A DNA stretch of 64,000 nucleotides. Source: Agarivorans albus. Lineage in GTDB: Bacteria > Pseudomonadota > Gammaproteobacteria > Enterobacterales > Celerinatantimonadaceae. Within the stretch, counting starts at the first letter, position 1. Every line of letters begins with the position of its first letter. A program made the translations under genes and the position numbers. This document shows, piece after piece, positions 1-64,000 of this stretch. The notes under the pieces were generated by a model. The model worked only from the letters and a program-made list of their open reading frames with translations. It had not been told where the DNA came from and ran no database searches. The DNA lies in contig NZ_AP023032.1 in NCBI RefSeq assembly GCF_019670105.1, forward strand, positions 3,094,972 through 3,158,971. The letters run 5' to 3'.

Positions 1-28
1 AAATAAAAAGGGCTCCACAAGGAGCCCT
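1..28 (-). terminator. Rho-independent terminator of katG
   Basis: Read on the minus strand, an 8-bp perfect stem (AGGGCTCC/GGAGCCCT, positions 9-28) with a 4-nt loop is followed by a T-rich tail. It starts about 20 bp past the katG stop, as expected for an intrinsic terminator. Confidence 0.9.
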
Positions 29-49
29 GTGGTTAGTTATCGATTGAGC

Positions 50-2695
<2,646 letters not shown>

Positions 2696-3373
2696 TCAGG
2701 CAAACAACGGCACAATAAGTGGACAAAGCATTGCGCTAAAAGTAGCACTGAGCACTAATGCTAAGGCGCCATAAGCGCCTTGCTGATGCCCCTCTTCAGC
2801 AATACGGGCTGTCCCTAAAGCGTGACAGGCGGTGCCCATGGCAATGCCTTGCGCTTTGCTTGAATGCACACCACATAATTTAAGTACCGGTATCCCTACT
2901 ACCGCACCCACTAAGCCAGTTATCAGTACAGCAATAGCCGTTAATGCGGGCTCACCTGCCACTTGTTCACTAATTAGCACCGCAATAGGCGTAGTAACTG
3001 ATTTAGGTGCTAAAGACGCTGCGATTTCAGGCGATGCCCCAACCACCAGCGCCAAGCCAACTGTAGTAGCAATAGCCACAACTGCCGCAACAACAATGGT
3101 AATAGCAATACGTGGTAGTTCTGCTTTTATATCGTATAACTGCTTATATAAAGGAACACCTAAGGCAACCACTGCCGGCTCTAGTAGCTTACTTAGCCAC
3201 CCACTATATTGATTGTAATCGTCAAAAGAGATGTCTAATGCCAACAAACTAACCACCAATATACTCAAGGTAATTAGAACGGGATTAAGCCAGGTAACCG
3301 AAAAACGTTGTTGCAGATGTTTTGCAGCAATGAACAATCCAATGGTTAGTGGCAGGTAAAGAAAATTCACCAT
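2696..3373 (-). CDS. lrgB: LrgB/CidB family membrane protein
   Basis: Hydrophobic protein of 225 residues with about six to seven membrane segments, of the LrgB/CidB/YohK family. The family works with a small LrgA/CidA partner. It was first described as an antiholin/holin-like system controlling murein hydrolases, and in several bacteria it is linked to pyruvate or other small-acid transport. The start codon shares one base with the lrgA stop (TAATG), and GGAGG sits 8 nt upstream, so the two are translationally coupled. The divergent neighbour ldhA, which consumes pyruvate, supports a link to overflow metabolism rather than to lysis; that is inference. Confidence 0.88.
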   Translation of the reverse strand: MVNFLYLPLTIGLFIAAKHLQQRFSVTWLNPVLITLSILVVSLLALDISFDDYNQYSGWLSKLLEPAVVALGVPLYKQLYDIKAELPRIAITIVVAAVVAIATTVGLALVVGASPEIAASLAPKSVTTPIAVLISEQVAGEPALTAIAVLITGLVGAVVGIPVLKLCGVHSSKAQGIAMGTACHALGTARIAEEGHQQGAYGALALVLSATFSAMLCPLIVPLFA

Positions 3374-3789
3374 TATTTTGCCTCCCCGTCTACGGATTGT
3401 GGCTGAGTGGCCTTAAGCTCGTGCTTATTCTCCCAGTGTTGGTAAGTTTTGCCAACCACTACCAGTAAAATCAGAGTCGCCAAAGCACAAGTAAGCAACA
3501 TTGCAGGCAAAGCCTGTAATAAAGTTTCAATATGTTCTACTAAACCAATACTAATAGGCACAAACAAAAGTGACATCCAGCGGACAAATTGATTAGCAGT
3601 TCGCTCTACCCAAGCCAGTTTAATCCAGCGAAACTGTAAGGCTATAGTTAACAGCAGCATACCCACAATGCTTGCAGGGAGAAGGTTTCCGCTAAGATCG
3701 CTTAACCAAAGGCCAGCCCACAACGCGGCGTAAATCACTAACAAACCAGAGGCAATTTCTAGAACAGCTAATTTCTGAAACTTTCTCAT
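3373..3789 (-). CDS. lrgA: LrgA/CidA family holin-like protein
   Basis: Small inner-membrane protein of 138 residues with four hydrophobic segments (about residues 13-30, 37-52, 68-87 and 92-112) and a charged C-terminal tail, typical of LrgA/CidA/YohJ. It is the first gene of the lrgAB pair and overlaps lrgB by one base. The 92-bp gap to the divergent ldhA gene must hold both promoters and contains a TGTAAT-AAA-ATTACA palindrome. No LytS/LytR two-component pair is adjacent. Confidence 0.87.
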   Translation of the reverse strand: MRKFQKLAVLEIASGLLVIYAALWAGLWLSDLSGNLLPASIVGMLLLTIALQFRWIKLAWVERTANQFVRWMSLLFVPISIGLVEHIETLLQALPAMLLTCALATLILLVVVGKTYQHWENKHELKATQPQSVDGEAK

Positions 3790-3826
3790 AACTCTTGTCG
3801 ACTTTTGTTATTCAATGACGCTATTA

Positions 3827-3841
3827 TGTAATAAAATTACA
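3827..3841. promoter_or_regulatory. Palindrome between lrgA and ldhA
   Basis: TGTAAT-AAA-ATTACA is a perfect 6-bp inverted repeat with a 3-bp spacer, in the 92-bp divergent region between lrgA and ldhA. Its size and place suit an operator shared by both genes. The binding protein is unknown to me. Confidence 0.4.
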
Positions 3842-3881
3842 AAACAAGCTATCGTTAGCTAACATTGTTTTAGGAGACGCT

Positions 3882-4892
3882 ATGAAGATTAGTTTTTTCA
3901 GCGCTAAGCGCTACGACCGCGAACATTTTGATGCCCAAAATACATCTTCAGCTTTTAGCATCGAGTATTTCGATACTGCCCTCTCGGCAAAAACTGCCCG
4001 CTTAGCCCATGGCGCTGATGCGGTATGTGCCTTTGTAAATGACGACTTATCTGCCGCAACTTTGGAAGCCTTAGCCGAACACGGGATCCAACTTATACTG
4101 TTGCGCTGTGCTGGCTTTAACAATGTTGATCTCGCCAAAGCAGAGCAACTAGGCATTACCGTTTCACGCGTACCGGCATACTCACCGGAAGCGGTGGCCG
4201 AACATGCCATCGCGTTGATGATGACCTTAAACCGCCGTATTCACAAAGCTTACCAACGCACCCGCGATGCCAACTTCTCTTTAGAAGGTTTAACCGGCAT
4301 GAACATCTTTGGTAAAACCGCGGGAGTAATAGGCACCGGGAAAATCGGCTTAGCCACTGCGCGCATACTCAAGGGTTTTGGTTGCCGAGTCATTGCTTTT
4401 GACCCTTACCCAAATGACGCAGCTAAAGAGCTAGGCATAGAGTACGTAAGCATGGCAGAGCTACTGGCGCAATCAAACATCATTACTTTGCACTGCCCGC
4501 TTACCCCTGAAAATACTTACTTAATTGGTAAATCGGCTTTTAGCCAGATGAAAAAAGGCACTTTGCTGATTAACACCAGTCGCGGCAAACTGGTAGATTC
4601 CACGGCCTGTATTGAAGCACTAAAAGATGGGACATTAGGCGGCTTAGCTTTGGATGTGTATGAACATGAGAAAGAATTGTTCTTTGAAGATTTATCCGCC
4701 GAAGTCATTTTGGATGACGTGTTCCGCCGTTTGTCAGCTTGTCACAACGTTATCTTTACTGGTCACCAAGCCTTTTTAACCCAAGAGGCCTTGCAAAGCA
4801 TTGCCGACACCACCTTGCTAAACGCCAACGCATTTAGCCAAGGACAACGTAACGGCAATGAAGTAACCGCTGAAGTGGTAGACAACAGCTAA
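3882..4892 (+). CDS. ldhA: D-lactate dehydrogenase, fermentative
   Basis: NAD-dependent reduction of pyruvate to D-lactate in the cytoplasm. The 336 residues closely follow E. coli LdhA, including the blocks LRCAGFNNVD, RVPAYSPEAVAEHAI and NRRIHKAYQRTRDANFSLEG. The nucleotide-binding loop GTGKIG is at 151-156. The catalytic Arg is R234 (NTSRG), the Glu lies in the YEHEKE segment near 261-263, and the His is H295 (FTGHQAF). An AGGAGA ribosome site precedes the ATG. It is a single-gene unit with a strong terminator, divergent from lrgAB. Confidence 0.95.
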   Translation: MKISFFSAKRYDREHFDAQNTSSAFSIEYFDTALSAKTARLAHGADAVCAFVNDDLSAATLEALAEHGIQLILLRCAGFNNVDLAKAEQLGITVSRVPAYSPEAVAEHAIALMMTLNRRIHKAYQRTRDANFSLEGLTGMNIFGKTAGVIGTGKIGLATARILKGFGCRVIAFDPYPNDAAKELGIEYVSMAELLAQSNIITLHCPLTPENTYLIGKSAFSQMKKGTLLINTSRGKLVDSTACIEALKDGTLGGLALDVYEHEKELFFEDLSAEVILDDVFRRLSACHNVIFTGHQAFLTQEALQSIADTTLLNANAFSQGQRNGNEVTAEVVDNS

Positions 4893-4930
4893 TCTAAATT
4901 TTGGTGAAATACCAATCCAAACCATAAACT

Positions 4931-4957
4931 AAAGGCAGCATAAAAATGCTGCCTTTT
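4931..4957 (+). terminator. Rho-independent terminator after ldhA
   Basis: Stem GGCAGCAT / ATGCTGCC with an A-rich loop, followed by TTTTT, starts about 40 bp after the ldhA stop. Confidence 0.92.
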
Positions 4958-4967
4958 TAGACTTAGA

Positions 4968-5153
4968 GTGCACATTGGCTATAAGTTGGTTATGTGGACC
5001 ATTGGTCCCAATGTAGACGGTTTGTTTGGCTTCGCCGCGCTTTGGCAAGTATGGTTATTAACTGAGGTATTAGCTGTTGTGTTGTACCTGCCTACTCGTG
5101 CGTTCTCACGCTATAAGCACAGTAGCAACAAAGCTTGGATAAAGTACTTTTAA
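4968..5153 (+). CDS. Possible 53-61 residue membrane miniprotein, or gene remnant
   Basis: A short open frame starts at GTG 4968; an ATG at 4992 is an alternative. It encodes one strongly hydrophobic stretch (about residues 20-43, FGFAALWQVWLLTEVLAVVLYLP) and a basic C-terminal tail. No family is recognised. Neither start has a clear ribosome site, and the frame begins right after the ldhA terminator. A hairpin follows at 5175-5198. It could be a real small membrane protein or the tail of a decayed gene. Confidence is low. Confidence 0.3.
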   Translation: MHIGYKLVMWTIGPNVDGLFGFAALWQVWLLTEVLAVVLYLPTRAFSRYKHSSNKAWIKYF

Positions 5154-5174
5154 TTCTTCTGCTCCCAGATACAA

Positions 5175-5198
5175 CAAAGCCGACCTTTAGTCGGCTTT
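5175..5198. terminator. Hairpin between convergent genes
   Basis: A perfect 9-bp stem AAAGCCGAC/GTCGGCTTT around a 5-nt loop, just upstream of the 3' end of the minus-strand SnoaL-like gene. The minus-strand tail (TTTGTTGT) is moderately T-rich, so termination of that gene is the best reading. Confidence 0.6.
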
Positions 5199-5225
5199 AT
5201 ACCCAATGCTGCAGCTCCATTTTTA

Positions 5226-5609
5226 CTAGAACATACTATTGCCATTAGCACTGCCTTCTGGCACTTCTTGTATGCTGTCCCAATGCTCTACTATTTTGCC
5301 ATTCTCATCAAAGCGGAAAAAATCCATGGTGACATATTGGTCATTTCCCGGCCAAATCTGGTGAGTATGTAACGCCACCATGTCACCTTCGGCAATACAG
5401 CGTAGAAACTTAATTTGTTTGTTGGGGTAGTCACGCTGCATTTCATCGAAGTAGTCAATAAAACCTTGCAAGCCATTTTTAACTAAAGGGTTATGCTGAA
5501 TGTATTCATCTCCGACATACATTTTTACCGCCTTAGCTGGCTCACCCAAATAAGCCATTTGATAAAATGCCACGGCGTTAGCTTTATTCTGCTTTAACTG
5601 GCTGCCCAT
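5226..5609 (-). CDS. SnoaL-like (NTF2-fold) protein
   Basis: Protein of 127 residues with an NTF2-like cone fold of the SnoaL/polyketide-cyclase type. It has the usual pattern of a helical start (AVAFYQMAYLGEPAKAVKMYVGDEYIQHNP), then GLQGFIDYFDEMQRDYP, and strands ending in DFFRFDENGKIVEHWDSIQEV. Members of this group have varied or unknown functions and no reaction can be assigned. A GGAG ribosome site lies 6 nt before the ATG at 5609, so I reject the longer TTG start. The cupin gene lies 57 bp upstream on the same strand and may be co-transcribed. Confidence 0.75.
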   Translation of the reverse strand: MGSQLKQNKANAVAFYQMAYLGEPAKAVKMYVGDEYIQHNPLVKNGLQGFIDYFDEMQRDYPNKQIKFLRCIAEGDMVALHTHQIWPGNDQYVTMDFFRFDENGKIVEHWDSIQEVPEGSANGNSMF

Positions 5610-5666
5610 ATTTTCTCCCAAGCAATCAAGTGATGTTATTTCAATAGTAGAACAAACTAGCCAGCA

Positions 5667-6032
5667 TTAGCTTAACGCTTGGCTTGGGTAAGAAATTTCT
5701 AACACCAAACACTCTTGCTCACACTTAAATGGTCCATGAACCTCGCCTGGTGGTCGACTGGCGTAATGACCAGCCTCTAACCAAAGGTCAAACGCCGCGT
5801 CATACAAACGGCCAGAGATAATGTAGATCTCCTCTGGATAAGTATGTGATTTAGCGCCAAAGGCTTTGGTATTTGCTCCAGCTTTAAATCGAGTTAGGCG
5901 TGTATAGTCACCGGTGCTGTTATCTATGGCTAGGGTAAGCTGATGTAACTGCCCATCACTGCCCTCTATCTCTTCCCATTGGTTAGCATTGTTTGTAGCT
6001 AATACATTCCAGTATTGCGCGGTGGTTTTCAT
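5667..6032 (-). CDS. Cupin-domain protein
   Basis: A small single-domain cupin of about 121 residues. The strand-rich core runs from THTLxxxx-like positions through KSHTYPEEIYIISGRLYDAAFDLWLEAGHYASRPPGEVHGPF. The H/E/H positions (SHTYPEE and GEVHGPF) resemble the metal ligands of the ChrR/anti-sigma-like cupin group. Substrate unknown. The chosen ATG at 6032 has AGGA 5 nt upstream, whereas a longer reading would start at TTG inside the leader. It may form a two-gene unit with the SnoaL-like gene downstream. Confidence 0.7.
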   Translation of the reverse strand: MKTTAQYWNVLATNNANQWEEIEGSDGQLHQLTLAIDNSTGDYTRLTRFKAGANTKAFGAKSHTYPEEIYIISGRLYDAAFDLWLEAGHYASRPPGEVHGPFKCEQECLVLEISYPSQALS

Positions 6033-6167
6033 TAGCATCCTTAACAACTAAGTACTTAATGAACATAAACTAAAAGATAGCGAGCTAATACAATTTCGCA
6101 ATCAACATTTAGTGAATAACAGCCACCAAAACCAAATATTTAATTGAGGGTGTATCAAGGGTGTAGC

Positions 6168-6433
6168 TAGGGTCTGTTGATCTTTGCTGATGGTTTTTGC
6201 AGCAATTTATTAGCCATTTAGGCAAGGCAGTGAGTGAGCAGTTAAGTGGGCTTAATAATCACTCGCTAACGCTGAGTAAATGGCTAAGAAATGCTGCCCG
6301 AAGGGTTCGGGTAAGCGAGCTTTACTTTTTGTTAAGCACTTCTTGCTTAGCCCACTAGGCTTCTAAGTGCTCGCCGCGATTAAAGCCCGCTTATCTCGAA
6401 CAAAATTTCAACACCAAAGATCAACAGACCCTA
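6168..6433. mobile_element. MITE-like element, 266 bp, TA-flanked
   Basis: Bounded by a perfect 19-bp inverted repeat, TAGGGTCTGTTGATCTTTG at 6168-6186 and its reverse complement at 6415-6433. The outermost TA on each side would be the target duplication if the true ends begin with GGGTCTG, which fits the TA preference of IS630/Tc1-mariner transposases. It has no coding capacity. Inside are nested complementary segments (TAGCCATTTA with TAAATGGCTA; AGTGGGCT with AGCCCACT), so the transcript or single strand could fold into a long branched hairpin. The movement mechanism is inference; no transposase is present in this window. Confidence 0.75.
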
Positions 6434-6460
6434 ACAACTAATCCTCAAAGAAAGCCAATA

Positions 6461-6486
6461 AAAAAGCCTCATAAAGAGGCTTTTTT
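6461..6486. terminator. Terminator of the ushA-type gene
   Basis: Stem AAAAAGCCTC/GAGGCTTTTT with a 5-nt loop and T-tracts on both strands, 12 bp past the stop of the minus-strand nucleotidase gene. It can act in both directions. Confidence 0.9.
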
Positions 6487-6497
6487 ATATCGTGTAA

Positions 6498-8156
6498 CTA
6501 CTGGTAGCTAATCTCACCTTTATCATCATAATCGGCGGCATTAACTGGGCTTTGCTGCTCTAAGTAAGCCTTAAGCACTTCGGCATCGACAAAGCCAGTA
6601 TCAACAAAGCCTCTATGGTCAGTGATTTTAGGATAACCATCACCGCCAGTAGCATTAAAGTTTGGGATCGTGAAACGGTACATATTGGCTTCATCTAAAG
6701 GTTTGCCTGCAATCACTACATCGCTCACCTCGCCATCAATTACTTTCATGCTAATGCCAGCAAATTGCGCGTAAGCACCGGTATCCACAGGCATAGCCGC
6801 AACTACCGATAAGTACTCCATCACTTCTTCACCATTCATATCAACATAGGTAATAGTGTTAGAAAAAGGCTGTACGGTAAGCACGTCTTTATAACTTATA
6901 TCCCCTGCCTCAATCGAGGCTCGAACACCACCAGAGTTCATTACTGCAAAATCAGCATTTACGCGCTCTTTATGGGCAGAGGCAATTAATCGGCCTAAAT
7001 TGGTTTGGCCAAAGCGTACTTTGTCTCGGTCACCCACTAAGCGGCCGCTTAGTTCAGCAATCTTAACATTAAGCTGCGCTTGGCCTTGTTCTTGGTAAGG
7101 AGTTAACAAAGCCAGTACTTCGGGGTTGTGGGCAATTTCCTCTTGCACAAACACCCGCTGTTTTTTGCCGTCTACTTTGATTTTTTTCTTTAGGTTAACC
7201 GGGATGAGTTTGTAGCTGTCTAAAGTAAACTCGCCGTTTTTAAACGTGTAATCGGCGCGCCCTACATATTTACCCCATTCATAGGCTTGGACGATCCAAG
7301 TGCCATTTTGTTGATCGGGTTTACATTCATCACCAGGCTTAAAGGTTTGGGTGTACATATTAGGACCTTCCATACACACCGGCTCTTGCGAGTGGCCACC
7401 CACAATTAAATCTAATTCACCTTCGTTAAGTGAGCGCGCTAAACTTACATCTCCCGGCGCATTAACGCCATGTTTAGCATTGGCATAGTGGCCCATATGA
7501 GTAACCGCAAACACTAGGTCGGGTTGGTGCTGCTGGTTAATCTCGGCAATCACTTTTTTAGCTTCTACTTTAGGATCTTCAAAGACTAAATCCGCAACAG
7601 TATCTGGCAGTACCAATTTATAGGTGTCTTCGGTAGTGAAACCTATCACCGCCACTTTTACGCCTTGTAAGTCAAACATTTGATAGGCTTGAAACTTACG
7701 TTCTCCAGTGGATTTTGAATAGATGTTGGCGGATAAGAATGGAAAGTTAGCCCACTGTTGCTGCTTGGCTAACACCTCTAGGCTGTTATCAAACTCGTGA
7801 TTACCTATCGCCATGGCATCGTAACCCAACATATTCATGCCTTTGAAGTCTGGCTCGGCGTCTAATAAATCTGACTCAGGCACACCGGTGTTAATGTCGC
7901 CACCCGATAACAACAATACACTACCCCCTTCGGCGGCCACTTCCTCTCGAATACTATCAATTAAGGTCTTCCGCGCAGCTAAGCCATACTCACCATATTT
8001 GTTGTGCCAAAAGCGGCCATGATGATCGTTAGTATGTAGTACGGTGATTTTATAGCTTTGATCGACTTGCCAAGTTTGCTCAGGGCTAGAGCTACAGGCT
8101 GCGAGTAAGCCAGCCAACACAGAGGGAACAAATACGCGATAAATGAAAGGCTTCAT
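6498..8156 (-). CDS. ushA: 5'-nucleotidase/UDP-sugar hydrolase lipoprotein (UshA/NutA)
   Basis: Hydrolyses extracellular 5'-nucleotides and UDP-sugars for nucleoside and phosphate salvage. The 552 residues align end to end with E. coli UshA. Metal motifs are HTNDHHGRF (41-49) and GNHEFDN (118-124), followed by VTHMGH and VGGHSQ. The C-terminal substrate domain carries the NSGGVRASIEAGDISY and NFNATGGDGYP blocks. Unlike E. coli UshA, it has a lipobox (LLAAC, Cys21), so it should be membrane-anchored, as in Vibrio NutA. AAGGAAG precedes the ATG. It is monocistronic with its own terminator. Confidence 0.95.
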   Translation of the reverse strand: MKPFIYRVFVPSVLAGLLAACSSSPEQTWQVDQSYKITVLHTNDHHGRFWHNKYGEYGLAARKTLIDSIREEVAAEGGSVLLLSGGDINTGVPESDLLDAEPDFKGMNMLGYDAMAIGNHEFDNSLEVLAKQQQWANFPFLSANIYSKSTGERKFQAYQMFDLQGVKVAVIGFTTEDTYKLVLPDTVADLVFEDPKVEAKKVIAEINQQHQPDLVFAVTHMGHYANAKHGVNAPGDVSLARSLNEGELDLIVGGHSQEPVCMEGPNMYTQTFKPGDECKPDQQNGTWIVQAYEWGKYVGRADYTFKNGEFTLDSYKLIPVNLKKKIKVDGKKQRVFVQEEIAHNPEVLALLTPYQEQGQAQLNVKIAELSGRLVGDRDKVRFGQTNLGRLIASAHKERVNADFAVMNSGGVRASIEAGDISYKDVLTVQPFSNTITYVDMNGEEVMEYLSVVAAMPVDTGAYAQFAGISMKVIDGEVSDVVIAGKPLDEANMYRFTIPNFNATGGDGYPKITDHRGFVDTGFVDAEVLKAYLEQQSPVNAADYDDKGEISYQ

Positions 8157-8334
8157 CTTTCTTCCTTGATTCGATGGTTAGTAGGCTAATCATAGTTCAA
8201 TAACAATCACTTACAAGCATAACAACCAGCATAAAAATGCCTAATTAGTGGCCTTGTTTTGCATCTTAGCCAAAGGTGTTGATAACAAACATTTAAAAGA
8301 TGAGAAACGCAAACTTGGCTTAGATCAAACAAAC

Positions 8335-8353
8335 GCAAATGATAATGATTTAC
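8335..8353. promoter_or_regulatory. Fur-box-like site upstream of hutW
   Basis: GCAAATGATAATGATTTAC matches the 19-bp Fur consensus at 14 of 19 positions by my count, including the central ATGATAAT core. It lies about 30 bp before the hutW start, where bound Fur-Fe would block transcription. Confidence 0.75.
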
Positions 8354-8383
8354 ATTAAGTTTAAATAGTTATTTGAGTACAGC

Positions 8384-9748
8384 ATGTCTACCATTGATCT
8401 CGCACCAACACAGCAATTGCCCGAAGCATTAACCGGCCAAGCCAGCCCTTCTCCATTACAATTTGCCTTCACCAAAAAAACTGGCGCTCATGCAAACCAT
8501 GGCAAGCGTGAGTCTCTAAATGGCGAGCAAGCACACCAGATGCTAAGCAAGCAATTAAGCCAAAGCAAAGCGAGTAAGTTACCTCGCGCTATTTACATTC
8601 ACATCCCGTTTTGTCGAGTTCGTTGCACCTTTTGTAACTTCTTCCAATACGCCAGCAATCAACAAATGATAGATGATTATTTTACGCTGTTGGAACAGGA
8701 GCTGATTGCTAAATCTCGCTACCCTTGGACACAAGCAAGAAACTTTGATGCAGTATATGTAGGTGGTGGAACACCCACTGATTTAAGTCCAGAGCAACTT
8801 AACCAGCTTGGACAACTTATTCATCGTTATTTTCCCTTAAGCGATAGCTGTGAAGTAACCCTAGAGGGTAGATTAAATCGCTTTGACGATAACAAGTTTG
8901 AGGCAGCACTTGCCGGTGGTTTCAATCGTTTTTCTTTTGGTGTACAAAGCTTTAACTCCAAAGTTCGCCGTGCTGCTAAACGCCTTGATAAGCGAGACTA
9001 CATCGTAGAGCGCTTAAGCCAACTAACAGCCAGTAATCGCGCAACCATTGCGATAGACCTTATCTATGGCCTCCCCCACCAAACACCAGAGAACTGGCAA
9101 CAAGACTTACAAGATGTATTGGATACAGGCGTGCATGGTGTAGATTTATATCAACTGCTTACCTTTGGTGGCAGCGGCTTACAACGCAATATTGATGCGG
9201 GCCGTGAAGCCGTTCCATTGAGCACCAGCGACAAAGCGTTAATGTACCAACAAGGGCATCAGTTCTTCGCCCAAAACGCTTTCCGACAGCTTAGTTATTG
9301 CCATTGGGCAAATGGAGAACAAGAGCAGAGCCGCTATAACTCCTTAGCCAAACAGGGAGCCGAAATTTTGCCGATTGGCGCAGGAGCCGGTGGCAATATC
9401 AACGGTTACGCCTTAATGCAAACTCGAGATATAGATACTTGGCGCGCAGGCATAACAGAGAATAACTGGGCTTTTGAGCAGCTAAGTTTGCCGGCTAACA
9501 ATGCTCAGCTAAAAGCAGCAATCACCAGTGCTTGTGATCAGGGGCTGATTGATGCAGATAAACTTCCCCATGGAAGAACGCTTTTTGAACATTGCGAACC
9601 CTTGTTTAAAGCTTGGCAAACAAATGGTTTAGTCAGTTTAACTGGCCAACAAGCCGCATTGACCATGGCGGGGCAGTTTTGGTCGGTGAATTTAGCCAAT
9701 GCCATGACCCAGTATTTGCAGATGTATCCATTAACTAACAGCCAGTAA
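8384..9748 (+). CDS. hutW: Anaerobic heme-degradation radical SAM protein (HutW/ChuW)
   Basis: Member of the HemN-like radical SAM family. In ChuW/HutW the family opens heme without oxygen, releasing iron, using S-adenosylmethionine and a 4Fe-4S cluster. The cluster motif is C77-x3-C81-x2-C84 in HIPFCRVRCTFCNFF, and the glycine-rich GGGTPT motif is near residue 125. At 454 residues it is the usual length. A Fur-box-like site just upstream fits iron repression. The usual hutX/hutZ partners and heme transport genes are not beside it in this window. The ribosome site is weak. Confidence 0.9.
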   Translation: MSTIDLAPTQQLPEALTGQASPSPLQFAFTKKTGAHANHGKRESLNGEQAHQMLSKQLSQSKASKLPRAIYIHIPFCRVRCTFCNFFQYASNQQMIDDYFTLLEQELIAKSRYPWTQARNFDAVYVGGGTPTDLSPEQLNQLGQLIHRYFPLSDSCEVTLEGRLNRFDDNKFEAALAGGFNRFSFGVQSFNSKVRRAAKRLDKRDYIVERLSQLTASNRATIAIDLIYGLPHQTPENWQQDLQDVLDTGVHGVDLYQLLTFGGSGLQRNIDAGREAVPLSTSDKALMYQQGHQFFAQNAFRQLSYCHWANGEQEQSRYNSLAKQGAEILPIGAGAGGNINGYALMQTRDIDTWRAGITENNWAFEQLSLPANNAQLKAAITSACDQGLIDADKLPHGRTLFEHCEPLFKAWQTNGLVSLTGQQAALTMAGQFWSVNLANAMTQYLQMYPLTNSQ

Positions 9749-9826
9749 ACTATTAATTTGTTAGTAGCTTGTTATTACCCACTTAGGCTGCCAAGCTGAT
9801 TATTCAAGTTTTCTACGAGTAACAAT

Positions 9827-10897
9827 ATGTTTGGCACGGTAAGGACACTGTGGGCGTTAATGGTAGTATTTGGACACTTGTTTTGGCTTAGCGACTTCGG
9901 TCGCTTTGCAGTGTTTGGCTTCTACATTCTTAGTGGATATTTGATGACCTATGTAATGCAGCAGCGTTACGGTTATCAAGCTTCAGGAAAGAAGCGATTT
10001 GCCCTTAATCGATTTTTACGCCTTTATCCGGGGTATTGGTTTGCTTGCCTGTTAAGTTTGCTTTTGCTGCTGGCCTTTAATCGCTACTTTCCTCTAGCGG
10101 GCTTTTCAACCATTGCGATACCGAGCAATGCCGCTAGTTTGTTGGGTAACTTCACCATGGTTTACCCAAGTTGGCTACCCCACTCTATTACGCCACGTTT
10201 ATCTCCAGCGGCATGGGCACTTACCGTAGAAATATTCTTCTATTGCGCCATTTGCTTGGGCATATCTAAAACATTACAACGCAGCCTTATTTGGTTAGCC
10301 TTATCTGTGCTGTATGTTGTTGCTAGCTACATCGGCGACCTATACTGGCATGCCCGTTACTTTTCCATTCCTGCAGGGTCACTGCCATTTTCCATTGGGG
10401 CCATTATCTATTTTGTCGTACAGCAAAATAAAGTGCCGATTAGCTGGCAAGTTATTCTAAAAAAACCAGCATTAATATTGCTGGTTATGGTCAGTATTTC
10501 TGGTTTTACCGCGTGGCAAATTAATCAAGGTTTGCACTTAATTACCGCTGAGATACTGTTTTATACAAATATGCTAATTAGTGCGATGCTAGTACTGAGT
10601 TTAGCCTTGGGGCATAGCCTACATAACAAAATATCTGCTGGCTTCGATAAGTTTGTTGGCGACTTTTCCTACCCTATTTACCTCCTTCATTACCAAGCGA
10701 GCATCATCGCAAGTGTGCTGCTGTTAGGCGAAGTAAGTAAATTTAAACAACACTTCAGCTCAGTGGCCTTGCTGCTGGTAAGCCTAATACTGGTATTGCT
10801 TTCGCTATTAGTTATCAAATGTATCGACCTACCCGTTGAGCGCTTACGCAAGTCAATTCGCGATAAAGCCAGCGGTCAATATAAAGCCGCTAGCTAA
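9827..10897 (+). CDS. Acyltransferase family 3 (OafA/YrhL-like) membrane protein
   Basis: Integral membrane acyltransferase of 356 residues with about ten membrane segments. The N-terminal VRTLWALMVVFGHLFW carries the Arg and the catalytic-type His (residue 17) of the family, and RFALNRFLRLYPGYWF follows. These enzymes transfer acetyl or similar groups to envelope polysaccharides. It converges on the exopolysaccharide operon, overlapping its last gene by 4 bp, so O-acetylation of that polymer is a reasonable but unproven role. No terminator separates the two genes. Confidence 0.85.
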   Translation: MFGTVRTLWALMVVFGHLFWLSDFGRFAVFGFYILSGYLMTYVMQQRYGYQASGKKRFALNRFLRLYPGYWFACLLSLLLLLAFNRYFPLAGFSTIAIPSNAASLLGNFTMVYPSWLPHSITPRLSPAAWALTVEIFFYCAICLGISKTLQRSLIWLALSVLYVVASYIGDLYWHARYFSIPAGSLPFSIGAIIYFVVQQNKVPISWQVILKKPALILLVMVSISGFTAWQINQGLHLITAEILFYTNMLISAMLVLSLALGHSLHNKISAGFDKFVGDFSYPIYLLHYQASIIASVLLLGEVSKFKQHFSSVALLLVSLILVLLSLLVIKCIDLPVERLRKSIRDKASGQYKAAS

Positions 10898-12333
10898 ACC
10901 ACTTGATAGCCTTGTTTAGGCATTCTACTGGCAATTAGAGCGAGGCTTAACACCACTACAAACGTGGCTGCGTTAGCGGGCGCTTGCAAGTTAAAATCAA
11001 CACTTATGTGTATTAGCATGGCGGTAATGGCCATAAAGCAGCCTAAGGCAGTGCCTTTCATTAAGGGGTCGTTACGTTTTCGCAAGGTACGTAAGCAGCG
11101 ATAGGCTACCCATAAAACCGCTGCTCCTAAAAGCAAAGTAACAGGCAAGCCCGACTCAATTGCGAACTGCAAATAGTCGTTATGAGTATGGTCGAAAAAA
11201 GCACTGATAGGCTGAGGTAAATAGGCTTGAAACACCGAATAAAAACTGCCGGCACCACTGCCCCAAATCGGGAAATCTTTGAGCATATTCAGCGCCCAAT
11301 CAAAGATATAAATACGCCCTTCGTCTACCAATACCGTAGAGCTCAAACGCTCCCTTACTTTACTTAAGCCAAACAGTGAACTCACAATCAACATGTCGAT
11401 AATAAGAATACTCACCATTAATATGGTAAGGCTTTTGGGTCGCTGCTTATAAAGCAACAACGCCAATATGCCGCCAATAACAGTGGTTGCAAAAAACGCA
11501 CTATTGCCCATGCGTGAACGCGACATAACCAAGCCAATAACCATAATAATCATGCACATCCGCACCAACATTTTGGGGCTTAGGGCAGCTTCTAGCAAAC
11601 CAGAGAGACGAGCCTGCCAAGTCTCTGCGCCGGTTAGTTTTAAGTCGGCGACAATCAGTGCTAAGCCCATCATTAAGCTAAGTAACAAGTAATTAGCAAA
11701 GTGGTTTTTGTAGATGTAAGAGCCTGTCGCCACCGGGCCAATATCGGTGCCAAACACTGGGCTTTGCTCAACATTAGTCAATAACAACATCGCCCCATAA
11801 AAGGCCTGAAAGGTACCACTTACCACAATGGCAATTAACACTGCTCGAATACGTTCTGGGCGGTTCACTAGCAGCAAGGTATTCACTGCCAGCAACAAAT
11901 AACTCACACCTTTTAATAAACTAATTTTACTTTGCTCTGGATCTAGCGAGAGCGGTGCAAAGCCGTTGACGGCTTCACCAGATAAACTGGCAACGGCGCG
12001 CAACTCTGCATTTTGCGGTGCAAGCCAAGCCAGTAAACCGGCAGGTAACGGCACCAATTGCAGCAAAGTAAAAAATTGAAATATTGCCAACGCTGCTAAT
12101 AACCACCAGCCAGGGCGCAGATACTGCCAAGGGATTTTTGCTCTAAAACAGTACACCAAGCCAATACTTTGTAAGGCAATGATCAATTCCATTATTGACC
12201 ATGCCCAAGGGCGATTACTGCCTAAAGGGATGGGTAACCAAACTAGTAAAAAGATAAAGCTGGCAAAGATTATCGCTTCTAATCTTCCCGTCGATACTCG
12301 CATAGTCGGCGCTTCCTTGTCATCTCTGGGCAA
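10894..12333 (-). CDS. O-antigen ligase / Wzy_C domain membrane protein
   Basis: Membrane protein of 479 residues with about eleven to twelve hydrophobic segments. A long periplasmic loop carries the Wzy_C pattern (LNMLKDFPIWGSGAGSFYSVFQAYLPQP, then HTHNDYLQFAIESG at about residues 385-398). The family includes O-antigen ligases and polysaccharide polymerases. It is the last gene of the minus-strand exopolysaccharide operon, 36 bp downstream of the PHP phosphatase gene. As a second Wzy-type protein is encoded upstream (16501-17559), this one may be the polymerase, a ligase to a lipid acceptor, or a chain-length factor; sequence alone does not decide. Confidence 0.82.
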   Translation of the reverse strand: MPRDDKEAPTMRVSTGRLEAIIFASFIFLLVWLPIPLGSNRPWAWSIMELIIALQSIGLVYCFRAKIPWQYLRPGWWLLAALAIFQFFTLLQLVPLPAGLLAWLAPQNAELRAVASLSGEAVNGFAPLSLDPEQSKISLLKGVSYLLLAVNTLLLVNRPERIRAVLIAIVVSGTFQAFYGAMLLLTNVEQSPVFGTDIGPVATGSYIYKNHFANYLLLSLMMGLALIVADLKLTGAETWQARLSGLLEAALSPKMLVRMCMIIMVIGLVMSRSRMGNSAFFATTVIGGILALLLYKQRPKSLTILMVSILIIDMLIVSSLFGLSKVRERLSSTVLVDEGRIYIFDWALNMLKDFPIWGSGAGSFYSVFQAYLPQPISAFFDHTHNDYLQFAIESGLPVTLLLGAAVLWVAYRCLRTLRKRNDPLMKGTALGCFMAITAMLIHISVDFNLQAPANAATFVVVLSLALIASRMPKQGYQVV

Positions 12334-12368
12334 AGCCCGGAAAAATCTAGTGATTAAATTGCTGCTTG

Positions 12369-13091
12369 TTAGTGTTTGCCTAGCATTTGCGCCGGGTTAT
12401 CCCATAGCAAACGTTTTGCGTGCTGCTCACTGCTTAGTAGGCTTATCTGTTCAAAGGCTTCACGTAAATCGGGGGGACGCTTTTCCAAGTCATGGGCATC
12501 ACTAGCCACAATATGAATTGAATCTGCCTTAAGTAAACTCTCTGCTATGTTCTGTGCTTGTTGGCGAAAGTGCCCTAAAAAAGAACCAGCGGTCACTTGA
12601 AACAAACACCCTAATTTGAGTAACTGAGAGAGCTGGTAAGGATTCTTCCAAATACCATGGTTACGCTCTGGATGAGCAATCATGACTTGAATATTGTTGC
12701 TGTGTAGCCAGCGCACTAAACTGGTTGTTCCCTGAGGGACACTGCCATGTGGTAACTCAAGTAACAACAAAGACTTATGTTTATACTCACCAATAAAAGG
12801 CAGCAAACCTTTTTGAGCCCACAGCATCACCTCTGGGCATAAATGCACCTCAGCTGCACTGCGAAGCTCGATGTCTAGTTCGCGCTGAGTGATAGCATGT
12901 TTAAGCGTGTTATAAGCAGCTTCAATGGTGGCTGGATTATTGTTGTAAATTCCTGGGTGCATATGTGGCGTAGCCACCATCACTTTGGTTCCGCTGGCTA
13001 TTGCCATCTCTACCATTGCAATAGCTTGCTTTAGGTTCTGTGCGCCATCATCAATCCCCGGCAATATATGACAATGCAAATCAATGAACAT
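12369..13091 (-). CDS. PHP-type protein tyrosine phosphatase (CpsB/CapC/YwqE family)
   Basis: Metal-dependent phosphatase of the PHP superfamily, 240 residues. The ligand motifs are all present: HCHILPGIDDG (His5, His7), ATPHMHPG, IAHPERN and ASDAHD. In capsule systems it dephosphorylates the tyrosine autokinase, here presumably the Wzc encoded in the same operon. Most gammaproteobacterial loci use a Wzb low-molecular-weight phosphatase instead, and none is visible here. The start overlaps the VanZ-like gene by 11 bp. Confidence 0.9.
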   Translation of the reverse strand: MFIDLHCHILPGIDDGAQNLKQAIAMVEMAIASGTKVMVATPHMHPGIYNNNPATIEAAYNTLKHAITQRELDIELRSAAEVHLCPEVMLWAQKGLLPFIGEYKHKSLLLLELPHGSVPQGTTSLVRWLHSNNIQVMIAHPERNHGIWKNPYQLSQLLKLGCLFQVTAGSFLGHFRQQAQNIAESLLKADSIHIVASDAHDLEKRPPDLREAFEQISLLSSEQHAKRLLWDNPAQMLGKH

Positions 13092-13512
13092 TTTCTTCTC
13101 CTGCTACTTGCCATACATGTGGTCGCCGCAAGCGCCAAACTAGAACGCCTGCGCAGATTAACCCTGCATAGTTAAAGCCTAAGTCGCCCCAGGAAAACTG
13201 TCGATGGGCAGAAAACAGTTGTAGCCCTTCATCAACCGCAAACACTACGCACAACACTACAAATACCAATGGCAACTTAACTAGCTTTAAGCGGTACAAC
13301 TTGTCACTCACCGCCATCATTACCAAGGTGCTAACAATAAATGCAGCACTAAAGTGCACCACGCTATCGCCACCCAACAAAATTTCTAACTCAACAAAAA
13401 ACACACGATTGTTGCCTAGGCTCTTTAAGCTACTCGCCAGCAATAGCAACAGCGCAACGATGCAGCAAGCAATACGCCAATATCGCTGTTTAGGTATTGG
13501 CACAAGCGACAT
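13081..13512 (-). CDS. VanZ-like membrane protein
   Basis: Protein of 143 residues with four predicted membrane segments and the VanZ-like signature (ILLGGDSVVHFSAAFIVSTL, then VDEGLQLFSAHRQFSWGDLGFNYAG). VanZ-like proteins have no settled biochemical role but recur in exopolysaccharide and exosortase clusters. It overlaps both neighbours (11 bp with the phosphatase gene and 23 bp with the vpsP-like gene), placing it in the operon. Confidence 0.8.
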   Translation of the reverse strand: MSLVPIPKQRYWRIACCIVALLLLLASSLKSLGNNRVFFVELEILLGGDSVVHFSAAFIVSTLVMMAVSDKLYRLKLVKLPLVFVVLCVVFAVDEGLQLFSAHRQFSWGDLGFNYAGLICAGVLVWRLRRPHVWQVAGEENVH

Positions 13513-14197
13513 AATCTATCCCGGCTAACAAATACAAAGCACAGGCGCGTTGTTTAAACTGCGGTTGCTTCATTGCTTGGCTTAAGCCTTTATGCATAAA
13601 GGTGTGCTGTTCAATTTTAAGTAAGGCTTTAGCCACCGTTGTACGCTGCTCAATACTTAGCTCGGGCCACAAGCTTAAACCAATCTCTACATAGGCAAAT
13701 AAAGTAACGGGGGCGTTCTCGCCCACCTTTGCGGCCAACTCCAAATACGCCATCGCCTCTTGGCTACTGGCTTGGCGATAAAGGGCATTTTTAGCTAAAT
13801 CAACATAGGTATTTGGCCAAGTTGGCCTAAGTTCAGCAGAGCGTAAATAGAACTGCTGAGCTTTAAGCAAGTTCTGCTTTTTTAACAAGGACTTATTCGC
13901 AGTATCGGGGCTAATAACTAAGCTGTAAAAGTTACTCCACTCTACTTGTTTGGCAGCCAATACCTGATAATGAGGGTGATTAGCCTGCCAAGCGAGCATG
14001 TCACGAGTGACGTGTTCGGCTACCTCTAAGTTAGTTTGCGTGAGTTGCTGATTAAGATCTTTCTGCCAACGTTGATGCCAAGCGCCAACCGCATAGCTGT
14101 TTGCATTGGCTAGACCATATTGCACTGCAACAACAGCCACCCATAGAGCGGTGCCTAATAGCCCAAATAAAAACAACTTATGCTTAACTTGGTTCAT
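13490..14197 (-). CDS. VpsP-like polysaccharide biosynthesis protein
   Basis: About 235 residues with one N-terminal membrane anchor (about residues 6-26) and a helical periplasmic region with a TPR-like segment (LLKAQQFYLRSAELRPTWPNTYVDLAKN). This resembles the VpsP family found next to Wzc in Vibrio-type exopolysaccharide operons. The molecular function is not known. The GGAGGG ribosome site lies 8 nt before the ATG at 14197, so I trim seven residues from the longest frame. It sits between the glycosyltransferase and VanZ-like genes. Confidence 0.7.
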   Translation of the reverse strand: MNQVKHKLFLFGLLGTALWVAVVAVQYGLANANSYAVGAWHQRWQKDLNQQLTQTNLEVAEHVTRDMLAWQANHPHYQVLAAKQVEWSNFYSLVISPDTANKSLLKKQNLLKAQQFYLRSAELRPTWPNTYVDLAKNALYRQASSQEAMAYLELAAKVGENAPVTLFAYVEIGLSLWPELSIEQRTTVAKALLKIEQHTFMHKGLSQAMKQPQFKQRACALYLLAGIDYVACANT

Positions 14198-14229
14198 CAA
14201 TGATGCCCTCCCGCACATATATACATAGG

Positions 14230-15297
14230 CTAATCGGCCGCTGCATATAGATCGGTTAATTGGGTATTTAAACGTTTTGCCTCAAAGCGGCTTACAAATA
14301 CTTCACGACATTGTTGAGACATCGCGCTAAGCGTTGTTCTATCAAGTTGACCAATGACTTTGGCAAGTGCATTACTGTTACTGTTTTCAAACACGTAACC
14401 GGTGCTTCCCTCGGCAACTAGACTTGGCAAAGCCCCTGCATCACTAACAACAACCGGCAAACCTTGGCGGAACGCTTCTATCACCACCAAACCAAAACCT
14501 TCCCAGCGCGAAGGCACAACTAGCGCATCAACACTGGCATACAGCTCACGAAGTTGCTCTTGGCTACACCAACCATGTTGAATCACTCGACAATCGGAAA
14601 CATTAAGCTGTTGTTTCGACACAACACTCGCGCCAGCAATGTGCAGCTCTACTTCGCTATCTACTTGGCGAATGGCTTCTATTAGCAGATCTACGCCTTT
14701 TTGTTTGTCTAAACGCCCTACAAACAATAGCTTTAACATGCCTTGGTTTTCGCTTCGCTGTATGTCTTGTTCCAAATCATCTAAAGCGTTCTCAAACACC
14801 ACCATTTTATGCTCAGGAATCTTTTGCTGGCGGGCACTTTCAAAATCATGATGAGAAATATTAATCACCGAGCTAACTCGGTAGGCCAATACCTTTTCGA
14901 TTTGTGAGAACACCTTCGCTTTAATGCCGCTGTAACCATCAAAGCACCAGCCATGGGAACAATACACCACCTTCCGCTGACTACGCTTGGTTATTAAACC
15001 TGGTATGCGACAAACCACACCCGCAAAAGTACTGTGGATATGAATCACGTCGGGGTCAAAATCGATAACCGCTTGCTTAAACAACTTAGCTAAACTTGCA
15101 CACGAACCTAGACTGCGGCTTGGCCGATCAAAGCAGCGATAATAGGCCTTTAAGGGCGCGTCTTCCGCTACGTGTTGCTGCGGTGCTAGCACCAAAATAT
15201 TGTCGGTGCCGTAGCACTCTGCTTGGTAAGGGATAATAGTGTTTAAGTAAGTTTCTACGCCGCCTACCAAGGTTTCGGTTACATGTAATATCTTCAT
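14230..15297 (-). CDS. Glycosyltransferase family 4
   Basis: GT-B fold glycosyltransferase of 355 residues. The N-terminal domain begins MKILHVTETLVGGVETYLN, with the acceptor-side glycine motif. The C-terminal domain has LLFVGRLDKQKGVDLLIEAI and the donor-binding E-x7-E block in VPSRWEGFGLVVIEAFRQGLPVV. It adds one sugar from a nucleotide-sugar donor during assembly of the repeat unit on the lipid carrier in the cytoplasm. The sugar cannot be named. It overlaps the pyruvyl-transferase gene by 4 bp. Confidence 0.9.
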   Translation of the reverse strand: MKILHVTETLVGGVETYLNTIIPYQAECYGTDNILVLAPQQHVAEDAPLKAYYRCFDRPSRSLGSCASLAKLFKQAVIDFDPDVIHIHSTFAGVVCRIPGLITKRSQRKVVYCSHGWCFDGYSGIKAKVFSQIEKVLAYRVSSVINISHHDFESARQQKIPEHKMVVFENALDDLEQDIQRSENQGMLKLLFVGRLDKQKGVDLLIEAIRQVDSEVELHIAGASVVSKQQLNVSDCRVIQHGWCSQEQLRELYASVDALVVPSRWEGFGLVVIEAFRQGLPVVVSDAGALPSLVAEGSTGYVFENSNSNALAKVIGQLDRTTLSAMSQQCREVFVSRFEAKRLNTQLTDLYAAAD

Positions 15298-16508
15298 GAT
15301 AACTGGCTCTCCGCTTGATACTGCTCTAAGCGTTGCAGCATATCTCTAAACTCTACATCCCAAGCATTTACTACCTTGTGACGAGCTTGAACAATTTGTT
15401 GCTGCAGCTCGGGCATATCGGCCAATTGAATGGTTTCGCTGTGTTTCTGCATGCCTTCGCGGCTAAAATCAAACAACATTGAAGCAGGTAGCTTGACCGC
15501 TTCAACAAAGGCGCTCACTTTGCTGTCCCAGCTCATTACGGTAAACGGTACCGAAAAAGAAAAGGCACTAATTGCCGAGTGAAGCCTAGTAGCAAATACA
15601 CATTGCGCCTGACTAACTACTTTAACCAAATCATCAACTTGCTCTACGCTTACTACCTTTACATCGGGCAAATTACTGGCAATATCTTGCATATATTGCT
15701 GGTCTTCTTGGGCACCATTGGTATAAAGCACCGGTAACAAACCAGCAGCCTTAACCTTAGCCACACACTGGCTGATCCATTGCTGGTAGTCTTGCTCGTT
15801 AAAACTCACATCGTTGTCAGAATTAACCATTAATACCACCGGATTCACGATGTTAATGGCGGCGTATGCTTGTTTACTAAGTTCAGAGTGTGGCGCTTCA
15901 CTGTAACTAAGGTTCAAGTTCACAGCGGGGTCTATGCTCACCACCACCTTGTCGGCAATCTGCGCGCCAAACAAGTAAGCGATATTGTCTTTACTGGCAG
16001 CATCGCGTACCGAAATATACAAACACTGCTTAGCCGCAAACAGTCGCTTGAACAGCCAGCGCCCTGGCCCAGACATCCGCTTAGCCACCCCAACATACAC
16101 TACCGCGTAGTTGGTATTAGCGAAGTAGCAAAACAGTGATAGAAAATAAAGCTTAAGCGGGAAGTTAAGATAAACATCGCTAATTAGGTTACCGCCGCCC
16201 ATCAACACCACATCAGCGGCCTTCACTTTACTCATCCAATTACGGTAGTTTTTAACCGCCACCAGCATACTATTGAGAGGGATAAATAGCTGGCGTACCC
16301 ATTCAAAACGGCTCTTCAAGATCTTGTCTTTAATTGCATTTTGCTGAGCACTGCGCTCAAAGTTATGCCTTCCGGCAATATCTAAGGCCTCACTGGAGAT
16401 ATCATAATTTTCTAGCTTCCATGCCAGCGAATTATGAATTAATGCATCACCAAAATTATCACTATAAGGAACTGCAGCAATAAGGTAATGGGTGTCCTTT
16501 TTAGTCAT
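15294..16508 (-). CDS. Polysaccharide pyruvyl transferase family protein
   Basis: Protein of 404 residues of the CsaB/WcaK type, which attaches a ketal-linked pyruvate to a sugar of an exopolysaccharide repeat unit from phosphoenolpyruvate. Visible family features are VVLMGGGNLISDVYLN (the GGGN loop), SVRDAASKDNI, and the late CVFATRLHSAISAFSFSVPF block with the conserved R-L-H-S/A. It overlaps both neighbours by a few bases. A pyruvylated polymer would be acidic; that is inferred. Confidence 0.85.
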   Translation of the reverse strand: MTKKDTHYLIAAVPYSDNFGDALIHNSLAWKLENYDISSEALDIAGRHNFERSAQQNAIKDKILKSRFEWVRQLFIPLNSMLVAVKNYRNWMSKVKAADVVLMGGGNLISDVYLNFPLKLYFLSLFCYFANTNYAVVYVGVAKRMSGPGRWLFKRLFAAKQCLYISVRDAASKDNIAYLFGAQIADKVVVSIDPAVNLNLSYSEAPHSELSKQAYAAINIVNPVVLMVNSDNDVSFNEQDYQQWISQCVAKVKAAGLLPVLYTNGAQEDQQYMQDIASNLPDVKVVSVEQVDDLVKVVSQAQCVFATRLHSAISAFSFSVPFTVMSWDSKVSAFVEAVKLPASMLFDFSREGMQKHSETIQLADMPELQQQIVQARHKVVNAWDVEFRDMLQRLEQYQAESQLS

Positions 16509-17559
16509 CTAAGACTCCTTGTCGAGAACTACCAAAAATAAGTGAATAAGCGGGGAGTAAATAAATAGCTGCCGACAAAATATGCCTAAAGTAACTTCCC
16601 TGATCTGGCTCAAATAGCAGCAGTACAAACATATGAGAGCAAAACAATGTAAGTAACAAGTCTCCCTGTTTACGCTTAATCATTTTTCCGCAAATCATCA
16701 AAACACCCACGCTAAACAACAGCAGTAACAGTTGATTAAGCCCTTGGGCAAAAATCAGCGGCAAGCTCAGCTGCAACAAGGCCCAGCCAAAATTAATAAT
16801 AAAGGGCAAGCCACGTGCTACATCCACTAAATTGTCGAAAGCAGTTACGTTAAAACTACCCTCTAATTTGGCGTAGTTATTGGAAATATCTCGCTGGCCT
16901 TGAGACATTTGATAAAAGGCATCAGGTAACAAAAAGGCTAAGCAAACAAAAAAGGCAAGAAAATACCAAGCAGGTTTAAAGCTTGCGAGTTTAAATGCAG
17001 TTCGATTAAGGCTATTACGCATAGGAAAGCCTTTATCACTAAAATACTGCATGACATAGCCAGCGAGAAATACCCCTAGAATAAGAAAATAGTAGGAACG
17101 AACTTGCAGGGCGTAACTCACGTAAAGCACCACAACGCTAAAAATAAAGGCTTTACGGCTAAAATAAGTGGAGTAAAACACCAGCAGACAAAGAGCCATT
17201 ACTATGGTTTCTTTAGCTGGCCAAATAACATTAAGCAGCATGCTAGGTAGGGTAAACAAACTCACTACCAGTAAATCTTTAAGAGTTACCACATATTTGG
17301 AAATAACCAAAAGCCACAAAAAACCAATGGTAGCCGTGCTCAGCACTGCGCTTTCGCGTCCTAAAAAATAAAGTAATTCACGGGTGGCTAGGAAGGAGCC
17401 ATCTAGTTCAAAAAAAACAAAGCGCCCTTCTATCTTCATGGCATCGTAGCCCCATTTCCAGGGCAAAAAGTCTTTACCAACGGTCATCAGCAATAACAGC
17501 ATCAGCGACCAAAATAGTAGGTAACAAACACCGAGTTTAGTGCGTTTAAACTCGACCAT
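16501..17559 (-). CDS. Putative Wzy-type polysaccharide polymerase
   Basis: Very hydrophobic protein of about 352 residues with around ten membrane segments and no soluble domain. It has low sequence signature, as is usual for Wzy. Its position between the flippase and pyruvyl-transferase genes is the main evidence. The start at ATG 17559 is preferred because GGTGG lies just upstream, whereas the longer frame starts at the GTG within that site. The gene overlaps the wzx-like gene. The other candidate polymerase in the operon is the Wzy_C protein at its end. Confidence 0.65.
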   Translation of the reverse strand: MVEFKRTKLGVCYLLFWSLMLLLLMTVGKDFLPWKWGYDAMKIEGRFVFFELDGSFLATRELLYFLGRESAVLSTATIGFLWLLVISKYVVTLKDLLVVSLFTLPSMLLNVIWPAKETIVMALCLLVFYSTYFSRKAFIFSVVVLYVSYALQVRSYYFLILGVFLAGYVMQYFSDKGFPMRNSLNRTAFKLASFKPAWYFLAFFVCLAFLLPDAFYQMSQGQRDISNNYAKLEGSFNVTAFDNLVDVARGLPFIINFGWALLQLSLPLIFAQGLNQLLLLLFSVGVLMICGKMIKRKQGDLLLTLFCSHMFVLLLFEPDQGSYFRHILSAAIYLLPAYSLIFGSSRQGVLDD

Positions 17560-18781
17560 AGTGCCCACCTAAAGACTGACTATCGGCATAAATTAGAGAG
17601 ACTAGCCAAGTAACTAGGTAACACGCAGCTAAACCAAGAGCGCCTGTTGATAAGGACAAAGCAAGGCCGGAGCAAAGCACACAAACCAACACCGTTAGCA
17701 CACAGTTGGTATATACCTGCTTGTCGGCCGAAAATTTCACGAAGATGTGGTAAACCGGACCAAAATACAAACGAACGCAGGCCGCTAAAGCAAACAGCGA
17801 CCAAATTACCAAGGTGTTGGAATCTAAATCTGCAACAACATACACCCCAACAACGGCCAGTGAAGAAACAATTAAGCCAGCCACGCTTAAGGGCACGCCG
17901 TCTTTACGGACTTTGAGATAGCTTTGTTTGATATCGTTTGAGGCTAAAATCTCCGGTACTTGCACGCTGTTGCGAATCGCCAAGATAAATACAAACAACT
18001 GGAAGATCCGCCCCCCCCATGCAATAACGCCGGTATCGTATTCGCTAAGGGTATAACCACTAATTAAGATGATGCCCCAAAACAATACGTATTCACTCAA
18101 AGTAAAAGCTAAAAACTTAGAGTCTTGCTTTAAACTTTGGCTAAGTTTTATGCCTTCGCTTTCATCTGATAGCTTAAAACCCTGCAGCAGCTTTTTATTA
18201 CCAAACAGGCTAAATAAACAAAAGTAAGCGAGTAAACATGCGCTTAACACCACAAATACATCGTTAGTATTGCCCGACAAGGCCAGCAACAAGAAAATCA
18301 GCGAGCTGAAGACAAAAAACACACCCGCTTCAAACAAATAAGATCGGTAAAACTCTTTGATCACTCGGTGAGATAGAGACACCATTTGAATAATCGCAAA
18401 GCCAACAATATACAAAAAACAAAATACGATTATCTCAATGCTACTAAAGCTTAAGGGCACGACCACAATGGCTAGGCTTAAACTTAAAATAAGTGACAAG
18501 CGACACTTTTCAAACAATACGCGCGCCGCTTTATCTGTTTCACCTTGGCTTGATAAGTCGAAATAGCGACCAAAAAATGAATATTCAGATCCGTAACGGC
18601 CAATCACCAAAATTAAGTTGGCAATTGAAATAGCAAAGGAAACCTGACCAAAACTGTCCATGCCATAAAGCCAAGTGATTACCGACGAAAACAAAATTAA
18701 ACCGGTCGCACTAAAAGCTCGCAGCAAGGTAATGCTGCCAAAGCGCTTAACTAAAGACTCTATGCGCTTTAGCCCACTCAT
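17546..18781 (-). CDS. Wzx-like lipid-linked oligosaccharide flippase
   Basis: Membrane protein of 411 residues with about twelve hydrophobic helices, of the MOP/polysaccharide-transporter type. The N-terminal FGSITLLRAFSATGLILFSS and LYGMDSFGQVSFAISIANLI segments resemble Wzx. It would move the undecaprenyl-linked repeat unit to the outer face of the inner membrane. The start codon overlaps the wzc stop (ATGA). Each Wzx is specific for its polymer, so sequence identity to named members is expected to be low. Confidence 0.82.
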   Translation of the reverse strand: MSGLKRIESLVKRFGSITLLRAFSATGLILFSSVITWLYGMDSFGQVSFAISIANLILVIGRYGSEYSFFGRYFDLSSQGETDKAARVLFEKCRLSLILSLSLAIVVVPLSFSSIEIIVFCFLYIVGFAIIQMVSLSHRVIKEFYRSYLFEAGVFFVFSSLIFLLLALSGNTNDVFVVLSACLLAYFCLFSLFGNKKLLQGFKLSDESEGIKLSQSLKQDSKFLAFTLSEYVLFWGIILISGYTLSEYDTGVIAWGGRIFQLFVFILAIRNSVQVPEILASNDIKQSYLKVRKDGVPLSVAGLIVSSLAVVGVYVVADLDSNTLVIWSLFALAACVRLYFGPVYHIFVKFSADKQVYTNCVLTVLVCVLCSGLALSLSTGALGLAACYLVTWLVSLIYADSQSLGGHYGRV

Positions 18782-20997
18782 GCGCTTACTCCGTATTCAC
18801 GGTAGTAACCATAACGTGTTTCGTTTTTGGCGTTTACTCGGTTCAAGATAACCCCATCAACCACTACTTTGTGATTGATCATCTGCTGCAAGGTATGTTC
18901 AATTTGATTCACCTTGGTGCGCCCAGCATTTACAACCACAATGCTTGATTTGGTGATTTGACCAATAATCAAGGCATCACTTACCGCCGCAATTGGCGGA
19001 GTATCGATAATAATCTTGTCGTAATGCTCGCTGAGCTCTTCGATAAGTGCTTTAAATTTCGAACCCGCCAATAGCTCTTGAGGGTTAGCGGTTTGCATTC
19101 CCGCAGGCAATAAATCAAGGCCAGAGCGCTCGTGATGAACCACGCAATCATCTAGTTCTGCATCCATCACTAACAGGTTACTTAAGCCTGGGTGAGCACG
19201 GTTAAGATTAAATCGTTCGCCCATCGAGGGTTTACGTAAGTCACCGTCAATCAATAGGGTTTTTTCCATACCAGCCATCGCGATAGCTAAATTTAAGGCG
19301 GTGGTGGTTTTGCCTTCATTGGGTACCGATGAGGTCACCGACAAAAGCTTACGCTGTTGGCTCATCATGTTCAGCATTACTGAAGTACGAATACTGCGTA
19401 CCGCTTCACTAAAGTTGAGCTGTTTCTCATCAAAGAACTGCTCTAGCGGTAAATTTTCTTTATTAAAGCGAGAGCGTTTAACCAGAGGAATAACCCCAAG
19501 CGGAGTAAGACGAAGCTTGTCTTCAATGCCGCTGGCGCTTTCAATGGTGTTGTTAAGTGATTGACTAAGCAGCGCCAGCACTATGGCAAGGGCCAAGCCG
19601 AAGGCTGCAGCCAGCACTATGATGATGCCTTTCTTTGGTTTAGCGGGAAATAATGGCGTAACAGCCCTGTCGGCAAAGCGCGCTACTGCAGCTTGAAAGT
19701 CACTAGTAGCATTGGTTTCTTTTTGGCGAGTAACAAACAAATCATAGAGGTTTTGGTTACTGTCAACTTCACGCTTCAAGGCATCGTAAGTTGCTCGCTT
19801 AAGCGCAATATCTTGAAACTCGGCCTTTTTGTTTTCCATCTCGGTGCGGATCGCGTTCTCTTGAGCACGAGCACTACGCAACTCTTTTTCAACACCAGAA
19901 GCTAGCACTCTAAGCAGCACTTCGGAGCGTTCTTTCACCGAAGCCAACTGAGCTTGAGCACGAATCATCTTGTCGTGTTTAGGGCCATAGCGTTTGCTAA
20001 GCTCAGAAACCAATCGCTCTGCTTCAATTTGCGCTAACCGTACATCACGTAGCTGCGGATGGTTAGAGATTGCCGTTACCGAAGAGAGCTCTGAGATAGC
20101 GGTATTTTTATTATCTTGCAGTAAGTAGTAAATAGACTCCGAAGCGGTGCGGCGATCTTGCGCATCGGCTAAACGGCGGCTTAAGTTGCCCAGCTCTGAG
20201 CTAGCTAAACTGTCAATACCGCTTACATCTACTAGTTGCTCACGCTGCAAAAAATCACTCAAACGGCTCTGTGATTCTATTACCGCTGCTTGTAATACGC
20301 CGATCCGGTCAGCTAACCAGTTGGTGGCTTCTTGATTAGCAATAATGCGACTTTCACGGTTAGAGTTGATGTAAGTCTCCCCTACCGCGTTGGCAATTTT
20401 GGCGGCTAGTTTAGGATCCCTAGAGTCAAAACTAATATTTACTAACTGGGTCTTTTTAACCGGATTAATGTGTAGATTGCGCTGGAAGGTTTTCATTACT
20501 TTTTGGCGCGCAATTTCTTGCTGCTGCTCTAAATCTGGAAGTTCTTCTTCAGGCATAAAGCTTTGTATAAGAGGCACCGAGCGCAACAAACTTTTAAGGC
20601 CAGCGGCATTAAAGCCCTTACCATCGTTTGCGCCGTTAAACTCAGGGTTGTCATAGAGCTGAAATTCGTCAATCACTCGTTGAGCAATGCTTCGCGATTT
20701 AAGTAACTCGAACTGCGTGAGGTAATACTCCTGCTTCGAGGTGTCGATGCCAATCACATCATCAATCGACACCGCTTTACGCTGCTCAGCTTCAATCAGT
20801 AATACCGCAGTTGCCTGATAGGTTGGCTTAATCGCAAAAACCAGCAATATGGCCAGTAAAACACTGATAAATGTAAAACCCAAAATCATCAGCCATCGCG
20901 ACTTCAAAATCGACAAATATTGCATGATGTTAATAAACTCATCATCTGCATTATTGCCGTTGCGCATTAGAGCTGCATTATTCACTGTTGTTGTCAT
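18778..20997 (-). CDS. wzc: Polysaccharide co-polymerase / tyrosine autokinase (Wzc family)
   Basis: Fusion of 739 residues: N-terminal Wzz chain-length domain with a membrane helix near 35-56, a long periplasmic coiled region, a second helix near 475-495, and a cytoplasmic BY-kinase. Walker A is in SVPNEGKTTTALNLA (about 556), Walker A' in LLIDGDLRKPS (about 578), and Walker B in IIIDTPP (about 658). The last 15 residues hold a Tyr cluster (RYGYYREYG), the usual autophosphorylation site. It controls polymer length and export with Wza. The partner phosphatase is the PHP enzyme in the same operon. Confidence 0.95.
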   Translation of the reverse strand: MTTTVNNAALMRNGNNADDEFINIMQYLSILKSRWLMILGFTFISVLLAILLVFAIKPTYQATAVLLIEAEQRKAVSIDDVIGIDTSKQEYYLTQFELLKSRSIAQRVIDEFQLYDNPEFNGANDGKGFNAAGLKSLLRSVPLIQSFMPEEELPDLEQQQEIARQKVMKTFQRNLHINPVKKTQLVNISFDSRDPKLAAKIANAVGETYINSNRESRIIANQEATNWLADRIGVLQAAVIESQSRLSDFLQREQLVDVSGIDSLASSELGNLSRRLADAQDRRTASESIYYLLQDNKNTAISELSSVTAISNHPQLRDVRLAQIEAERLVSELSKRYGPKHDKMIRAQAQLASVKERSEVLLRVLASGVEKELRSARAQENAIRTEMENKKAEFQDIALKRATYDALKREVDSNQNLYDLFVTRQKETNATSDFQAAVARFADRAVTPLFPAKPKKGIIIVLAAAFGLALAIVLALLSQSLNNTIESASGIEDKLRLTPLGVIPLVKRSRFNKENLPLEQFFDEKQLNFSEAVRSIRTSVMLNMMSQQRKLLSVTSSVPNEGKTTTALNLAIAMAGMEKTLLIDGDLRKPSMGERFNLNRAHPGLSNLLVMDAELDDCVVHHERSGLDLLPAGMQTANPQELLAGSKFKALIEELSEHYDKIIIDTPPIAAVSDALIIGQITKSSIVVVNAGRTKVNQIEHTLQQMINHKVVVDGVILNRVNAKNETRYGYYREYGVSA

Positions 20998-21071
20998 TAA
21001 CTAAACACTTCCCTGTTAGCAAACTTACGGAGTATTACTGTTGGCACCCTTGCCGTAAAAGAAGCTAGGCC

Positions 21072-21647
21072 TTAAAAGAAACTGGCCTTAACCACAATAA
21101 TGTCTCCCGGAGCGATGCGGTGCTTTAACGCAGCTTTCACTAAGTCATTAGTGCCATTTCCGGGAGTAATATTGATATTTGTTTTCGACGCTCGCTCTGT
21201 AAAGCCACCCGCTAAAGCTATCGCTTTTTCAACCGTGAGACCGGGTTGGTAAGCGTAACCACCAGGGTGTTCTACCTCACCGTTAATAAAGATCTGTCGG
21301 TAGCCAATAATGTTTACCGCTACCTTAGGGTTAATCAGGTAATCACCACGCAAACCCTGCTCGATGTTATCTCTAAGTTGCTGGGCAGTAAGGTTATTAA
21401 CTGGAATTCGCCCCAAGTAGGGATAGTCGATTTTGCCACTATTGGTCACTAGCAACTCCATCGACAAATCACTCTCGCCGTATACCACTATTTGGATGCG
21501 GTCACCTGCGCCTAAGCGGTAGCTTTGCTCTAGGTCATTGGCCAGAGAATCAGCGCTAAATCCGCCCCACATCAACACCGTTATTAGCAAATACCAGGCG
21601 TGTTTGGTGTTACACAATCTAGCCAAGAGAGAACCATCCCTATTCAT
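21072..21647 (-). CDS. Short polysaccharide export protein (Wza/VpsN type)
   Basis: 191 residues with a signal-like N-terminal helix (AWYLLITVLMWGGFSADSLAN), a Poly_export domain (YRLGAGDRIQIVVYGESDLSMELLV to IDYPYLGRIPV) and an SLBB-type domain (IFINGEVEHPGGYAYQPGLTVEKAIALAGGFTERAS). About half the length of E. coli Wza. It has no lipobox and no C-terminal helix region for an outer-membrane barrel, so it probably forms only the periplasmic part of the export channel. AGGAG lies 5 nt before the ATG at 21647. Confidence 0.85.
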   Translation of the reverse strand: MNRDGSLLARLCNTKHAWYLLITVLMWGGFSADSLANDLEQSYRLGAGDRIQIVVYGESDLSMELLVTNSGKIDYPYLGRIPVNNLTAQQLRDNIEQGLRGDYLINPKVAVNIIGYRQIFINGEVEHPGGYAYQPGLTVEKAIALAGGFTERASKTNINITPGNGTNDLVKAALKHRIAPGDIIVVKASFF

Positions 21648-21670
21648 CACAACTCCTTGAACAGCTTTAT

Positions 21671-23080
21671 TTAGTAGGCAGTTTTACCTACAAATCCTTT
21701 AAAGATAGTGAGGAATACAATTTTGATATCCATCCAAAGCGTCCACACACGAATGTACTCAAGATCGTATTGCACCCGCTTTTCCATTTTTTCTAAGGTG
21801 TCGGTTTCACCACGGTAACCATTGATTTGCGCCCAGCCGGTAATACCAGGCTTCACTTTATGACGCAGCATGTAACGGTTAACGATTTGACGATATTCTT
21901 CGTTGTGAGATACCGCATGAGGACGCGGCCCAACAATAGACATGCTGCCCATCAACACATTGAAGAATTGAGGTAGTTCATCTAAAGAAGTACGGCGAAT
22001 AAAAGCACCAAACTTGGTGACTCGGGGATCATTTTTAGTTGCTTGTTTCACAACAGCACCATTATCTTGGGTGCTCATTGAGCGAAACTTCCAAACACGG
22101 ATTTTCTTACCGTCTAGGCCATAGCGATCTTGCTTAAACAAGATGGGGCCAGGAGATGAGCGCTTAACACCAATAGCCACCGCCAACAAAATCGGACTAA
22201 TCAACATGATGATGATCGACGCCAATACAATATCTTGAATGCGTTTCACCAACATACTGCCGCCACGGAATGGGCTATCAAATACACTTACGGTTTGAAT
22301 ATCCCCCAGCGAACTCCATCGTGAATGCAGTAAGTTGTAGGTAAAGAAATCTGGCACGATAAAAGTGGTTGTGGTGGTATCGGAAAGTTGTTGTAAATAA
22401 CCAGTAATGCGGTCTTTGGCATGCATAGGCAACGCAATATACACGTGGTCGACTTCACCGCGTTTAGCCATTTCTAGCGCGGTATCAACCTTAGCTACAG
22501 GCCCTGTATAGCCACTACTTTCTAAACGAGAAACATCCCTATCATCAAAAAAGCCAACAAATTGAATACCTAGCTCTTCTGAGTTTTCGAAGGTTTCCTT
22601 GAGTTGCACACCGTTTTGCGACACCCCGATAATGGCTGCGCGGCGAGTGTTATAACCAAAGCGACGCATTACCGCTAAACTCTCACGAAATACTAGGCGC
22701 CAAGCTATCAGCAACATTGGCGTGGCCACTACCCATGAACCCACCACCACTCGCGAGTAGGTAGCCGAGATTTTTAGGAAATAATTAACCGCGAACAACA
22801 AGGCAATGCTGATAATCCAAACCCATAGGTTAACCATGGCTTGTTCCTTGAGAGAAGAAACCCGCCACGAACGGTATAAGTTGAAGGATTCCGCTACGAC
22901 CAAGTAGATGGCTGAGAGGCCAACACCCATTAGCTGAAAGGCCAAATCGAAGGAACCATTTTTAAGCCAAGACAAGCCAGCTAAAACGGCAATAATGATA
23001 AAAACATCTGAAATTCGGTAGACAACAGCGAGTTCAAATTCGTTAGAACGAACTACGCCATTTTGTTTCTGCATATCCAT
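21671..23080 (-). CDS. wcaJ: Undecaprenyl-phosphate glucose phosphotransferase (WcaJ family)
   Basis: Initiates repeat-unit assembly by moving hexose-1-phosphate, probably glucose-1-P, from the UDP-sugar to undecaprenyl phosphate. At 469 residues it has four to five N-terminal helices, a Rossmann-like CoA-binding domain (RAAIIGVSQNGVQL), one further helix near 285-305, and the catalytic bacterial-transferase domain. That domain includes KRSSPGPILFKQDRYGLDGK, VWKFRSM, RRTSLDELPQFFNVL and the Asp/Glu-Arg-Pro block SIVGPRPHA. It is the first gene of the long minus-strand operon, with AGGGG before the ATG. Confidence 0.93.
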   Translation of the reverse strand: MDMQKQNGVVRSNEFELAVVYRISDVFIIIAVLAGLSWLKNGSFDLAFQLMGVGLSAIYLVVAESFNLYRSWRVSSLKEQAMVNLWVWIISIALLFAVNYFLKISATYSRVVVGSWVVATPMLLIAWRLVFRESLAVMRRFGYNTRRAAIIGVSQNGVQLKETFENSEELGIQFVGFFDDRDVSRLESSGYTGPVAKVDTALEMAKRGEVDHVYIALPMHAKDRITGYLQQLSDTTTTTFIVPDFFTYNLLHSRWSSLGDIQTVSVFDSPFRGGSMLVKRIQDIVLASIIIMLISPILLAVAIGVKRSSPGPILFKQDRYGLDGKKIRVWKFRSMSTQDNGAVVKQATKNDPRVTKFGAFIRRTSLDELPQFFNVLMGSMSIVGPRPHAVSHNEEYRQIVNRYMLRHKVKPGITGWAQINGYRGETDTLEKMEKRVQYDLEYIRVWTLWMDIKIVFLTIFKGFVGKTAY

Positions 23081-23543
23081 TGCACACCCCTAGTATCAAG
23101 CTTAAAAATTCCATGTATTGCTTGTATATCTCTGTATCTTACGGGTGGTTACTAAACCAAAATTTGGCGTTTACCGCTCTTAATTTTGATTCTTCATAAA
23201 CAAAAAACTAACCTGACAAATATCACAAAATTTAATTGGTAATATAAATTAAAGGTGATACAAGCCTCAAAACAAGAAAAAACATTACTCATTTATAAGT
23301 AGCTGAATAGTGTTTGTCAACACAAAACAATCAACAAACTCAACTATTTTTCAGCTGAAAAGTTGACAGATTTTTTAGCAAAAACTGAGCTTAAGTAGAA
23401 CCAATTTCATTTGTATTACGCTGGCGTTTCAATAAAAAGATCTAAGATGAGAAACAGAAAAACAACGGAGGAAGCTTAAGAAATTGACATTTTAGTTATT
23501 AATATCAGCGACTTAAGTTTTGAATATTGACTAAGATATAAAA
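23081..23543. other. Leader/promoter region of the exopolysaccharide operon
   Basis: 463 bp without a gene. It should carry the operon promoter and any c-di-GMP-regulator or RcsB-type sites. I see a TTTTCAGCTGAAAA palindrome (listed separately) but could not place a convincing -35/-10 pair. No ops/JUMPstart GGCGGTAG element is visible. Confidence 0.5.
23348..23361. promoter_or_regulatory. 14-bp palindrome upstream of wcaJ
   Basis: TTTTCAGCTGAAAA is a perfect 14-bp palindrome about 270 bp before the wcaJ start. Flanking CAACT/AGTTG bases extend the symmetry imperfectly. A regulator site is possible; its owner is unknown. Confidence 0.35.
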
Positions 23544-23573
23544 CGAAAAAAGCCACGCTAAGCGTGGCTTTAA
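23544..23573 (-). terminator. Terminator of the tRNA-Ser pair
   Basis: Stem AAAGCCACGC/GCGTGGCTTT with a 3-nt loop, followed on the minus strand by TTT-rich sequence. It begins a few bases past the 3' end of the downstream tRNA-Ser. Confidence 0.9.
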
Positions 23574-23576
23574 AAA

Positions 23577-23667
23577 TGGCGGAGGAGGAGAGATTTGAAC
23601 TCTCGAAGGGCTATTAACCCTTGCCGGTTTTCAAGACCGGTGCATTCGACCACTCTGCCACCCCTCC
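23577..23667 (-). tRNA. tRNA-Ser (UGA)
   Basis: 91-nt tRNA with encoded CCA. Acceptor GGAGGGG pairs with CTCCTCC. The anticodon stem-loop CCGGT-CTTGAAA-ACCGG gives anticodon TGA. The long variable arm (AAGGGTTAATAGCCCTT) is the serine class-II hallmark. Identical to the second copy 53 bp upstream. Confidence 0.97.
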
Positions 23668-23720
23668 GCAGGGGTGTTGCTGCGATTAAAAAAACCATGC
23701 AGTGCATGGCTAAGTTAATA

Positions 23721-23811
23721 TGGCGGAGGAGGAGAGATTTGAACTCTCGAAGGGCTATTAACCCTTGCCGGTTTTCAAGACCGGTGCATTCGACCACTCT
23801 GCCACCCCTCC
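23721..23811 (-). tRNA. tRNA-Ser (UGA), second copy
   Basis: Identical 91-nt copy of the neighbouring tRNA-Ser: same TGA anticodon, long variable arm and encoded CCA. It is first in the pair relative to the promoter at 23824-23852. Confidence 0.97.
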
Positions 23812-23823
23812 GCAGCGGTGTGA

Positions 23824-23852
23824 ATATTACGTTTATGATTTTCGAATGTAAA
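23824..23852 (-). promoter_or_regulatory. Promoter of the tRNA-Ser pair
   Basis: On the minus strand, TTTACA, a 17-bp spacer, then TAATAT, ending 12 bp before the first tRNA-Ser 5' end. A good sigma-70 match in the right place. Confidence 0.72.
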
Positions 23853-23994
23853 GACCCATTAAGTTTAACCGCTCGCAAATCAGACAATTATCCACAACTT
23901 TTTTAAGGCAAGATGATAAATTGTCCAAATCTATAAGCTTTGAGAAAAGTGATTACGCACTAATAGCCATTTTTACAGCAAAAAACCAATAACT

Positions 23995-24987
23995 TTACTC
24001 ACCTAAAAAAGGATATCTCACACCTATTTGAGAGCGAATTTCATCCATAATCTGCATGGTTTCAATACTCTTTTGCCAGCTCATCACTTCACTTTGTAAT
24101 TTACCGGCAGCAACACAACTCATCACTTCTTCTATTTGGTACTCAAAGCCCGATGCACGAAATGGAAAGTCTTCAACTATATCTGGCTCACCATGCACAC
24201 TCAGACAAGCTTGAGTCCCAACCCAGAACATACTCGGTACGCGGATATGCCCATTTGAACCAAAAATGGTGAAGCTGTTTTCTGTATTAGCCAAAAAGTT
24301 ACAGGTAAATTGGCTAGCGCAATGGCCATAATTCATAACCACACTGCTGCGCTCGTCTACACCGGTGCTACCAACAAGGCCATCAGCTACAATTTTATTA
24401 GGTTTGCTTTGGGTAACAAACTGAGACATAGATACGTTATACACTCCCATGTCTAATAGACTACCACCGGCTAACTCGCGGTTAAGCAAACGATCATCTT
24501 CATCACGTGGGATGTTAAAACCAAAACTGGAGCTTATAAGTTTAATCTCACCAATTTTTTGCTGCTCAAGCCAAGATTTTACCTGTTGCCATGCAGGCTG
24601 AAAGCGAGTCCATAATGCTTCCATTAAGAACACATTATTAGCCTTTGCTAAGGCAACTAGTTCTTTAGTTTGCGCCGCGTTTACAGTGAGTGGTTTTTCA
24701 CACAATACAGGCTTGCCTGCTTCTAGGCACATTTTAATACTGTCGAAATGAAACCGATGGGGGTTGGCAATATAGATAGCATCAACCTTGGGATCGTTTG
24801 CTAACTGTTGATAATCATCTAGCGCTAATTGGCCATCAAACTCATCAACAAAGTCCTGCGCACGTTGCAGATTAGAACTAGCAACAGCATATAAAGTAGC
24901 TTGAGGAATAACCGCTAAGGCTTCAGCAAAGTTACGCGCAATGCGACCAGGAGCAATGACTCCCCAATTAAAAGGATGAATAGACAT
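23995..24987 (-). CDS. Gfo/Idh/MocA-family oxidoreductase
   Basis: NAD(P)-dependent dehydrogenase of 330 residues. The N-terminal Rossmann domain begins FNWGVIAPGRIARNFAEAL, a glycine-rich loop with Pro for the second Gly. The family EKP motif appears in GKPVLCEKPLTVNAAQT, and the C-terminal substrate domain contains GGSLLDMGVYNV with the usual conserved Asp and nearby residues. It resembles the dihydrodiol-dehydrogenase-like branch. The substrate, probably a sugar or cyclitol, cannot be assigned. It stands alone. Confidence 0.88.
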   Translation of the reverse strand: MSIHPFNWGVIAPGRIARNFAEALAVIPQATLYAVASSNLQRAQDFVDEFDGQLALDDYQQLANDPKVDAIYIANPHRFHFDSIKMCLEAGKPVLCEKPLTVNAAQTKELVALAKANNVFLMEALWTRFQPAWQQVKSWLEQQKIGEIKLISSSFGFNIPRDEDDRLLNRELAGGSLLDMGVYNVSMSQFVTQSKPNKIVADGLVGSTGVDERSSVVMNYGHCASQFTCNFLANTENSFTIFGSNGHIRVPSMFWVGTQACLSVHGEPDIVEDFPFRASGFEYQIEEVMSCVAAGKLQSEVMSWQKSIETMQIMDEIRSQIGVRYPFLGE

Positions 24988-25326
24988 TTGGGCTCTCTTA
25001 GCTAAACAATTAATAAAACAACACTTATCTTAACTCGATTTTAGAGGCTTACTAGTAATCATAAGCAGTCTAAACACTCCAAATAGCAAACTGTGAAGTA
25101 CCTCTTGTGCCATACTTTAGTGATGAAATTTTTCGCCATAAATCCAACAAAAAACATAACGCCAATCTAGACCTAAACCTCAGTTCAAAGCAAACGCATC
25201 ACATAATTCCAATCAATTCAAATTAATAACTTAATTATCACTTACCCTTGTAAATTTGACTTTTTATTTGCATAGTTGTGTTTCTCTTCACTAGAGAACG
25301 AGACATCATTTAAAAATGGAATTATT
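24988..25326. other. Divergent intergenic region
   Basis: A/T-rich region between the oxidoreductase and the MptE/Maf-like gene. A possible plus-strand promoter is TTGTAA (25248-25253), 17 bp, CATAGT (25271-25276). If real, it puts the transcription start beyond the most upstream TTG codon and supports the later start I use for the downstream gene. Nothing else is visible. Confidence 0.4.
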
Positions 25327-27219
25327 TTGCAAAAACAATCGCCATTATTTGCTAAAAACATTCGGACAATCCGCAGTATCTACCCAGCGCTTTCCATTAA
25401 GCTTGATGAATTAGCTGGGCAAGAGAATGGCCTTAAACTAAGCCCAAATAACGATTTTTGCATCAATGGTGAACCATTTTATAAAGGTGATGGTTTAAAC
25501 GCTTGTAGGCAACAAGTTAAGCAGTTTCTGTCATCTCCCAACCATTATTCCATGTCATTTCAAGACTCACCCGCCAGTTCATTCATTCACCAACAAGCCA
25601 TAAATCAACTAAATTCAGTAGCAATAGAACTTGGACGAAAAAAAGGTAAACCGTACTCCAGTACTTTGATCGCCTTAGGCAGCGGTATTGGTTATTACCT
25701 CAACATTCTTTGCAATGAATTCAAGCTAAAAGACATCATTCTAATAGAGCCCAGCGACCAGCAACTATTGGCGTTGTGTCACCACTGTGACCTTTCCAAA
25801 CTGGTAGAACATTGTTCCAACTTAGGAGGCGAGTTTTACATATTTCAACCTAAGTCAGGTTTAGCTTTTAACAAAGCAATGCAACAAGTATTTGAACGAA
25901 GCGGTTGGGGAGTATTAGCTGAGATGCTGATATATCGCCATTACAATACCCAATTTTTCGATGAGATAGTGGATAATTTTGTTTCATATAGACTCGCCTG
26001 GCTATCTGCTTGGGGGCATTTCGATGATGAACTCATCGGCTTGAACCATAGTATTGACAATGCTAAGCGGCATTTATTCAAAATTGATGGTGAAAAAGCT
26101 TTAAACCAGGTAACCGAGAGCTATCCAACTCTTGTTGTGGGTAATGGGCCATCTTTAGATAAAGATATCGACTACATTTCAAATCATCAAAATAAGTTCA
26201 TCATAGTAAGCTGCGGTACAGCTCTTGCGGCGTTAATAAAGGCGGGTATCAAACCAGATTTCCATGCTGAAATGGAAAGAAGTACATTCACGGCAAAAGT
26301 TCAAGCCCCTTTGTTTTCTAATGACATAACCCGCAATACCACCTTATTAGCGTTAAACACTGTTTCACCAGAGATAACAAACCGTTTCGAAAACAGCCTG
26401 ATTTTTCTAAAAAAGCTAGATGTTGGATCAGAAGCAATAACAAACGCTACAACTCACCGCCCTTCTATCTTGTCACACTGTAACCCCACTGTAACAAACT
26501 TCGCCTTAGCTGCTGTTGCAAATATAGGACTCAGAAACATAATTTTAGTCGGGTGCGATTATGGATACCTGAATGCAGAAGAACACCACTCAAAACATTC
26601 TGAATACTTCAAAACTAGTGGGCCTCTATCAAAAGCAAAGTATAACTCTACACTTTCGGTAGATAGTGTTTTTGGAGATAAAATTTATACTAACAGAGTT
26701 TTTAATCAGGCTCGTAAAGCTATAGAGAACTTAGCCAAGGAACTCTCAAGCCATCAAGTAACAAATTCGTCTAGGGGCGCAAAAATTGAAGATGTTCCTT
26801 ATATCCCTTTAAAGTCTATAGGTTTAAAACCTTACGATAAACCAATAATCAATAAACAAGCTTTAAGTAAACATAGGGCTTCTTATATAAAGCTTGATAT
26901 AAGAAGCATCGCCCTATTTCTTGACTCATTAGCAGAAGTGCCAAATCAGCTATTGAATAAAGAGACTAATGCCAAAACAGACTATTGTTCTATCTCTAAG
27001 TATTTAAAACAAATAGGCTGCAAGTATCCTACCTCTTCTCAAGTGATTTTCTCAGGGATCCTTAAGTACATCGAGGTTACGTCTACTGGACACCTAGCAA
27101 GAATCCCGTCAAATAAGCAGCTTGATTACACCATTCAAGCTCAATCATGCCTTAAAACAATGTTCGTTGAAGCTCAGCATCGTCTAATGACAACAAAGGA
27201 GAAATTAGATGAAATTTAG
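25327..27219 (+). CDS. MptE/Maf-like (DUF115) putative protein glycosyltransferase
   Basis: Large cytosolic protein of about 630 residues. It shows the DUF115/6-hydroxymethylpterin pyrophosphokinase MptE-like core also found in motility-accessory-factor (Maf) flagellin glycosyltransferases: TLVVGNGPSLDKDIDYI, CGTALAALIKAGIKPDFHAEMER and NIILVGCDYGY. An N-terminal segment with LIALGSGIGYYL resembles the extra Maf domain. There is no ATG near the N-terminus. TTG at 25327 has GGA 6 nt upstream; TTG at 25276 in the same frame is possible but overlaps a candidate -10. The gene is visibly A/T-richer than its neighbours. It overlaps the next gene by 11 bp, so the pair is coupled, and no flagellar genes are nearby. 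Confidence 0.75.
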   Translation: MQKQSPLFAKNIRTIRSIYPALSIKLDELAGQENGLKLSPNNDFCINGEPFYKGDGLNACRQQVKQFLSSPNHYSMSFQDSPASSFIHQQAINQLNSVAIELGRKKGKPYSSTLIALGSGIGYYLNILCNEFKLKDIILIEPSDQQLLALCHHCDLSKLVEHCSNLGGEFYIFQPKSGLAFNKAMQQVFERSGWGVLAEMLIYRHYNTQFFDEIVDNFVSYRLAWLSAWGHFDDELIGLNHSIDNAKRHLFKIDGEKALNQVTESYPTLVVGNGPSLDKDIDYISNHQNKFIIVSCGTALAALIKAGIKPDFHAEMERSTFTAKVQAPLFSNDITRNTTLLALNTVSPEITNRFENSLIFLKKLDVGSEAITNATTHRPSILSHCNPTVTNFALAAVANIGLRNIILVGCDYGYLNAEEHHSKHSEYFKTSGPLSKAKYNSTLSVDSVFGDKIYTNRVFNQARKAIENLAKELSSHQVTNSSRGAKIEDVPYIPLKSIGLKPYDKPIINKQALSKHRASYIKLDIRSIALFLDSLAEVPNQLLNKETNAKTDYCSISKYLKQIGCKYPTSSQVIFSGILKYIEVTSTGHLARIPSNKQLDYTIQAQSCLKTMFVEAQHRLMTTKEKLDEI

Positions 27220-28174
27220 CACTAAGTCGGTACTACCTACCGTCAGTCTAGCTATGTTTACCGCGACAGGAGTAGCAAATGCAGTAGATATCGCCAGCAA
27301 CACCTACACCGCTATTAGTTCAATTAACCGTTCGGAGCCTCTTCAAAGCAGTATGGTAGAGCGGACGAGTAATTCAGACTCGAGTTTTACATCAAACGAT
27401 AGCTATGGTTCAGGTGATAGCTATGGCTCAGGTGATAGCTATGGCTCAGGTGATAGCTATGGCTCAGGTGATAGCTATGGCTCAGGTGACAGCTATGGCT
27501 CAGGTGACAGCTATGGCTCAGGCGACAGCTTTGGCTCAGGCGATAGCTTTGACTCAGGCGACAGCTTTGGCTCAGGCGATAGCTTTGACTCAGGCGACAG
27601 CTTTGACTCAGGCGATAGCTTTGGCTCAGGCGACAGCTTTGGCTCAGGCGACAGCTTTGGCTCAGGCGACAGCTTTGGCTCAGGCGATAGCTTTGGCTCA
27701 GGCGATAGCTTTGGATCGGGAGCAGATACTTGCTATTCCATATACGACCAATGTGGCGATGGGAAGCAAATTAGGCACGGTGTCATATACACATACCGAG
27801 ACTTTATTCGAAATGGTTCAAATGACTTCAGCAGCATTGCTCAAGATGTATTTTGTTTCAAACAGCAAAATGGCGTAATTATTGCTCAAAGAACGGAAGA
27901 CTACGGCTATCAACAAACTCCGACTATCATCGTAGGAAAGGTTAATAGTAAGGGGAGAATAAAGCTTAAACTTCATACCGATATATCGGTTAGCGGTGAT
28001 TACCCTGCTAGCATCAACATCAAACCGAAAGTAAATCAAACAGATGGCTCGCAAAGCGGCTCTTGGCAAAATGAAGTAGCTAGTGGTGGTGTTAGAGCAT
28101 ATGTATATTACGACGAAGATGCTACAAACCGGTATTATTCTAATGGTTGTATAGAACTACTCGGTTGGAATTAA
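27209..28174 (+). CDS. Secreted Ser/Asp/Gly tandem-repeat protein
   Basis: No family recognised. Protein of 321 residues with a clear signal peptide (MKFSTKSVLPTVSLAMFTATGVANA), a spacer, 18 hexapeptide repeats at about residues 64-171, and a C-terminal domain of about 150 residues with four Cys (TCYS, DQC, VFCF, NGC) that looks beta-rich. Repeats 1-7 read DSYGSG and repeats 8-18 DSFGSG, with Asp replacing Gly in repeats 9, 11 and 12. A good AAAGGAG ribosome site lies within the end of the upstream gene. Its Ser-rich repeats make it a plausible substrate of that MptE/Maf-like enzyme; this is inference. Confidence 0.8.
   Translation: MKFSTKSVLPTVSLAMFTATGVANAVDIASNTYTAISSINRSEPLQSSMVERTSNSDSSFTSNDSYGSGDSYGSGDSYGSGDSYGSGDSYGSGDSYGSGDSYGSGDSFGSGDSFDSGDSFGSGDSFDSGDSFDSGDSFGSGDSFGSGDSFGSGDSFGSGDSFGSGDSFGSGADTCYSIYDQCGDGKQIRHGVIYTYRDFIRNGSNDFSSIAQDVFCFKQQNGVIIAQRTEDYGYQQTPTIIVGKVNSKGRIKLKLHTDISVSGDYPASINIKPKVNQTDGSQSGSWQNEVASGGVRAYVYYDEDATNRYYSNGCIELLGWN
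27398..27721 (+). repeat. 18 x 18-bp coding tandem repeat
   Basis: Eighteen contiguous units of exactly 18 bp (324 bp), consensus GATAGCTTTGGCTCAGGC. Units differ only at a few sites (GAT/GAC, TAT/TTT, GGC/GAC, GGT/GGC). No unit breaks the frame. Variants are clustered along the array, suggesting growth by slippage or unequal recombination. Confidence 0.97.
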
Positions 28175-28254
28175 AAGTACACTCAGTACGTAATGATCCC
28201 CTATGCAGCTAAAACTGCTAAGAGTAAAAGAATTTACTCATTCAATTAAGGACA

Positions 28255-28289
28255 AAGCAATAAAGGTTTACCGCAAACCTTTATTGCTT
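28255..28289. terminator. 15-bp perfect inverted repeat between convergent genes
   Basis: AAGCAATAAAGGTTT and its exact reverse complement flank a 5-nt loop, between the repeat-protein gene and the convergent TRAP permease gene. The stem is strong but lacks a clean T-tract on either strand. A two-way terminator is the simplest reading. Confidence 0.6.
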
Positions 28290-28317
28290 CAATGACTAAA
28301 CCTCAAATAATAAGCAT

Positions 28318-30402
28318 TTAAGATAAACGCCACTCACTTGCTCGCTTACCGCCACGTCCAATATAAAACACCGCTGCCAATAAGCTAACTAAGGCCGCAA
28401 TCTGCCAAGCCATCGCGATGGGGCTTAACAATACAAGCGCTATTACCGCTAGGGCTGCGCGCTCCCAATGCTTTAGCTGACGTTTTTGCCAACCTTGCAT
28501 AACCAAAGTAAAGGCATATAAACCCGGTAAAGCAAAAATAAACACTTGAAAAGCAGCTAGCCAGTCTCCTTGAGCAAGCGGCGTATAAGCAAACAATATC
28601 GGGATGATGTACAGGCCTTTGGCAATCTTCCATGATGTAAAGCCCGTTGCCATTGGAGGAGATTTAGCGATCGCAGCAGCAGTAAAGGTACACAAACAAA
28701 CTGGCGGGGTAACGTTACTGTCTTGAGAGAGCCAGAAAATGACTAAATGTGCCGCTAATAGCAACATAGATAACTGATTTTCATCAAGTAGCATTGGCCG
28801 CAGTAAGGCCATCATTTCATCAGGCATATCGTTTATTAATGCTTGGGCTTCGGCAACACTCATCGCACCTTGCTCTGGACTAACCCCAACCAACATTAGA
28901 ATAGCTTGCACATCTGCACTCAGAGCACCTGAGCTTAAAGCGTTCACTAGCTCTACATTAGCCATTAATTGTAATAACGCCGGAGCAGACAAAGTAGCCA
29001 ACACAATATAAGAAGCGGTTACTGGCAGCCCCATGCCTAGCACTAAAGATGCTACAGCAACCAGCAGCAGCGCCACCAGCAAACTCCCACCAGACCATTC
29101 GGTAATCATCAAGGAAAAAGTATTGCCGATACCAGCAGTGGCAATCACATTAACAACCAAGCCTACTGAACATAACAGTACTGCGGTTACCACCATATTG
29201 CGCGAACCCAGCGCGAAGGCATCAGCAATTGCCGCTAGCCCCATTTTGTTTGGGGTAAACCATGAGCTCACAATCACCGCGATAATTGCAATAACAGCTG
29301 CGTAAGTGGGTGTATAGCCCATTACCAGTAATACAATCAACAAGGTAACCGGCACAATAAACGACAAGCCCTCACGCATCACCATAGGTAGCAGAGGAGG
29401 AGCTTGTTCCATAGTTCGAGTTAACCCCGCTTTATAAGATTCTGTTCTCACATAAAAAACCAGCGATGCAAAATACAAAATAGCCGGAAGAATACTCACC
29501 ATCACAATGGTGCTATAAGGAATTTGTGTGTAACTAGCCATGACAAAAGCCCCTGCCCCCATTATTGGCGGCACAATTTGCCCACCAGTAGAAGCCGATG
29601 CTTCTACCGCAGCAGCAAACCGCGGGCTAAAGCCTGCGTTTTTCATCAAGGGAATAGTCACAACGCCAGTAGACGCAGTGTTGGCAACAGCGCTGCCAGA
29701 AATAGTGCCAGTAAGTCCAGATGCAATTATGGCCACTATTCCTGGCCCACCAACCAAGCGGCTAGCAATACTTTTAGACAAATGAATAACAAAATCACCC
29801 GCGCCAGAGCGCAGCAAAAAAGCGCCGAACAGGATAAACATGAAGACAAAACTTGCAGAAATTCGCGCGATATTGCCAAAAATAGCATCATCGCCATAAA
29901 TGCTTCTAAACAGCAATGTCTCTAAGCTCAGTCCCTTGAACTGAAAGACACCCGGGACAAAATTCCCCCACCAGGCGAGATAGGAGATGGCAGTTACAAT
30001 TAAGATAGGAATCACCCAGCCAGTGGCTCGACGGGTCATATCAATTGCCCCCAAAATCACCAACGAGCCACATAACCAATCTAAGGGGACTAAGCGCACA
30101 CCTCGTTCATAAATGAGGTCTTCCGCGAACAATAGATATATCGCCGAAAAGGCAATAGCCAGCACCCACAATTTGTCCAGAATGGCCAAATGGCGCTGCA
30201 AACTTAATGGTTTTAATAAGCCACACAACAAAATAAAACCAGCAAAATGAAGAATGTTTTGCTGTAGCACGGCAATATCCGCAAAAATATTAAAGTAGAC
30301 ATGCGCCAAACTAATAATAATGCCTAAAACGTATATTAGAGGTACAGCACGAGTATCTTCAATTTCTTGGCGAATACTGTCAGGTACGGCATTCCATTGC
30401 AT
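28318..30402 (-). CDS. TRAP transporter, fused 4TM/12TM permease
   Basis: Fused DctQ-DctM inner-membrane permease of 694 residues for a sodium-driven TRAP importer of the TAXI type. The DctM part shows GLTGTISGSAVANTASTGVVTIPLMKNAGF and ASASTGGQIVPPIMGAGAFVMASYT, the conserved substrate-path loops. It works with the receptor encoded immediately upstream, separated by a 58-bp gap containing a hairpin. Substrates of TAXI transporters are mostly dicarboxylates or glutamate-like compounds; here it is unknown. Confidence 0.93.
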   Translation of the reverse strand: MQWNAVPDSIRQEIEDTRAVPLIYVLGIIISLAHVYFNIFADIAVLQQNILHFAGFILLCGLLKPLSLQRHLAILDKLWVLAIAFSAIYLLFAEDLIYERGVRLVPLDWLCGSLVILGAIDMTRRATGWVIPILIVTAISYLAWWGNFVPGVFQFKGLSLETLLFRSIYGDDAIFGNIARISASFVFMFILFGAFLLRSGAGDFVIHLSKSIASRLVGGPGIVAIIASGLTGTISGSAVANTASTGVVTIPLMKNAGFSPRFAAAVEASASTGGQIVPPIMGAGAFVMASYTQIPYSTIVMVSILPAILYFASLVFYVRTESYKAGLTRTMEQAPPLLPMVMREGLSFIVPVTLLIVLLVMGYTPTYAAVIAIIAVIVSSWFTPNKMGLAAIADAFALGSRNMVVTAVLLCSVGLVVNVIATAGIGNTFSLMITEWSGGSLLVALLLVAVASLVLGMGLPVTASYIVLATLSAPALLQLMANVELVNALSSGALSADVQAILMLVGVSPEQGAMSVAEAQALINDMPDEMMALLRPMLLDENQLSMLLLAAHLVIFWLSQDSNVTPPVCLCTFTAAAIAKSPPMATGFTSWKIAKGLYIIPILFAYTPLAQGDWLAAFQVFIFALPGLYAFTLVMQGWQKRQLKHWERAALAVIALVLLSPIAMAWQIAALVSLLAAVFYIGRGGKRASEWRLS

Positions 30403-30431
30403 AGTGATGAATCCTGAGGAGAATAAAGGAG

Positions 30432-30453
30432 ACCTAGACCCGAAGGCCTAGGT
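30432..30453 (-). promoter_or_regulatory. Intercistronic hairpin in the TRAP operon
   Basis: Minus-strand RNA would form a 9-bp stem (ACCTAGGCC/GGTCTAGGT, one G-U pair) closed by a TTCG tetraloop, between the receptor stop and the permease ribosome site. No T-tract follows, so an mRNA-stabilising or processing element, giving more receptor than permease, is more likely than a terminator. Confidence 0.6.
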
Positions 30454-30460
30454 GAAAAAA

Positions 30461-31465
30461 CTATTGTGCAACTAAGTTATCGGGAATGTTTAAACCTGCT
30501 TCACGGTAGTAACGTGCGGCACCGGGATGCAATGGAGCAGGTAAACCCGCTAATGCCTTATCTAAGGCCATTGCATTGGTCGCTTTATGAATAGCTTGTA
30601 AAAAGCCTAAGTTTTCATAAATGGTTTTGGTAAGTAAATAGACAAACTCCTCGTCTACATCTGCATGCACTGCTAAAAAGTTAGGCTGCGCCATGGTGTT
30701 CCAATCTTTATCAAGATTTGGATAAGTACCCGCTGGAATAACATAACGCGTCCACAGACCTAAGCCACCGTTAGCTTTTTCCATTTGCTCATCGGTTACA
30801 TCTAATGGGCTCACATCCTTTGCCGCTGCGGCAAACAGTTTGGTTACAGCCCCTGTTGGTGCGCCGGCAGGAGTATTAATGGCTTCTACTTGCCCATTTT
30901 GTAGCGCTTCTGCGGAAGGACCATAACCAGCAGAAAACAGCTCCATTTGTTTATCAATATCTACGCCTAAGTTACCTAGCAAAAAGCGGTTAGAACCAAT
31001 GGTGCCAGAGTTCTTTTTACCTAAAGCGACTTTTTTACCCACTAAGGCCATTAAGTCACTTAGATCACCATTTTTAGCATGCTCATTTTTAACCACAAAC
31101 TGCTCTACGTTTTGCCACAACATGGTGATTGAACGTAAATGAGTTTGCTTGCCTTCTTTCTCTAAGGGGCCACTGCCATTCACCGCATAAGAACCATATA
31201 AACCTTGAAGAATGGCAAATTGAGCTTCTTTATCACGTAGCAATTTAATATTTTCGCCCGAACCAGCTGAGTTTATAGCAGACACACTCACCTTGTGTTT
31301 TGGCTGAATTTTCACCTTAGTTAACGTTGCCAGCGCAACACCAACCGGATAGTAAGTACCGCCAGTACTGGCGGTAGCCAAAAGGTAGTTTGTCCCCGTG
31401 TCGGCCTGTACTGAAAAAGATAAAGCACTAGTGATTAGCGCAACCTTGCATAACCAATGACGCAT
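30461..31465 (-). CDS. TAXI-family TRAP transporter solute receptor
   Basis: Periplasmic binding protein of 334 residues that captures the substrate and delivers it to the fused TRAP permease. The signal peptide (MRHWLCKVALITSALSFSVQA) is followed by the TAXI opening LLATASTGGTYYPVGVALATL and the conserved SAGSGENIKLLRDKEAQFAILQG. The ATG at 31465 has AAGGAGAG upstream; an in-frame extension would put 15 polar residues before the signal peptide and is rejected. First gene of the two-gene operon. Confidence 0.93.
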   Translation of the reverse strand: MRHWLCKVALITSALSFSVQADTGTNYLLATASTGGTYYPVGVALATLTKVKIQPKHKVSVSAINSAGSGENIKLLRDKEAQFAILQGLYGSYAVNGSGPLEKEGKQTHLRSITMLWQNVEQFVVKNEHAKNGDLSDLMALVGKKVALGKKNSGTIGSNRFLLGNLGVDIDKQMELFSAGYGPSAEALQNGQVEAINTPAGAPTGAVTKLFAAAAKDVSPLDVTDEQMEKANGGLGLWTRYVIPAGTYPNLDKDWNTMAQPNFLAVHADVDEEFVYLLTKTIYENLGFLQAIHKATNAMALDKALAGLPAPLHPGAARYYREAGLNIPDNLVAQ

Positions 31466-31626
31466 GATGTTACTCTCCTTAGTAAACAGCCCTGCTAGCG
31501 CTAGAGCCAAACAAATAGCTAATTAGTCAATCATAATGATTTTATTGAATTTTCATCCTAGACACAGTTGCAAGCATTAACAAGTTATTAACAAGCCTAG
31601 TAAGACTAAAGTTGCAACCTTAAGGC

Positions 31627-32346
31627 TTAATAGAAGTATTTTTGATAGAGCTGTTGAAAAGCTTCGGTTTCTCTTACTTGCGCAAGTGCATGTTGAAACC
31701 TGGCTAATTGTTGCTGGCTAATTGAGCGATTGAAAGCAAAGCAGTAATCATTTTCAAACAGAGTGTATAAAGGCTTAAAGCTAGACTGATGCCCTTCCAA
31801 GCTTTGTTCAGTTAACGCCATCAAATCCACTCTTCGCAGCGCTAACAATTTAAAAGCTTGCTCAACACTCTTCACCGGCACCAGCTCGGCGGAAAAATCA
31901 GATTTAGTTAAAAATCCGTCAATGGCTTGTCCCTTCATAATCGCAATTTTTAAGTTTTCAGCATCCTTTAAAGAGCTGATCTCAAGCTTGCTATCACTTA
32001 AACCATAAAACTTTCCGCGACTCACGTTGATCGGGCACGCCCATTCAAACTTATTTTTTCGCGGCTCAGTTTTAATTGTTGAAAATAAAACGGTATAGGC
32101 TTGTTGTTGCAAGGTGGCGTAACCACGCGTCCATGGAACAATTTTCACCTTTGGCGCAGGACTATTTAGCTGGGCAAATATAAGTGTCAGTAATTCAACA
32201 GAAAAGCCAGCCGCTTGTCCGTCTTCAACATAGTTATAAGGAAAAAATTCTTCACTGTAATAGTCTAATTGCTCAAGCGTGCGGGCGCTCAGTTGGCTAC
32301 AACAAAGCAAGCTCAGTATGAATACAACAAGTTTAAAACCTAGCAA
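31627..32346 (-). CDS. Periplasmic amino-acid-type substrate-binding protein
   Basis: Type-2 periplasmic binding fold of about 239 residues, SBP_bac_3 type. After a signal peptide ending near SQLSA come YYSEEFFPYNYVEDGQAAGFSVELLTLIFAQL and PWTRGYATLQQQAYTVLFSTIKTEPRKNKFEW, a pattern seen in orphan binding proteins of marine gammaproteobacteria. No ABC transporter genes are adjacent. I use the TTG at 32346 because a perfect AGGAGG lies 7 nt upstream and the resulting N-terminus is a normal signal peptide; the longer ATG frame adds a polar leader with no ribosome site. Confidence 0.8.
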   Translation of the reverse strand: MLGFKLVVFILSLLCCSQLSARTLEQLDYYSEEFFPYNYVEDGQAAGFSVELLTLIFAQLNSPAPKVKIVPWTRGYATLQQQAYTVLFSTIKTEPRKNKFEWACPINVSRGKFYGLSDSKLEISSLKDAENLKIAIMKGQAIDGFLTKSDFSAELVPVKSVEQAFKLLALRRVDLMALTEQSLEGHQSSFKPLYTLFENDYCFAFNRSISQQQLARFQHALAQVRETEAFQQLYQKYFY

Positions 32347-32477
32347 ATAAGGTCCTCCTCTTGAGATAAAGATTGAGTAAGTATCGCGGCTTTCATTCAC
32401 ATTAAAGCGTCAACTATGGCGCTCACCAGCAACTACAAGTACACTTCTCTCTCACTTAATCGATAGAGTATTAACTT

Positions 32478-33182
32478 TTGCGTTTTTATCGACTGTGCTG
32501 CGCGGCGCTTATGGCTTGCTGCAGCTTTTCACTGTTTGCCAGCAATTGGTCTGAGTCGTCTTCACTACCAGCGAGTAAACGGTCGATTAAACAAGTAATT
32601 AACACTTACCATAACGATAGTCTAAAGCGACTATTGCCGCTATTTGTAGCTGCAAAAGTGGATTACCCACCACAAAAAATCACCTTATTGGCCAGCAAGC
32701 GCTCACGCAGATTAGAGTTATGGGCCGATTCTGGGGAGGGATATAAGTACATTCATACCTATTGGATACGCCATGCAAGCGGAACCGCGGGCCCCAAATT
32801 ACGTGAAGGTGATTTACAGGTTCCAGAAGGTATCTATGAAATTGAAGGCTTAAACCCTAACAGTAAATTCCATTTATCGATGAAGCTGAACTATCCCAAT
32901 AGCTTTGATTTAGCCATGGCCAAAAAAGAGCAACGCCATCAACCCGGTTCCAATATATTTATTCACGGTAAAACATCCTCGGTTGGCTGTTTAGCTATGG
33001 GGGACCAAGCTATAGAAGATTTGTTTGTACTGGTTGAACGCATTGGACCGGGCAACAGCCAGGTTGTTATTGCCCCGCATGACCCAAGGCTATTACCGCT
33101 GTTCCCAGTACCAGATCATCTTCCAGAGTGGACCGCCGAGCTATATCAACAAATTCAACAACAATTTGAACAATTTAAGTAA
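32478..33182 (+). CDS. YafK/DpaA-like L,D-transpeptidase-family protein
   Basis: Exported protein of 234 residues with a YkuD catalytic domain. The motif is H163-GKTSSVG-C171 in NIFIHGKTSSVGCLAMGD, with C171 the nucleophile. The upstream block GTAGPKLREGDLQVPEGIYEIEGLNPNSKFHLSM is typical of the YafK/DpaA branch, whose E. coli member releases Braun lipoprotein from peptidoglycan rather than making cross-links. The apparent start is TTG at 32478 with no strong ribosome site. It is divergent from the binding-protein gene. Confidence 0.88.
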   Translation: MRFYRLCCAALMACCSFSLFASNWSESSSLPASKRSIKQVINTYHNDSLKRLLPLFVAAKVDYPPQKITLLASKRSRRLELWADSGEGYKYIHTYWIRHASGTAGPKLREGDLQVPEGIYEIEGLNPNSKFHLSMKLNYPNSFDLAMAKKEQRHQPGSNIFIHGKTSSVGCLAMGDQAIEDLFVLVERIGPGNSQVVIAPHDPRLLPLFPVPDHLPEWTAELYQQIQQQFEQFK

Positions 33183-33231
33183 TGCGTTAGGCTAGAGGAA
33201 AGTAATAACAACCAAGTAGGAGAAGCTGTAA

Positions 33232-33624
33232 ATGCCAATCGTGCATATTCGCTCCTTAGCCTTACCCAACGCCATTGATATGCCTAGCCTACTAGATAAG
33301 CTGGCCAATGCTTTTGCCCAACAAGCCAAGATTCAACTAGAGCACATAAGCATAGAATGGAATTACATTCATCCGGGCCACTACTTTGTAAACCAACAAG
33401 TTCACCACCAGCAACAAGCTAATCAGCCGCCACTCATGGTTGAACTGTTTATCCCCGATGTACATAGTGATAAGCGCCAACAACAACTTGTTAGTGTTTT
33501 AGCTAAGGTAATCCATCAACATAGCCATATTGCCTTAGATAACATTTTTGTCTCTCTGAGGGTGGCTCAATCAGGCAGCATTTTTGATAATGGACGCATT
33601 GTTACTTGGCCTAAGAAAGGCTAA
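33232..33624 (+). CDS. DUF1904-like protein, tautomerase-like
   Basis: Small protein of 130 residues starting MPIVHIRSLALP. Proline follows the initiator Met, as in 4-oxalocrotonate tautomerase-like enzymes where Pro1 is catalytic, and the overall pattern matches DUF1904. The reaction is unknown. A ribosome site (TAGGAGAAG) precedes the ATG by about 6 nt. The 49-bp gap to the transpeptidase gene suggests a short operon. It ends converging with the histidine-kinase gene, overlapping by 4 bp. Confidence 0.7.
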   Translation: MPIVHIRSLALPNAIDMPSLLDKLANAFAQQAKIQLEHISIEWNYIHPGHYFVNQQVHHQQQANQPPLMVELFIPDVHSDKRQQQLVSVLAKVIHQHSHIALDNIFVSLRVAQSGSIFDNGRIVTWPKKG

Positions 33625-35540
33625 GCAGCGTGATGTTGGCCATACTCGCGCGGTAAGCGAATGGTAAAACCCAAACCTTGAGGTTCCGCATTAAAGGTTT
33701 CTACGCTACCTAGCAAGTGTTGATGAACCAAGTTGTATACTTGATTTAGACCTAAACCCACATTTCCAGAACTGCGGCCAGTGGTATAAAAAGGATTGAA
33801 AATAAGGTTTATATCTTCGTTAGATACTCCGCTGCCATTATCTTGATAATTAATTTCTACCATTTCTTGGTTAGCATCAATATCCACCTTCACATGTGGA
33901 TAAGCATGACTAGCAAAACCATGTTGAATGGAGTTATCAATAAGGCAAGACAATACCAGCTCTAGCGCCCGTTGATTCACCAGCATACTTGGATTACTAC
34001 CAGAAACACTTAATTGAACATGTAAATCGCTAAAGGGCTGCAAGAACATCTGCAACTGCTGCTCAAGCCAGGTTTTCAAATTAAGTCGTTGCAGACTTGA
34101 ATCTATATCACTGCCCGCTAAGGCTTTAAAGGTGTTCACTAGGGCCGCTGAGCGCTGTAAGCTACTCTCAAGTAACTTCCCACCTTCAATACCTTGATCC
34201 AGCATAGCTTCCAGCTCTGAACGTGCTAAGGAGCCATCTTTAAGTTGCTGCCCTATGCTCTGATAGTTGCTGATTAACTGAGATGCTGCCGTAATGCCCA
34301 CACCTAAAGGCGTATTAAGTTCATGAGCCATACCCGCAACTAAGCCACCTAATGCGGCCATTTTTTCTTTTTCTACAAGCTCTAGCTGGGTATCGTTTAG
34401 TTTCGCTAGAGTATGCTGCAAAGTATGATTAGCCTGCTCTAACTCTTGAGTTCGCTCTGCTACCCGTTGCTCTAACTGCTCCTGATCGCTGATAACTTTT
34501 GCCGCCATGCTTTTAAGCAAGCCCCCAACCTGATTAAACTCATCATAGGCCAGCGAGGGAACCTTAGTATCGTAGCGCCCCTTCGAGTAATTACTTACCA
34601 AGCGACTTAAGTGCTCTAAAGGCTCAATAATTCTGCGCGTCATCGCTAAAGCAATAACGGCCACCAATACAAACACAACCAACAACACAATCACCACATT
34701 TGATTGGCGCTCCACCAACAACCCCCAAAGTGAGCGACTTTGTGCACTCAACGATAGTGAGAGGGGTTCTGCCATTTGGCTTAAATCCAAATCGACATCT
34801 ATGTAAAATCGTCTTTTAGGTGGCTCTCCCTTAGAGCCTTTAAACAATAAGCGCTGTGAATGAAATAACTCTAAGGAGCCTTGCTGAGAAATTCGTGAAG
34901 CCGCTTCGCGCCAAATCGACTGCATAGGTACAAAAACCACTAAAGCGCCCACTTGCTGGCTATCTTGAATGGCATTTAGATTTTTCTGCAACAGTGGCTG
35001 CATAAAAAGCAGACCCGAATCGCTATCTATATCATCAATACCAGTCACTAGCTGTGCAAATTCGGAATCTTGATAAACTTCAATTAATGCTTCTTTGCTG
35101 CCTTCTTTGACTTGTTGATTTAAGCGTTGAATCGCTGCGTAATGCACCTGTAAGTCCAGTATCTCAGCCTGCAAAGGCGCGCCTTCAATAATTTGTCCTT
35201 CTAAATCGACAATATAAATCGCGGAAGCCCAGCTGTTTTGCTGAAGTACCTCACTAATAAGTTGGTTAGAGTGGAAGCCAAAAATGGCAGAGGTTGGTGT
35301 AAGCACTACATCGTTAACTTGGGCTAGGCTTTGTAAATCCAGTAGCAACTGCCTTACTTGGTACTGAATATTTTGCGCGATATTGTTGGCTTTTAGGTAC
35401 AAAGTTTGCGTAACAGCTTGTTGATCTTGTTCTGAGATTTGCTTAAGAAGAAAAGAACCAATGAGTATACTGGGCAATAAAGCCCCTAACAGAATACTAA
35501 GCGCTAATGTTGTTCTCAGCTGATTGGCTTTTATCATCAT
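33621..35540 (-). CDS. Membrane sensor histidine kinase
   Basis: Protein of 639 residues: helix 10-33, a large periplasmic sensor region (34-280), helix about 281-301, HAMP, a coiled coil (350-395), and a kinase core. The phospho-acceptor is H406 in VAGMAHELNTPLG. The N box is LIDNSIQHG (533-541), G1 DNGSG (567-571), F box FNPFYT (581-586) and G2 GNVGLGLN (592-599). No receiver domain is attached and no response regulator is encoded nearby. It overlaps the upstream binding-protein gene by 4 bp (ATGA), so the sensed ligand is probably delivered by that protein. Confidence 0.92.
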   Translation of the reverse strand: MMIKANQLRTTLALSILLGALLPSILIGSFLLKQISEQDQQAVTQTLYLKANNIAQNIQYQVRQLLLDLQSLAQVNDVVLTPTSAIFGFHSNQLISEVLQQNSWASAIYIVDLEGQIIEGAPLQAEILDLQVHYAAIQRLNQQVKEGSKEALIEVYQDSEFAQLVTGIDDIDSDSGLLFMQPLLQKNLNAIQDSQQVGALVVFVPMQSIWREAASRISQQGSLELFHSQRLLFKGSKGEPPKRRFYIDVDLDLSQMAEPLSLSLSAQSRSLWGLLVERQSNVVIVLLVVFVLVAVIALAMTRRIIEPLEHLSRLVSNYSKGRYDTKVPSLAYDEFNQVGGLLKSMAAKVISDQEQLEQRVAERTQELEQANHTLQHTLAKLNDTQLELVEKEKMAALGGLVAGMAHELNTPLGVGITAASQLISNYQSIGQQLKDGSLARSELEAMLDQGIEGGKLLESSLQRSAALVNTFKALAGSDIDSSLQRLNLKTWLEQQLQMFLQPFSDLHVQLSVSGSNPSMLVNQRALELVLSCLIDNSIQHGFASHAYPHVKVDIDANQEMVEINYQDNGSGVSNEDINLIFNPFYTTGRSSGNVGLGLNQVYNLVHQHLLGSVETFNAEPQGLGFTIRLPREYGQHHAA

Positions 35541-36706
35541 TGCTTTTGAGTCTGCCTATAATCTCTTTCAGCAAATTGCTGCATATACTCTCTAGCTTTT
35601 GCGGCATCCAGCACGCCTTTACTAAATAACTCAAAGCCTTTACGCAAGCCAAGCCAAGCACTGGCTTGCGCTGCCTCTGCCGACATAGGAACCGCTTGCT
35701 CTAACTGGGCTAGCATCGCAGCCTGATTAGGGTTTGATTGCTGTTTTATTTGATTAATTAAGTCGGCGTTTACTGGCAGGAATCGAGCCTCTTGGTATAA
35801 ACGCTTTTGTACTTTTTCACTTTGTAAAAACTCACTCAATTCTTTCAGCGCAGCGGCTTTGTTAGAACTCAAGCTTTTATCAGGAAAAACCAATACCAGA
35901 CTAGAAGACAGTGGCTTAAAAGCGCTCTTGCCAATATTCGGGATTAAAGCAATGCCTAAATCATCTCTTAAGTGGTGCTCAAAGTCAGCCACTGCCCATT
36001 CGCCATTAATGGCGTACGCAACCTTACCTTCGATAAAATCTTTGTAACCACAGTCGTAGGTACATTCAGCACTCACTAAACTGCGTTTAGCCAAGCTCTT
36101 ATAAAAATTAAGCGCATCTTCCATAGGGGGCTCATCAAGCGTTACTTGCTTTCCTCGCGTCATTCGGCCACCAAAAGTATTGTAGAAACCAGCGAACCAA
36201 TACATCTCGGAGTAATTCCAACCGATGGTGGCAATACCTTGTTCATCTAGATGTTTTTTCTGCTCTAACAACTCCTGCCAAGAGCTGGCGGGCTTCTCAA
36301 CCAAACTGCGATTGTAAAAAAGCATAAGGTGATTGCCCTGCAAAATCGGGATCCCATGCAATTGCTCATCGATTGTGGCGGTAAGTAACAGGGTGTCAGG
36401 TGTATTGGCTTCGATAAATTCGCGAGGAACAGCCGACAGCTTAGCTTGCTCTGCAATGCCAATAATATCGGAAGGAGCAAAAGCAACATCGGCAGCAGTG
36501 CCCTGCAAGACCGATTTAATCAGTGCCGGTTTTAAGCTTTCAGAAGTGATCTGATAAAGACTAACTTGATGCTGGCTTTGCGCTGAAAACTCATCCAGCA
36601 GCTCTTGAAAAATAGCTTTGCCTTGCTCTCTATAATAAAGAAAGCTCAATTGCTCGGCGCTAGCGCTTCCCCACACTATTGCTAGCAACAGCAGCACAAC
36701 TCGCAT
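35537..36706 (-). CDS. Extracellular solute-binding protein family 1
   Basis: Periplasmic binding protein of 389 residues, sugar-ABC type. After a signal peptide (MRVVLLLLAIVWGSASA) it shows LSFLYYREQGKAIFQELLDEFSAQSQH, then GIPILQGNHLMLFYNRSLV and the later EGKVAYAINGEWAVADFE. No ABC permease or ATPase gene is adjacent. It is coupled to the downstream sensor kinase, suggesting a sensing rather than import role. ATG 36706 is chosen because GAAGGGGG precedes it; the longer frame adds 14 polar residues. Confidence 0.88.
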   Translation of the reverse strand: MRVVLLLLAIVWGSASAEQLSFLYYREQGKAIFQELLDEFSAQSQHQVSLYQITSESLKPALIKSVLQGTAADVAFAPSDIIGIAEQAKLSAVPREFIEANTPDTLLLTATIDEQLHGIPILQGNHLMLFYNRSLVEKPASSWQELLEQKKHLDEQGIATIGWNYSEMYWFAGFYNTFGGRMTRGKQVTLDEPPMEDALNFYKSLAKRSLVSAECTYDCGYKDFIEGKVAYAINGEWAVADFEHHLRDDLGIALIPNIGKSAFKPLSSSLVLVFPDKSLSSNKAAALKELSEFLQSEKVQKRLYQEARFLPVNADLINQIKQQSNPNQAAMLAQLEQAVPMSAEAAQASAWLGLRKGFELFSKGVLDAAKAREYMQQFAERDYRQTQKQ

Positions 36707-36829
36707 GCAACCCCCTTCTTCATCCACCCTGTTTTCAGTGTAGTTCAAAAGAACTAAGTTGCGCTGAAAACGCGTTTAGTATTCGGGAGATAGCATGCAT
36801 TTAAGCCATTGAATTTTTAAAAATAAGGT

Positions 36830-37330
36830 CTACGCTACACGATATTCAGATACCATAGCCGCACCGTGCTTTAGCGGCTCGCTCATCCAGCTTGGTAGAT
36901 CATCAATATCAAGGTTATCCAAGAGGTTTTTTAACTCTAAACCCAGCTCTGTATCACCTTCAATTTTTAAGCGGCGCTGAAAAAACAGCGTATCGGGATC
37001 TTCTTGACGCCCCATCATCAGCACAAAGTCATTGAGCTCGCCAGAGAAACTTACATCAACTTGCGGAGCATTGGCTTGCACTTTTAATCGCTCTTCATCA
37101 AAAGTGATATACCAGCTTGCGGCTAAATCACTCACGTTAAGTTTTAACCAACGCTGTTCTAAAAAGTCTAAATCACCTTCTTCTATCGCTTCAGCAAAAC
37201 TTAATGCCAGTGCTTTTTCCATGGCTTTGCCTTGCAGCGCAAAGGGACACATTTTAACTGGCAAACTTAACAAACGTGGCATGTCTTTGACTAAAGATTG
37301 TTTTAAGCGAGTAAGCACTAAAGACCTCAT
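36830..37330 (-). CDS. ubiT: Ubiquinone biosynthesis accessory factor UbiT (SCP2 domain)
   Basis: SCP2 lipid-binding protein of about 166 residues that supports oxygen-independent ubiquinone synthesis with UbiU and UbiV. The SCP2 core runs from WLKLNVSDLAASWYITFDEERLKVQ to DTLFFQRRLKIEGDTELGLELKNLLD. It is divergent from ubiUV across about 130 bp, the standard arrangement. I take ATG 37330 as start; an in-frame TTG 15 bp upstream is less likely. The group is Fnr-controlled in E. coli, but I see no TTGAT-N4-ATCAA site in this gap. Confidence 0.9.
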   Translation of the reverse strand: MRSLVLTRLKQSLVKDMPRLLSLPVKMCPFALQGKAMEKALALSFAEAIEEGDLDFLEQRWLKLNVSDLAASWYITFDEERLKVQANAPQVDVSFSGELNDFVLMMGRQEDPDTLFFQRRLKIEGDTELGLELKNLLDNLDIDDLPSWMSEPLKHGAAMVSEYRVA

Positions 37331-37458
37331 AAAATTAACAAACAAAGCTGATAAGTGGCTCAGTTTACGCAGTTTTCCCTAGTGCAAAGCTGCGCTGAGT
37401 CAATATCCCATCTAACTAAGCCCAGTAGAATGACAAAAAATCTCGCGTTGAGGGAAAT

Positions 37459-38457
37459 ATGGAATTACTTTGCCCTGCTGGCTCCTTGCCTGCAGTTAAG
37501 GCGGCGGTGGATCATGGTGCCGATGCTATCTATATTGGCTTTAAAGATGCCACTAATGCCCGTCATTTTGCTGGTCTCAATTTTGATGGGAAAAAGCTCG
37601 ATAAAGCAGTAGATTATTTAAAGCAACACCAACGTCAGCTACACATTGCAATCAATACCTTTGCTCACCCAGAGCAGCATCAATTGTGGTACTCGGCCAT
37701 TGATAGAGCGGTAGAAATTGGTGCCGATGTGGTTATTTTGGCGGATATTGCTTTGTTAGAGTACGCCAAAAATACCTACCCAAATTTAACCGTTCATTTA
37801 TCGGTTCAGGCTTCTGCCACCAATGCTTCGGCAATCGCATTTTATCAGCGAAACTTTAATGTTAAGCGAGTGGTATTACCGCGCGTTCTCTCTATTCATC
37901 AAGTTAAACAATTATCACGCGCTTGCCCAGATATGGAACTAGAAGTATTTGCCTTTGGTAGCCTATGTGTAATGGCTGAGGGGCGCTGCTACTTGTCTTC
38001 CTATCTCACTGGAGAATCCCCCAACACGGTAGGTGCTTGTTCACCCGCCTCATTTGTTCGCTGGCAAGAAACCGAACAAGGCTTAGAATCTCGTTTAAAC
38101 GATATACTTATCGACCGCTATGGGCCAAATGAAACAGCCGGTTACCCGACTCTATGTAAAGGCCGTTTTGATGTTGATGGGCAGCGCTATCACGCGCTCG
38201 AAGAACCTACTAGTTTAAATACCCTTGAATTACTGCCCGAGTTATTTGCCGCCAATATTTCTGCGGTAAAAATTGAAGGTCGCCAACGCAGTCCAGCCTA
38301 CGTAGCTCAAGTCACCCAAGTATGGCGCGAAGCAATCAATAGCTACCAAGCGCAACCCGAACAGTACGCCGCCAAACAACAATGGATGAGCCAACTCGCT
38401 AAATTGTCTGAAGGTAGCCAAACTACATTGGGTGCTTATCACAAAGCTTGGCAATAA
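37459..38457 (+). CDS. ubiU: Oxygen-independent ubiquinone hydroxylation protein UbiU
   Basis: Member of peptidase family U32 that, with UbiV, hydroxylates ubiquinone precursors without oxygen using prephenate. The 4Fe-4S ligands are conserved: C170, C177, C194 and C233, each one position after those known in E. coli UbiU. Length (332) is normal. The ATG follows GAGGGA. The next gene, ubiV, starts 13 bp downstream. Confidence 0.95.
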   Translation: MELLCPAGSLPAVKAAVDHGADAIYIGFKDATNARHFAGLNFDGKKLDKAVDYLKQHQRQLHIAINTFAHPEQHQLWYSAIDRAVEIGADVVILADIALLEYAKNTYPNLTVHLSVQASATNASAIAFYQRNFNVKRVVLPRVLSIHQVKQLSRACPDMELEVFAFGSLCVMAEGRCYLSSYLTGESPNTVGACSPASFVRWQETEQGLESRLNDILIDRYGPNETAGYPTLCKGRFDVDGQRYHALEEPTSLNTLELLPELFAANISAVKIEGRQRSPAYVAQVTQVWREAINSYQAQPEQYAAKQQWMSQLAKLSEGSQTTLGAYHKAWQ

Positions 38458-38470
38458 CTATAGGTAGATT

Positions 38471-39343
38471 ATGAAGTACTCACTTGGGCCAATCTTATAT
38501 TATTGGCCAAACCAACAAATTGAAGAGTTTTACCATTTAGCCAAAGCCAGCAGTGCCGACATTGTCTATTTGGGCGAAACGGTGTGCAGTAAGCGCCGCA
38601 ATATGAAAGCGCAAGATTGGATAGACCTAGGCCAACAATTGTCTCAAGCAGGCAAGCAAGTGGTTATTTCCACTATGGCTTTGCTAGAGGCACCCTCAGA
38701 GATCCGTAACTTAAAGAAACTCATCGACAATGGTGATTTTACCATTGAAGCCAACGACTTTAGTGCGGTAGAAGAAGCCCATAAAGCGAAGCTGCCATTT
38801 GTGTGCGGCCCAGCAATTAACATATATAACGCTTATGCCCTTAAAGTATTGCTCGACCAAGGTATGCAACGCTGGGTAATGCCAGTGGAGCTATCTCGCG
38901 ATTGGCTGCAAAAGTTGAGTAATGAATGTTTAGAGATGGGCATAAGAGAGCGCTTTGAAATAGAAGTATTTGCTTACGGCCACCTACCACTCGCCTACTC
39001 TGCTCGCTGCTTTACGGCGCAATCAGAAGGTAAGAGTAAGGACAACTGCGAAACCTGTTGTATTAACTATCCAACGGGGCGAGTGGTAAATAGCCAAGAA
39101 GGACAGCCATTATTTGTACTAAATGGTATTCAAACGCTTTCTGGTGAATGCTACGACTTAATTAATGACCAACAGAGCATGAAAGGGCTGGTTGATATTG
39201 TAAGAATAAGCCCTTTAGGTGAAGAAAGTATTGAGCACTTAGAAGCATTTCGCTTGAGAAGTAACACTAACGAGCATTTTCCAACGCCCGATAGTGTGAA
39301 TGGATACTGGCATCAAATTGCGGGCATTCGCCAGCAAGATTAA
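38471..39343 (+). CDS. ubiV: Oxygen-independent ubiquinone hydroxylation protein UbiV
   Basis: Partner of UbiU, 290 residues, U32 family. Cluster cysteines C39, C180, C193 and C197 match the known E. coli set exactly. It forms a heterodimer with UbiU in the cytosol. Second gene of the ubiUV operon, ending at a hairpin shared with the convergent nlpI gene. Confidence 0.95.
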   Translation: MKYSLGPILYYWPNQQIEEFYHLAKASSADIVYLGETVCSKRRNMKAQDWIDLGQQLSQAGKQVVISTMALLEAPSEIRNLKKLIDNGDFTIEANDFSAVEEAHKAKLPFVCGPAINIYNAYALKVLLDQGMQRWVMPVELSRDWLQKLSNECLEMGIRERFEIEVFAYGHLPLAYSARCFTAQSEGKSKDNCETCCINYPTGRVVNSQEGQPLFVLNGIQTLSGECYDLINDQQSMKGLVDIVRISPLGEESIEHLEAFRLRSNTNEHFPTPDSVNGYWHQIAGIRQQD

Positions 39344-39352
39344 CTCAACTTG

Positions 39353-39378
39353 CGAGAGCCAGTTAGATTTGGCTCTCG
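39353..39378. terminator. Hairpin between convergent ubiV and nlpI
   Basis: A perfect 9-bp stem CGAGAGCCA/TGGCTCTCG with an 8-nt loop overlaps the last codons of nlpI. T-tracts are weak. Probably a shared two-way terminator. Confidence 0.55.
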
Positions 39379-40232
39379 TAACGATTTAGTTCAAACAAAG
39401 CCAAACGGTGCTCAACAAAGTCATACACGTTATTGGCCAGTGAAAGCTTAAAGTAACTGCTGGCTAATTGTGGGTCGCCAGCACGCTGCGCTAACTTCGC
39501 CATATAGAAATACGCTTCACATAGTCGCTCGGCCAAGGCGCGGTTATCCCCTTGCACATCCATAGTGGTACCTAGGAAAGTTTGCTGGTCAATCTCGCCA
39601 GCGTATAAACGCACAATTTGCCAACCCCAATCTTCATTGCGGTAGGTTTTTAAAGCTTCAACCAGTTCATTCTGGGCTTCAGGCTCACCCGCCTCTAGCT
39701 GAATAAGGTAGCGCCACAGTACTCGGTATGGGTCGTTAGGCGCTTGGTCGGCATAATGATTTACATCGGCCATAGCAAGCTGAGGTTTGTTGGCGTAATT
39801 AAGCGCTATACCACGGTAGAAATAAGCAAAGCTATAATCCGGCGCCAGTTCTACGGCTGAGTCAAAGGCTTCAAAAGCGCTATCGAACTCTTCCGCTAGG
39901 GTAAAATACACACCCAAAAAGTTGTAGGCTTCAACAAAATCTGGCTTTAACTGAATTGCTCGATTAAAGTCAAAACGCGCTAAGGCGCGCAGGCCTACTC
40001 GGTCAAAAACAATACCGCGTTCGTAATACAATTGCGCCATTTGCTCTTGATTGTACTCACCAGAGTTAAGCATTTGCCCAAGGCGAGCCAAAGCAACTTC
40101 GGATTGATAATTAACTTGCAGAGGTTTTGCCAACACCACGGTTTGCGGAGCTTGACTCGAAGTGCTAGCACAAGCGCTAAGGTAACCAAACGTTACTAAC
40201 ATGCACCCTGTGCGCAAGGCTTTTATTAACAT
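39363..40232 (-). CDS. nlpI: Lipoprotein NlpI-like TPR protein
   Basis: Outer-membrane lipoprotein of 289 residues. The lipobox LSAC has Cys21. TPR units run through AQLYYERGIVFDRVGLRALARFDFNRAIQL, AYNFLGVYFTLAEEFDSAFEAFDSAVEL and AYFYRGIALNYANKPQLAMAD. In E. coli NlpI is an adaptor that brings the protease Prc to murein endopeptidases such as MepS. Length and repeat layout match. Confidence 0.9.
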   Translation of the reverse strand: MLIKALRTGCMLVTFGYLSACASTSSQAPQTVVLAKPLQVNYQSEVALARLGQMLNSGEYNQEQMAQLYYERGIVFDRVGLRALARFDFNRAIQLKPDFVEAYNFLGVYFTLAEEFDSAFEAFDSAVELAPDYSFAYFYRGIALNYANKPQLAMADVNHYADQAPNDPYRVLWRYLIQLEAGEPEAQNELVEALKTYRNEDWGWQIVRLYAGEIDQQTFLGTTMDVQGDNRALAERLCEAYFYMAKLAQRAGDPQLASSYFKLSLANNVYDFVEHRLALFELNRYESQI

Positions 40233-40354
40233 ATCACTTCCATTTTTCTTCTAACTTGAGCCAAAGCAACGCTTACTTTGGCTCATCATTGTTATTAACC
40301 CTAACAAGAGTGCTGGCTTAGGGAAACCTAAACTTAGCATTATCGATAAAATTC

Positions 40355-41987
<1,633 letters not shown>

Positions 41988-42038
41988 TCAAGCTTTTCCT
42001 TTACAATCTTGTTCTAACAATACACCAGGTGTATTGCC

Positions 42039-42890
42039 TTATTCTTTAATACGGCCACCGGTAACGCGATCCATACCGCCATAGTCTTGCTCGGTAAACA
42101 CCTCAACAAACCCCTTGGCAGTGAGCAGCTGTTGTACTGCACCCTTTTGGTCGAAACCGTGCTCTAGCAATAACCAACCACCGGCTTTTAAATAGCTTGG
42201 CGCCTGACTCGCAATATGGTCGATATCTGCTAAACCATGCTGCTCTGCGGTTAATGCTGAGCTTGGCTCAAAGCGCACATCGCCCTGCGACAAATGTGGA
42301 TCAGCCGGGTCGATATAAGGCGGATTACTCACCACTAAATCAAACTTCTGCCCCACAAAAGGACTAAACCAAGATCCTTGTTTAACCTGAACCCGCGATA
42401 AACCTAACTCACTCGCATTGTACTTAGCCAAGTTTACTGCATCTTCATGTAGGTCGCTGGCAAATACTTCCGCTTTTGGTAGTTCGCTAGCTAAGGCTAG
42501 CGCTATTGCTCCAGTGCCGGTTCCTAGGTCAACTATATGGGTATCGGCGTGGTTAAGCACTTTCTTTAGTGCTTGCTCAACTAAAACTTCGGTATCTGGG
42601 CGCGGGATCAAAGTTGCAGGTGACACTTTTAACGATAAAGACCAAAACTCTCGCTCACCGATAACGTAAGCCACGGGTTCACCGGCCACGCGTTTAGTCA
42701 CTAGTGTTTGGTAAAGCTGCCATTGCTCTGCACTTAAGGCCCTTTCGGGCCAAGTGAGCAAATAGGTTTGGTTACATTGCAATACATGTTGCAGAATGAC
42801 CTTGGCATCAACCTTAGGGGATTCACCACCTGCAAGTTGCTGCTTGGCCCATTGCTGAGCCTCAATAATGCTGGGCAACTTAGCCTTCAC
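42039..42890 (-). CDS. prmC: Release factor glutamine methyltransferase PrmC
   Basis: Methylates the glutamine of the GGQ motif in peptide-release factors. The 283 residues contain the S-adenosylmethionine loop [15 protein letters not shown] (about 120-134) and the catalytic NPPY motif at 189-192. It overlaps prfA by 11 bp, coupling the enzyme to its substrate. Confidence 0.96.
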
Positions 42891-43971
42891 CTTCTGCTAA
42901 GGCAGCAAGTTGGTCGGCTTGGTATTCTTGCAAAATTGGGTCAAGCAAGGCCAATAGCTCACCTTCAAGAATGTCGTTTAAGCGGTACAAGGTTAAGTTG
43001 ATGCGGTGGTCGCTCACGCGCCCTTGCGGGTAGTTATAGGTACGAATACGCTCACTACGGTCACCACTGGCTACCAACTCGCGGCGCATACCAGTTTCTT
43101 CTGCACGGCGTTTTTCGTCTTCTGCAGCTTGTAAACGAGATGACAATACCGACATCGCTTTAGCGCGGTTTTTATGTTGCGAACGTTCTTCCTGACACTC
43201 CACTACTACGCCACTTGGAATGTGGGTAATACGAATTGCCGAGTCAGTTTTGTTTACGTGCTGACCACCCGCGCCCGATGCACGGAAAGTATCAACCCGC
43301 AGATCACCGGGATTAATCTCAATTTGTTCAGCTTCTGGAATTTCTGGCATGATTACCACAGTACAAGCCGAGGTATGAATACGCCCTTGCGATTCAGTTT
43401 CAGGTACGCGTTGTACGCGGTGACCACCTGACTCAAACTTCATCAAACGGTATACGTCTTCACCGTCAATTTTAGCAATAAGCTCTTTGTAGCCGCCCTG
43501 TTCGCTTTCGTTACACGACATAATAGTCATGCGCCAACCTTGGCTCTCAGAGAACTTGCTGTACATTCTAAATAGGTTACCAGCAAAAATGGCAGCTTCA
43601 TCGCCACCGGCACCGGCACGAATTTCTAAGAAAACACTGCGAGAATCGTTAGGGTCACGAGGTAACAACAATAGCTGAAGCTCTTCCGATAAGGTCTCCA
43701 TGCTTTGTTTAGCTTCGTCAATTTCCATCTCAGCCATTTCACGCATTTCAGGATCGTCGTCCTGTAGCATTTCATTTGCTGACTCTAAATTTTCTTGAGC
43801 TTGTTGGTAGGCAGTAAAACAATTTACCACTTCTTCAAGCTGAGAGTATTCTTTGGTTAATCCGCGAAACTTGTCTTGGTCAGAAATAATGTCTGGCTCG
43901 CCCAGCAAAACCTGAACTTCTTGATAACGCTCTTGCAAGGTTTCAAGTTTGGATAAAATTGACGCTTTCAT
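42880..43971 (-). CDS. prfA: Peptide chain release factor 1
   Basis: Reads UAA and UAG stop codons and releases the peptide. In the 363 residues, the GGQ catalytic loop is at 235-237 ([11 protein letters not shown]). The stop-recognition tripeptide is P190-E191-T192 in [14 protein letters not shown], a PxT form where E. coli has PAT. It lies 68 bp after hemA and overlaps prmC. Confidence 0.97.
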
Positions 43972-44039
43972 GCTTTCTCTCTGTTAAACGCAATACCTCG
44001 CTTGCTAATGTTAGCAACGAAGTATCGACCACAATCGGG

Positions 44040-45290
44040 TTATTTTCTTAGGCCAATGGCCTCTCGTATTACCGCAAGCTCTTCAAGTCGGCCATCACGG
44101 CCTGCTTTATTAATGGCTTCGGTAGGAGCGTGAATAAGTTTGTTGGTTAGCTGAAACGCAGTTTCGCGGATCACCGTTGTGGGATCTTTACCATTTGCCA
44201 AAGACTCAAGGGCCTTTTCAACAGCAGCGTCGCGAACGCGTTCGCTATGGCTACGATAATCTCGAATGGTGGTAACCGACTCTAACGAGCGCAACCAGCC
44301 CATAAAGTCTTCACTTTGCGTTTCTACTATAAACTCAGCTTGCTCAGCTGCTTCTCGGCGTGACGCAATGTTTTGTTCAACAATACCTTGCAAATCATCT
44401 ACCGTATAAAGGTAAGCGTCGCGCAGCTCACCCACTTGTTCTTCTATATCTCTTGGTACAGCTATATCCACCAAAAACATCGGTTGAAAGCGACGTTTTT
44501 TAAGTGCTGTTTCAACCATGCCTTTACCAATAATCGGTAACGGGCTAGCGGTGGAGCTAATCACAATATCGGATTCGGCTAAGTGATTAGGTATTTCGTT
44601 TAGGGTTATCACTTCGGCGCCAAAACGGTCGGCCAAGTTTTTTGCCCGCGACACCGTGCGGTTAGCCACCATTAGTTTGTTTACGCCTTGGTCTACAAGG
44701 TGTTTAGCAACCAGTTCTATGGTTTCACCGGCTCCCACTAACAATACTTTAGAGTCACTTAAATCATCAAAAATCTGTTTGGCTAAACTTACCGCGGCAA
44801 AAGCCACCGACACCGCATTCACCCCAATATCGGTATCTGTTCTCACTTGCTTAGCAACAGAAAAAGCGCGTTGGAAAAAACGTTCCAATACGCTACCTAC
44901 AGACCCCGCTTCACGAGATTCGGTATAGGCTTGTTTTATTTGCCCCAGAATTTGCGGCTCGCCTAAAATCAACGAATCCAAACCACTTGCCACCCTCATT
45001 AAATGAGCCACAGCTTGCTGCTGTTGGTATTTATAAAGGCAAGGTAATACTTCTTGCTGATTTAAGCCCTTATAGCTAATCAACCATTGCACAACATCAT
45101 CGCAACTTACTTCACCTAAGTTGCAATAAAGCTCGGTACGATTACAGGTTGATACGATCACCATCTCCACACCAAGCTGAGTACCAGCATGGCTTAAAGC
45201 TTGGTTAACCTGTTCTGGACTAAACGCGACTTTTTCACGCAGGCCAACGGGAGCCGATTTGTGATTGATTCCTAAGACTTGCAGAGTCAT
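44040..45290 (-). CDS. hemA: Glutamyl-tRNA reductase
   Basis: First committed step of the C5 heme pathway: reduces glutamyl-tRNA to glutamate-1-semialdehyde with NADPH. In the 416 residues, catalytic Cys49 lies in [11 protein letters not shown], the glycine loop [17 protein letters not shown] opens the NADPH domain, and the dimer helix is C-terminal. First gene of the minus-strand block, divergent from lolB. Confidence 0.97.
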
Positions 45291-45494
45291 CGTAGTGGGG
45301 CTTTGTTGCGCCTTTTCCTAATGGGGTAAAAAAGCAAATTGTACGGGAATATAGGGCTAAATAAAAGAAACTCGCACGTTAAGCCGCGCCTGATTAGCTA
45401 AAATTTATCGCCTAAATCGACACATCTTTGCTTTTAAGCAATTTACAGCCGCTACCTTGAACTTTTATACTGCAAAAAAACAATCGGAATTGCT

Positions 45495-46088
45495 GTGCGT
45501 CATCTAGCTGCTCTATTCATTTTGGTACTTGGCCTTAGCGCATGTACTTCTCCTCCGCCTATTACTACGCAAAACAGTGAATGGGACCAGCACCTAAGCG
45601 AACTTCAACAGATAAAAAATTGGCAACTTAGTGGCAAAATAGCCTTTATCAATGACAATGAAAGGCAAGCCGCTAACCTATTCTGGCAACAAAACAACAA
45701 TAAAAGTGTACTGCGTATTAATGGGCCACTTGGCATGCAAGGCATCGAGTTGCACTACCAGCCAGGTAAAGTATGGGTAAAAACCAAAGATGAAGAGTAC
45801 CAGGGCAGCGATGCGCAATTGTTAGTTTACCGTTTAACCGGTTGGCAAGTACCGGTAGAGCAGCTGCCTTCTTGGTTGCTTGGCATTCCAACTCAAAATG
45901 ATTACCAGCTTAATGCTCAAAACCGTTTAGCCGAATTCACCACCGAAGAGCAATGGCAGATTGATTACTTAAACTATGGGCAATATAACCAACATACCCT
46001 GCCCCGTCAGCTAACACTTCGCTCGGCCGACAACTTACTAAAACTGAATATTCACAAATGGCAAATTAATGACTCAACACCCCATTAG
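45495..46088 (+). CDS. lolB: Outer-membrane lipoprotein LolB
   Basis: Accepts lipoproteins from LolA and inserts them into the outer membrane. 197 residues with lipobox LSAC (Cys17) and the LolB core [22 protein letters not shown] to [19 protein letters not shown]. The start is GTG at 45495 with GGA upstream. It overlaps ispE by 20 bp, the standard lolB-ispE-prs order. Confidence 0.94.
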
Positions 46089-46947
46089 CGGTCCTTGGCT
46101 TTCACCAGCTAAGTTAAACCTGTTTCTATACATCACAGGTCAGCGCGACAATGGCTACCATGATTTACAAACCCTGTTTCAATTCATTGACTGTTGTGAC
46201 CAGCTTTATTTTCAGCTAACAGACGATGGCGTAATTAATTTAGAAAGCCAACTAGATTTCCCAGCCGAAGATAACTTAATTGTAAAAGCTGCGCGTTTGC
46301 TACAGCAATACTGCGCTGTTAGCCGAGGCGTCAATATTAAACTAGACAAACAACTGCCCATGGGCGGTGGTATTGGTGGTGGCTCTTCAAATGCTGCAAC
46401 GGCCTTATTGGTGCTAAACCGCTTATGGCAATGCGATTTGAGCTTAACCGAGTTAGCCCAGCTAGGTTTGCAACTTGGCGCCGATGTGCCTATTTTTATT
46501 CATGGCCATAGTGCATTTGCCGAAGGTGTAGGAGAGCAAATTCAAGCAGTAGACATTGATGATCCTTGGTACGTTGTTTTGCATCCCGATGTACATGTTT
46601 CTACGCAAAGTGTATTTGGTCACCCAGAGTTGCCAAGAAACACGCCTAAAAGAACATGGCAGCAGCTTTTGAACGATAATTGGCAAAATGATTGCCAAGA
46701 AATTGTGGCTAAAGTTTATCCGGAGGTTGCACAAGCTCTTAGCTGGTTGGTAGAATACGCGCCGTCGAGGATGACAGGAACAGGTTCATGTGTTTTTGCC
46801 GCCTTTGCAACAGAGCGTGAAGCCTTGTCAGTGCTGAATAAACGCCCTAAAAACATTTCTGGTTTTGTGTGTAAAGCCTGTAACCAATCGCCGCTTCATC
46901 GGCAGTTGGCTAACGAAAAAACACTCTTAAACACAGCAGGTTTTTAA
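46069..46947 (+). CDS. ispE: 4-diphosphocytidyl-2-C-methyl-D-erythritol kinase
   Basis: ATP-dependent kinase of the MEP isoprenoid pathway. GHMP family, 292 residues. Lys15 lies in [13 protein letters not shown], the phosphate loop [16 protein letters not shown] is at 97-112, and the catalytic Asp is in [10 protein letters not shown]. It starts within the end of lolB. Confidence 0.96.
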
Positions 46948-47015
46948 GAAATTTCATTCTTTCAAACTTAAAAAACGTAACGCTCTTTTGACCCGATAAA
47001 TCTGAGGTTTCCATC

Positions 47016-47957
47016 GTGCCAGACATGAAACTCTTCGCCGGTAACGCCACGCCCGAACTTGCCCAGCGTATTGCTGACCGCCTCTATACCACCCTAGGTG
47101 ATATTTCAGTAGGTAGATTCAGTGATGGCGAGATTAGTGTACAAATCAATGAAAACGTTCGTGGTGGAGACATCTTTGTTGTCCAATCCACTTGCGCTCC
47201 AACAAACGACAACGTGATGGAGCTGATTGTTATCGTTGATGCTCTACGTCGTGCCTCTGCGGGTCGTATTACTGCAGTAATCCCTTACTTTGGCTACGCT
47301 CGTCAAGACCGTCGCCCACGCAGCGCGCGTGTGCCAATTACCGCAAAAGTAGTGGCAGATTTCCTATCAAGTGTAGGTGTTGACCGCGTACTAACTGTTG
47401 ATCTTCATGCTGAGCAAATTCAAGGCTTTTTCGACGTACCAGTTGATAACGCTTTTGGTAGCCCAGTATTACTACAAGACATGCTAGACAAGAACCTAGA
47501 GTCTCCAGTAGTTGTATCACCAGACATCGGCGGTGTTGTACGTGCGCGTGCAGTAGCTAAAATGCTAAACGACAGCGACTTAGCGATTATCGACAAACGT
47601 CGTCCTCGCGCTAACGTGGCTCAAGTTATGAACATTATTGGCGATGTTGATGGCCGTGACTGCATCATGGTTGATGACATGATCGATACTGGTGGCACAC
47701 TTTGTCAGGCAGCTGCAGCACTTAAAGCAAAAGGCGCTAAGCGCGTATTTGCTTATGCTACTCACCCAGTATTTTCTGGTAATGCTGCAAACAATATTAC
47801 CGAATCAGCACTAGATGAAGTGATTATCACTGACTCTATTCCGCTAACTGAAGAAATGCGTAATGTTGAGAAAGTTCGTCAATTGTCGCTTGCACCAATG
47901 CTAGCAGAAGCCATTCGTCGCGTAAGTAACGAAGAGTCTATCTCTGCAATGTTCTAA
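47016..47957 (+). CDS. prs: Ribose-phosphate pyrophosphokinase
   Basis: Makes phosphoribosyl pyrophosphate from ribose-5-phosphate and ATP for nucleotide, histidine and NAD synthesis. In the 313 residues, the flexible loop [14 protein letters not shown] and the PRPP-binding block [17 protein letters not shown] are intact. The start is GTG ([10 protein letters not shown]), as in E. coli. A strong terminator follows. Confidence 0.98.
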
Positions 47958-47980
47958 GTAGCATTAGACAAAGAATCTTA

Positions 47981-48014
47981 AAAAGCGCGGTAATGTGAAT
48001 TACCGCGCTTTTTT
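47981..48014 (+). terminator. Rho-independent terminator after prs
   Basis: A 14-bp perfect stem AAAAGCGCGGTAAT/ATTACCGCGCTTTT with a GTGA loop and a T tail, 24 bp past the prs stop. Confidence 0.95.
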
Positions 48015-48015
48015 A

Positions 48016-48044
48016 TTGGCTTTCAAAAACGTCAATGGTAGAAT
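48016..48044 (+). promoter_or_regulatory. Promoter of rplY-pth
   Basis: TTGGCT, a 17-bp spacer, then TAGAAT, directly after the prs terminator and followed by GCCGCGCC. It leaves an rplY leader of about 110 nt, long enough for L25 feedback, though I see no L25-binding 5S-like fold with confidence. Confidence 0.65.
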
Positions 48045-48162
48045 GCCGCGCCTTTTGAATTGAAGTGGCTAGGTGTTACTCACTTTAACGCTGATTCAAC
48101 GAGGTACTGGTTAGAGTTTGGTCGCGAAACTTTAGCCTCATTTTATTATTTGGAGAAACACA

Positions 48163-48786
48163 ATGTCTAACATTAAACTTGACGCTGAACTGCGTACAGA
48201 CCTAGGGAAAGGTGCGAGCCGCCGCCTACGTCACGAAGAGAAAGTTCCTGCTATCGTTTACGGTGCTGGTCAACAACCTGTATCAATCACTCTTGAGCAA
48301 CGTCACGTGATGAAAGCTCAAGAAGCTGAAGCATTTTACTCAAGCATCATTACTTTAAGTGTTGCTGGTGAAGCAGTAGACGTATTAGTAAAAGACATGC
48401 AGCGTCATGCATACAAGCCACGTGTTCAACACATCGATTTCCAACGTGTTGATAACACTAAAGCTATCCACAAAGCTGTACCTCTGCACTTCCTAAACGA
48501 AGATTCTGCAGAAGCAGTTAAAAACGGTGGTAAAGTACATCACTTAGCTACTGAGATCGAAGTTAGCTGTCTAGCTAAAGATCTACCTGAGTACATTGAA
48601 GTGGACGTAGCTAACCTAGAACTAGGTAGCTCACTACACATTTCAGATATCGCTCTACCTGAAGGCGTTACCTCTGTTGAGTTAGCTAAAGGTGAAGATC
48701 ACGACCAAGCAGTAGTATCTATTACTACTCCTAAGGGTACATCTGAAGAAGCTTCTGATTCTGAAGAAGAAGCTACTGAAGAATAG
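48163..48786 (+). CDS. rplY: 50S ribosomal protein L25, CTC-type long form
   Basis: Binds 5S rRNA in the large subunit. 207 residues, about twice the E. coli protein: the N-terminal L25 domain (1-95) is joined to the C-terminal beta domain of the general stress protein CTC form and an acidic tail ([14 protein letters not shown]). GGAG lies 7 nt before the ATG. Its stop overlaps the pth GTG start by one base. Confidence 0.95.
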
Positions 48787-49376
48787 TGATAAACGATATT
48801 CGTTTACTCGTGGGCCTGGGTAATCCAGGCCCCGAATATGCAGCCACCCGCCATAACGCTGGCGCATGGTTAGTCACTCAGCTAGCCAACAATCATCACG
48901 TCCAACTAAAACCAGATAGCAAACATTTCGGATTAACCGGCCGCATTCAAATGGCGGGTCAAGAAATGCGTTTGTTAATTCCTACAACGTTTATGAATCT
49001 TAGTGGCAAGTCTGTCGCTTCTTTAGCCAAATTCTATCGCATTGAACTTGAGCAGATTATGGTTGCTCATGATGAACTCGATTTACCACCTGGCGTAGCT
49101 CGCTTTAAAAAAGGTGGTGGGCATGGCGGCCACAACGGTCTGCGCGATATCATCAGCAAATTTGGCAACAATAAAGATTTTCATCGTTTGCGGATAGGTA
49201 TTGGACACCCCGGTCATAAAGACCGTGTTTCTGGGTTTGTTCTAGGTAAAGCGCCTAAGAACGAACAACTACTGATTGATGATGCAATTGATGAGGCGGT
49301 ACGCAGTACCGATGTTTTGCTTAAAGATGGTTTAAGCAAAGCAATGAATCGATTACACAGTTACAAAGCGGGCTAA
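48786..49376 (+). CDS. pth: Peptidyl-tRNA hydrolase
   Basis: Cleaves peptidyl-tRNA released from stalled ribosomes. 196 residues with catalytic-site residues N12 (GLGNPG), H23 (TRHNAG), N71 (TTFMNLSG) and D96 ([10 protein letters not shown]). Start is GTG at 48786, overlapping the rplY stop TAG by one base. ychF follows 25 bp later. Confidence 0.96.
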
Positions 49377-49401
49377 GCCCCTTACACAAATAGGTATTAT
49401 T

Positions 49402-50493
49402 ATGGGATTTAAATGTGGCATCGTTGGTTTGCCAAACGTAGGCAAGTCGACCCTTTTTAACGCTCTGACGCAAGCCGGCATTGAAGCTGCTAACTTTCCA
49501 TTTTGTACTATTGAGCCAAACACCGGCGTAGTACCGGTTCCTGATGAGCGCCTAGACGCCCTAGCAGCCATTGTTAACCCACAGCGTATTCTTCCAACCA
49601 CCATGGAATTTGTGGACATTGCAGGTTTGGTTGCCGGCGCTTCTAAAGGTGAAGGCTTAGGTAATAAATTCTTAGCTAATATTCGTGAAACCGACGCGAT
49701 TGGCCATGTTGTTCGTTGTTTTGAAAACGACAACATCGTTCACGTGTCTGGCAAGGTTGATCCTGCAGAAGACATCGACACCATTAACACCGAGTTAGCG
49801 TTATCTGATTTAGATACCTGCGAAAAAGCGCAAATCCGCGTTGCTAAGAAAGCCAAAGGTGGCGATAAAGATGCCAAATTTGAAGCAGAAGTATTAGTAA
49901 AAGTACAAGCGCATTTAGAAGCAGACTTAATGCTACGTAGCTTAGAGTTAAGCAAAGAAGAAAAAGCGGCCATTGCTTACATGAACTTCTTAACTGCTAA
50001 GCCAACCATGTACATTGCAAACGTAAATGACGATGGTTTCGAGAACAATCCTTACTTAGACAAAGTAAAAGAGATTGCAGCAAGCGAAAACGCAGTAGTA
50101 GTAGCCGTTTGTGCTGAAATTGAAGGCGAAATTGCCGAGCTTGACGCCGAAGAAAAAGCCGAATTCATGGAAGAAATGGGCCTAGAAGAACCAGGTCTAA
50201 ACCGGGTAATTCGCGCAGGTTACGAACTACTAGACTTACAAACCTACTTTACTGCGGGTGTAAAAGAAGTTCGCGCTTGGACCGTACCCGTTGGTGCTAC
50301 AGGCCCGCAAGCAGCCGGTAAAATCCATACCGATTTTGAGAAAGGCTATATTCGCGCAGAAGTGGTTGGTTACGACGACTACATTGAGCACCAAGGTGAA
50401 GCCGGCGCTAAAACAGCGGGTAAATGGCGCCAAGAAGGTAAAACTTACGTAGTAAAAGACGGTGATGTGATTCACTTCTTATTTAACGTATAA
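49402..50493 (+). CDS. ychF: Redox-regulated ATPase YchF
   Basis: Obg-family P-loop protein that prefers ATP and associates with ribosomes. 363 residues: G1 loop GLPNVGKST (9-17), G3-like [17 protein letters not shown], then a coiled coil and a C-terminal TGS domain ([17 protein letters not shown] and onward). Always paired with pth in this class. Confidence 0.97.
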
Positions 50494-50510
50494 ACCTTAT
50501 CTGTAAACCC

Positions 50511-50539
50511 AAAAAGCCAACGTTAAGTTGGCTTTTTTT
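50511..50539 (+). terminator. Rho-independent terminator after ychF
   Basis: Stem AAAGCCAAC/GTTGGCTTT with a 5-nt loop followed by seven T, 17 bp past the ychF stop. Confidence 0.93.
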
Positions 50540-50828
50540 GTATCTGCAATTCAGGTTTAGCAAAAACGCTTTTAACAGTTTAACCGCCACTCACGCCAAA
50601 TTAAGCTCTAAACAAAAGCGTTAAAGCATCTCCAAAAGATAGTTTTTAGGCTTATTCACTCTATTATTAGCAACAGCTAATTAGCGCCCCCTAAAAAACC
50701 ATTAGGCCAAAGCGAGCAAGTAACAGTCAATTGCGCACAAAGCAAACAGCAGAAATGAGCAAACTAAGTGCATCGCGTACACAAACTGCGCAAACAAACT
50801 TTTTTGCCGTTTTTTGGCAAAAAAACGG
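50540..50828. other. Noncoding region before the tRNA operon
   Basis: 289 bp with no gene. A/T-rich with short poly-A and poly-T runs just before the promoter, possibly an UP-element or Fis-site region typical of stable RNA promoters, but no exact site could be fixed. Confidence 0.4.
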
Positions 50829-50857
50829 TTGACGCTGTTGGGTCTCATCAGCATAAT
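50829..50857 (+). promoter_or_regulatory. tRNA operon promoter
   Basis: TTGACG, a 17-bp spacer, then CATAAT, followed by the GC-rich discriminator ACGCCCCG. That pattern is typical of stringently controlled stable-RNA promoters. It lies 35 bp before the first tRNA. Confidence 0.88.
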
Positions 50858-50891
50858 ACGCCCCGTTCTCAACGCAAAGCGTAGAAAACAA

Positions 50892-50968
50892 GGCTATGTA
50901 GCTCAGCTGGTTAGAGCACAGCACTCATAATGCTGGGGTCGCAGGTTCAAGTCCCGCCATAGCCACCA
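50892..50968 (+). tRNA. tRNA-Met (CAU), elongator
   Basis: 77 nt with encoded CCA. Anticodon arm CAGCA-CTCATAA-TGCTG gives CAT. The body closely follows E. coli elongator tRNA-Met. Identical copy at 51541. Confidence 0.96.
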
Positions 50969-51003
50969 TTACTGTATACTGCTAAAGTTACAGTAAGAAA
51001 TTT

Positions 51004-51088
51004 GCGGAAGTGGCGGAATTGGTAGACGCGCTAGATTTAGGTTCTAGTATCGCAAGGTGTGAGAGTTCAAGTCTCTCCTTCCGCACCA
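51004..51088 (+). tRNA. tRNA-Leu (UAG)
   Basis: 85 nt with encoded CCA and a long variable arm. Anticodon arm CTAGA-TTTAGGT-TCTAG gives TAG. Identical copy at 51640. Confidence 0.96.
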
Positions 51089-51125
51089 TTCTTCTTTTTA
51101 GAAGAAACCAATAGTAAGACCCTGC

Positions 51126-51200
51126 AGGGATATCGCCAAGCGGTAAGGCAGCGGCTTTTGATGCCGCCATTCGTTGGTTCAAATCCAGCTATCCCTGCCA
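51126..51200 (+). tRNA. tRNA-Gln (UUG), copy 1
   Basis: 75 nt with encoded CCA. Acceptor AGGGATA/TATCCCT, anticodon arm GCGGC-TTTTGAT-GCCGC giving TTG. Identical to the copies at 51323 and 51763. Confidence 0.96.
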
Positions 51201-51233
51201 CATTTTAAGGCTTGAGTTTAGTAACTTGAGTTA

Positions 51234-51290
51234 AGCAGCAAGAACCATGATTCTTGGTTGCAGTCTAAACCTTAGGTTTAGACACTCGAA
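51234..51290 (+). other. Paired hairpins in tRNA spacer
   Basis: Two adjacent stem-loops lie between the first two tRNA-Gln genes: GCAGCAAGAA...TTCTTGGTTGC and GTCTAAACC-TTA-GGTTTAGAC. They lack T-tracts and probably guide processing of the precursor. Confidence 0.5.
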
Positions 51291-51322
51291 ACATCGGTAA
51301 GCTTGTTTCGAAAAGTTTCTGC

Positions 51323-51397
51323 AGGGATATCGCCAAGCGGTAAGGCAGCGGCTTTTGATGCCGCCATTCGTTGGTTCAAATCCAGCTATCCCTGCCA
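51323..51397 (+). tRNA. tRNA-Gln (UUG), copy 2
   Basis: 75 nt, identical to the other two tRNA-Gln genes, TTG anticodon, encoded CCA. Confidence 0.96.
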
Positions 51398-51540
51398 CTT
51401 TTATTGTGCTCAGGTTTACCTGAGAATGCAGTAACTGAATAGGGCAATGTGCCCAGGTAAGACAGTAAAAGCTATGTTGTTGACTAGTATTTGCTTGCCC
51501 TGCCGATAAATTTGTAAGTTCACATTGTGAAATTGCAGAT

Positions 51541-51617
51541 GGCTATGTAGCTCAGCTGGTTAGAGCACAGCACTCATAATGCTGGGGTCGCAGGTTCAAG
51601 TCCCGCCATAGCCACCA
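51541..51617 (+). tRNA. tRNA-Met (CAU), second copy
   Basis: 77 nt, identical to the Met gene at 50892. It opens the second Met-Leu-Gln unit. Confidence 0.96.
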
Positions 51618-51639
51618 TTAGTTTTAAGAAGTATTTCGT

Positions 51640-51724
51640 GCGGAAGTGGCGGAATTGGTAGACGCGCTAGATTTAGGTTCTAGTATCGCAAGGTGTGAGA
51701 GTTCAAGTCTCTCCTTCCGCACCA
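51640..51724 (+). tRNA. tRNA-Leu (UAG), second copy
   Basis: 85 nt, identical to the Leu gene at 51004, TAG anticodon, encoded CCA. Confidence 0.96.
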
Positions 51725-51762
51725 TTCTTCTCTAATGAAGAATCCAGTTCAAAGAGTTTTGT

Positions 51763-51837
51763 AGGGATATCGCCAAGCGGTAAGGCAGCGGCTTTTGATG
51801 CCGCCATTCGTTGGTTCAAATCCAGCTATCCCTGCCA
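51763..51837 (+). tRNA. tRNA-Gln (UUG), copy 3
   Basis: 75 nt, identical to the other tRNA-Gln genes. Last gene of the operon. Confidence 0.96.
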
Positions 51838-51842
51838 CCTTG

Positions 51843-51870
51843 AAAGGCCTGCTTTTTAGCAGGCCTTTTT
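51843..51870 (+). terminator. Terminator of the tRNA operon
   Basis: Stem AAAGGCCTGC/GCAGGCCTTT with a 6-nt loop and a T tail, 5 bp after the last tRNA. Confidence 0.95.
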
Positions 51871-51890
51871 CTTTCTGCCTTTCAAACAAT

Positions 51891-51913
51891 AAAAAACCTG
51901 CTTAAAGCAGGCT
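51891..51913 (-). terminator. Terminator of ubiF
   Basis: On the minus strand, stem CCTGC/GCAGG with a 5-nt loop, followed by TTTTTT, 30 bp past the ubiF stop. Confidence 0.85.
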
Positions 51914-51942
51914 CATTCAATGTTAGCGAATAAACAATAGCG

Positions 51943-53100
51943 CTACTGCAAATCTCCTAGAGCATATTTGAGTGCCCAGTCTTTTACTGGGCCCGCCTGT
52001 TGTACGCTTTTAATTGCAAACTTTCGAATGGCCTGCAGCGGCGGTAAACTGTTTGAGAACATTAAGTAAAACAAATCCATGCCGCTTTGCATAAGGTGAT
52101 TATCCGGTTTACGGCGTACTTCAAAGCGACGTAATGCCTTTTGTTTATCCGCCATGCCATAGCGCTCGAATTGTTCCAACAAGCACTTCACGTCGCGATA
52201 ACCAAGGTTCACCCCCTGCCCTGCTAATGGGTTAATAGTATGAGCGGCATCGCCAATCACCACTGCACTATGTTTTACATAACGATCTACGTGGCGTCGA
52301 GTTAACGGAAAACTGGCGCTATCTAATATTTCAATATCACCCGGTAAAGCTGGAAACTCTGATTCGATGCGTTGCTTTAGCTGCACTTTGTTAAGCTGCT
52401 TGAGGCCTTGAATAGTGGCTTTAGCGTCATACCAAATAAGGGCAGCGTGTTGATCTGCCAGTGGTAACAATGCTCGAGGGCCAGTAGGATAAAACTGTTG
52501 CCAAGTAGCCGTTTGCTGAGTCGCATCTAGCTTAACGTTAATGGCAAAGCAATCATGGCGATAATCCCAAGCGCTAATGCCTAAACCTAGCTGCTGGCGC
52601 ATTTGAGAATTTGCACCGTCTGCGACTACCATCAAGCCAGCACTCACCGCTTTCCCATCAACATTAAGCTCTACACCTTGCGCGGTATTACTAACAAGTT
52701 GTACTTGCTTAACGATATTACGTGTTACGCCGACCTGCTCGTTGGCTTGCCATAAACCTAATTGGATAATGCGATTTTCTAGCATAAAACCTAATTCAGG
52801 CAAATCGAGTTGGGCTGAATCAAAAATCAGCTTATCTTTGGGGTCTTCCCACACTTGCAGTTGTTGGTAGGGGCACAAGCGCATAGCGCTAATGTGCGGC
52901 CAAGCTTGCAAGTGCTTAAGTAAATTAACGCTGGCTTGGCTAATTGCGCTTACGCGCAAGTCTATCGGCTGATTGATGTCAAAAGCGTTAGGCTCAAAAG
53001 ACTCCAACATCAATACCGATAAGCCCTGCAAGGCAAAACCTTGCGCACTAGCCGCGCCAATCATACCGCCGCCAATTACCACAACATCAAATTTTTCCAT
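51943..53100 (-). CDS. ubiF: UbiF-type FAD-dependent ubiquinone hydroxylase
   Basis: Flavin monooxygenase of 385 residues of the UbiH/UbiF/VisC family. FAD loop FDVVVIGGGMIGAASAQ at the N-terminus, DG motif in GLMVVADGANSQMRQQ, and the late FAD motif VVIGDAAHTINPLAGQGVNLG. UbiF hydroxylates C-6 of the demethoxy-quinone ring with oxygen. Assignment to UbiF rather than UbiH or UbiI rests mainly on position: divergent from miaB and next to the Met/Leu/Gln tRNA operon, as in E. coli. Confidence 0.85.
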   Translation of the reverse strand: MEKFDVVVIGGGMIGAASAQGFALQGLSVLMLESFEPNAFDINQPIDLRVSAISQASVNLLKHLQAWPHISAMRLCPYQQLQVWEDPKDKLIFDSAQLDLPELGFMLENRIIQLGLWQANEQVGVTRNIVKQVQLVSNTAQGVELNVDGKAVSAGLMVVADGANSQMRQQLGLGISAWDYRHDCFAINVKLDATQQTATWQQFYPTGPRALLPLADQHAALIWYDAKATIQGLKQLNKVQLKQRIESEFPALPGDIEILDSASFPLTRRHVDRYVKHSAVVIGDAAHTINPLAGQGVNLGYRDVKCLLEQFERYGMADKQKALRRFEVRRKPDNHLMQSGMDLFYLMFSNSLPPLQAIRKFAIKSVQQAGPVKDWALKYALGDLQ

Positions 53101-53302
53101 GGTATTTCAATTTGTTCTCACTATTTTCTGCAGTGTAACCTGAAGCGATAAATGGATGCGAATCTTGAAATAAAAATTTGAGCGACAAAGCCCACACAAC
53201 AGCACGCGGATGTTTTTTGACCTTTTTCCGGCAAACACCGTTATTGTTACTAGCAAGGCTTGCTATAAACCAGTAAAATACGCCTCCTTTTTTAACGATG
53301 TA

Positions 53303-54745
53303 ATGATGAGTAAAACGATGGGAAATAAGCTGCATATAAAAACTTGGGGCTGCCAAATGAACGAGTACGATTCCTCGAAAATGGCCGACCTACTCGATGC
53401 AACCCATGGTTTTCAGCTTACTGAAGAAGCTGACGATGCCGACGTACTGTTGCTAAACACTTGCTCTATTCGCGAAAAAGCGCAGGAAAAAGTATTTCAC
53501 CAGTTAGGTCGCTGGAAAACACTCAAGAATAAGAAACCAAACTTAGTGATTGGTGTAGGCGGCTGTGTAGCCTCGCAAGAAGGTAAAGCCATTCGTGAGC
53601 GCGCTCCTTACGTAGATATCGTGTTTGGCCCGCAAACCCTGCACCGCTTGCCGGAAATGATCAAACAAGTGAAAGGCGGCGAGAAGTCTGTAGTAGACGT
53701 AAGCTTCCCAGAAATCGAAAAGTTTGACCGTTTACCAGAGCCTCGAGCCGAAGGCGCAACCGCGTTTGTATCAATTATGGAAGGCTGTAGTAAATATTGT
53801 ACCTTCTGTGTTGTGCCGTATACCCGTGGCGAAGAAGTAAGCCGCCCGCTTGACGATGTTCTATACGAAATCGCCTCGTTAGCCGAACAAGGGGTACGTG
53901 AAGTAAACCTGCTTGGGCAAAACGTTAATGCCTACCGCGGCCTTACTCACGACGACAACATTTGTACTTTTGCCGAACTACTACGTTACGTTGCTAGCAT
54001 TAACGGCATCGACCGTATTCGCTTTACTACTAGCCACCCAATCGAATTTACCGACGATATTGTTGAGGTATATGCTGATACCCCTGAGCTAGTGAGCTTT
54101 TTACACCTACCTGTACAAAGTGGTGCCGACCGCATTCTTAACTTAATGAAGCGCGGCCACACTGCCATTGAGTACAAATCGATTATTCGCAAGCTACGTA
54201 AAGCCCGCCCCGACATCGAAATTAGCTCTGACTTCATTGTTGGCTACCCTGGTGAAACCCAAGATGATTTTGCCGATACCATGAAGCTTATCGAGCAAGT
54301 TAACTTTGATATGAGCTTTAGCTTTGTTTACAGCGCACGCCCAGGTACGCCAGCGGCAGACTTACCAGACGACGTAAGTGAAGAAGAGAAAAAACAACGC
54401 TTATATATTCTACAAGAGCGCATTAACCAACAAGCGATGCAAGTTAGCCGCCGTATGCTAGATACCGAGCAACGCATTTTGGTTGAAGGCCCTTCGAAGA
54501 AAAACCCAATGGAATTGCGTGGTCGCACTGAAAACAACCGCGTAGTGAACTTTGAAGGCAGCCATGACGTTATAGGTCAATTCGTTGATGTGAAAATTGT
54601 TGATGTGTTTGCTCACTCTTTGCGTGGTGAATTGCTAAGAACAGAACAACAAATGGAGTTGCGTAATGACGTTGCCCCTGCCACTATTATCGACAAAACC
54701 GATGGGCAAGCTGACCACCTAGGTGTGGCAAGCTTTACGCCTTAG
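53303..54745 (+). CDS. miaB: tRNA-2-methylthio-N6-dimethylallyladenosine synthase MiaB
   Basis: Radical SAM methylthiotransferase that modifies A37 of tRNAs reading UNN codons. About 480 residues: the N-terminal UPF0004 domain with three cluster Cys ([28 protein letters not shown]), the radical SAM motif CSKYCTFC, and a C-terminal TRAM domain. The longest open frame begins 31 codons earlier; that leader matches nothing typical, so I start at the ATG ATG pair near 53303, just before the conserved [10 protein letters not shown]. No strong ribosome site is visible. Confidence 0.95.
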
Positions 54746-54771
54746 TCGCCGATACGCTTTTAAGGAGTTGA

Positions 54772-54792
54772 GGCTGGCTACCATAGCCAGCC
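54772..54792 (+). promoter_or_regulatory. Hairpin between miaB and ybeZ
   Basis: A perfect 9-bp stem GGCTGGCTA/TAGCCAGCC with a 3-nt loop, ending 10 bp before the ybeZ TTG start, with no T-tract. It covers the place where a ribosome site would be, so it may restrict ybeZ translation or mark an mRNA processing point. Confidence 0.5.
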
Positions 54793-54802
54793 CGAAAACA
54801 AT

Positions 54803-55864
54803 TTGAGTAATAAAATCAATTCTATTGAAATACATCTAGAGCCAGCCTCTAGCCCTCGCCTTGCCCAACTTTGCGGCCCACTTGATGACAACTTAAAGCA
54901 ACTTGAACGCCGTTTAGGTGTAGAAATTAGTTACCGTAGTAACAATTTCCAAATTACTGGCCGCCATGGCATGTGTTTGATTGCCGGTAGCATTTTGCGT
55001 TCGCTATATGTTGAAACCGCGCCGCTAAAAGGTGGCGATATTCCAGAGCTAAGCCCAGAAAAGGTCCACTTAGCGATACAAGAGAGCCACGCACTCGAGC
55101 AAGACGAAGAAAATACTCAGCACTACGGTAAAGAATTAAACATTAAAACCAAACGGGGTGTAATTAAGCCGCGTACACCAAACCAAGCAAGTTATATTGG
55201 TAATATGCTTGGCCACGACGTAACCTTTGGTATTGGCCCTGCAGGTACCGGTAAAACCTATCTAGCAGTAGCTTGTGCAGTTGACGCCTTAGAGCGCCAA
55301 GAGGTACGCCGTATTTTGCTTACTCGCCCAGCGGTAGAAGCCGGTGAAAAACTGGGTTTTTTACCCGGTGACTTAAGCCAAAAAGTCGACCCTTACCTAC
55401 GCCCACTTTACGATGCCTTGTTTGAAATGCTCGGCTTCGAAAAAGTAGAGCGCTTAATAGAACGCAATGTTATTGAAGTTGCTCCTTTAGCTTACATGCG
55501 TGGCCGTACTCTAAATGATGCCTACATCATTCTCGATGAAAGCCAGAATACCACGGTAGAACAAATGAAAATGTTCTTAACCCGCATTGGCTTTAACTCG
55601 CGTGCGGTGATTACCGGTGATATCACTCAAATTGACTTACCACGCCATCAAAAATCTGGCCTACGCCACGCCATTGAAGTACTGAGTGAGGTGCCAGCAC
55701 TAAGCTTTAATTTCTTCCAAGCCGCTGACGTGGTTCGCCACCCCATTGTCGCCGCCATTGTAGAAGCTTACGAAGAACAAGATGAGCGCGACCGCATTGC
55801 CGAAGAAAAACAAAAGCAACGCCGCGAAGCTGCGCAAAAACTTAGCCAAAGTGGCGGAGAATAA
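54803..55864 (+). CDS. ybeZ: PhoH-like ATPase YbeZ
   Basis: P-loop ATPase of the PhoH family, 353 residues. Walker A GPAGTGKT at 145-152 and the Walker B-like [11 protein letters not shown]. It acts with the endonuclease YbeY in RNA metabolism. The start appears to be TTG at 54803 without a visible ribosome site, right after a strong hairpin. ybeY follows by 2 bp. Confidence 0.95.
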
Positions 55865-55866
55865 AC

Positions 55867-56313
55867 ATGGCGGTTGTTGATTTACAAATCGCCACGGGTG
55901 ATGAAGAAAATCTGCCAAGCATCAGTGCATTTGAAGCATGGTTGCATGCAACTTTGGTAGAACAAGACCATGATAGCGAAATTACCGTTCGCATTGTTGA
56001 CGAAGCCGAAAGCCAAGCGTTAAATTCTCAATACCGTCATAAAGATAAACCAACCAACGTGTTATCTTTCCCATTTGAAGCGCCTCCGGGAGTAAGTTTG
56101 CCACTATTAGGTGACTTAGTGATATGCCGCCAAGTGGTAGAACGTGAAGCCGAAGAACAGGGAAAACCAGTGTTTGATCACTGGGCACACATGGTTGTAC
56201 ATGGAAGCCTTCATCTGCTAGGTTATGATCATATCGAGGATCAAGAAGCAGAAGAAATGGAAGCACTAGAAATCGCAGTGCTTACCAAATTAGGTATTAG
56301 TAACCCTTACTAA
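55867..56313 (+). CDS. ybeY: Endoribonuclease YbeY
   Basis: Zinc-dependent endoribonuclease for 16S rRNA 3'-end maturation and ribosome quality control. 148 residues. The zinc motif [11 protein letters not shown] has H112, H116 and H122. The segment [12 protein letters not shown] is also conserved. Second gene of ybeZ-ybeY-ybeX-lnt. Confidence 0.96.
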
Positions 56314-56350
56314 TACCTGTTGAATAACTAACTAGGTAAAAAAGAAAGAT

Positions 56351-57235
56351 ATGAGCGACGACAACCCTCACTCTAGCAACGGTTCTGCTAAGAAAGGCTG
56401 GATAGATAAAATTGTTCAGCTGGTACAAGGAGAGCCGAAAAGCAAAGAGGAATTGGTAGAAGTAATTCAAGACGCCAATCAACGAGAACTGATCGACCAA
56501 AATACCCGAGAGATGATTGAAGGTGTGCTTGATGTATCAAGCCAGCGTGTAAGAGACATCATGATCCCTCGCTCGCAAATGGTAACCTTAGATGTTAGCC
56601 AAACCATTGCACAGATTTTACCAACGCTAACCGAAGCACGTCACTCTCGCTTTCCGGTTATCAACGAAGACAAAGACCACATTGAAGGCGTACTTCTCGC
56701 CAAAGATCTGCTCAAATTCGCTTTTACCGAAGAAGCATCAACCACGCCCCTTAGCGAAGTGATTCGCCCAGCAGTTGTAGTGCCAGAAAGTAAACGCATC
56801 GACAAACTGCTAAAAGAGTTTCGCAGCGAACGCTACCACATGGCCATTGTAGTTGATGAGTTTGGCGGTGTGTCCGGTCTGGTGACCATTGAAGATATAC
56901 TTGAAATTATTGTGGGTGATATCGAAGACGAGTTTGCTAACGAAGAAGCCCTACAAGATGATATTCGCCGCATCAATGATAAAACCTTTGCGGTAAATGC
57001 CCTCACCGACATCGAAGATTTTAACCAATACTTTGGTTGCGAATTTAGCGACGAAGAAGTGGATACGATTGGTGGAATGGTGACTCACGCCTTTGGCCAT
57101 TTACCTGGTCGGGGGGAATCAATTGAAATTGAAGGCTACCGCTTTAAGGTTCGCACCGCCGACCGCCGCCGCTTAGTGCAGCTACAGGTTAGCATACCGG
57201 AAGAGAAAGCCTTGCAATTAAGCATTCAAGAATAA
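56351..57235 (+). CDS. ybeX: CorC/YbeX CBS-domain protein
   Basis: Cytosolic protein of 294 residues: paired CBS domains (VRDIMIPRSQMVTLD to GVSGLVTIEDILEIIVGDIEDE, about 68-195) and a CorC_HlyC domain (about 205-285). Linked to magnesium/cobalt handling and to ribosome metabolism in E. coli. Its stop is immediately followed by the lnt ATG. Confidence 0.95.
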   Translation: MSDDNPHSSNGSAKKGWIDKIVQLVQGEPKSKEELVEVIQDANQRELIDQNTREMIEGVLDVSSQRVRDIMIPRSQMVTLDVSQTIAQILPTLTEARHSRFPVINEDKDHIEGVLLAKDLLKFAFTEEASTTPLSEVIRPAVVVPESKRIDKLLKEFRSERYHMAIVVDEFGGVSGLVTIEDILEIIVGDIEDEFANEEALQDDIRRINDKTFAVNALTDIEDFNQYFGCEFSDEEVDTIGGMVTHAFGHLPGRGESIEIEGYRFKVRTADRRRLVQLQVSIPEEKALQLSIQE

Positions 57236-58789
57236 ATGAAACAAGTATTAACACCGCGGCTACGTTTGTTAGCCGCTTTTGTTTGTGGCCTTATCGCCCC
57301 CTTCGCCTTTGCTCCTTATGGCCTCTGGCCACTGATGCCTCTCTCACTATTAGGCTTATTGCTACTGTTAAAGCCAGAGCAGTCAGGCTTTAAACTGGGC
57401 TTTTGCTATGGCTTAGGCTGGTTTGGCTATGGCATTCACTGGGTGCACGTAAGCATGGCCGAGTTTGGCGGCATGCCTTTGATAGTTAGCCTTGCACTTA
57501 TGGCGCTATTGGTTGCCTACCTTGCGTTGTACCCTGCCTTTTCCTGTTGGCTTGCAAACAAATGGCAAGGGCCGCGCCGGCTTACATTTTTCTTGCTGTG
57601 GTTTCCCGCCTGCTGGTTACTAGGTGAATGGTTGCGCAGCTGGGTGTTAACCGGCTTTCCTTGGTTGCAACCTGGTTACAGTCAAATAGATTCGCCATTA
57701 TCAACTATTGCACCAGTGCTTGGCCTTTATGGGGTTACTTGGCTAGTGTTGTTAATTGCAGCATCGGCTGCACTTATCTTGGTTAATAAGGGAAAGGTTC
57801 GCTGGGTCGCTTGCCTAACAATTGCCTTACCGCTGGTACTGGGATTAACCTTTAAAGGGGTAAGCTGGACCCAAGCTCAGGACTCACTGAAAGTCGCATT
57901 GGTACAAGGCAATGTGCCTTTAGATATAAAATGGTTACCACAACATCGTGCAGCAAGCCTTGTTATGTACCAACAAGAAACCGCCGCGATAGAAGATGCC
58001 GATGTAATAGTTTGGCCCGAATCCGCTATCGCAGCCTTGGAATATGAAGTCATTGATTTCTTACATGACTTAGACGGTCAATTACTTAATAAACAACAAG
58101 CCTTAATCACTGGTGTTATTGCTCACGATTTACAAAACAACCAGTATTACAACGCGCTAATAACACTTGGCCAGCAAACGGAAGAAGCAGGTGCAAGCTC
58201 TGCCTATTACTACGAAAACCCTAATCGCTACTATAAAAATCACTTATTACCGATAGGTGAATTTGTGCCTTTTGAGCAATTGCTGCGCCCCTTAGCGCCG
58301 TTTTTCAATTTGCCAATGTCTTCGTTTAATCGCGGAGATGCTATGCAGCAGAACTTGGAAGTAAAAGGACATCAATGGCTAGCGGCAATTTGCTATGAAA
58401 TCGCCTTTGGTGAATTGCTAAGACCACAATTTACGCCAGAGACCGACGCGATTATAACGGTCAGCAACGATGCTTGGTTTGGCACCTCTATTGGACCACA
58501 GCAGCATCTAGAGATTGCCCAAATGCGCGCCTTAGAATTTGGCCGGCCAGTAGTGCGCTCCACCAATACTGGGGTAACCGCAATAATCGACCGCTTTGGC
58601 AATATTCAGCAGCGTGCGCCTGAGTATCAACAGCTAACACTCACCGATGATGTTACCCCTGCTACGGGAATAACACCTTATCAACGCTTTGGCCTATGGC
58701 CTGTCGCATTAATCATGTTACTAGGTTTAGCCTCTGGCTTGGTACAACGGATCCGCCAGCGAAAGCTGCAACCTGCTGCCAACTATTAA
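57236..58789 (+). CDS. lnt: Apolipoprotein N-acyltransferase
   Basis: Adds the third acyl chain to lipoprotein N-termini at the inner membrane. 517 residues: about seven membrane helices (1-205) then a nitrilase-like domain. The catalytic triad E262 (VWPESA), K334 (RYYKNHLLP) and C386 (AAICYEIAFGE) is intact, offset by about one to five positions from E. coli. Confidence 0.97.
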   Translation: MKQVLTPRLRLLAAFVCGLIAPFAFAPYGLWPLMPLSLLGLLLLLKPEQSGFKLGFCYGLGWFGYGIHWVHVSMAEFGGMPLIVSLALMALLVAYLALYPAFSCWLANKWQGPRRLTFFLLWFPACWLLGEWLRSWVLTGFPWLQPGYSQIDSPLSTIAPVLGLYGVTWLVLLIAASAALILVNKGKVRWVACLTIALPLVLGLTFKGVSWTQAQDSLKVALVQGNVPLDIKWLPQHRAASLVMYQQETAAIEDADVIVWPESAIAALEYEVIDFLHDLDGQLLNKQQALITGVIAHDLQNNQYYNALITLGQQTEEAGASSAYYYENPNRYYKNHLLPIGEFVPFEQLLRPLAPFFNLPMSSFNRGDAMQQNLEVKGHQWLAAICYEIAFGELLRPQFTPETDAIITVSNDAWFGTSIGPQQHLEIAQMRALEFGRPVVRSTNTGVTAIIDRFGNIQQRAPEYQQLTLTDDVTPATGITPYQRFGLWPVALIMLLGLASGLVQRIRQRKLQPAANY

Positions 58790-58797
58790 ACTAAGCA

Positions 58798-58826
58798 TCA
58801 AAGCGCTGTTTTTATAAGCGCTTTGA
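58798..58826. terminator. Inverted repeat between convergent lnt and ybeL
   Basis: TCAAAGCGCT and its exact reverse complement AGCGCTTTGA flank a 9-nt T-rich loop. No clean T-tract follows on either side. Probably a shared terminator. Confidence 0.6.
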
Positions 58827-58832
58827 GTTATC

Positions 58833-59327
58833 TCAAGCCTGCTGCTCACTAATAGGATGACGATAAAATCGCTTACCTTGGCAATGTTCGCAGCTACTAA
58901 TAATGGTTGGGTGCCACAGTGCGGTTTTATCACCACATTCAGCGCACTCTATCACCCCTAAACCAATTAGCTCGCCGCTTTGATACACGCCTTGATGTTG
59001 CAGATCACCAATCAACTCATGCCACTCTACTTGGCTTTGGTCACTTAACTTAGCCAGCCAATACCATATGCTTTCTTTAAGCAGTGCCATTCCAGGGCTT
59101 TCGTCATAAGCGCGCTGGTAATCGGTTTTCCAGTCGCTTAAATCTCGACGAACGTAGTTAGCAATAAGCTGCCATTCATCTTGGCTTAAATCACTGGCAG
59201 CTTGTAAATACTCTTGCGTGGTATCAATTAGCTTAGACAGCTCTTCTTGACCCACTTCCCCACTTTCTTGAATGCGTTTTTCAAGGTCTTCCACAAAGGC
59301 TTGATAGGCTTTTACTCGCTTTGGCAT
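58833..59327 (-). CDS. ybeL: Zinc-ribbon protein YbeL (DUF1451)
   Basis: 164 residues: a helical N-terminal part and a C-terminal zinc ribbon with C128, C131, C146 and C149 (ECAECGDKTALWHP, SSCEHCQGKRFYRHP). DUF1451 family, function unknown. It is typically next to leuS, as here. Confidence 0.9.
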   Translation of the reverse strand: MPKRVKAYQAFVEDLEKRIQESGEVGQEELSKLIDTTQEYLQAASDLSQDEWQLIANYVRRDLSDWKTDYQRAYDESPGMALLKESIWYWLAKLSDQSQVEWHELIGDLQHQGVYQSGELIGLGVIECAECGDKTALWHPTIISSCEHCQGKRFYRHPISEQQA

Positions 59328-59467
59328 AACTCACCCACAGTCTAAAGTGCATTTACATTATTAAGCATAGACCTTTTGTTTCACTGCAAATGTGCGCTAG
59401 CTATTGTTGTCGGCAGGCGGACTCGGTATCCTATGCGGATCGAGTATGGTAGCAATAGGCTGCCTAA

Positions 59468-62080
<2,613 letters not shown>

Positions 62081-62086
62081 GTTATA

Positions 62087-62112
62087 CGGCGGGCTAACAC
62101 CCGCCGTTTTTT
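62087..62112 (+). terminator. Terminator/attenuator between leuS and lptE
   Basis: Stem CGGCGGG/CCCGCCG with a 6-nt loop, followed by six T, 6 bp past the leuS stop and only 13 bp before the lptE ATG. Confidence 0.9.
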
Positions 62113-62125
62113 ACTACGAGAAAGC

Positions 62126-62620
62126 ATGACTTTAACAACCATTCGTTTCGCCGTTATTGCCTTAGCCATTAGCCTAATTTCGGCCTGTGGTTTTGCACCA
62201 CGTGGCAGCTATTTGTTAGATGAGAAACTCACTCAAATCTACGTATCTTCAAGTGATGAATTTAGCCCACTAGTTCGTGAGCTAAAACGTCAACTAGCAC
62301 AAAACAATGTCGCAGTATTTGAGTTTCCTGAAAGTGGCATTCCAACCCTGCACCTAAGAGGCGAAGATATTAGCAAGCGCACGCTATCGCTATTCGAAAA
62401 CGGTCAGGTCGCAGAATACGAGTTAAGTTATCAAGTGGGCGGTTATTTGCAAATTGCCGACCAAGGCAACTTCCCAATTAATGTACAACTCCACCGAGAC
62501 TTCCAAGATAACCCCTTAGCAGCGCTAGCAAAGCAACGTGAGCGGGAGCTATTGTACGACGAGTTACGGGTAATGGCTGCAGACCAAATTATGCGTCAAT
62601 TGGCTACGGTTAGTTGGTAA
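62126..62620 (+). CDS. lptE: LPS-assembly lipoprotein LptE
   Basis: Outer-membrane lipoprotein that plugs LptD and helps insert lipopolysaccharide. 164 residues with lipobox LISAC (Cys21) followed by GFAPRGSYLLDEKL, the usual start of the mature protein. ACGAGA lies before the ATG. It is one base from holA. Confidence 0.93.
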   Translation: MTLTTIRFAVIALAISLISACGFAPRGSYLLDEKLTQIYVSSSDEFSPLVRELKRQLAQNNVAVFEFPESGIPTLHLRGEDISKRTLSLFENGQVAEYELSYQVGGYLQIADQGNFPINVQLHRDFQDNPLAALAKQRERELLYDELRVMAADQIMRQLATVSW

Positions 62621-62621
62621 T

Positions 62622-63632
62622 ATGCGCATCTACGCTGACCGTCTGTCACAGCAAAATGCCGCAAACTACAGCTGCTATTTAATAGCAGGTGAAGAACCGC
62701 TGATTAAGATTGAAACTATCGACAGCATTCGCCACCAATTGCAACAACAAGGTTTGGCTGAAGAACGCTTAAAGTTCACCTTTGATGCAGACTTTCAATG
62801 GCCAGATATTTTTGATGCAATGTCTGAGCTGTCGCTGTTTAGCCAGTATCGTTTAATTGAACTGCAACTTGATCGGGTACCCGACAAAGCCATTCAAAAT
62901 CAGCTTGATGAACTACTCCAGTTGCTCAACCCTGAGACTCGATTTTTGCTCAGTGTGCCTAAGTTAACCAAAGCCAATGAAAAGCAAAATTGGTACAAGC
63001 TTTTTGACCAACAAGGCTTAGTGGTAATGATTTATCCACCAGAAGGTGGACAATTGCACACTTGGGTAAGGCAACGTTTAAGCCAACAGAAACTGCCCGC
63101 CGATAACGACCTAATAGCCTTATTACTGCATTATTACGAAGGGAACTTACTCGCGCTTAGCCAGGCAATATCAACCATTGCATTACGCTGGGGGCAGCAA
63201 CTTCCTTCGTTAAAAGAAATTGAAGCGGGCTTGTCACATGCCAATCATTTCTCTAGTTTTCAATTGGTCGATGCCCTATTAGGCGGTGACTTTCAGCGCA
63301 GCTTATTAATCATTAAGCAGCTGCAACTTGAGGGCGAAGAGCCAACCTTAATCAATTGGGGCTTAGACAAAGAGTTTAAGTTGCTACAGCTTTTGCAAGA
63401 GCAGCCTTCTAGCCACCATTCCAGCTTATTTAAGCAGCACGGCGTTTGGAATAAGCGCCAAGGCTTAGTGAGTAGCGCAGCAAAACGCTATAGCCCACAA
63501 CAAGTTAACGCTGCGCGTATGCAAGTTGCCGAAATAGACAAAGCCATTAAGCAATTTACCGGTGACCATGCTTGGCACCAATTAGAACGCTTAGTATTTG
63601 AACTGGCATCACCAGCGGTAAAACATGCTTAA
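62622..63632 (+). CDS. holA: DNA polymerase III delta subunit
   Basis: Clamp-loader subunit that opens the beta sliding clamp. 336 residues of the HolA family: YLIAGEEPLIKIETIDSIRHQL at the N-terminus, the AAA+ domain, and a C-terminal collar helix bundle. The stop overlaps the nadD start by 8 bp. Confidence 0.94.
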   Translation: MRIYADRLSQQNAANYSCYLIAGEEPLIKIETIDSIRHQLQQQGLAEERLKFTFDADFQWPDIFDAMSELSLFSQYRLIELQLDRVPDKAIQNQLDELLQLLNPETRFLLSVPKLTKANEKQNWYKLFDQQGLVVMIYPPEGGQLHTWVRQRLSQQKLPADNDLIALLLHYYEGNLLALSQAISTIALRWGQQLPSLKEIEAGLSHANHFSSFQLVDALLGGDFQRSLLIIKQLQLEGEEPTLINWGLDKEFKLLQLLQEQPSSHHSSLFKQHGVWNKRQGLVSSAAKRYSPQQVNAARMQVAEIDKAIKQFTGDHAWHQLERLVFELASPAVKHA

Positions 63633-64000
63633 GCTGTTTTTTGGCGGCTCATTTGACCCTATTCACCTTGGACACGTTATCAGTGCTCAGCAATTGCTAG
63701 CTACCACACATGCTGCCGACATAACGCTGCTGCCCAATGCCTTATCACCGCTTAAAGAGAAGCAATTTAGTACCGCACAACATCGCCAACAATTGCTAGA
63801 GCTAGCACTCAGTGATTATCCTCAGCTTAAGCTAGACTGGCGCGAAGTTGCTAGAGGCGGCCACTCTTATACCTGCGATACCCTTAAACAACTCGCTAAT
63901 GAATACCCAAATCAGCCGCTTGGCTTTGTGATGGGTTTAGATTCATTCAACCATTTAGATAAATGGCGTGAATGGCAAACGCTTTGCGACTACGCTCATT
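63625..64000 (+). CDS. nadD: Nicotinate-nucleotide adenylyltransferase (partial, 3' end missing)
   Basis: First 125 residues of NadD, which makes deamido-NAD from nicotinate mononucleotide and ATP. The nucleotidyl-transferase motif GGSFDPIHLGH is near the N-terminus. The frame runs off the window edge with no stop. ATG at 63625 overlaps the end of holA in another frame. Confidence 0.95.
   Translation, partial: MLKLFFGGSFDPIHLGHVISAQQLLATTHAADITLLPNALSPLKEKQFSTAQHRQQLLELALSDYPQLKLDWREVARGGHSYTCDTLKQLANEYPNQPLGFVMGLDSFNHLDKWREWQTLCDYAH

Follow-up and report, generated by a model that had tools for sequence, protein, structure and literature searches.

Several bacterial surface proteins, among them AIDA-I, TibA and HMW1, are glycosylated in the cytoplasm before they are exported through Sec. 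AIDA-I and TibA are autotransporters with a barrel, and Aah and TibC differ in enzyme family from the Maf proteins. Mafs act in the cytoplasm on flagellin, using CMP-Pse (PMC4065374), and flagellin is the substrate described for the characterised members of the family (PMC4065374; PMC12645811; PMC13317340). Aeromonas Maf1 is reported to bind flagellin even without sugar (PMC4065374), and CbMaf to read Ser/Thr residues on a structural scaffold while leaving a non-cognate flagellin unmodified (PMC11339370). No sequon is known by which Mafs select their acceptors (PMC12645811). In another Maf, a C-terminal TPR domain is reported to confer acceptor specificity, and the same source describes a location outside the flagellar cluster as by itself not unusual for a Maf (PMC13317340). 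Non-flagellin substrates have been raised as future work (PMC11339370), and glycosylated Helicobacter pylori proteins beyond the flagellins have been reported (PMC3184161); within the parts of the open-access literature searched, neither a Maf proven to modify a protein other than flagellin nor a report of a Sec-exported Maf product was found. In staphylococci, the Ser residues of the Sdr repeats are the target of SdgA/SdgB (PMC3794999).

The 64-kb stretch of Agarivorans albus DNA analysed here (the window) pairs a gene for a Maf-family glycosyltransferase of 630 aa (maf, 25327..27219, plus strand) with one for a Ser-rich repeat protein of 321 aa, the proposed Maf acceptor (27209..28174, plus strand, ATG start). 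The pair recurs in Aliagarivorans marinus, with a Maf that is 45% identical, an 11-bp gene overlap, 17 repeats and a C-terminal domain that is 53% identical. Taken together, the sequence data favor, at a probability of roughly 0.6, a horizontally moving two-gene cassette in which the Maf would have exchanged flagellin for a secreted acceptor of its own.

By its domains, its alignment with 5MU5 and its invariant columns, the enzyme is a Maf, in keeping with its preliminary description as DUF115/MptE-like and Maf-type. The gene starts with TTG; an alternative TTG at 25276 (647 aa in the mechanical ORF list) has no visible ribosome-binding site before it. Both Pfam domains of the family score above their curated cut-offs (Maf_flag10_N, residues 7-219, E 3.2e-27, 95.9 bits against 23.5; MptE-like, residues 256-416, E 8.2e-32, 110.8 bits against 34.6), as they do in the A. 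marinus Maf (122.7 and 92.7 bits). A PDB search aligned the protein over nearly its full length with 5mu5_A (E 1.6e-40, profile positions 7-618 of 639), an entry that bears the title 'Uncharacterized protein' and which we take to be a Magnetospirillum Maf. Both cassette Mafs keep all 12 columns that show 100% conservation in 71 other Mafs, including the GPS motif, and of the 43 columns conserved in at least 90% of these proteins, 37 are kept in the window Maf and 39 in that of A. marinus. N448, which is 99% conserved in other Mafs, is Val in both. The NCBIfam model FlagModPseD (NF050051) gives the cassette Maf 69.2 bits, below the curated cut-off of 670; the flagellar Maf of the host also falls below it (68.1 bits, scored on 808 aa of its frame). 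An AlphaFold2 model from a two-row alignment was too poor for use (mean pLDDT 37.0).

The C-terminal region is where the cassette Mafs diverge most, with 27% identity between the two compared with 41-55% elsewhere, and thus offers no argument for a common acceptor-binding surface there. The same region is variable in flagellar Mafs as well (28%). Over the C-terminal 140 residues, the cassette Maf averages 12% identity to its nine nearest Mafs, whereas those nine average 28% among themselves.

The two genes overlap by 11 bp at a junction (27195..27219, plus strand) in which a Shine-Dalgarno-like AAAGGAG lies within the end of maf, upstream of the ATG at 27209 and the maf stop at 27217-27219. 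A. marinus shows the same arrangement with an almost identical base sequence, although the start there is GTG. As judged by sequence inspection only, the repeat protein begins with a signal-peptide-like segment (residues 1-25, 27209..27283, plus strand) that ends in ANA, has no lipobox Cys and is well conserved in A. marinus. Its center consists of 18 hexapeptide repeats, DS[YF][GD]S plus Gly, encoded by 18-bp units (27398..27721, plus strand), of which 7 read DSY and 11 DSF; the preceding residue is Gly in 17 and Asn in 1. Tandem Repeats Finder reports the array with period 18, 17.7 copies, 94% matches and a score of 461, the next of its four rows scoring 65. The overlap, the signal-peptide start and the 18 repeats had been noted before; the open reading frames, the overlap and the count of units were confirmed. 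Asp1, Ser2 and Ser5 are unchanged in all 35 units (18 in the window and 17 in A. marinus), while synonymous codons vary. When the host genome was searched with the repeat, a single match was found outside its own gene, at E 0.38, and there is therefore no second obvious target in that genome.

The repeats are followed by a C-terminal domain of 150 aa (27722..28174, plus strand), with Cys residues common to the A. marinus copy. In neither species does this domain match a Pfam family at E 1. A PDB search returned no credible match; its five rows, all acetylcholine receptor delta subunits (E 0.41-0.84), were put down to chance. The repeat protein is not a member of NCBIfam NF033849, a serine-rich protein model to which it shows a weak match (16.7 bits against a cut-off of 650), and its AlphaFold2 model, again from a two-row alignment, was too poor for use (mean pLDDT 30.1).

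The insert spans approximately 24973..28331, edges placed where the blastn match to the closest relative stops, and lies between genes for a Gfo/Idh-type oxidoreductase and a DctM-family TRAP transporter, with the edges inside the last and first codons of these flanking genes. In all six other same-genus genomes compared, the site is empty, the flanks lying 180-351 bp apart, and both a close Maf and the C-terminal domain are absent from these genomes. The A. marinus copy sits at an unrelated site that is likewise empty in the one Aliagarivorans relative examined (198 bp between the flanks, compared with 3,449 bp). Because the pair occupies unrelated sites that are empty in relatives, the sequence comparison indicates that they move together. 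The preliminary suggestion of acquisition is thus borne out by the six empty sites, but not by the tRNA-Ser genes it had pointed to. These two genes (23577-23667 and 23721-23811) lie beyond the oxidoreductase gene, and the six cassette-free relatives carry tRNA-Ser as well (two genes in five of them, one in the sixth), so they are no sign of acquisition, and integration at tRNA-Ser genes was dropped as a mechanism. The pair had also been called A/T-richer than its surroundings, which is true of maf, whose GC content of 0.382 is the lowest among the 43 window ORFs of at least 200 aa (window, 0.444), but not of the repeat-protein gene as a whole (0.458; C-terminal part, 0.400). No terminal repeats stood out as transposon ends, and the non-coding flanks showed no match between the two copies at E 1. 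A perfect 15-bp inverted repeat with a 5-nt loop (28255..28289) is a candidate terminator 3′ of the pair; it has no clear T run on the plus strand and was not picked up by a terminator scan. A sigma-70 scan of 24900-28400 returned three promoter-like sites, fewer than the 7.9 in shuffled sequence, and no promoter is therefore claimed.

The pair is rare: of 394 genomes sampled across the order, 2 have it. Both close Maf copies (n=2) are accompanied by the repeat protein, and a search for Maf homologues without it did not refute the linkage; since there are only these two copies, both from one bacterial family, a single comparison underlies the conserved linkage. The Maf has no relative among the viral contigs or phages searched, and matches two plasmid records at 67% and 69% query coverage with 19-22% identity; the C-terminal domain matches no plasmid. 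In a sample of the class, this domain was matched at E ≤0.01 in 4 of 369 genomes, one of them the genome labelled G000; the remaining three (E 0.0014-0.0075) lie at about chance level over 369 genomes, and two contain stops. A scan of genome contigs with two short peptide patterns, which can pick up close relatives only and might not cover the record of the window itself, matched 82 stretches, one of which, from A. marinus, encodes a relative.

The cassette has no sugar-synthesis genes, so that the donor must be borrowed, and the preliminary notion of a stand-alone system holds only with this qualification. The host genome encodes PseB, C, F, H and I above cut-off and PseG just below it (147.0 compared with 153.55), and its flagellar region is plausibly the source of CMP-pseudaminic acid. 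CMP-Kdo is made by Gram-negative bacteria generally. This availability, the replacement of N448 in both cassette Mafs and the acceptance of Neu5Ac and Kdo by CbMaf (PMC11339370) lend something to a reading in which the repeat protein is modified from another donor (Kdo, a legionaminic-type sugar or another CMP sugar) or on its linker or C-terminal domain. The presence of the Pse genes speaks against another donor, and another site fits poorly with repeats that form the Ser-dense part of the protein and hold two serines constant in 35 of 35 units. This reading, a variant of the preferred one whose odds overlap with it, is possible but rather unlikely.

Less probable still is that the cassette Maf serves as an accessory flagellin glycosyltransferase, altering the flagellar glycan or the set of sites, with the downstream protein a hitchhiker or an independent secreted protein. 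The characterised Mafs described act on flagellin (PMC4065374; PMC12645811; PMC13317340), genomes with several Mafs exist, and a Maf that has retained every invariant column could still do so. Against this, tblastn finds no flagellin in the window, and none lies in the 16-19 kb fetched around the A. marinus copy; neither copy thus shows the usual, if not universal, location of Mafs in or near a flagellin locus. Seven window neighbors were submitted to Pfam, and the earlier claim that the window holds no flagellar gene stands for flagellin and for the five assigned to a family, none of them flagellar, the other two having no family. The absence of flagellin nearby is by itself weak evidence, since it also applies to 14 of 60 other Maf stretches used as a control (13 of the 14 from family f3; 46 have a flagellin), which were chosen by the authors and come from 54 genomes out of the 112 in the order sample that carry a Maf. 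Also against a flagellar role are the joint movement of the pair, which occupies two unrelated sites and overlaps by 11 bp at each, the host's other Maf, which lies near two flagellins and apart from the cassette Mafs in the tree, and the long stem (1.83 changes per column) of the single clade that the cassette Mafs form (SH-aLRT 100). This clade nests within one of 11 rows, in which every one of the nine other Mafs is accompanied by a flagellin within the stretch fetched. In the 60 control stretches, no gene within three of a Maf combines repeats with Ser-richness: the 14 Ser-rich neighbors were assigned by Pfam to FliD (9), FlgD (1), CheR (1) and Ppx/GppA (1), plus two short family-less frames. 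In two stretches (L136 and L141), ORFs with repeats do lie that close to a Maf, but they are rich in Ala and Lys and lack a signal-peptide-like start, and were set aside.

The Ser/Gly-Tyr/Phe repeat presumably resembles self-associating sequences. A Maf that has lost catalysis and acts as a cytoplasmic chaperone for such an aggregation-prone protein before Sec export would find a parallel in the binding of sugar-free flagellin by Aeromonas Maf1 (PMC4065374), but is very improbable given that both cassette Mafs keep 12 of 12 fully invariant columns, GPS motif included.

Under the preferred reading of a re-targeted Maf, which the recurrence of the same pair in a related genus suggests, the two proteins would be made together through translational coupling, as the overlap and Shine-Dalgarno-like sequence of both copies imply. 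In the cytoplasm, the Maf would bind the repeat protein and transfer a CMP-activated nonulosonic acid, whose donor would most likely be CMP-pseudaminic acid from the host Pse genes, to the unchanging DSxxS serines. The modified protein would then be exported by Sec via its signal peptide, and may form a stalk, strongly acidic and covered with sugar, on which the C-terminal domain is displayed beyond the inner membrane, with a role probably in adhesion or matrix. The fuller claim falls a little short of even odds: that this is the first Maf with a dedicated non-flagellin acceptor, carried on a mobile cassette whose Ser/Tyr-rich, possibly self-associating stalk receives its coat of pseudaminic acid in the cytoplasm and is exported by Sec, altering the host surface wherever CMP-pseudaminic acid is already made. 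If true, a Maf accompanied by a repetitive acceptor of simple sequence would allow direct tests of acceptor choice in E. coli, might provide a tool for placing sialic-acid-like sugars onto repeat tags, and would identify the flagellar modification system as a source of new surface glycoproteins.

Compared with the flagellin Mafs (Aeromonas caviae Maf1, Clostridium botulinum CbMaf and PDB 5MU5), the cassette Maf has the same domain order, but differs in its lack of a flagellin partner nearby and in its divergent C-terminal 140 residues (12%). Its low-complexity repeat is also unlike the scaffold-held Ser/Thr residues described for CbMaf (PMC11339370). Gram-positive SRR glycoproteins are served by GtfA/GtfB-type enzymes with accessory Sec genes alongside, whereas here the adjacent enzyme is a Maf and the insert comprises two genes. 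In the staphylococcal SdgA/SdgB-Sdr system, a glycosyltransferase gene likewise lies beside that of a Ser/Asp repeat surface protein; SdgA and SdgB most resemble each other, then TarM, and are described as using UDP-GlcNAc (PMC3794999), whereas the cassette enzyme is a Maf in a Gram-negative host. In E. coli Aah/AIDA-I and TibC/TibA, as in the cassette, the glycosyltransferase gene directly adjoins that of its target (PMC3794999), although these systems place heptose on their autotransporters, as described for TibA (PMC6090259), unlike the sugar proposed here, and no autotransporter barrel of the AIDA/TibA kind was recognised in the cassette partner of either species (Pfam, E 1). By analogy, the proposed scheme follows the logic of Aah/AIDA-I, TibC/TibA and SdgB/Sdr on a different enzyme family.

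The Agarivorans albus genome is a single contig of 4.79 Mb, on which the window occupies G000:C1:3094972-3158971. The maf gene of the cassette (25327-27219, plus strand) encodes a Maf protein of 630 aa, with Pfam Maf_flag10_N at residues 7-219 and an MptE-like domain at 256-416, and its end shares 11 bp with the start of the repeat protein gene (27209-28174, plus strand). The 321-aa product of the latter opens with a stretch resembling a signal peptide, carries 18 hexapeptide repeats, and ends in a C-terminal domain of 150 aa for which searches of Pfam and the PDB found no Pfam relative and no credible PDB relative. The preliminary description of an enzyme gene overlapping that of a secreted Ser-rich protein was correct in all its main points, including the count of 18 repeats; the Gly it placed before each repeat needs amending, as one unit begins with Asn. 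With a two-row profile of the window and Aliagarivorans marinus Mafs, one distinct PDB sequence was recovered at E 0.01 or better, namely 5MU5, which matches over nearly its whole length and which we take to be the Magnetospirillum magneticum Maf structure. A published account mentions a single public crystal structure of a Maf, that of M. magneticum (PMC11339370).

The window Maf has matches at E 1e-10 in 26 of 60 related genomes, and besides the window's own protein these include one close relative, a 630-aa Maf of A. marinus that is 45% identical. This Maf also adjoins a repeat protein gene, with identical gene order and 11-bp overlap, and the same locus was met as A. marinus DSM 23064 when genome contigs were scanned with the C-terminal domain. 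The two genes are inherited together. The two repeat proteins are alike in the signal-peptide region and in the C-terminal domain, which is 53% identical. Most units read DSYGSS or DSYGSC in A. marinus and DS[YF][GD]SG in the window; Asp1, Ser2, and Ser5 are constant in every unit (18 in the window, 17 in A. marinus), while their codons differ. Outside the repeats, the best-conserved DNA in blastn is the junction at 27180-27288, comprising the end of maf and the first part of the repeat gene, which encodes the signal-peptide-like segment (74% over 109 bp, versus 66-71% for other pieces). This exceeds what an 11-bp overlap needs, and a coupling or RNA element may reside there.

The oxidoreductase and TRAP-transporter genes flanking the cassette lie 180-351 bp apart in all six other genomes of the genus that were compared, and the ends of the same flank similarities are 3.36-3.51 kb apart in the window. 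In A. marinus the cassette occupies a different site, between an ogt-like methyltransferase gene and that of a 269-aa protein; in the single Aliagarivorans relative examined, G009, 198 bp separate these flanks, versus 3,449 bp with the cassette. Judged from these alignments, the pair is a mobile cassette, and two distinct insertion sites, both with these two genes, are good evidence of joint function. The tRNA-Ser genes are ruled out as the insertion site because they are situated past the oxidoreductase and also occur in the six cassette-free relatives (two copies in five genomes, as in the window, and one in the sixth, L053, whose TRAP-transporter match contains an in-frame TGA). Elsewhere in the window, mostly minus-strand genes at 9827-23080 resemble an exopolysaccharide cluster by appearance, apart from a Pfam-assigned sugar transferase (PF02397, 21671-23080), and stop about 2.2 kb upstream of maf; a tRNA array Met-Leu-Gln-Gln-Met-Leu-Gln (50892-51837) looks partially tandem-duplicated.

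The pair is rare. Among 394 genomes sampled from the order, two have its C-terminal domain; in the class sample (369 genomes) the domain is found in the window's own genome, all else being at chance level. With an E cut-off of 1e-60, three of 12 genomes of the family match the two-row Maf profile, two of them through the cassette Mafs and the third through a generic Maf frame of 971 aa. Maf_flag10_N itself is found in 112 of the 394 genomes of the order. For comparison we chose 60 stretches in 54 of those 112 genomes; each stretch contains a Maf (69 in total). Flagellin is present in 46, mostly 2-3 kb from the Maf, and 13 of the 14 stretches lacking it belong to one family, f3. In two f3 stretches (L136, 12110-14050; L141, 5754-8012) a repeat ORF lies no more than three genes from a Maf; both ORFs encode Ala/Lys-rich proteins that contain RTRRTKAQIEAD units and have tails rich in Gly, Gln, and Tyr. 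A further 14 Ser-rich ORFs in this range are non-repetitive (nine FliD, one each of FlgD, CheR, and Ppx/GppA, two with no family). By these criteria and with simple gene calls, which a partner with weaker repeats could escape, none of the 60 stretches shows a partner like that of the cassette. Three f3 genomes (G221, G241, G211) have 5-7 Maf_flag10_N matches each, some as divergent neighbouring pairs and several with no flagellin in the stretch examined.

A quick maximum-likelihood tree was built from 73 Mafs, rooted at the midpoint and with SH-aLRT as the only support measure; 15 of its rows have odd composition. In this tree, the cassette Mafs form one clade (SH-aLRT 100, stem 1.83) nested in an 11-row clade, whose other nine members come from other families and all have flagellin in their stretch. 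The host's own Maf, a 965-aa frame with two flagellins within a few kb, is placed elsewhere. Flagellar Mafs of the host's family are long, with frames of about 950-1000 aa (G000:C1:2892-2895 kb, L002, L003; G004, G009); G004 and G009 show two Maf_flag10_N matches within a single frame, and the host has three in total, two among the matches listed. The cassette Mafs retain the core at 12 of 12 fully invariant columns; N448, a 99% column, is Val in both. Mean identity of the cassette Maf to its nine nearest Mafs is 35% in the MptE-like domain and 12% in the C-terminal 140 residues, versus 28% among those nine. In another Maf, a C-terminal TPR domain is reported as the source of acceptor specificity (Unay et al. 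2024, told in PMC13317340). The cassette Mafs are 27% identical to each other in this part, which counts against a common acceptor surface there.

Maf1 acts on flagellin in the cytoplasm and binds it directly; the authors' model has CMP-Pse as the donor (PMC4065374). The cassette Maf would glycosylate the repeat serines ahead of Sec export, yielding a surface or matrix protein. With two copies known, we put the probability that the repeat protein is its substrate at roughly 0.6. The host encodes PseB, C, F, H, and I over the cut-off and PseG slightly under it; pseudaminic acid may be the sugar transferred, a proposal we hold with somewhat less confidence.

Glycosyltransferase genes beside their targets are known from SdgA/SdgB with the Sdr proteins and from the E. 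coli AIDA and TibA systems (PMC3794999). The cassette is alike in the adjacency of glycosyltransferase and proposed target gene, but the enzyme family differs from both, and so it would work like these systems without being a member of them.
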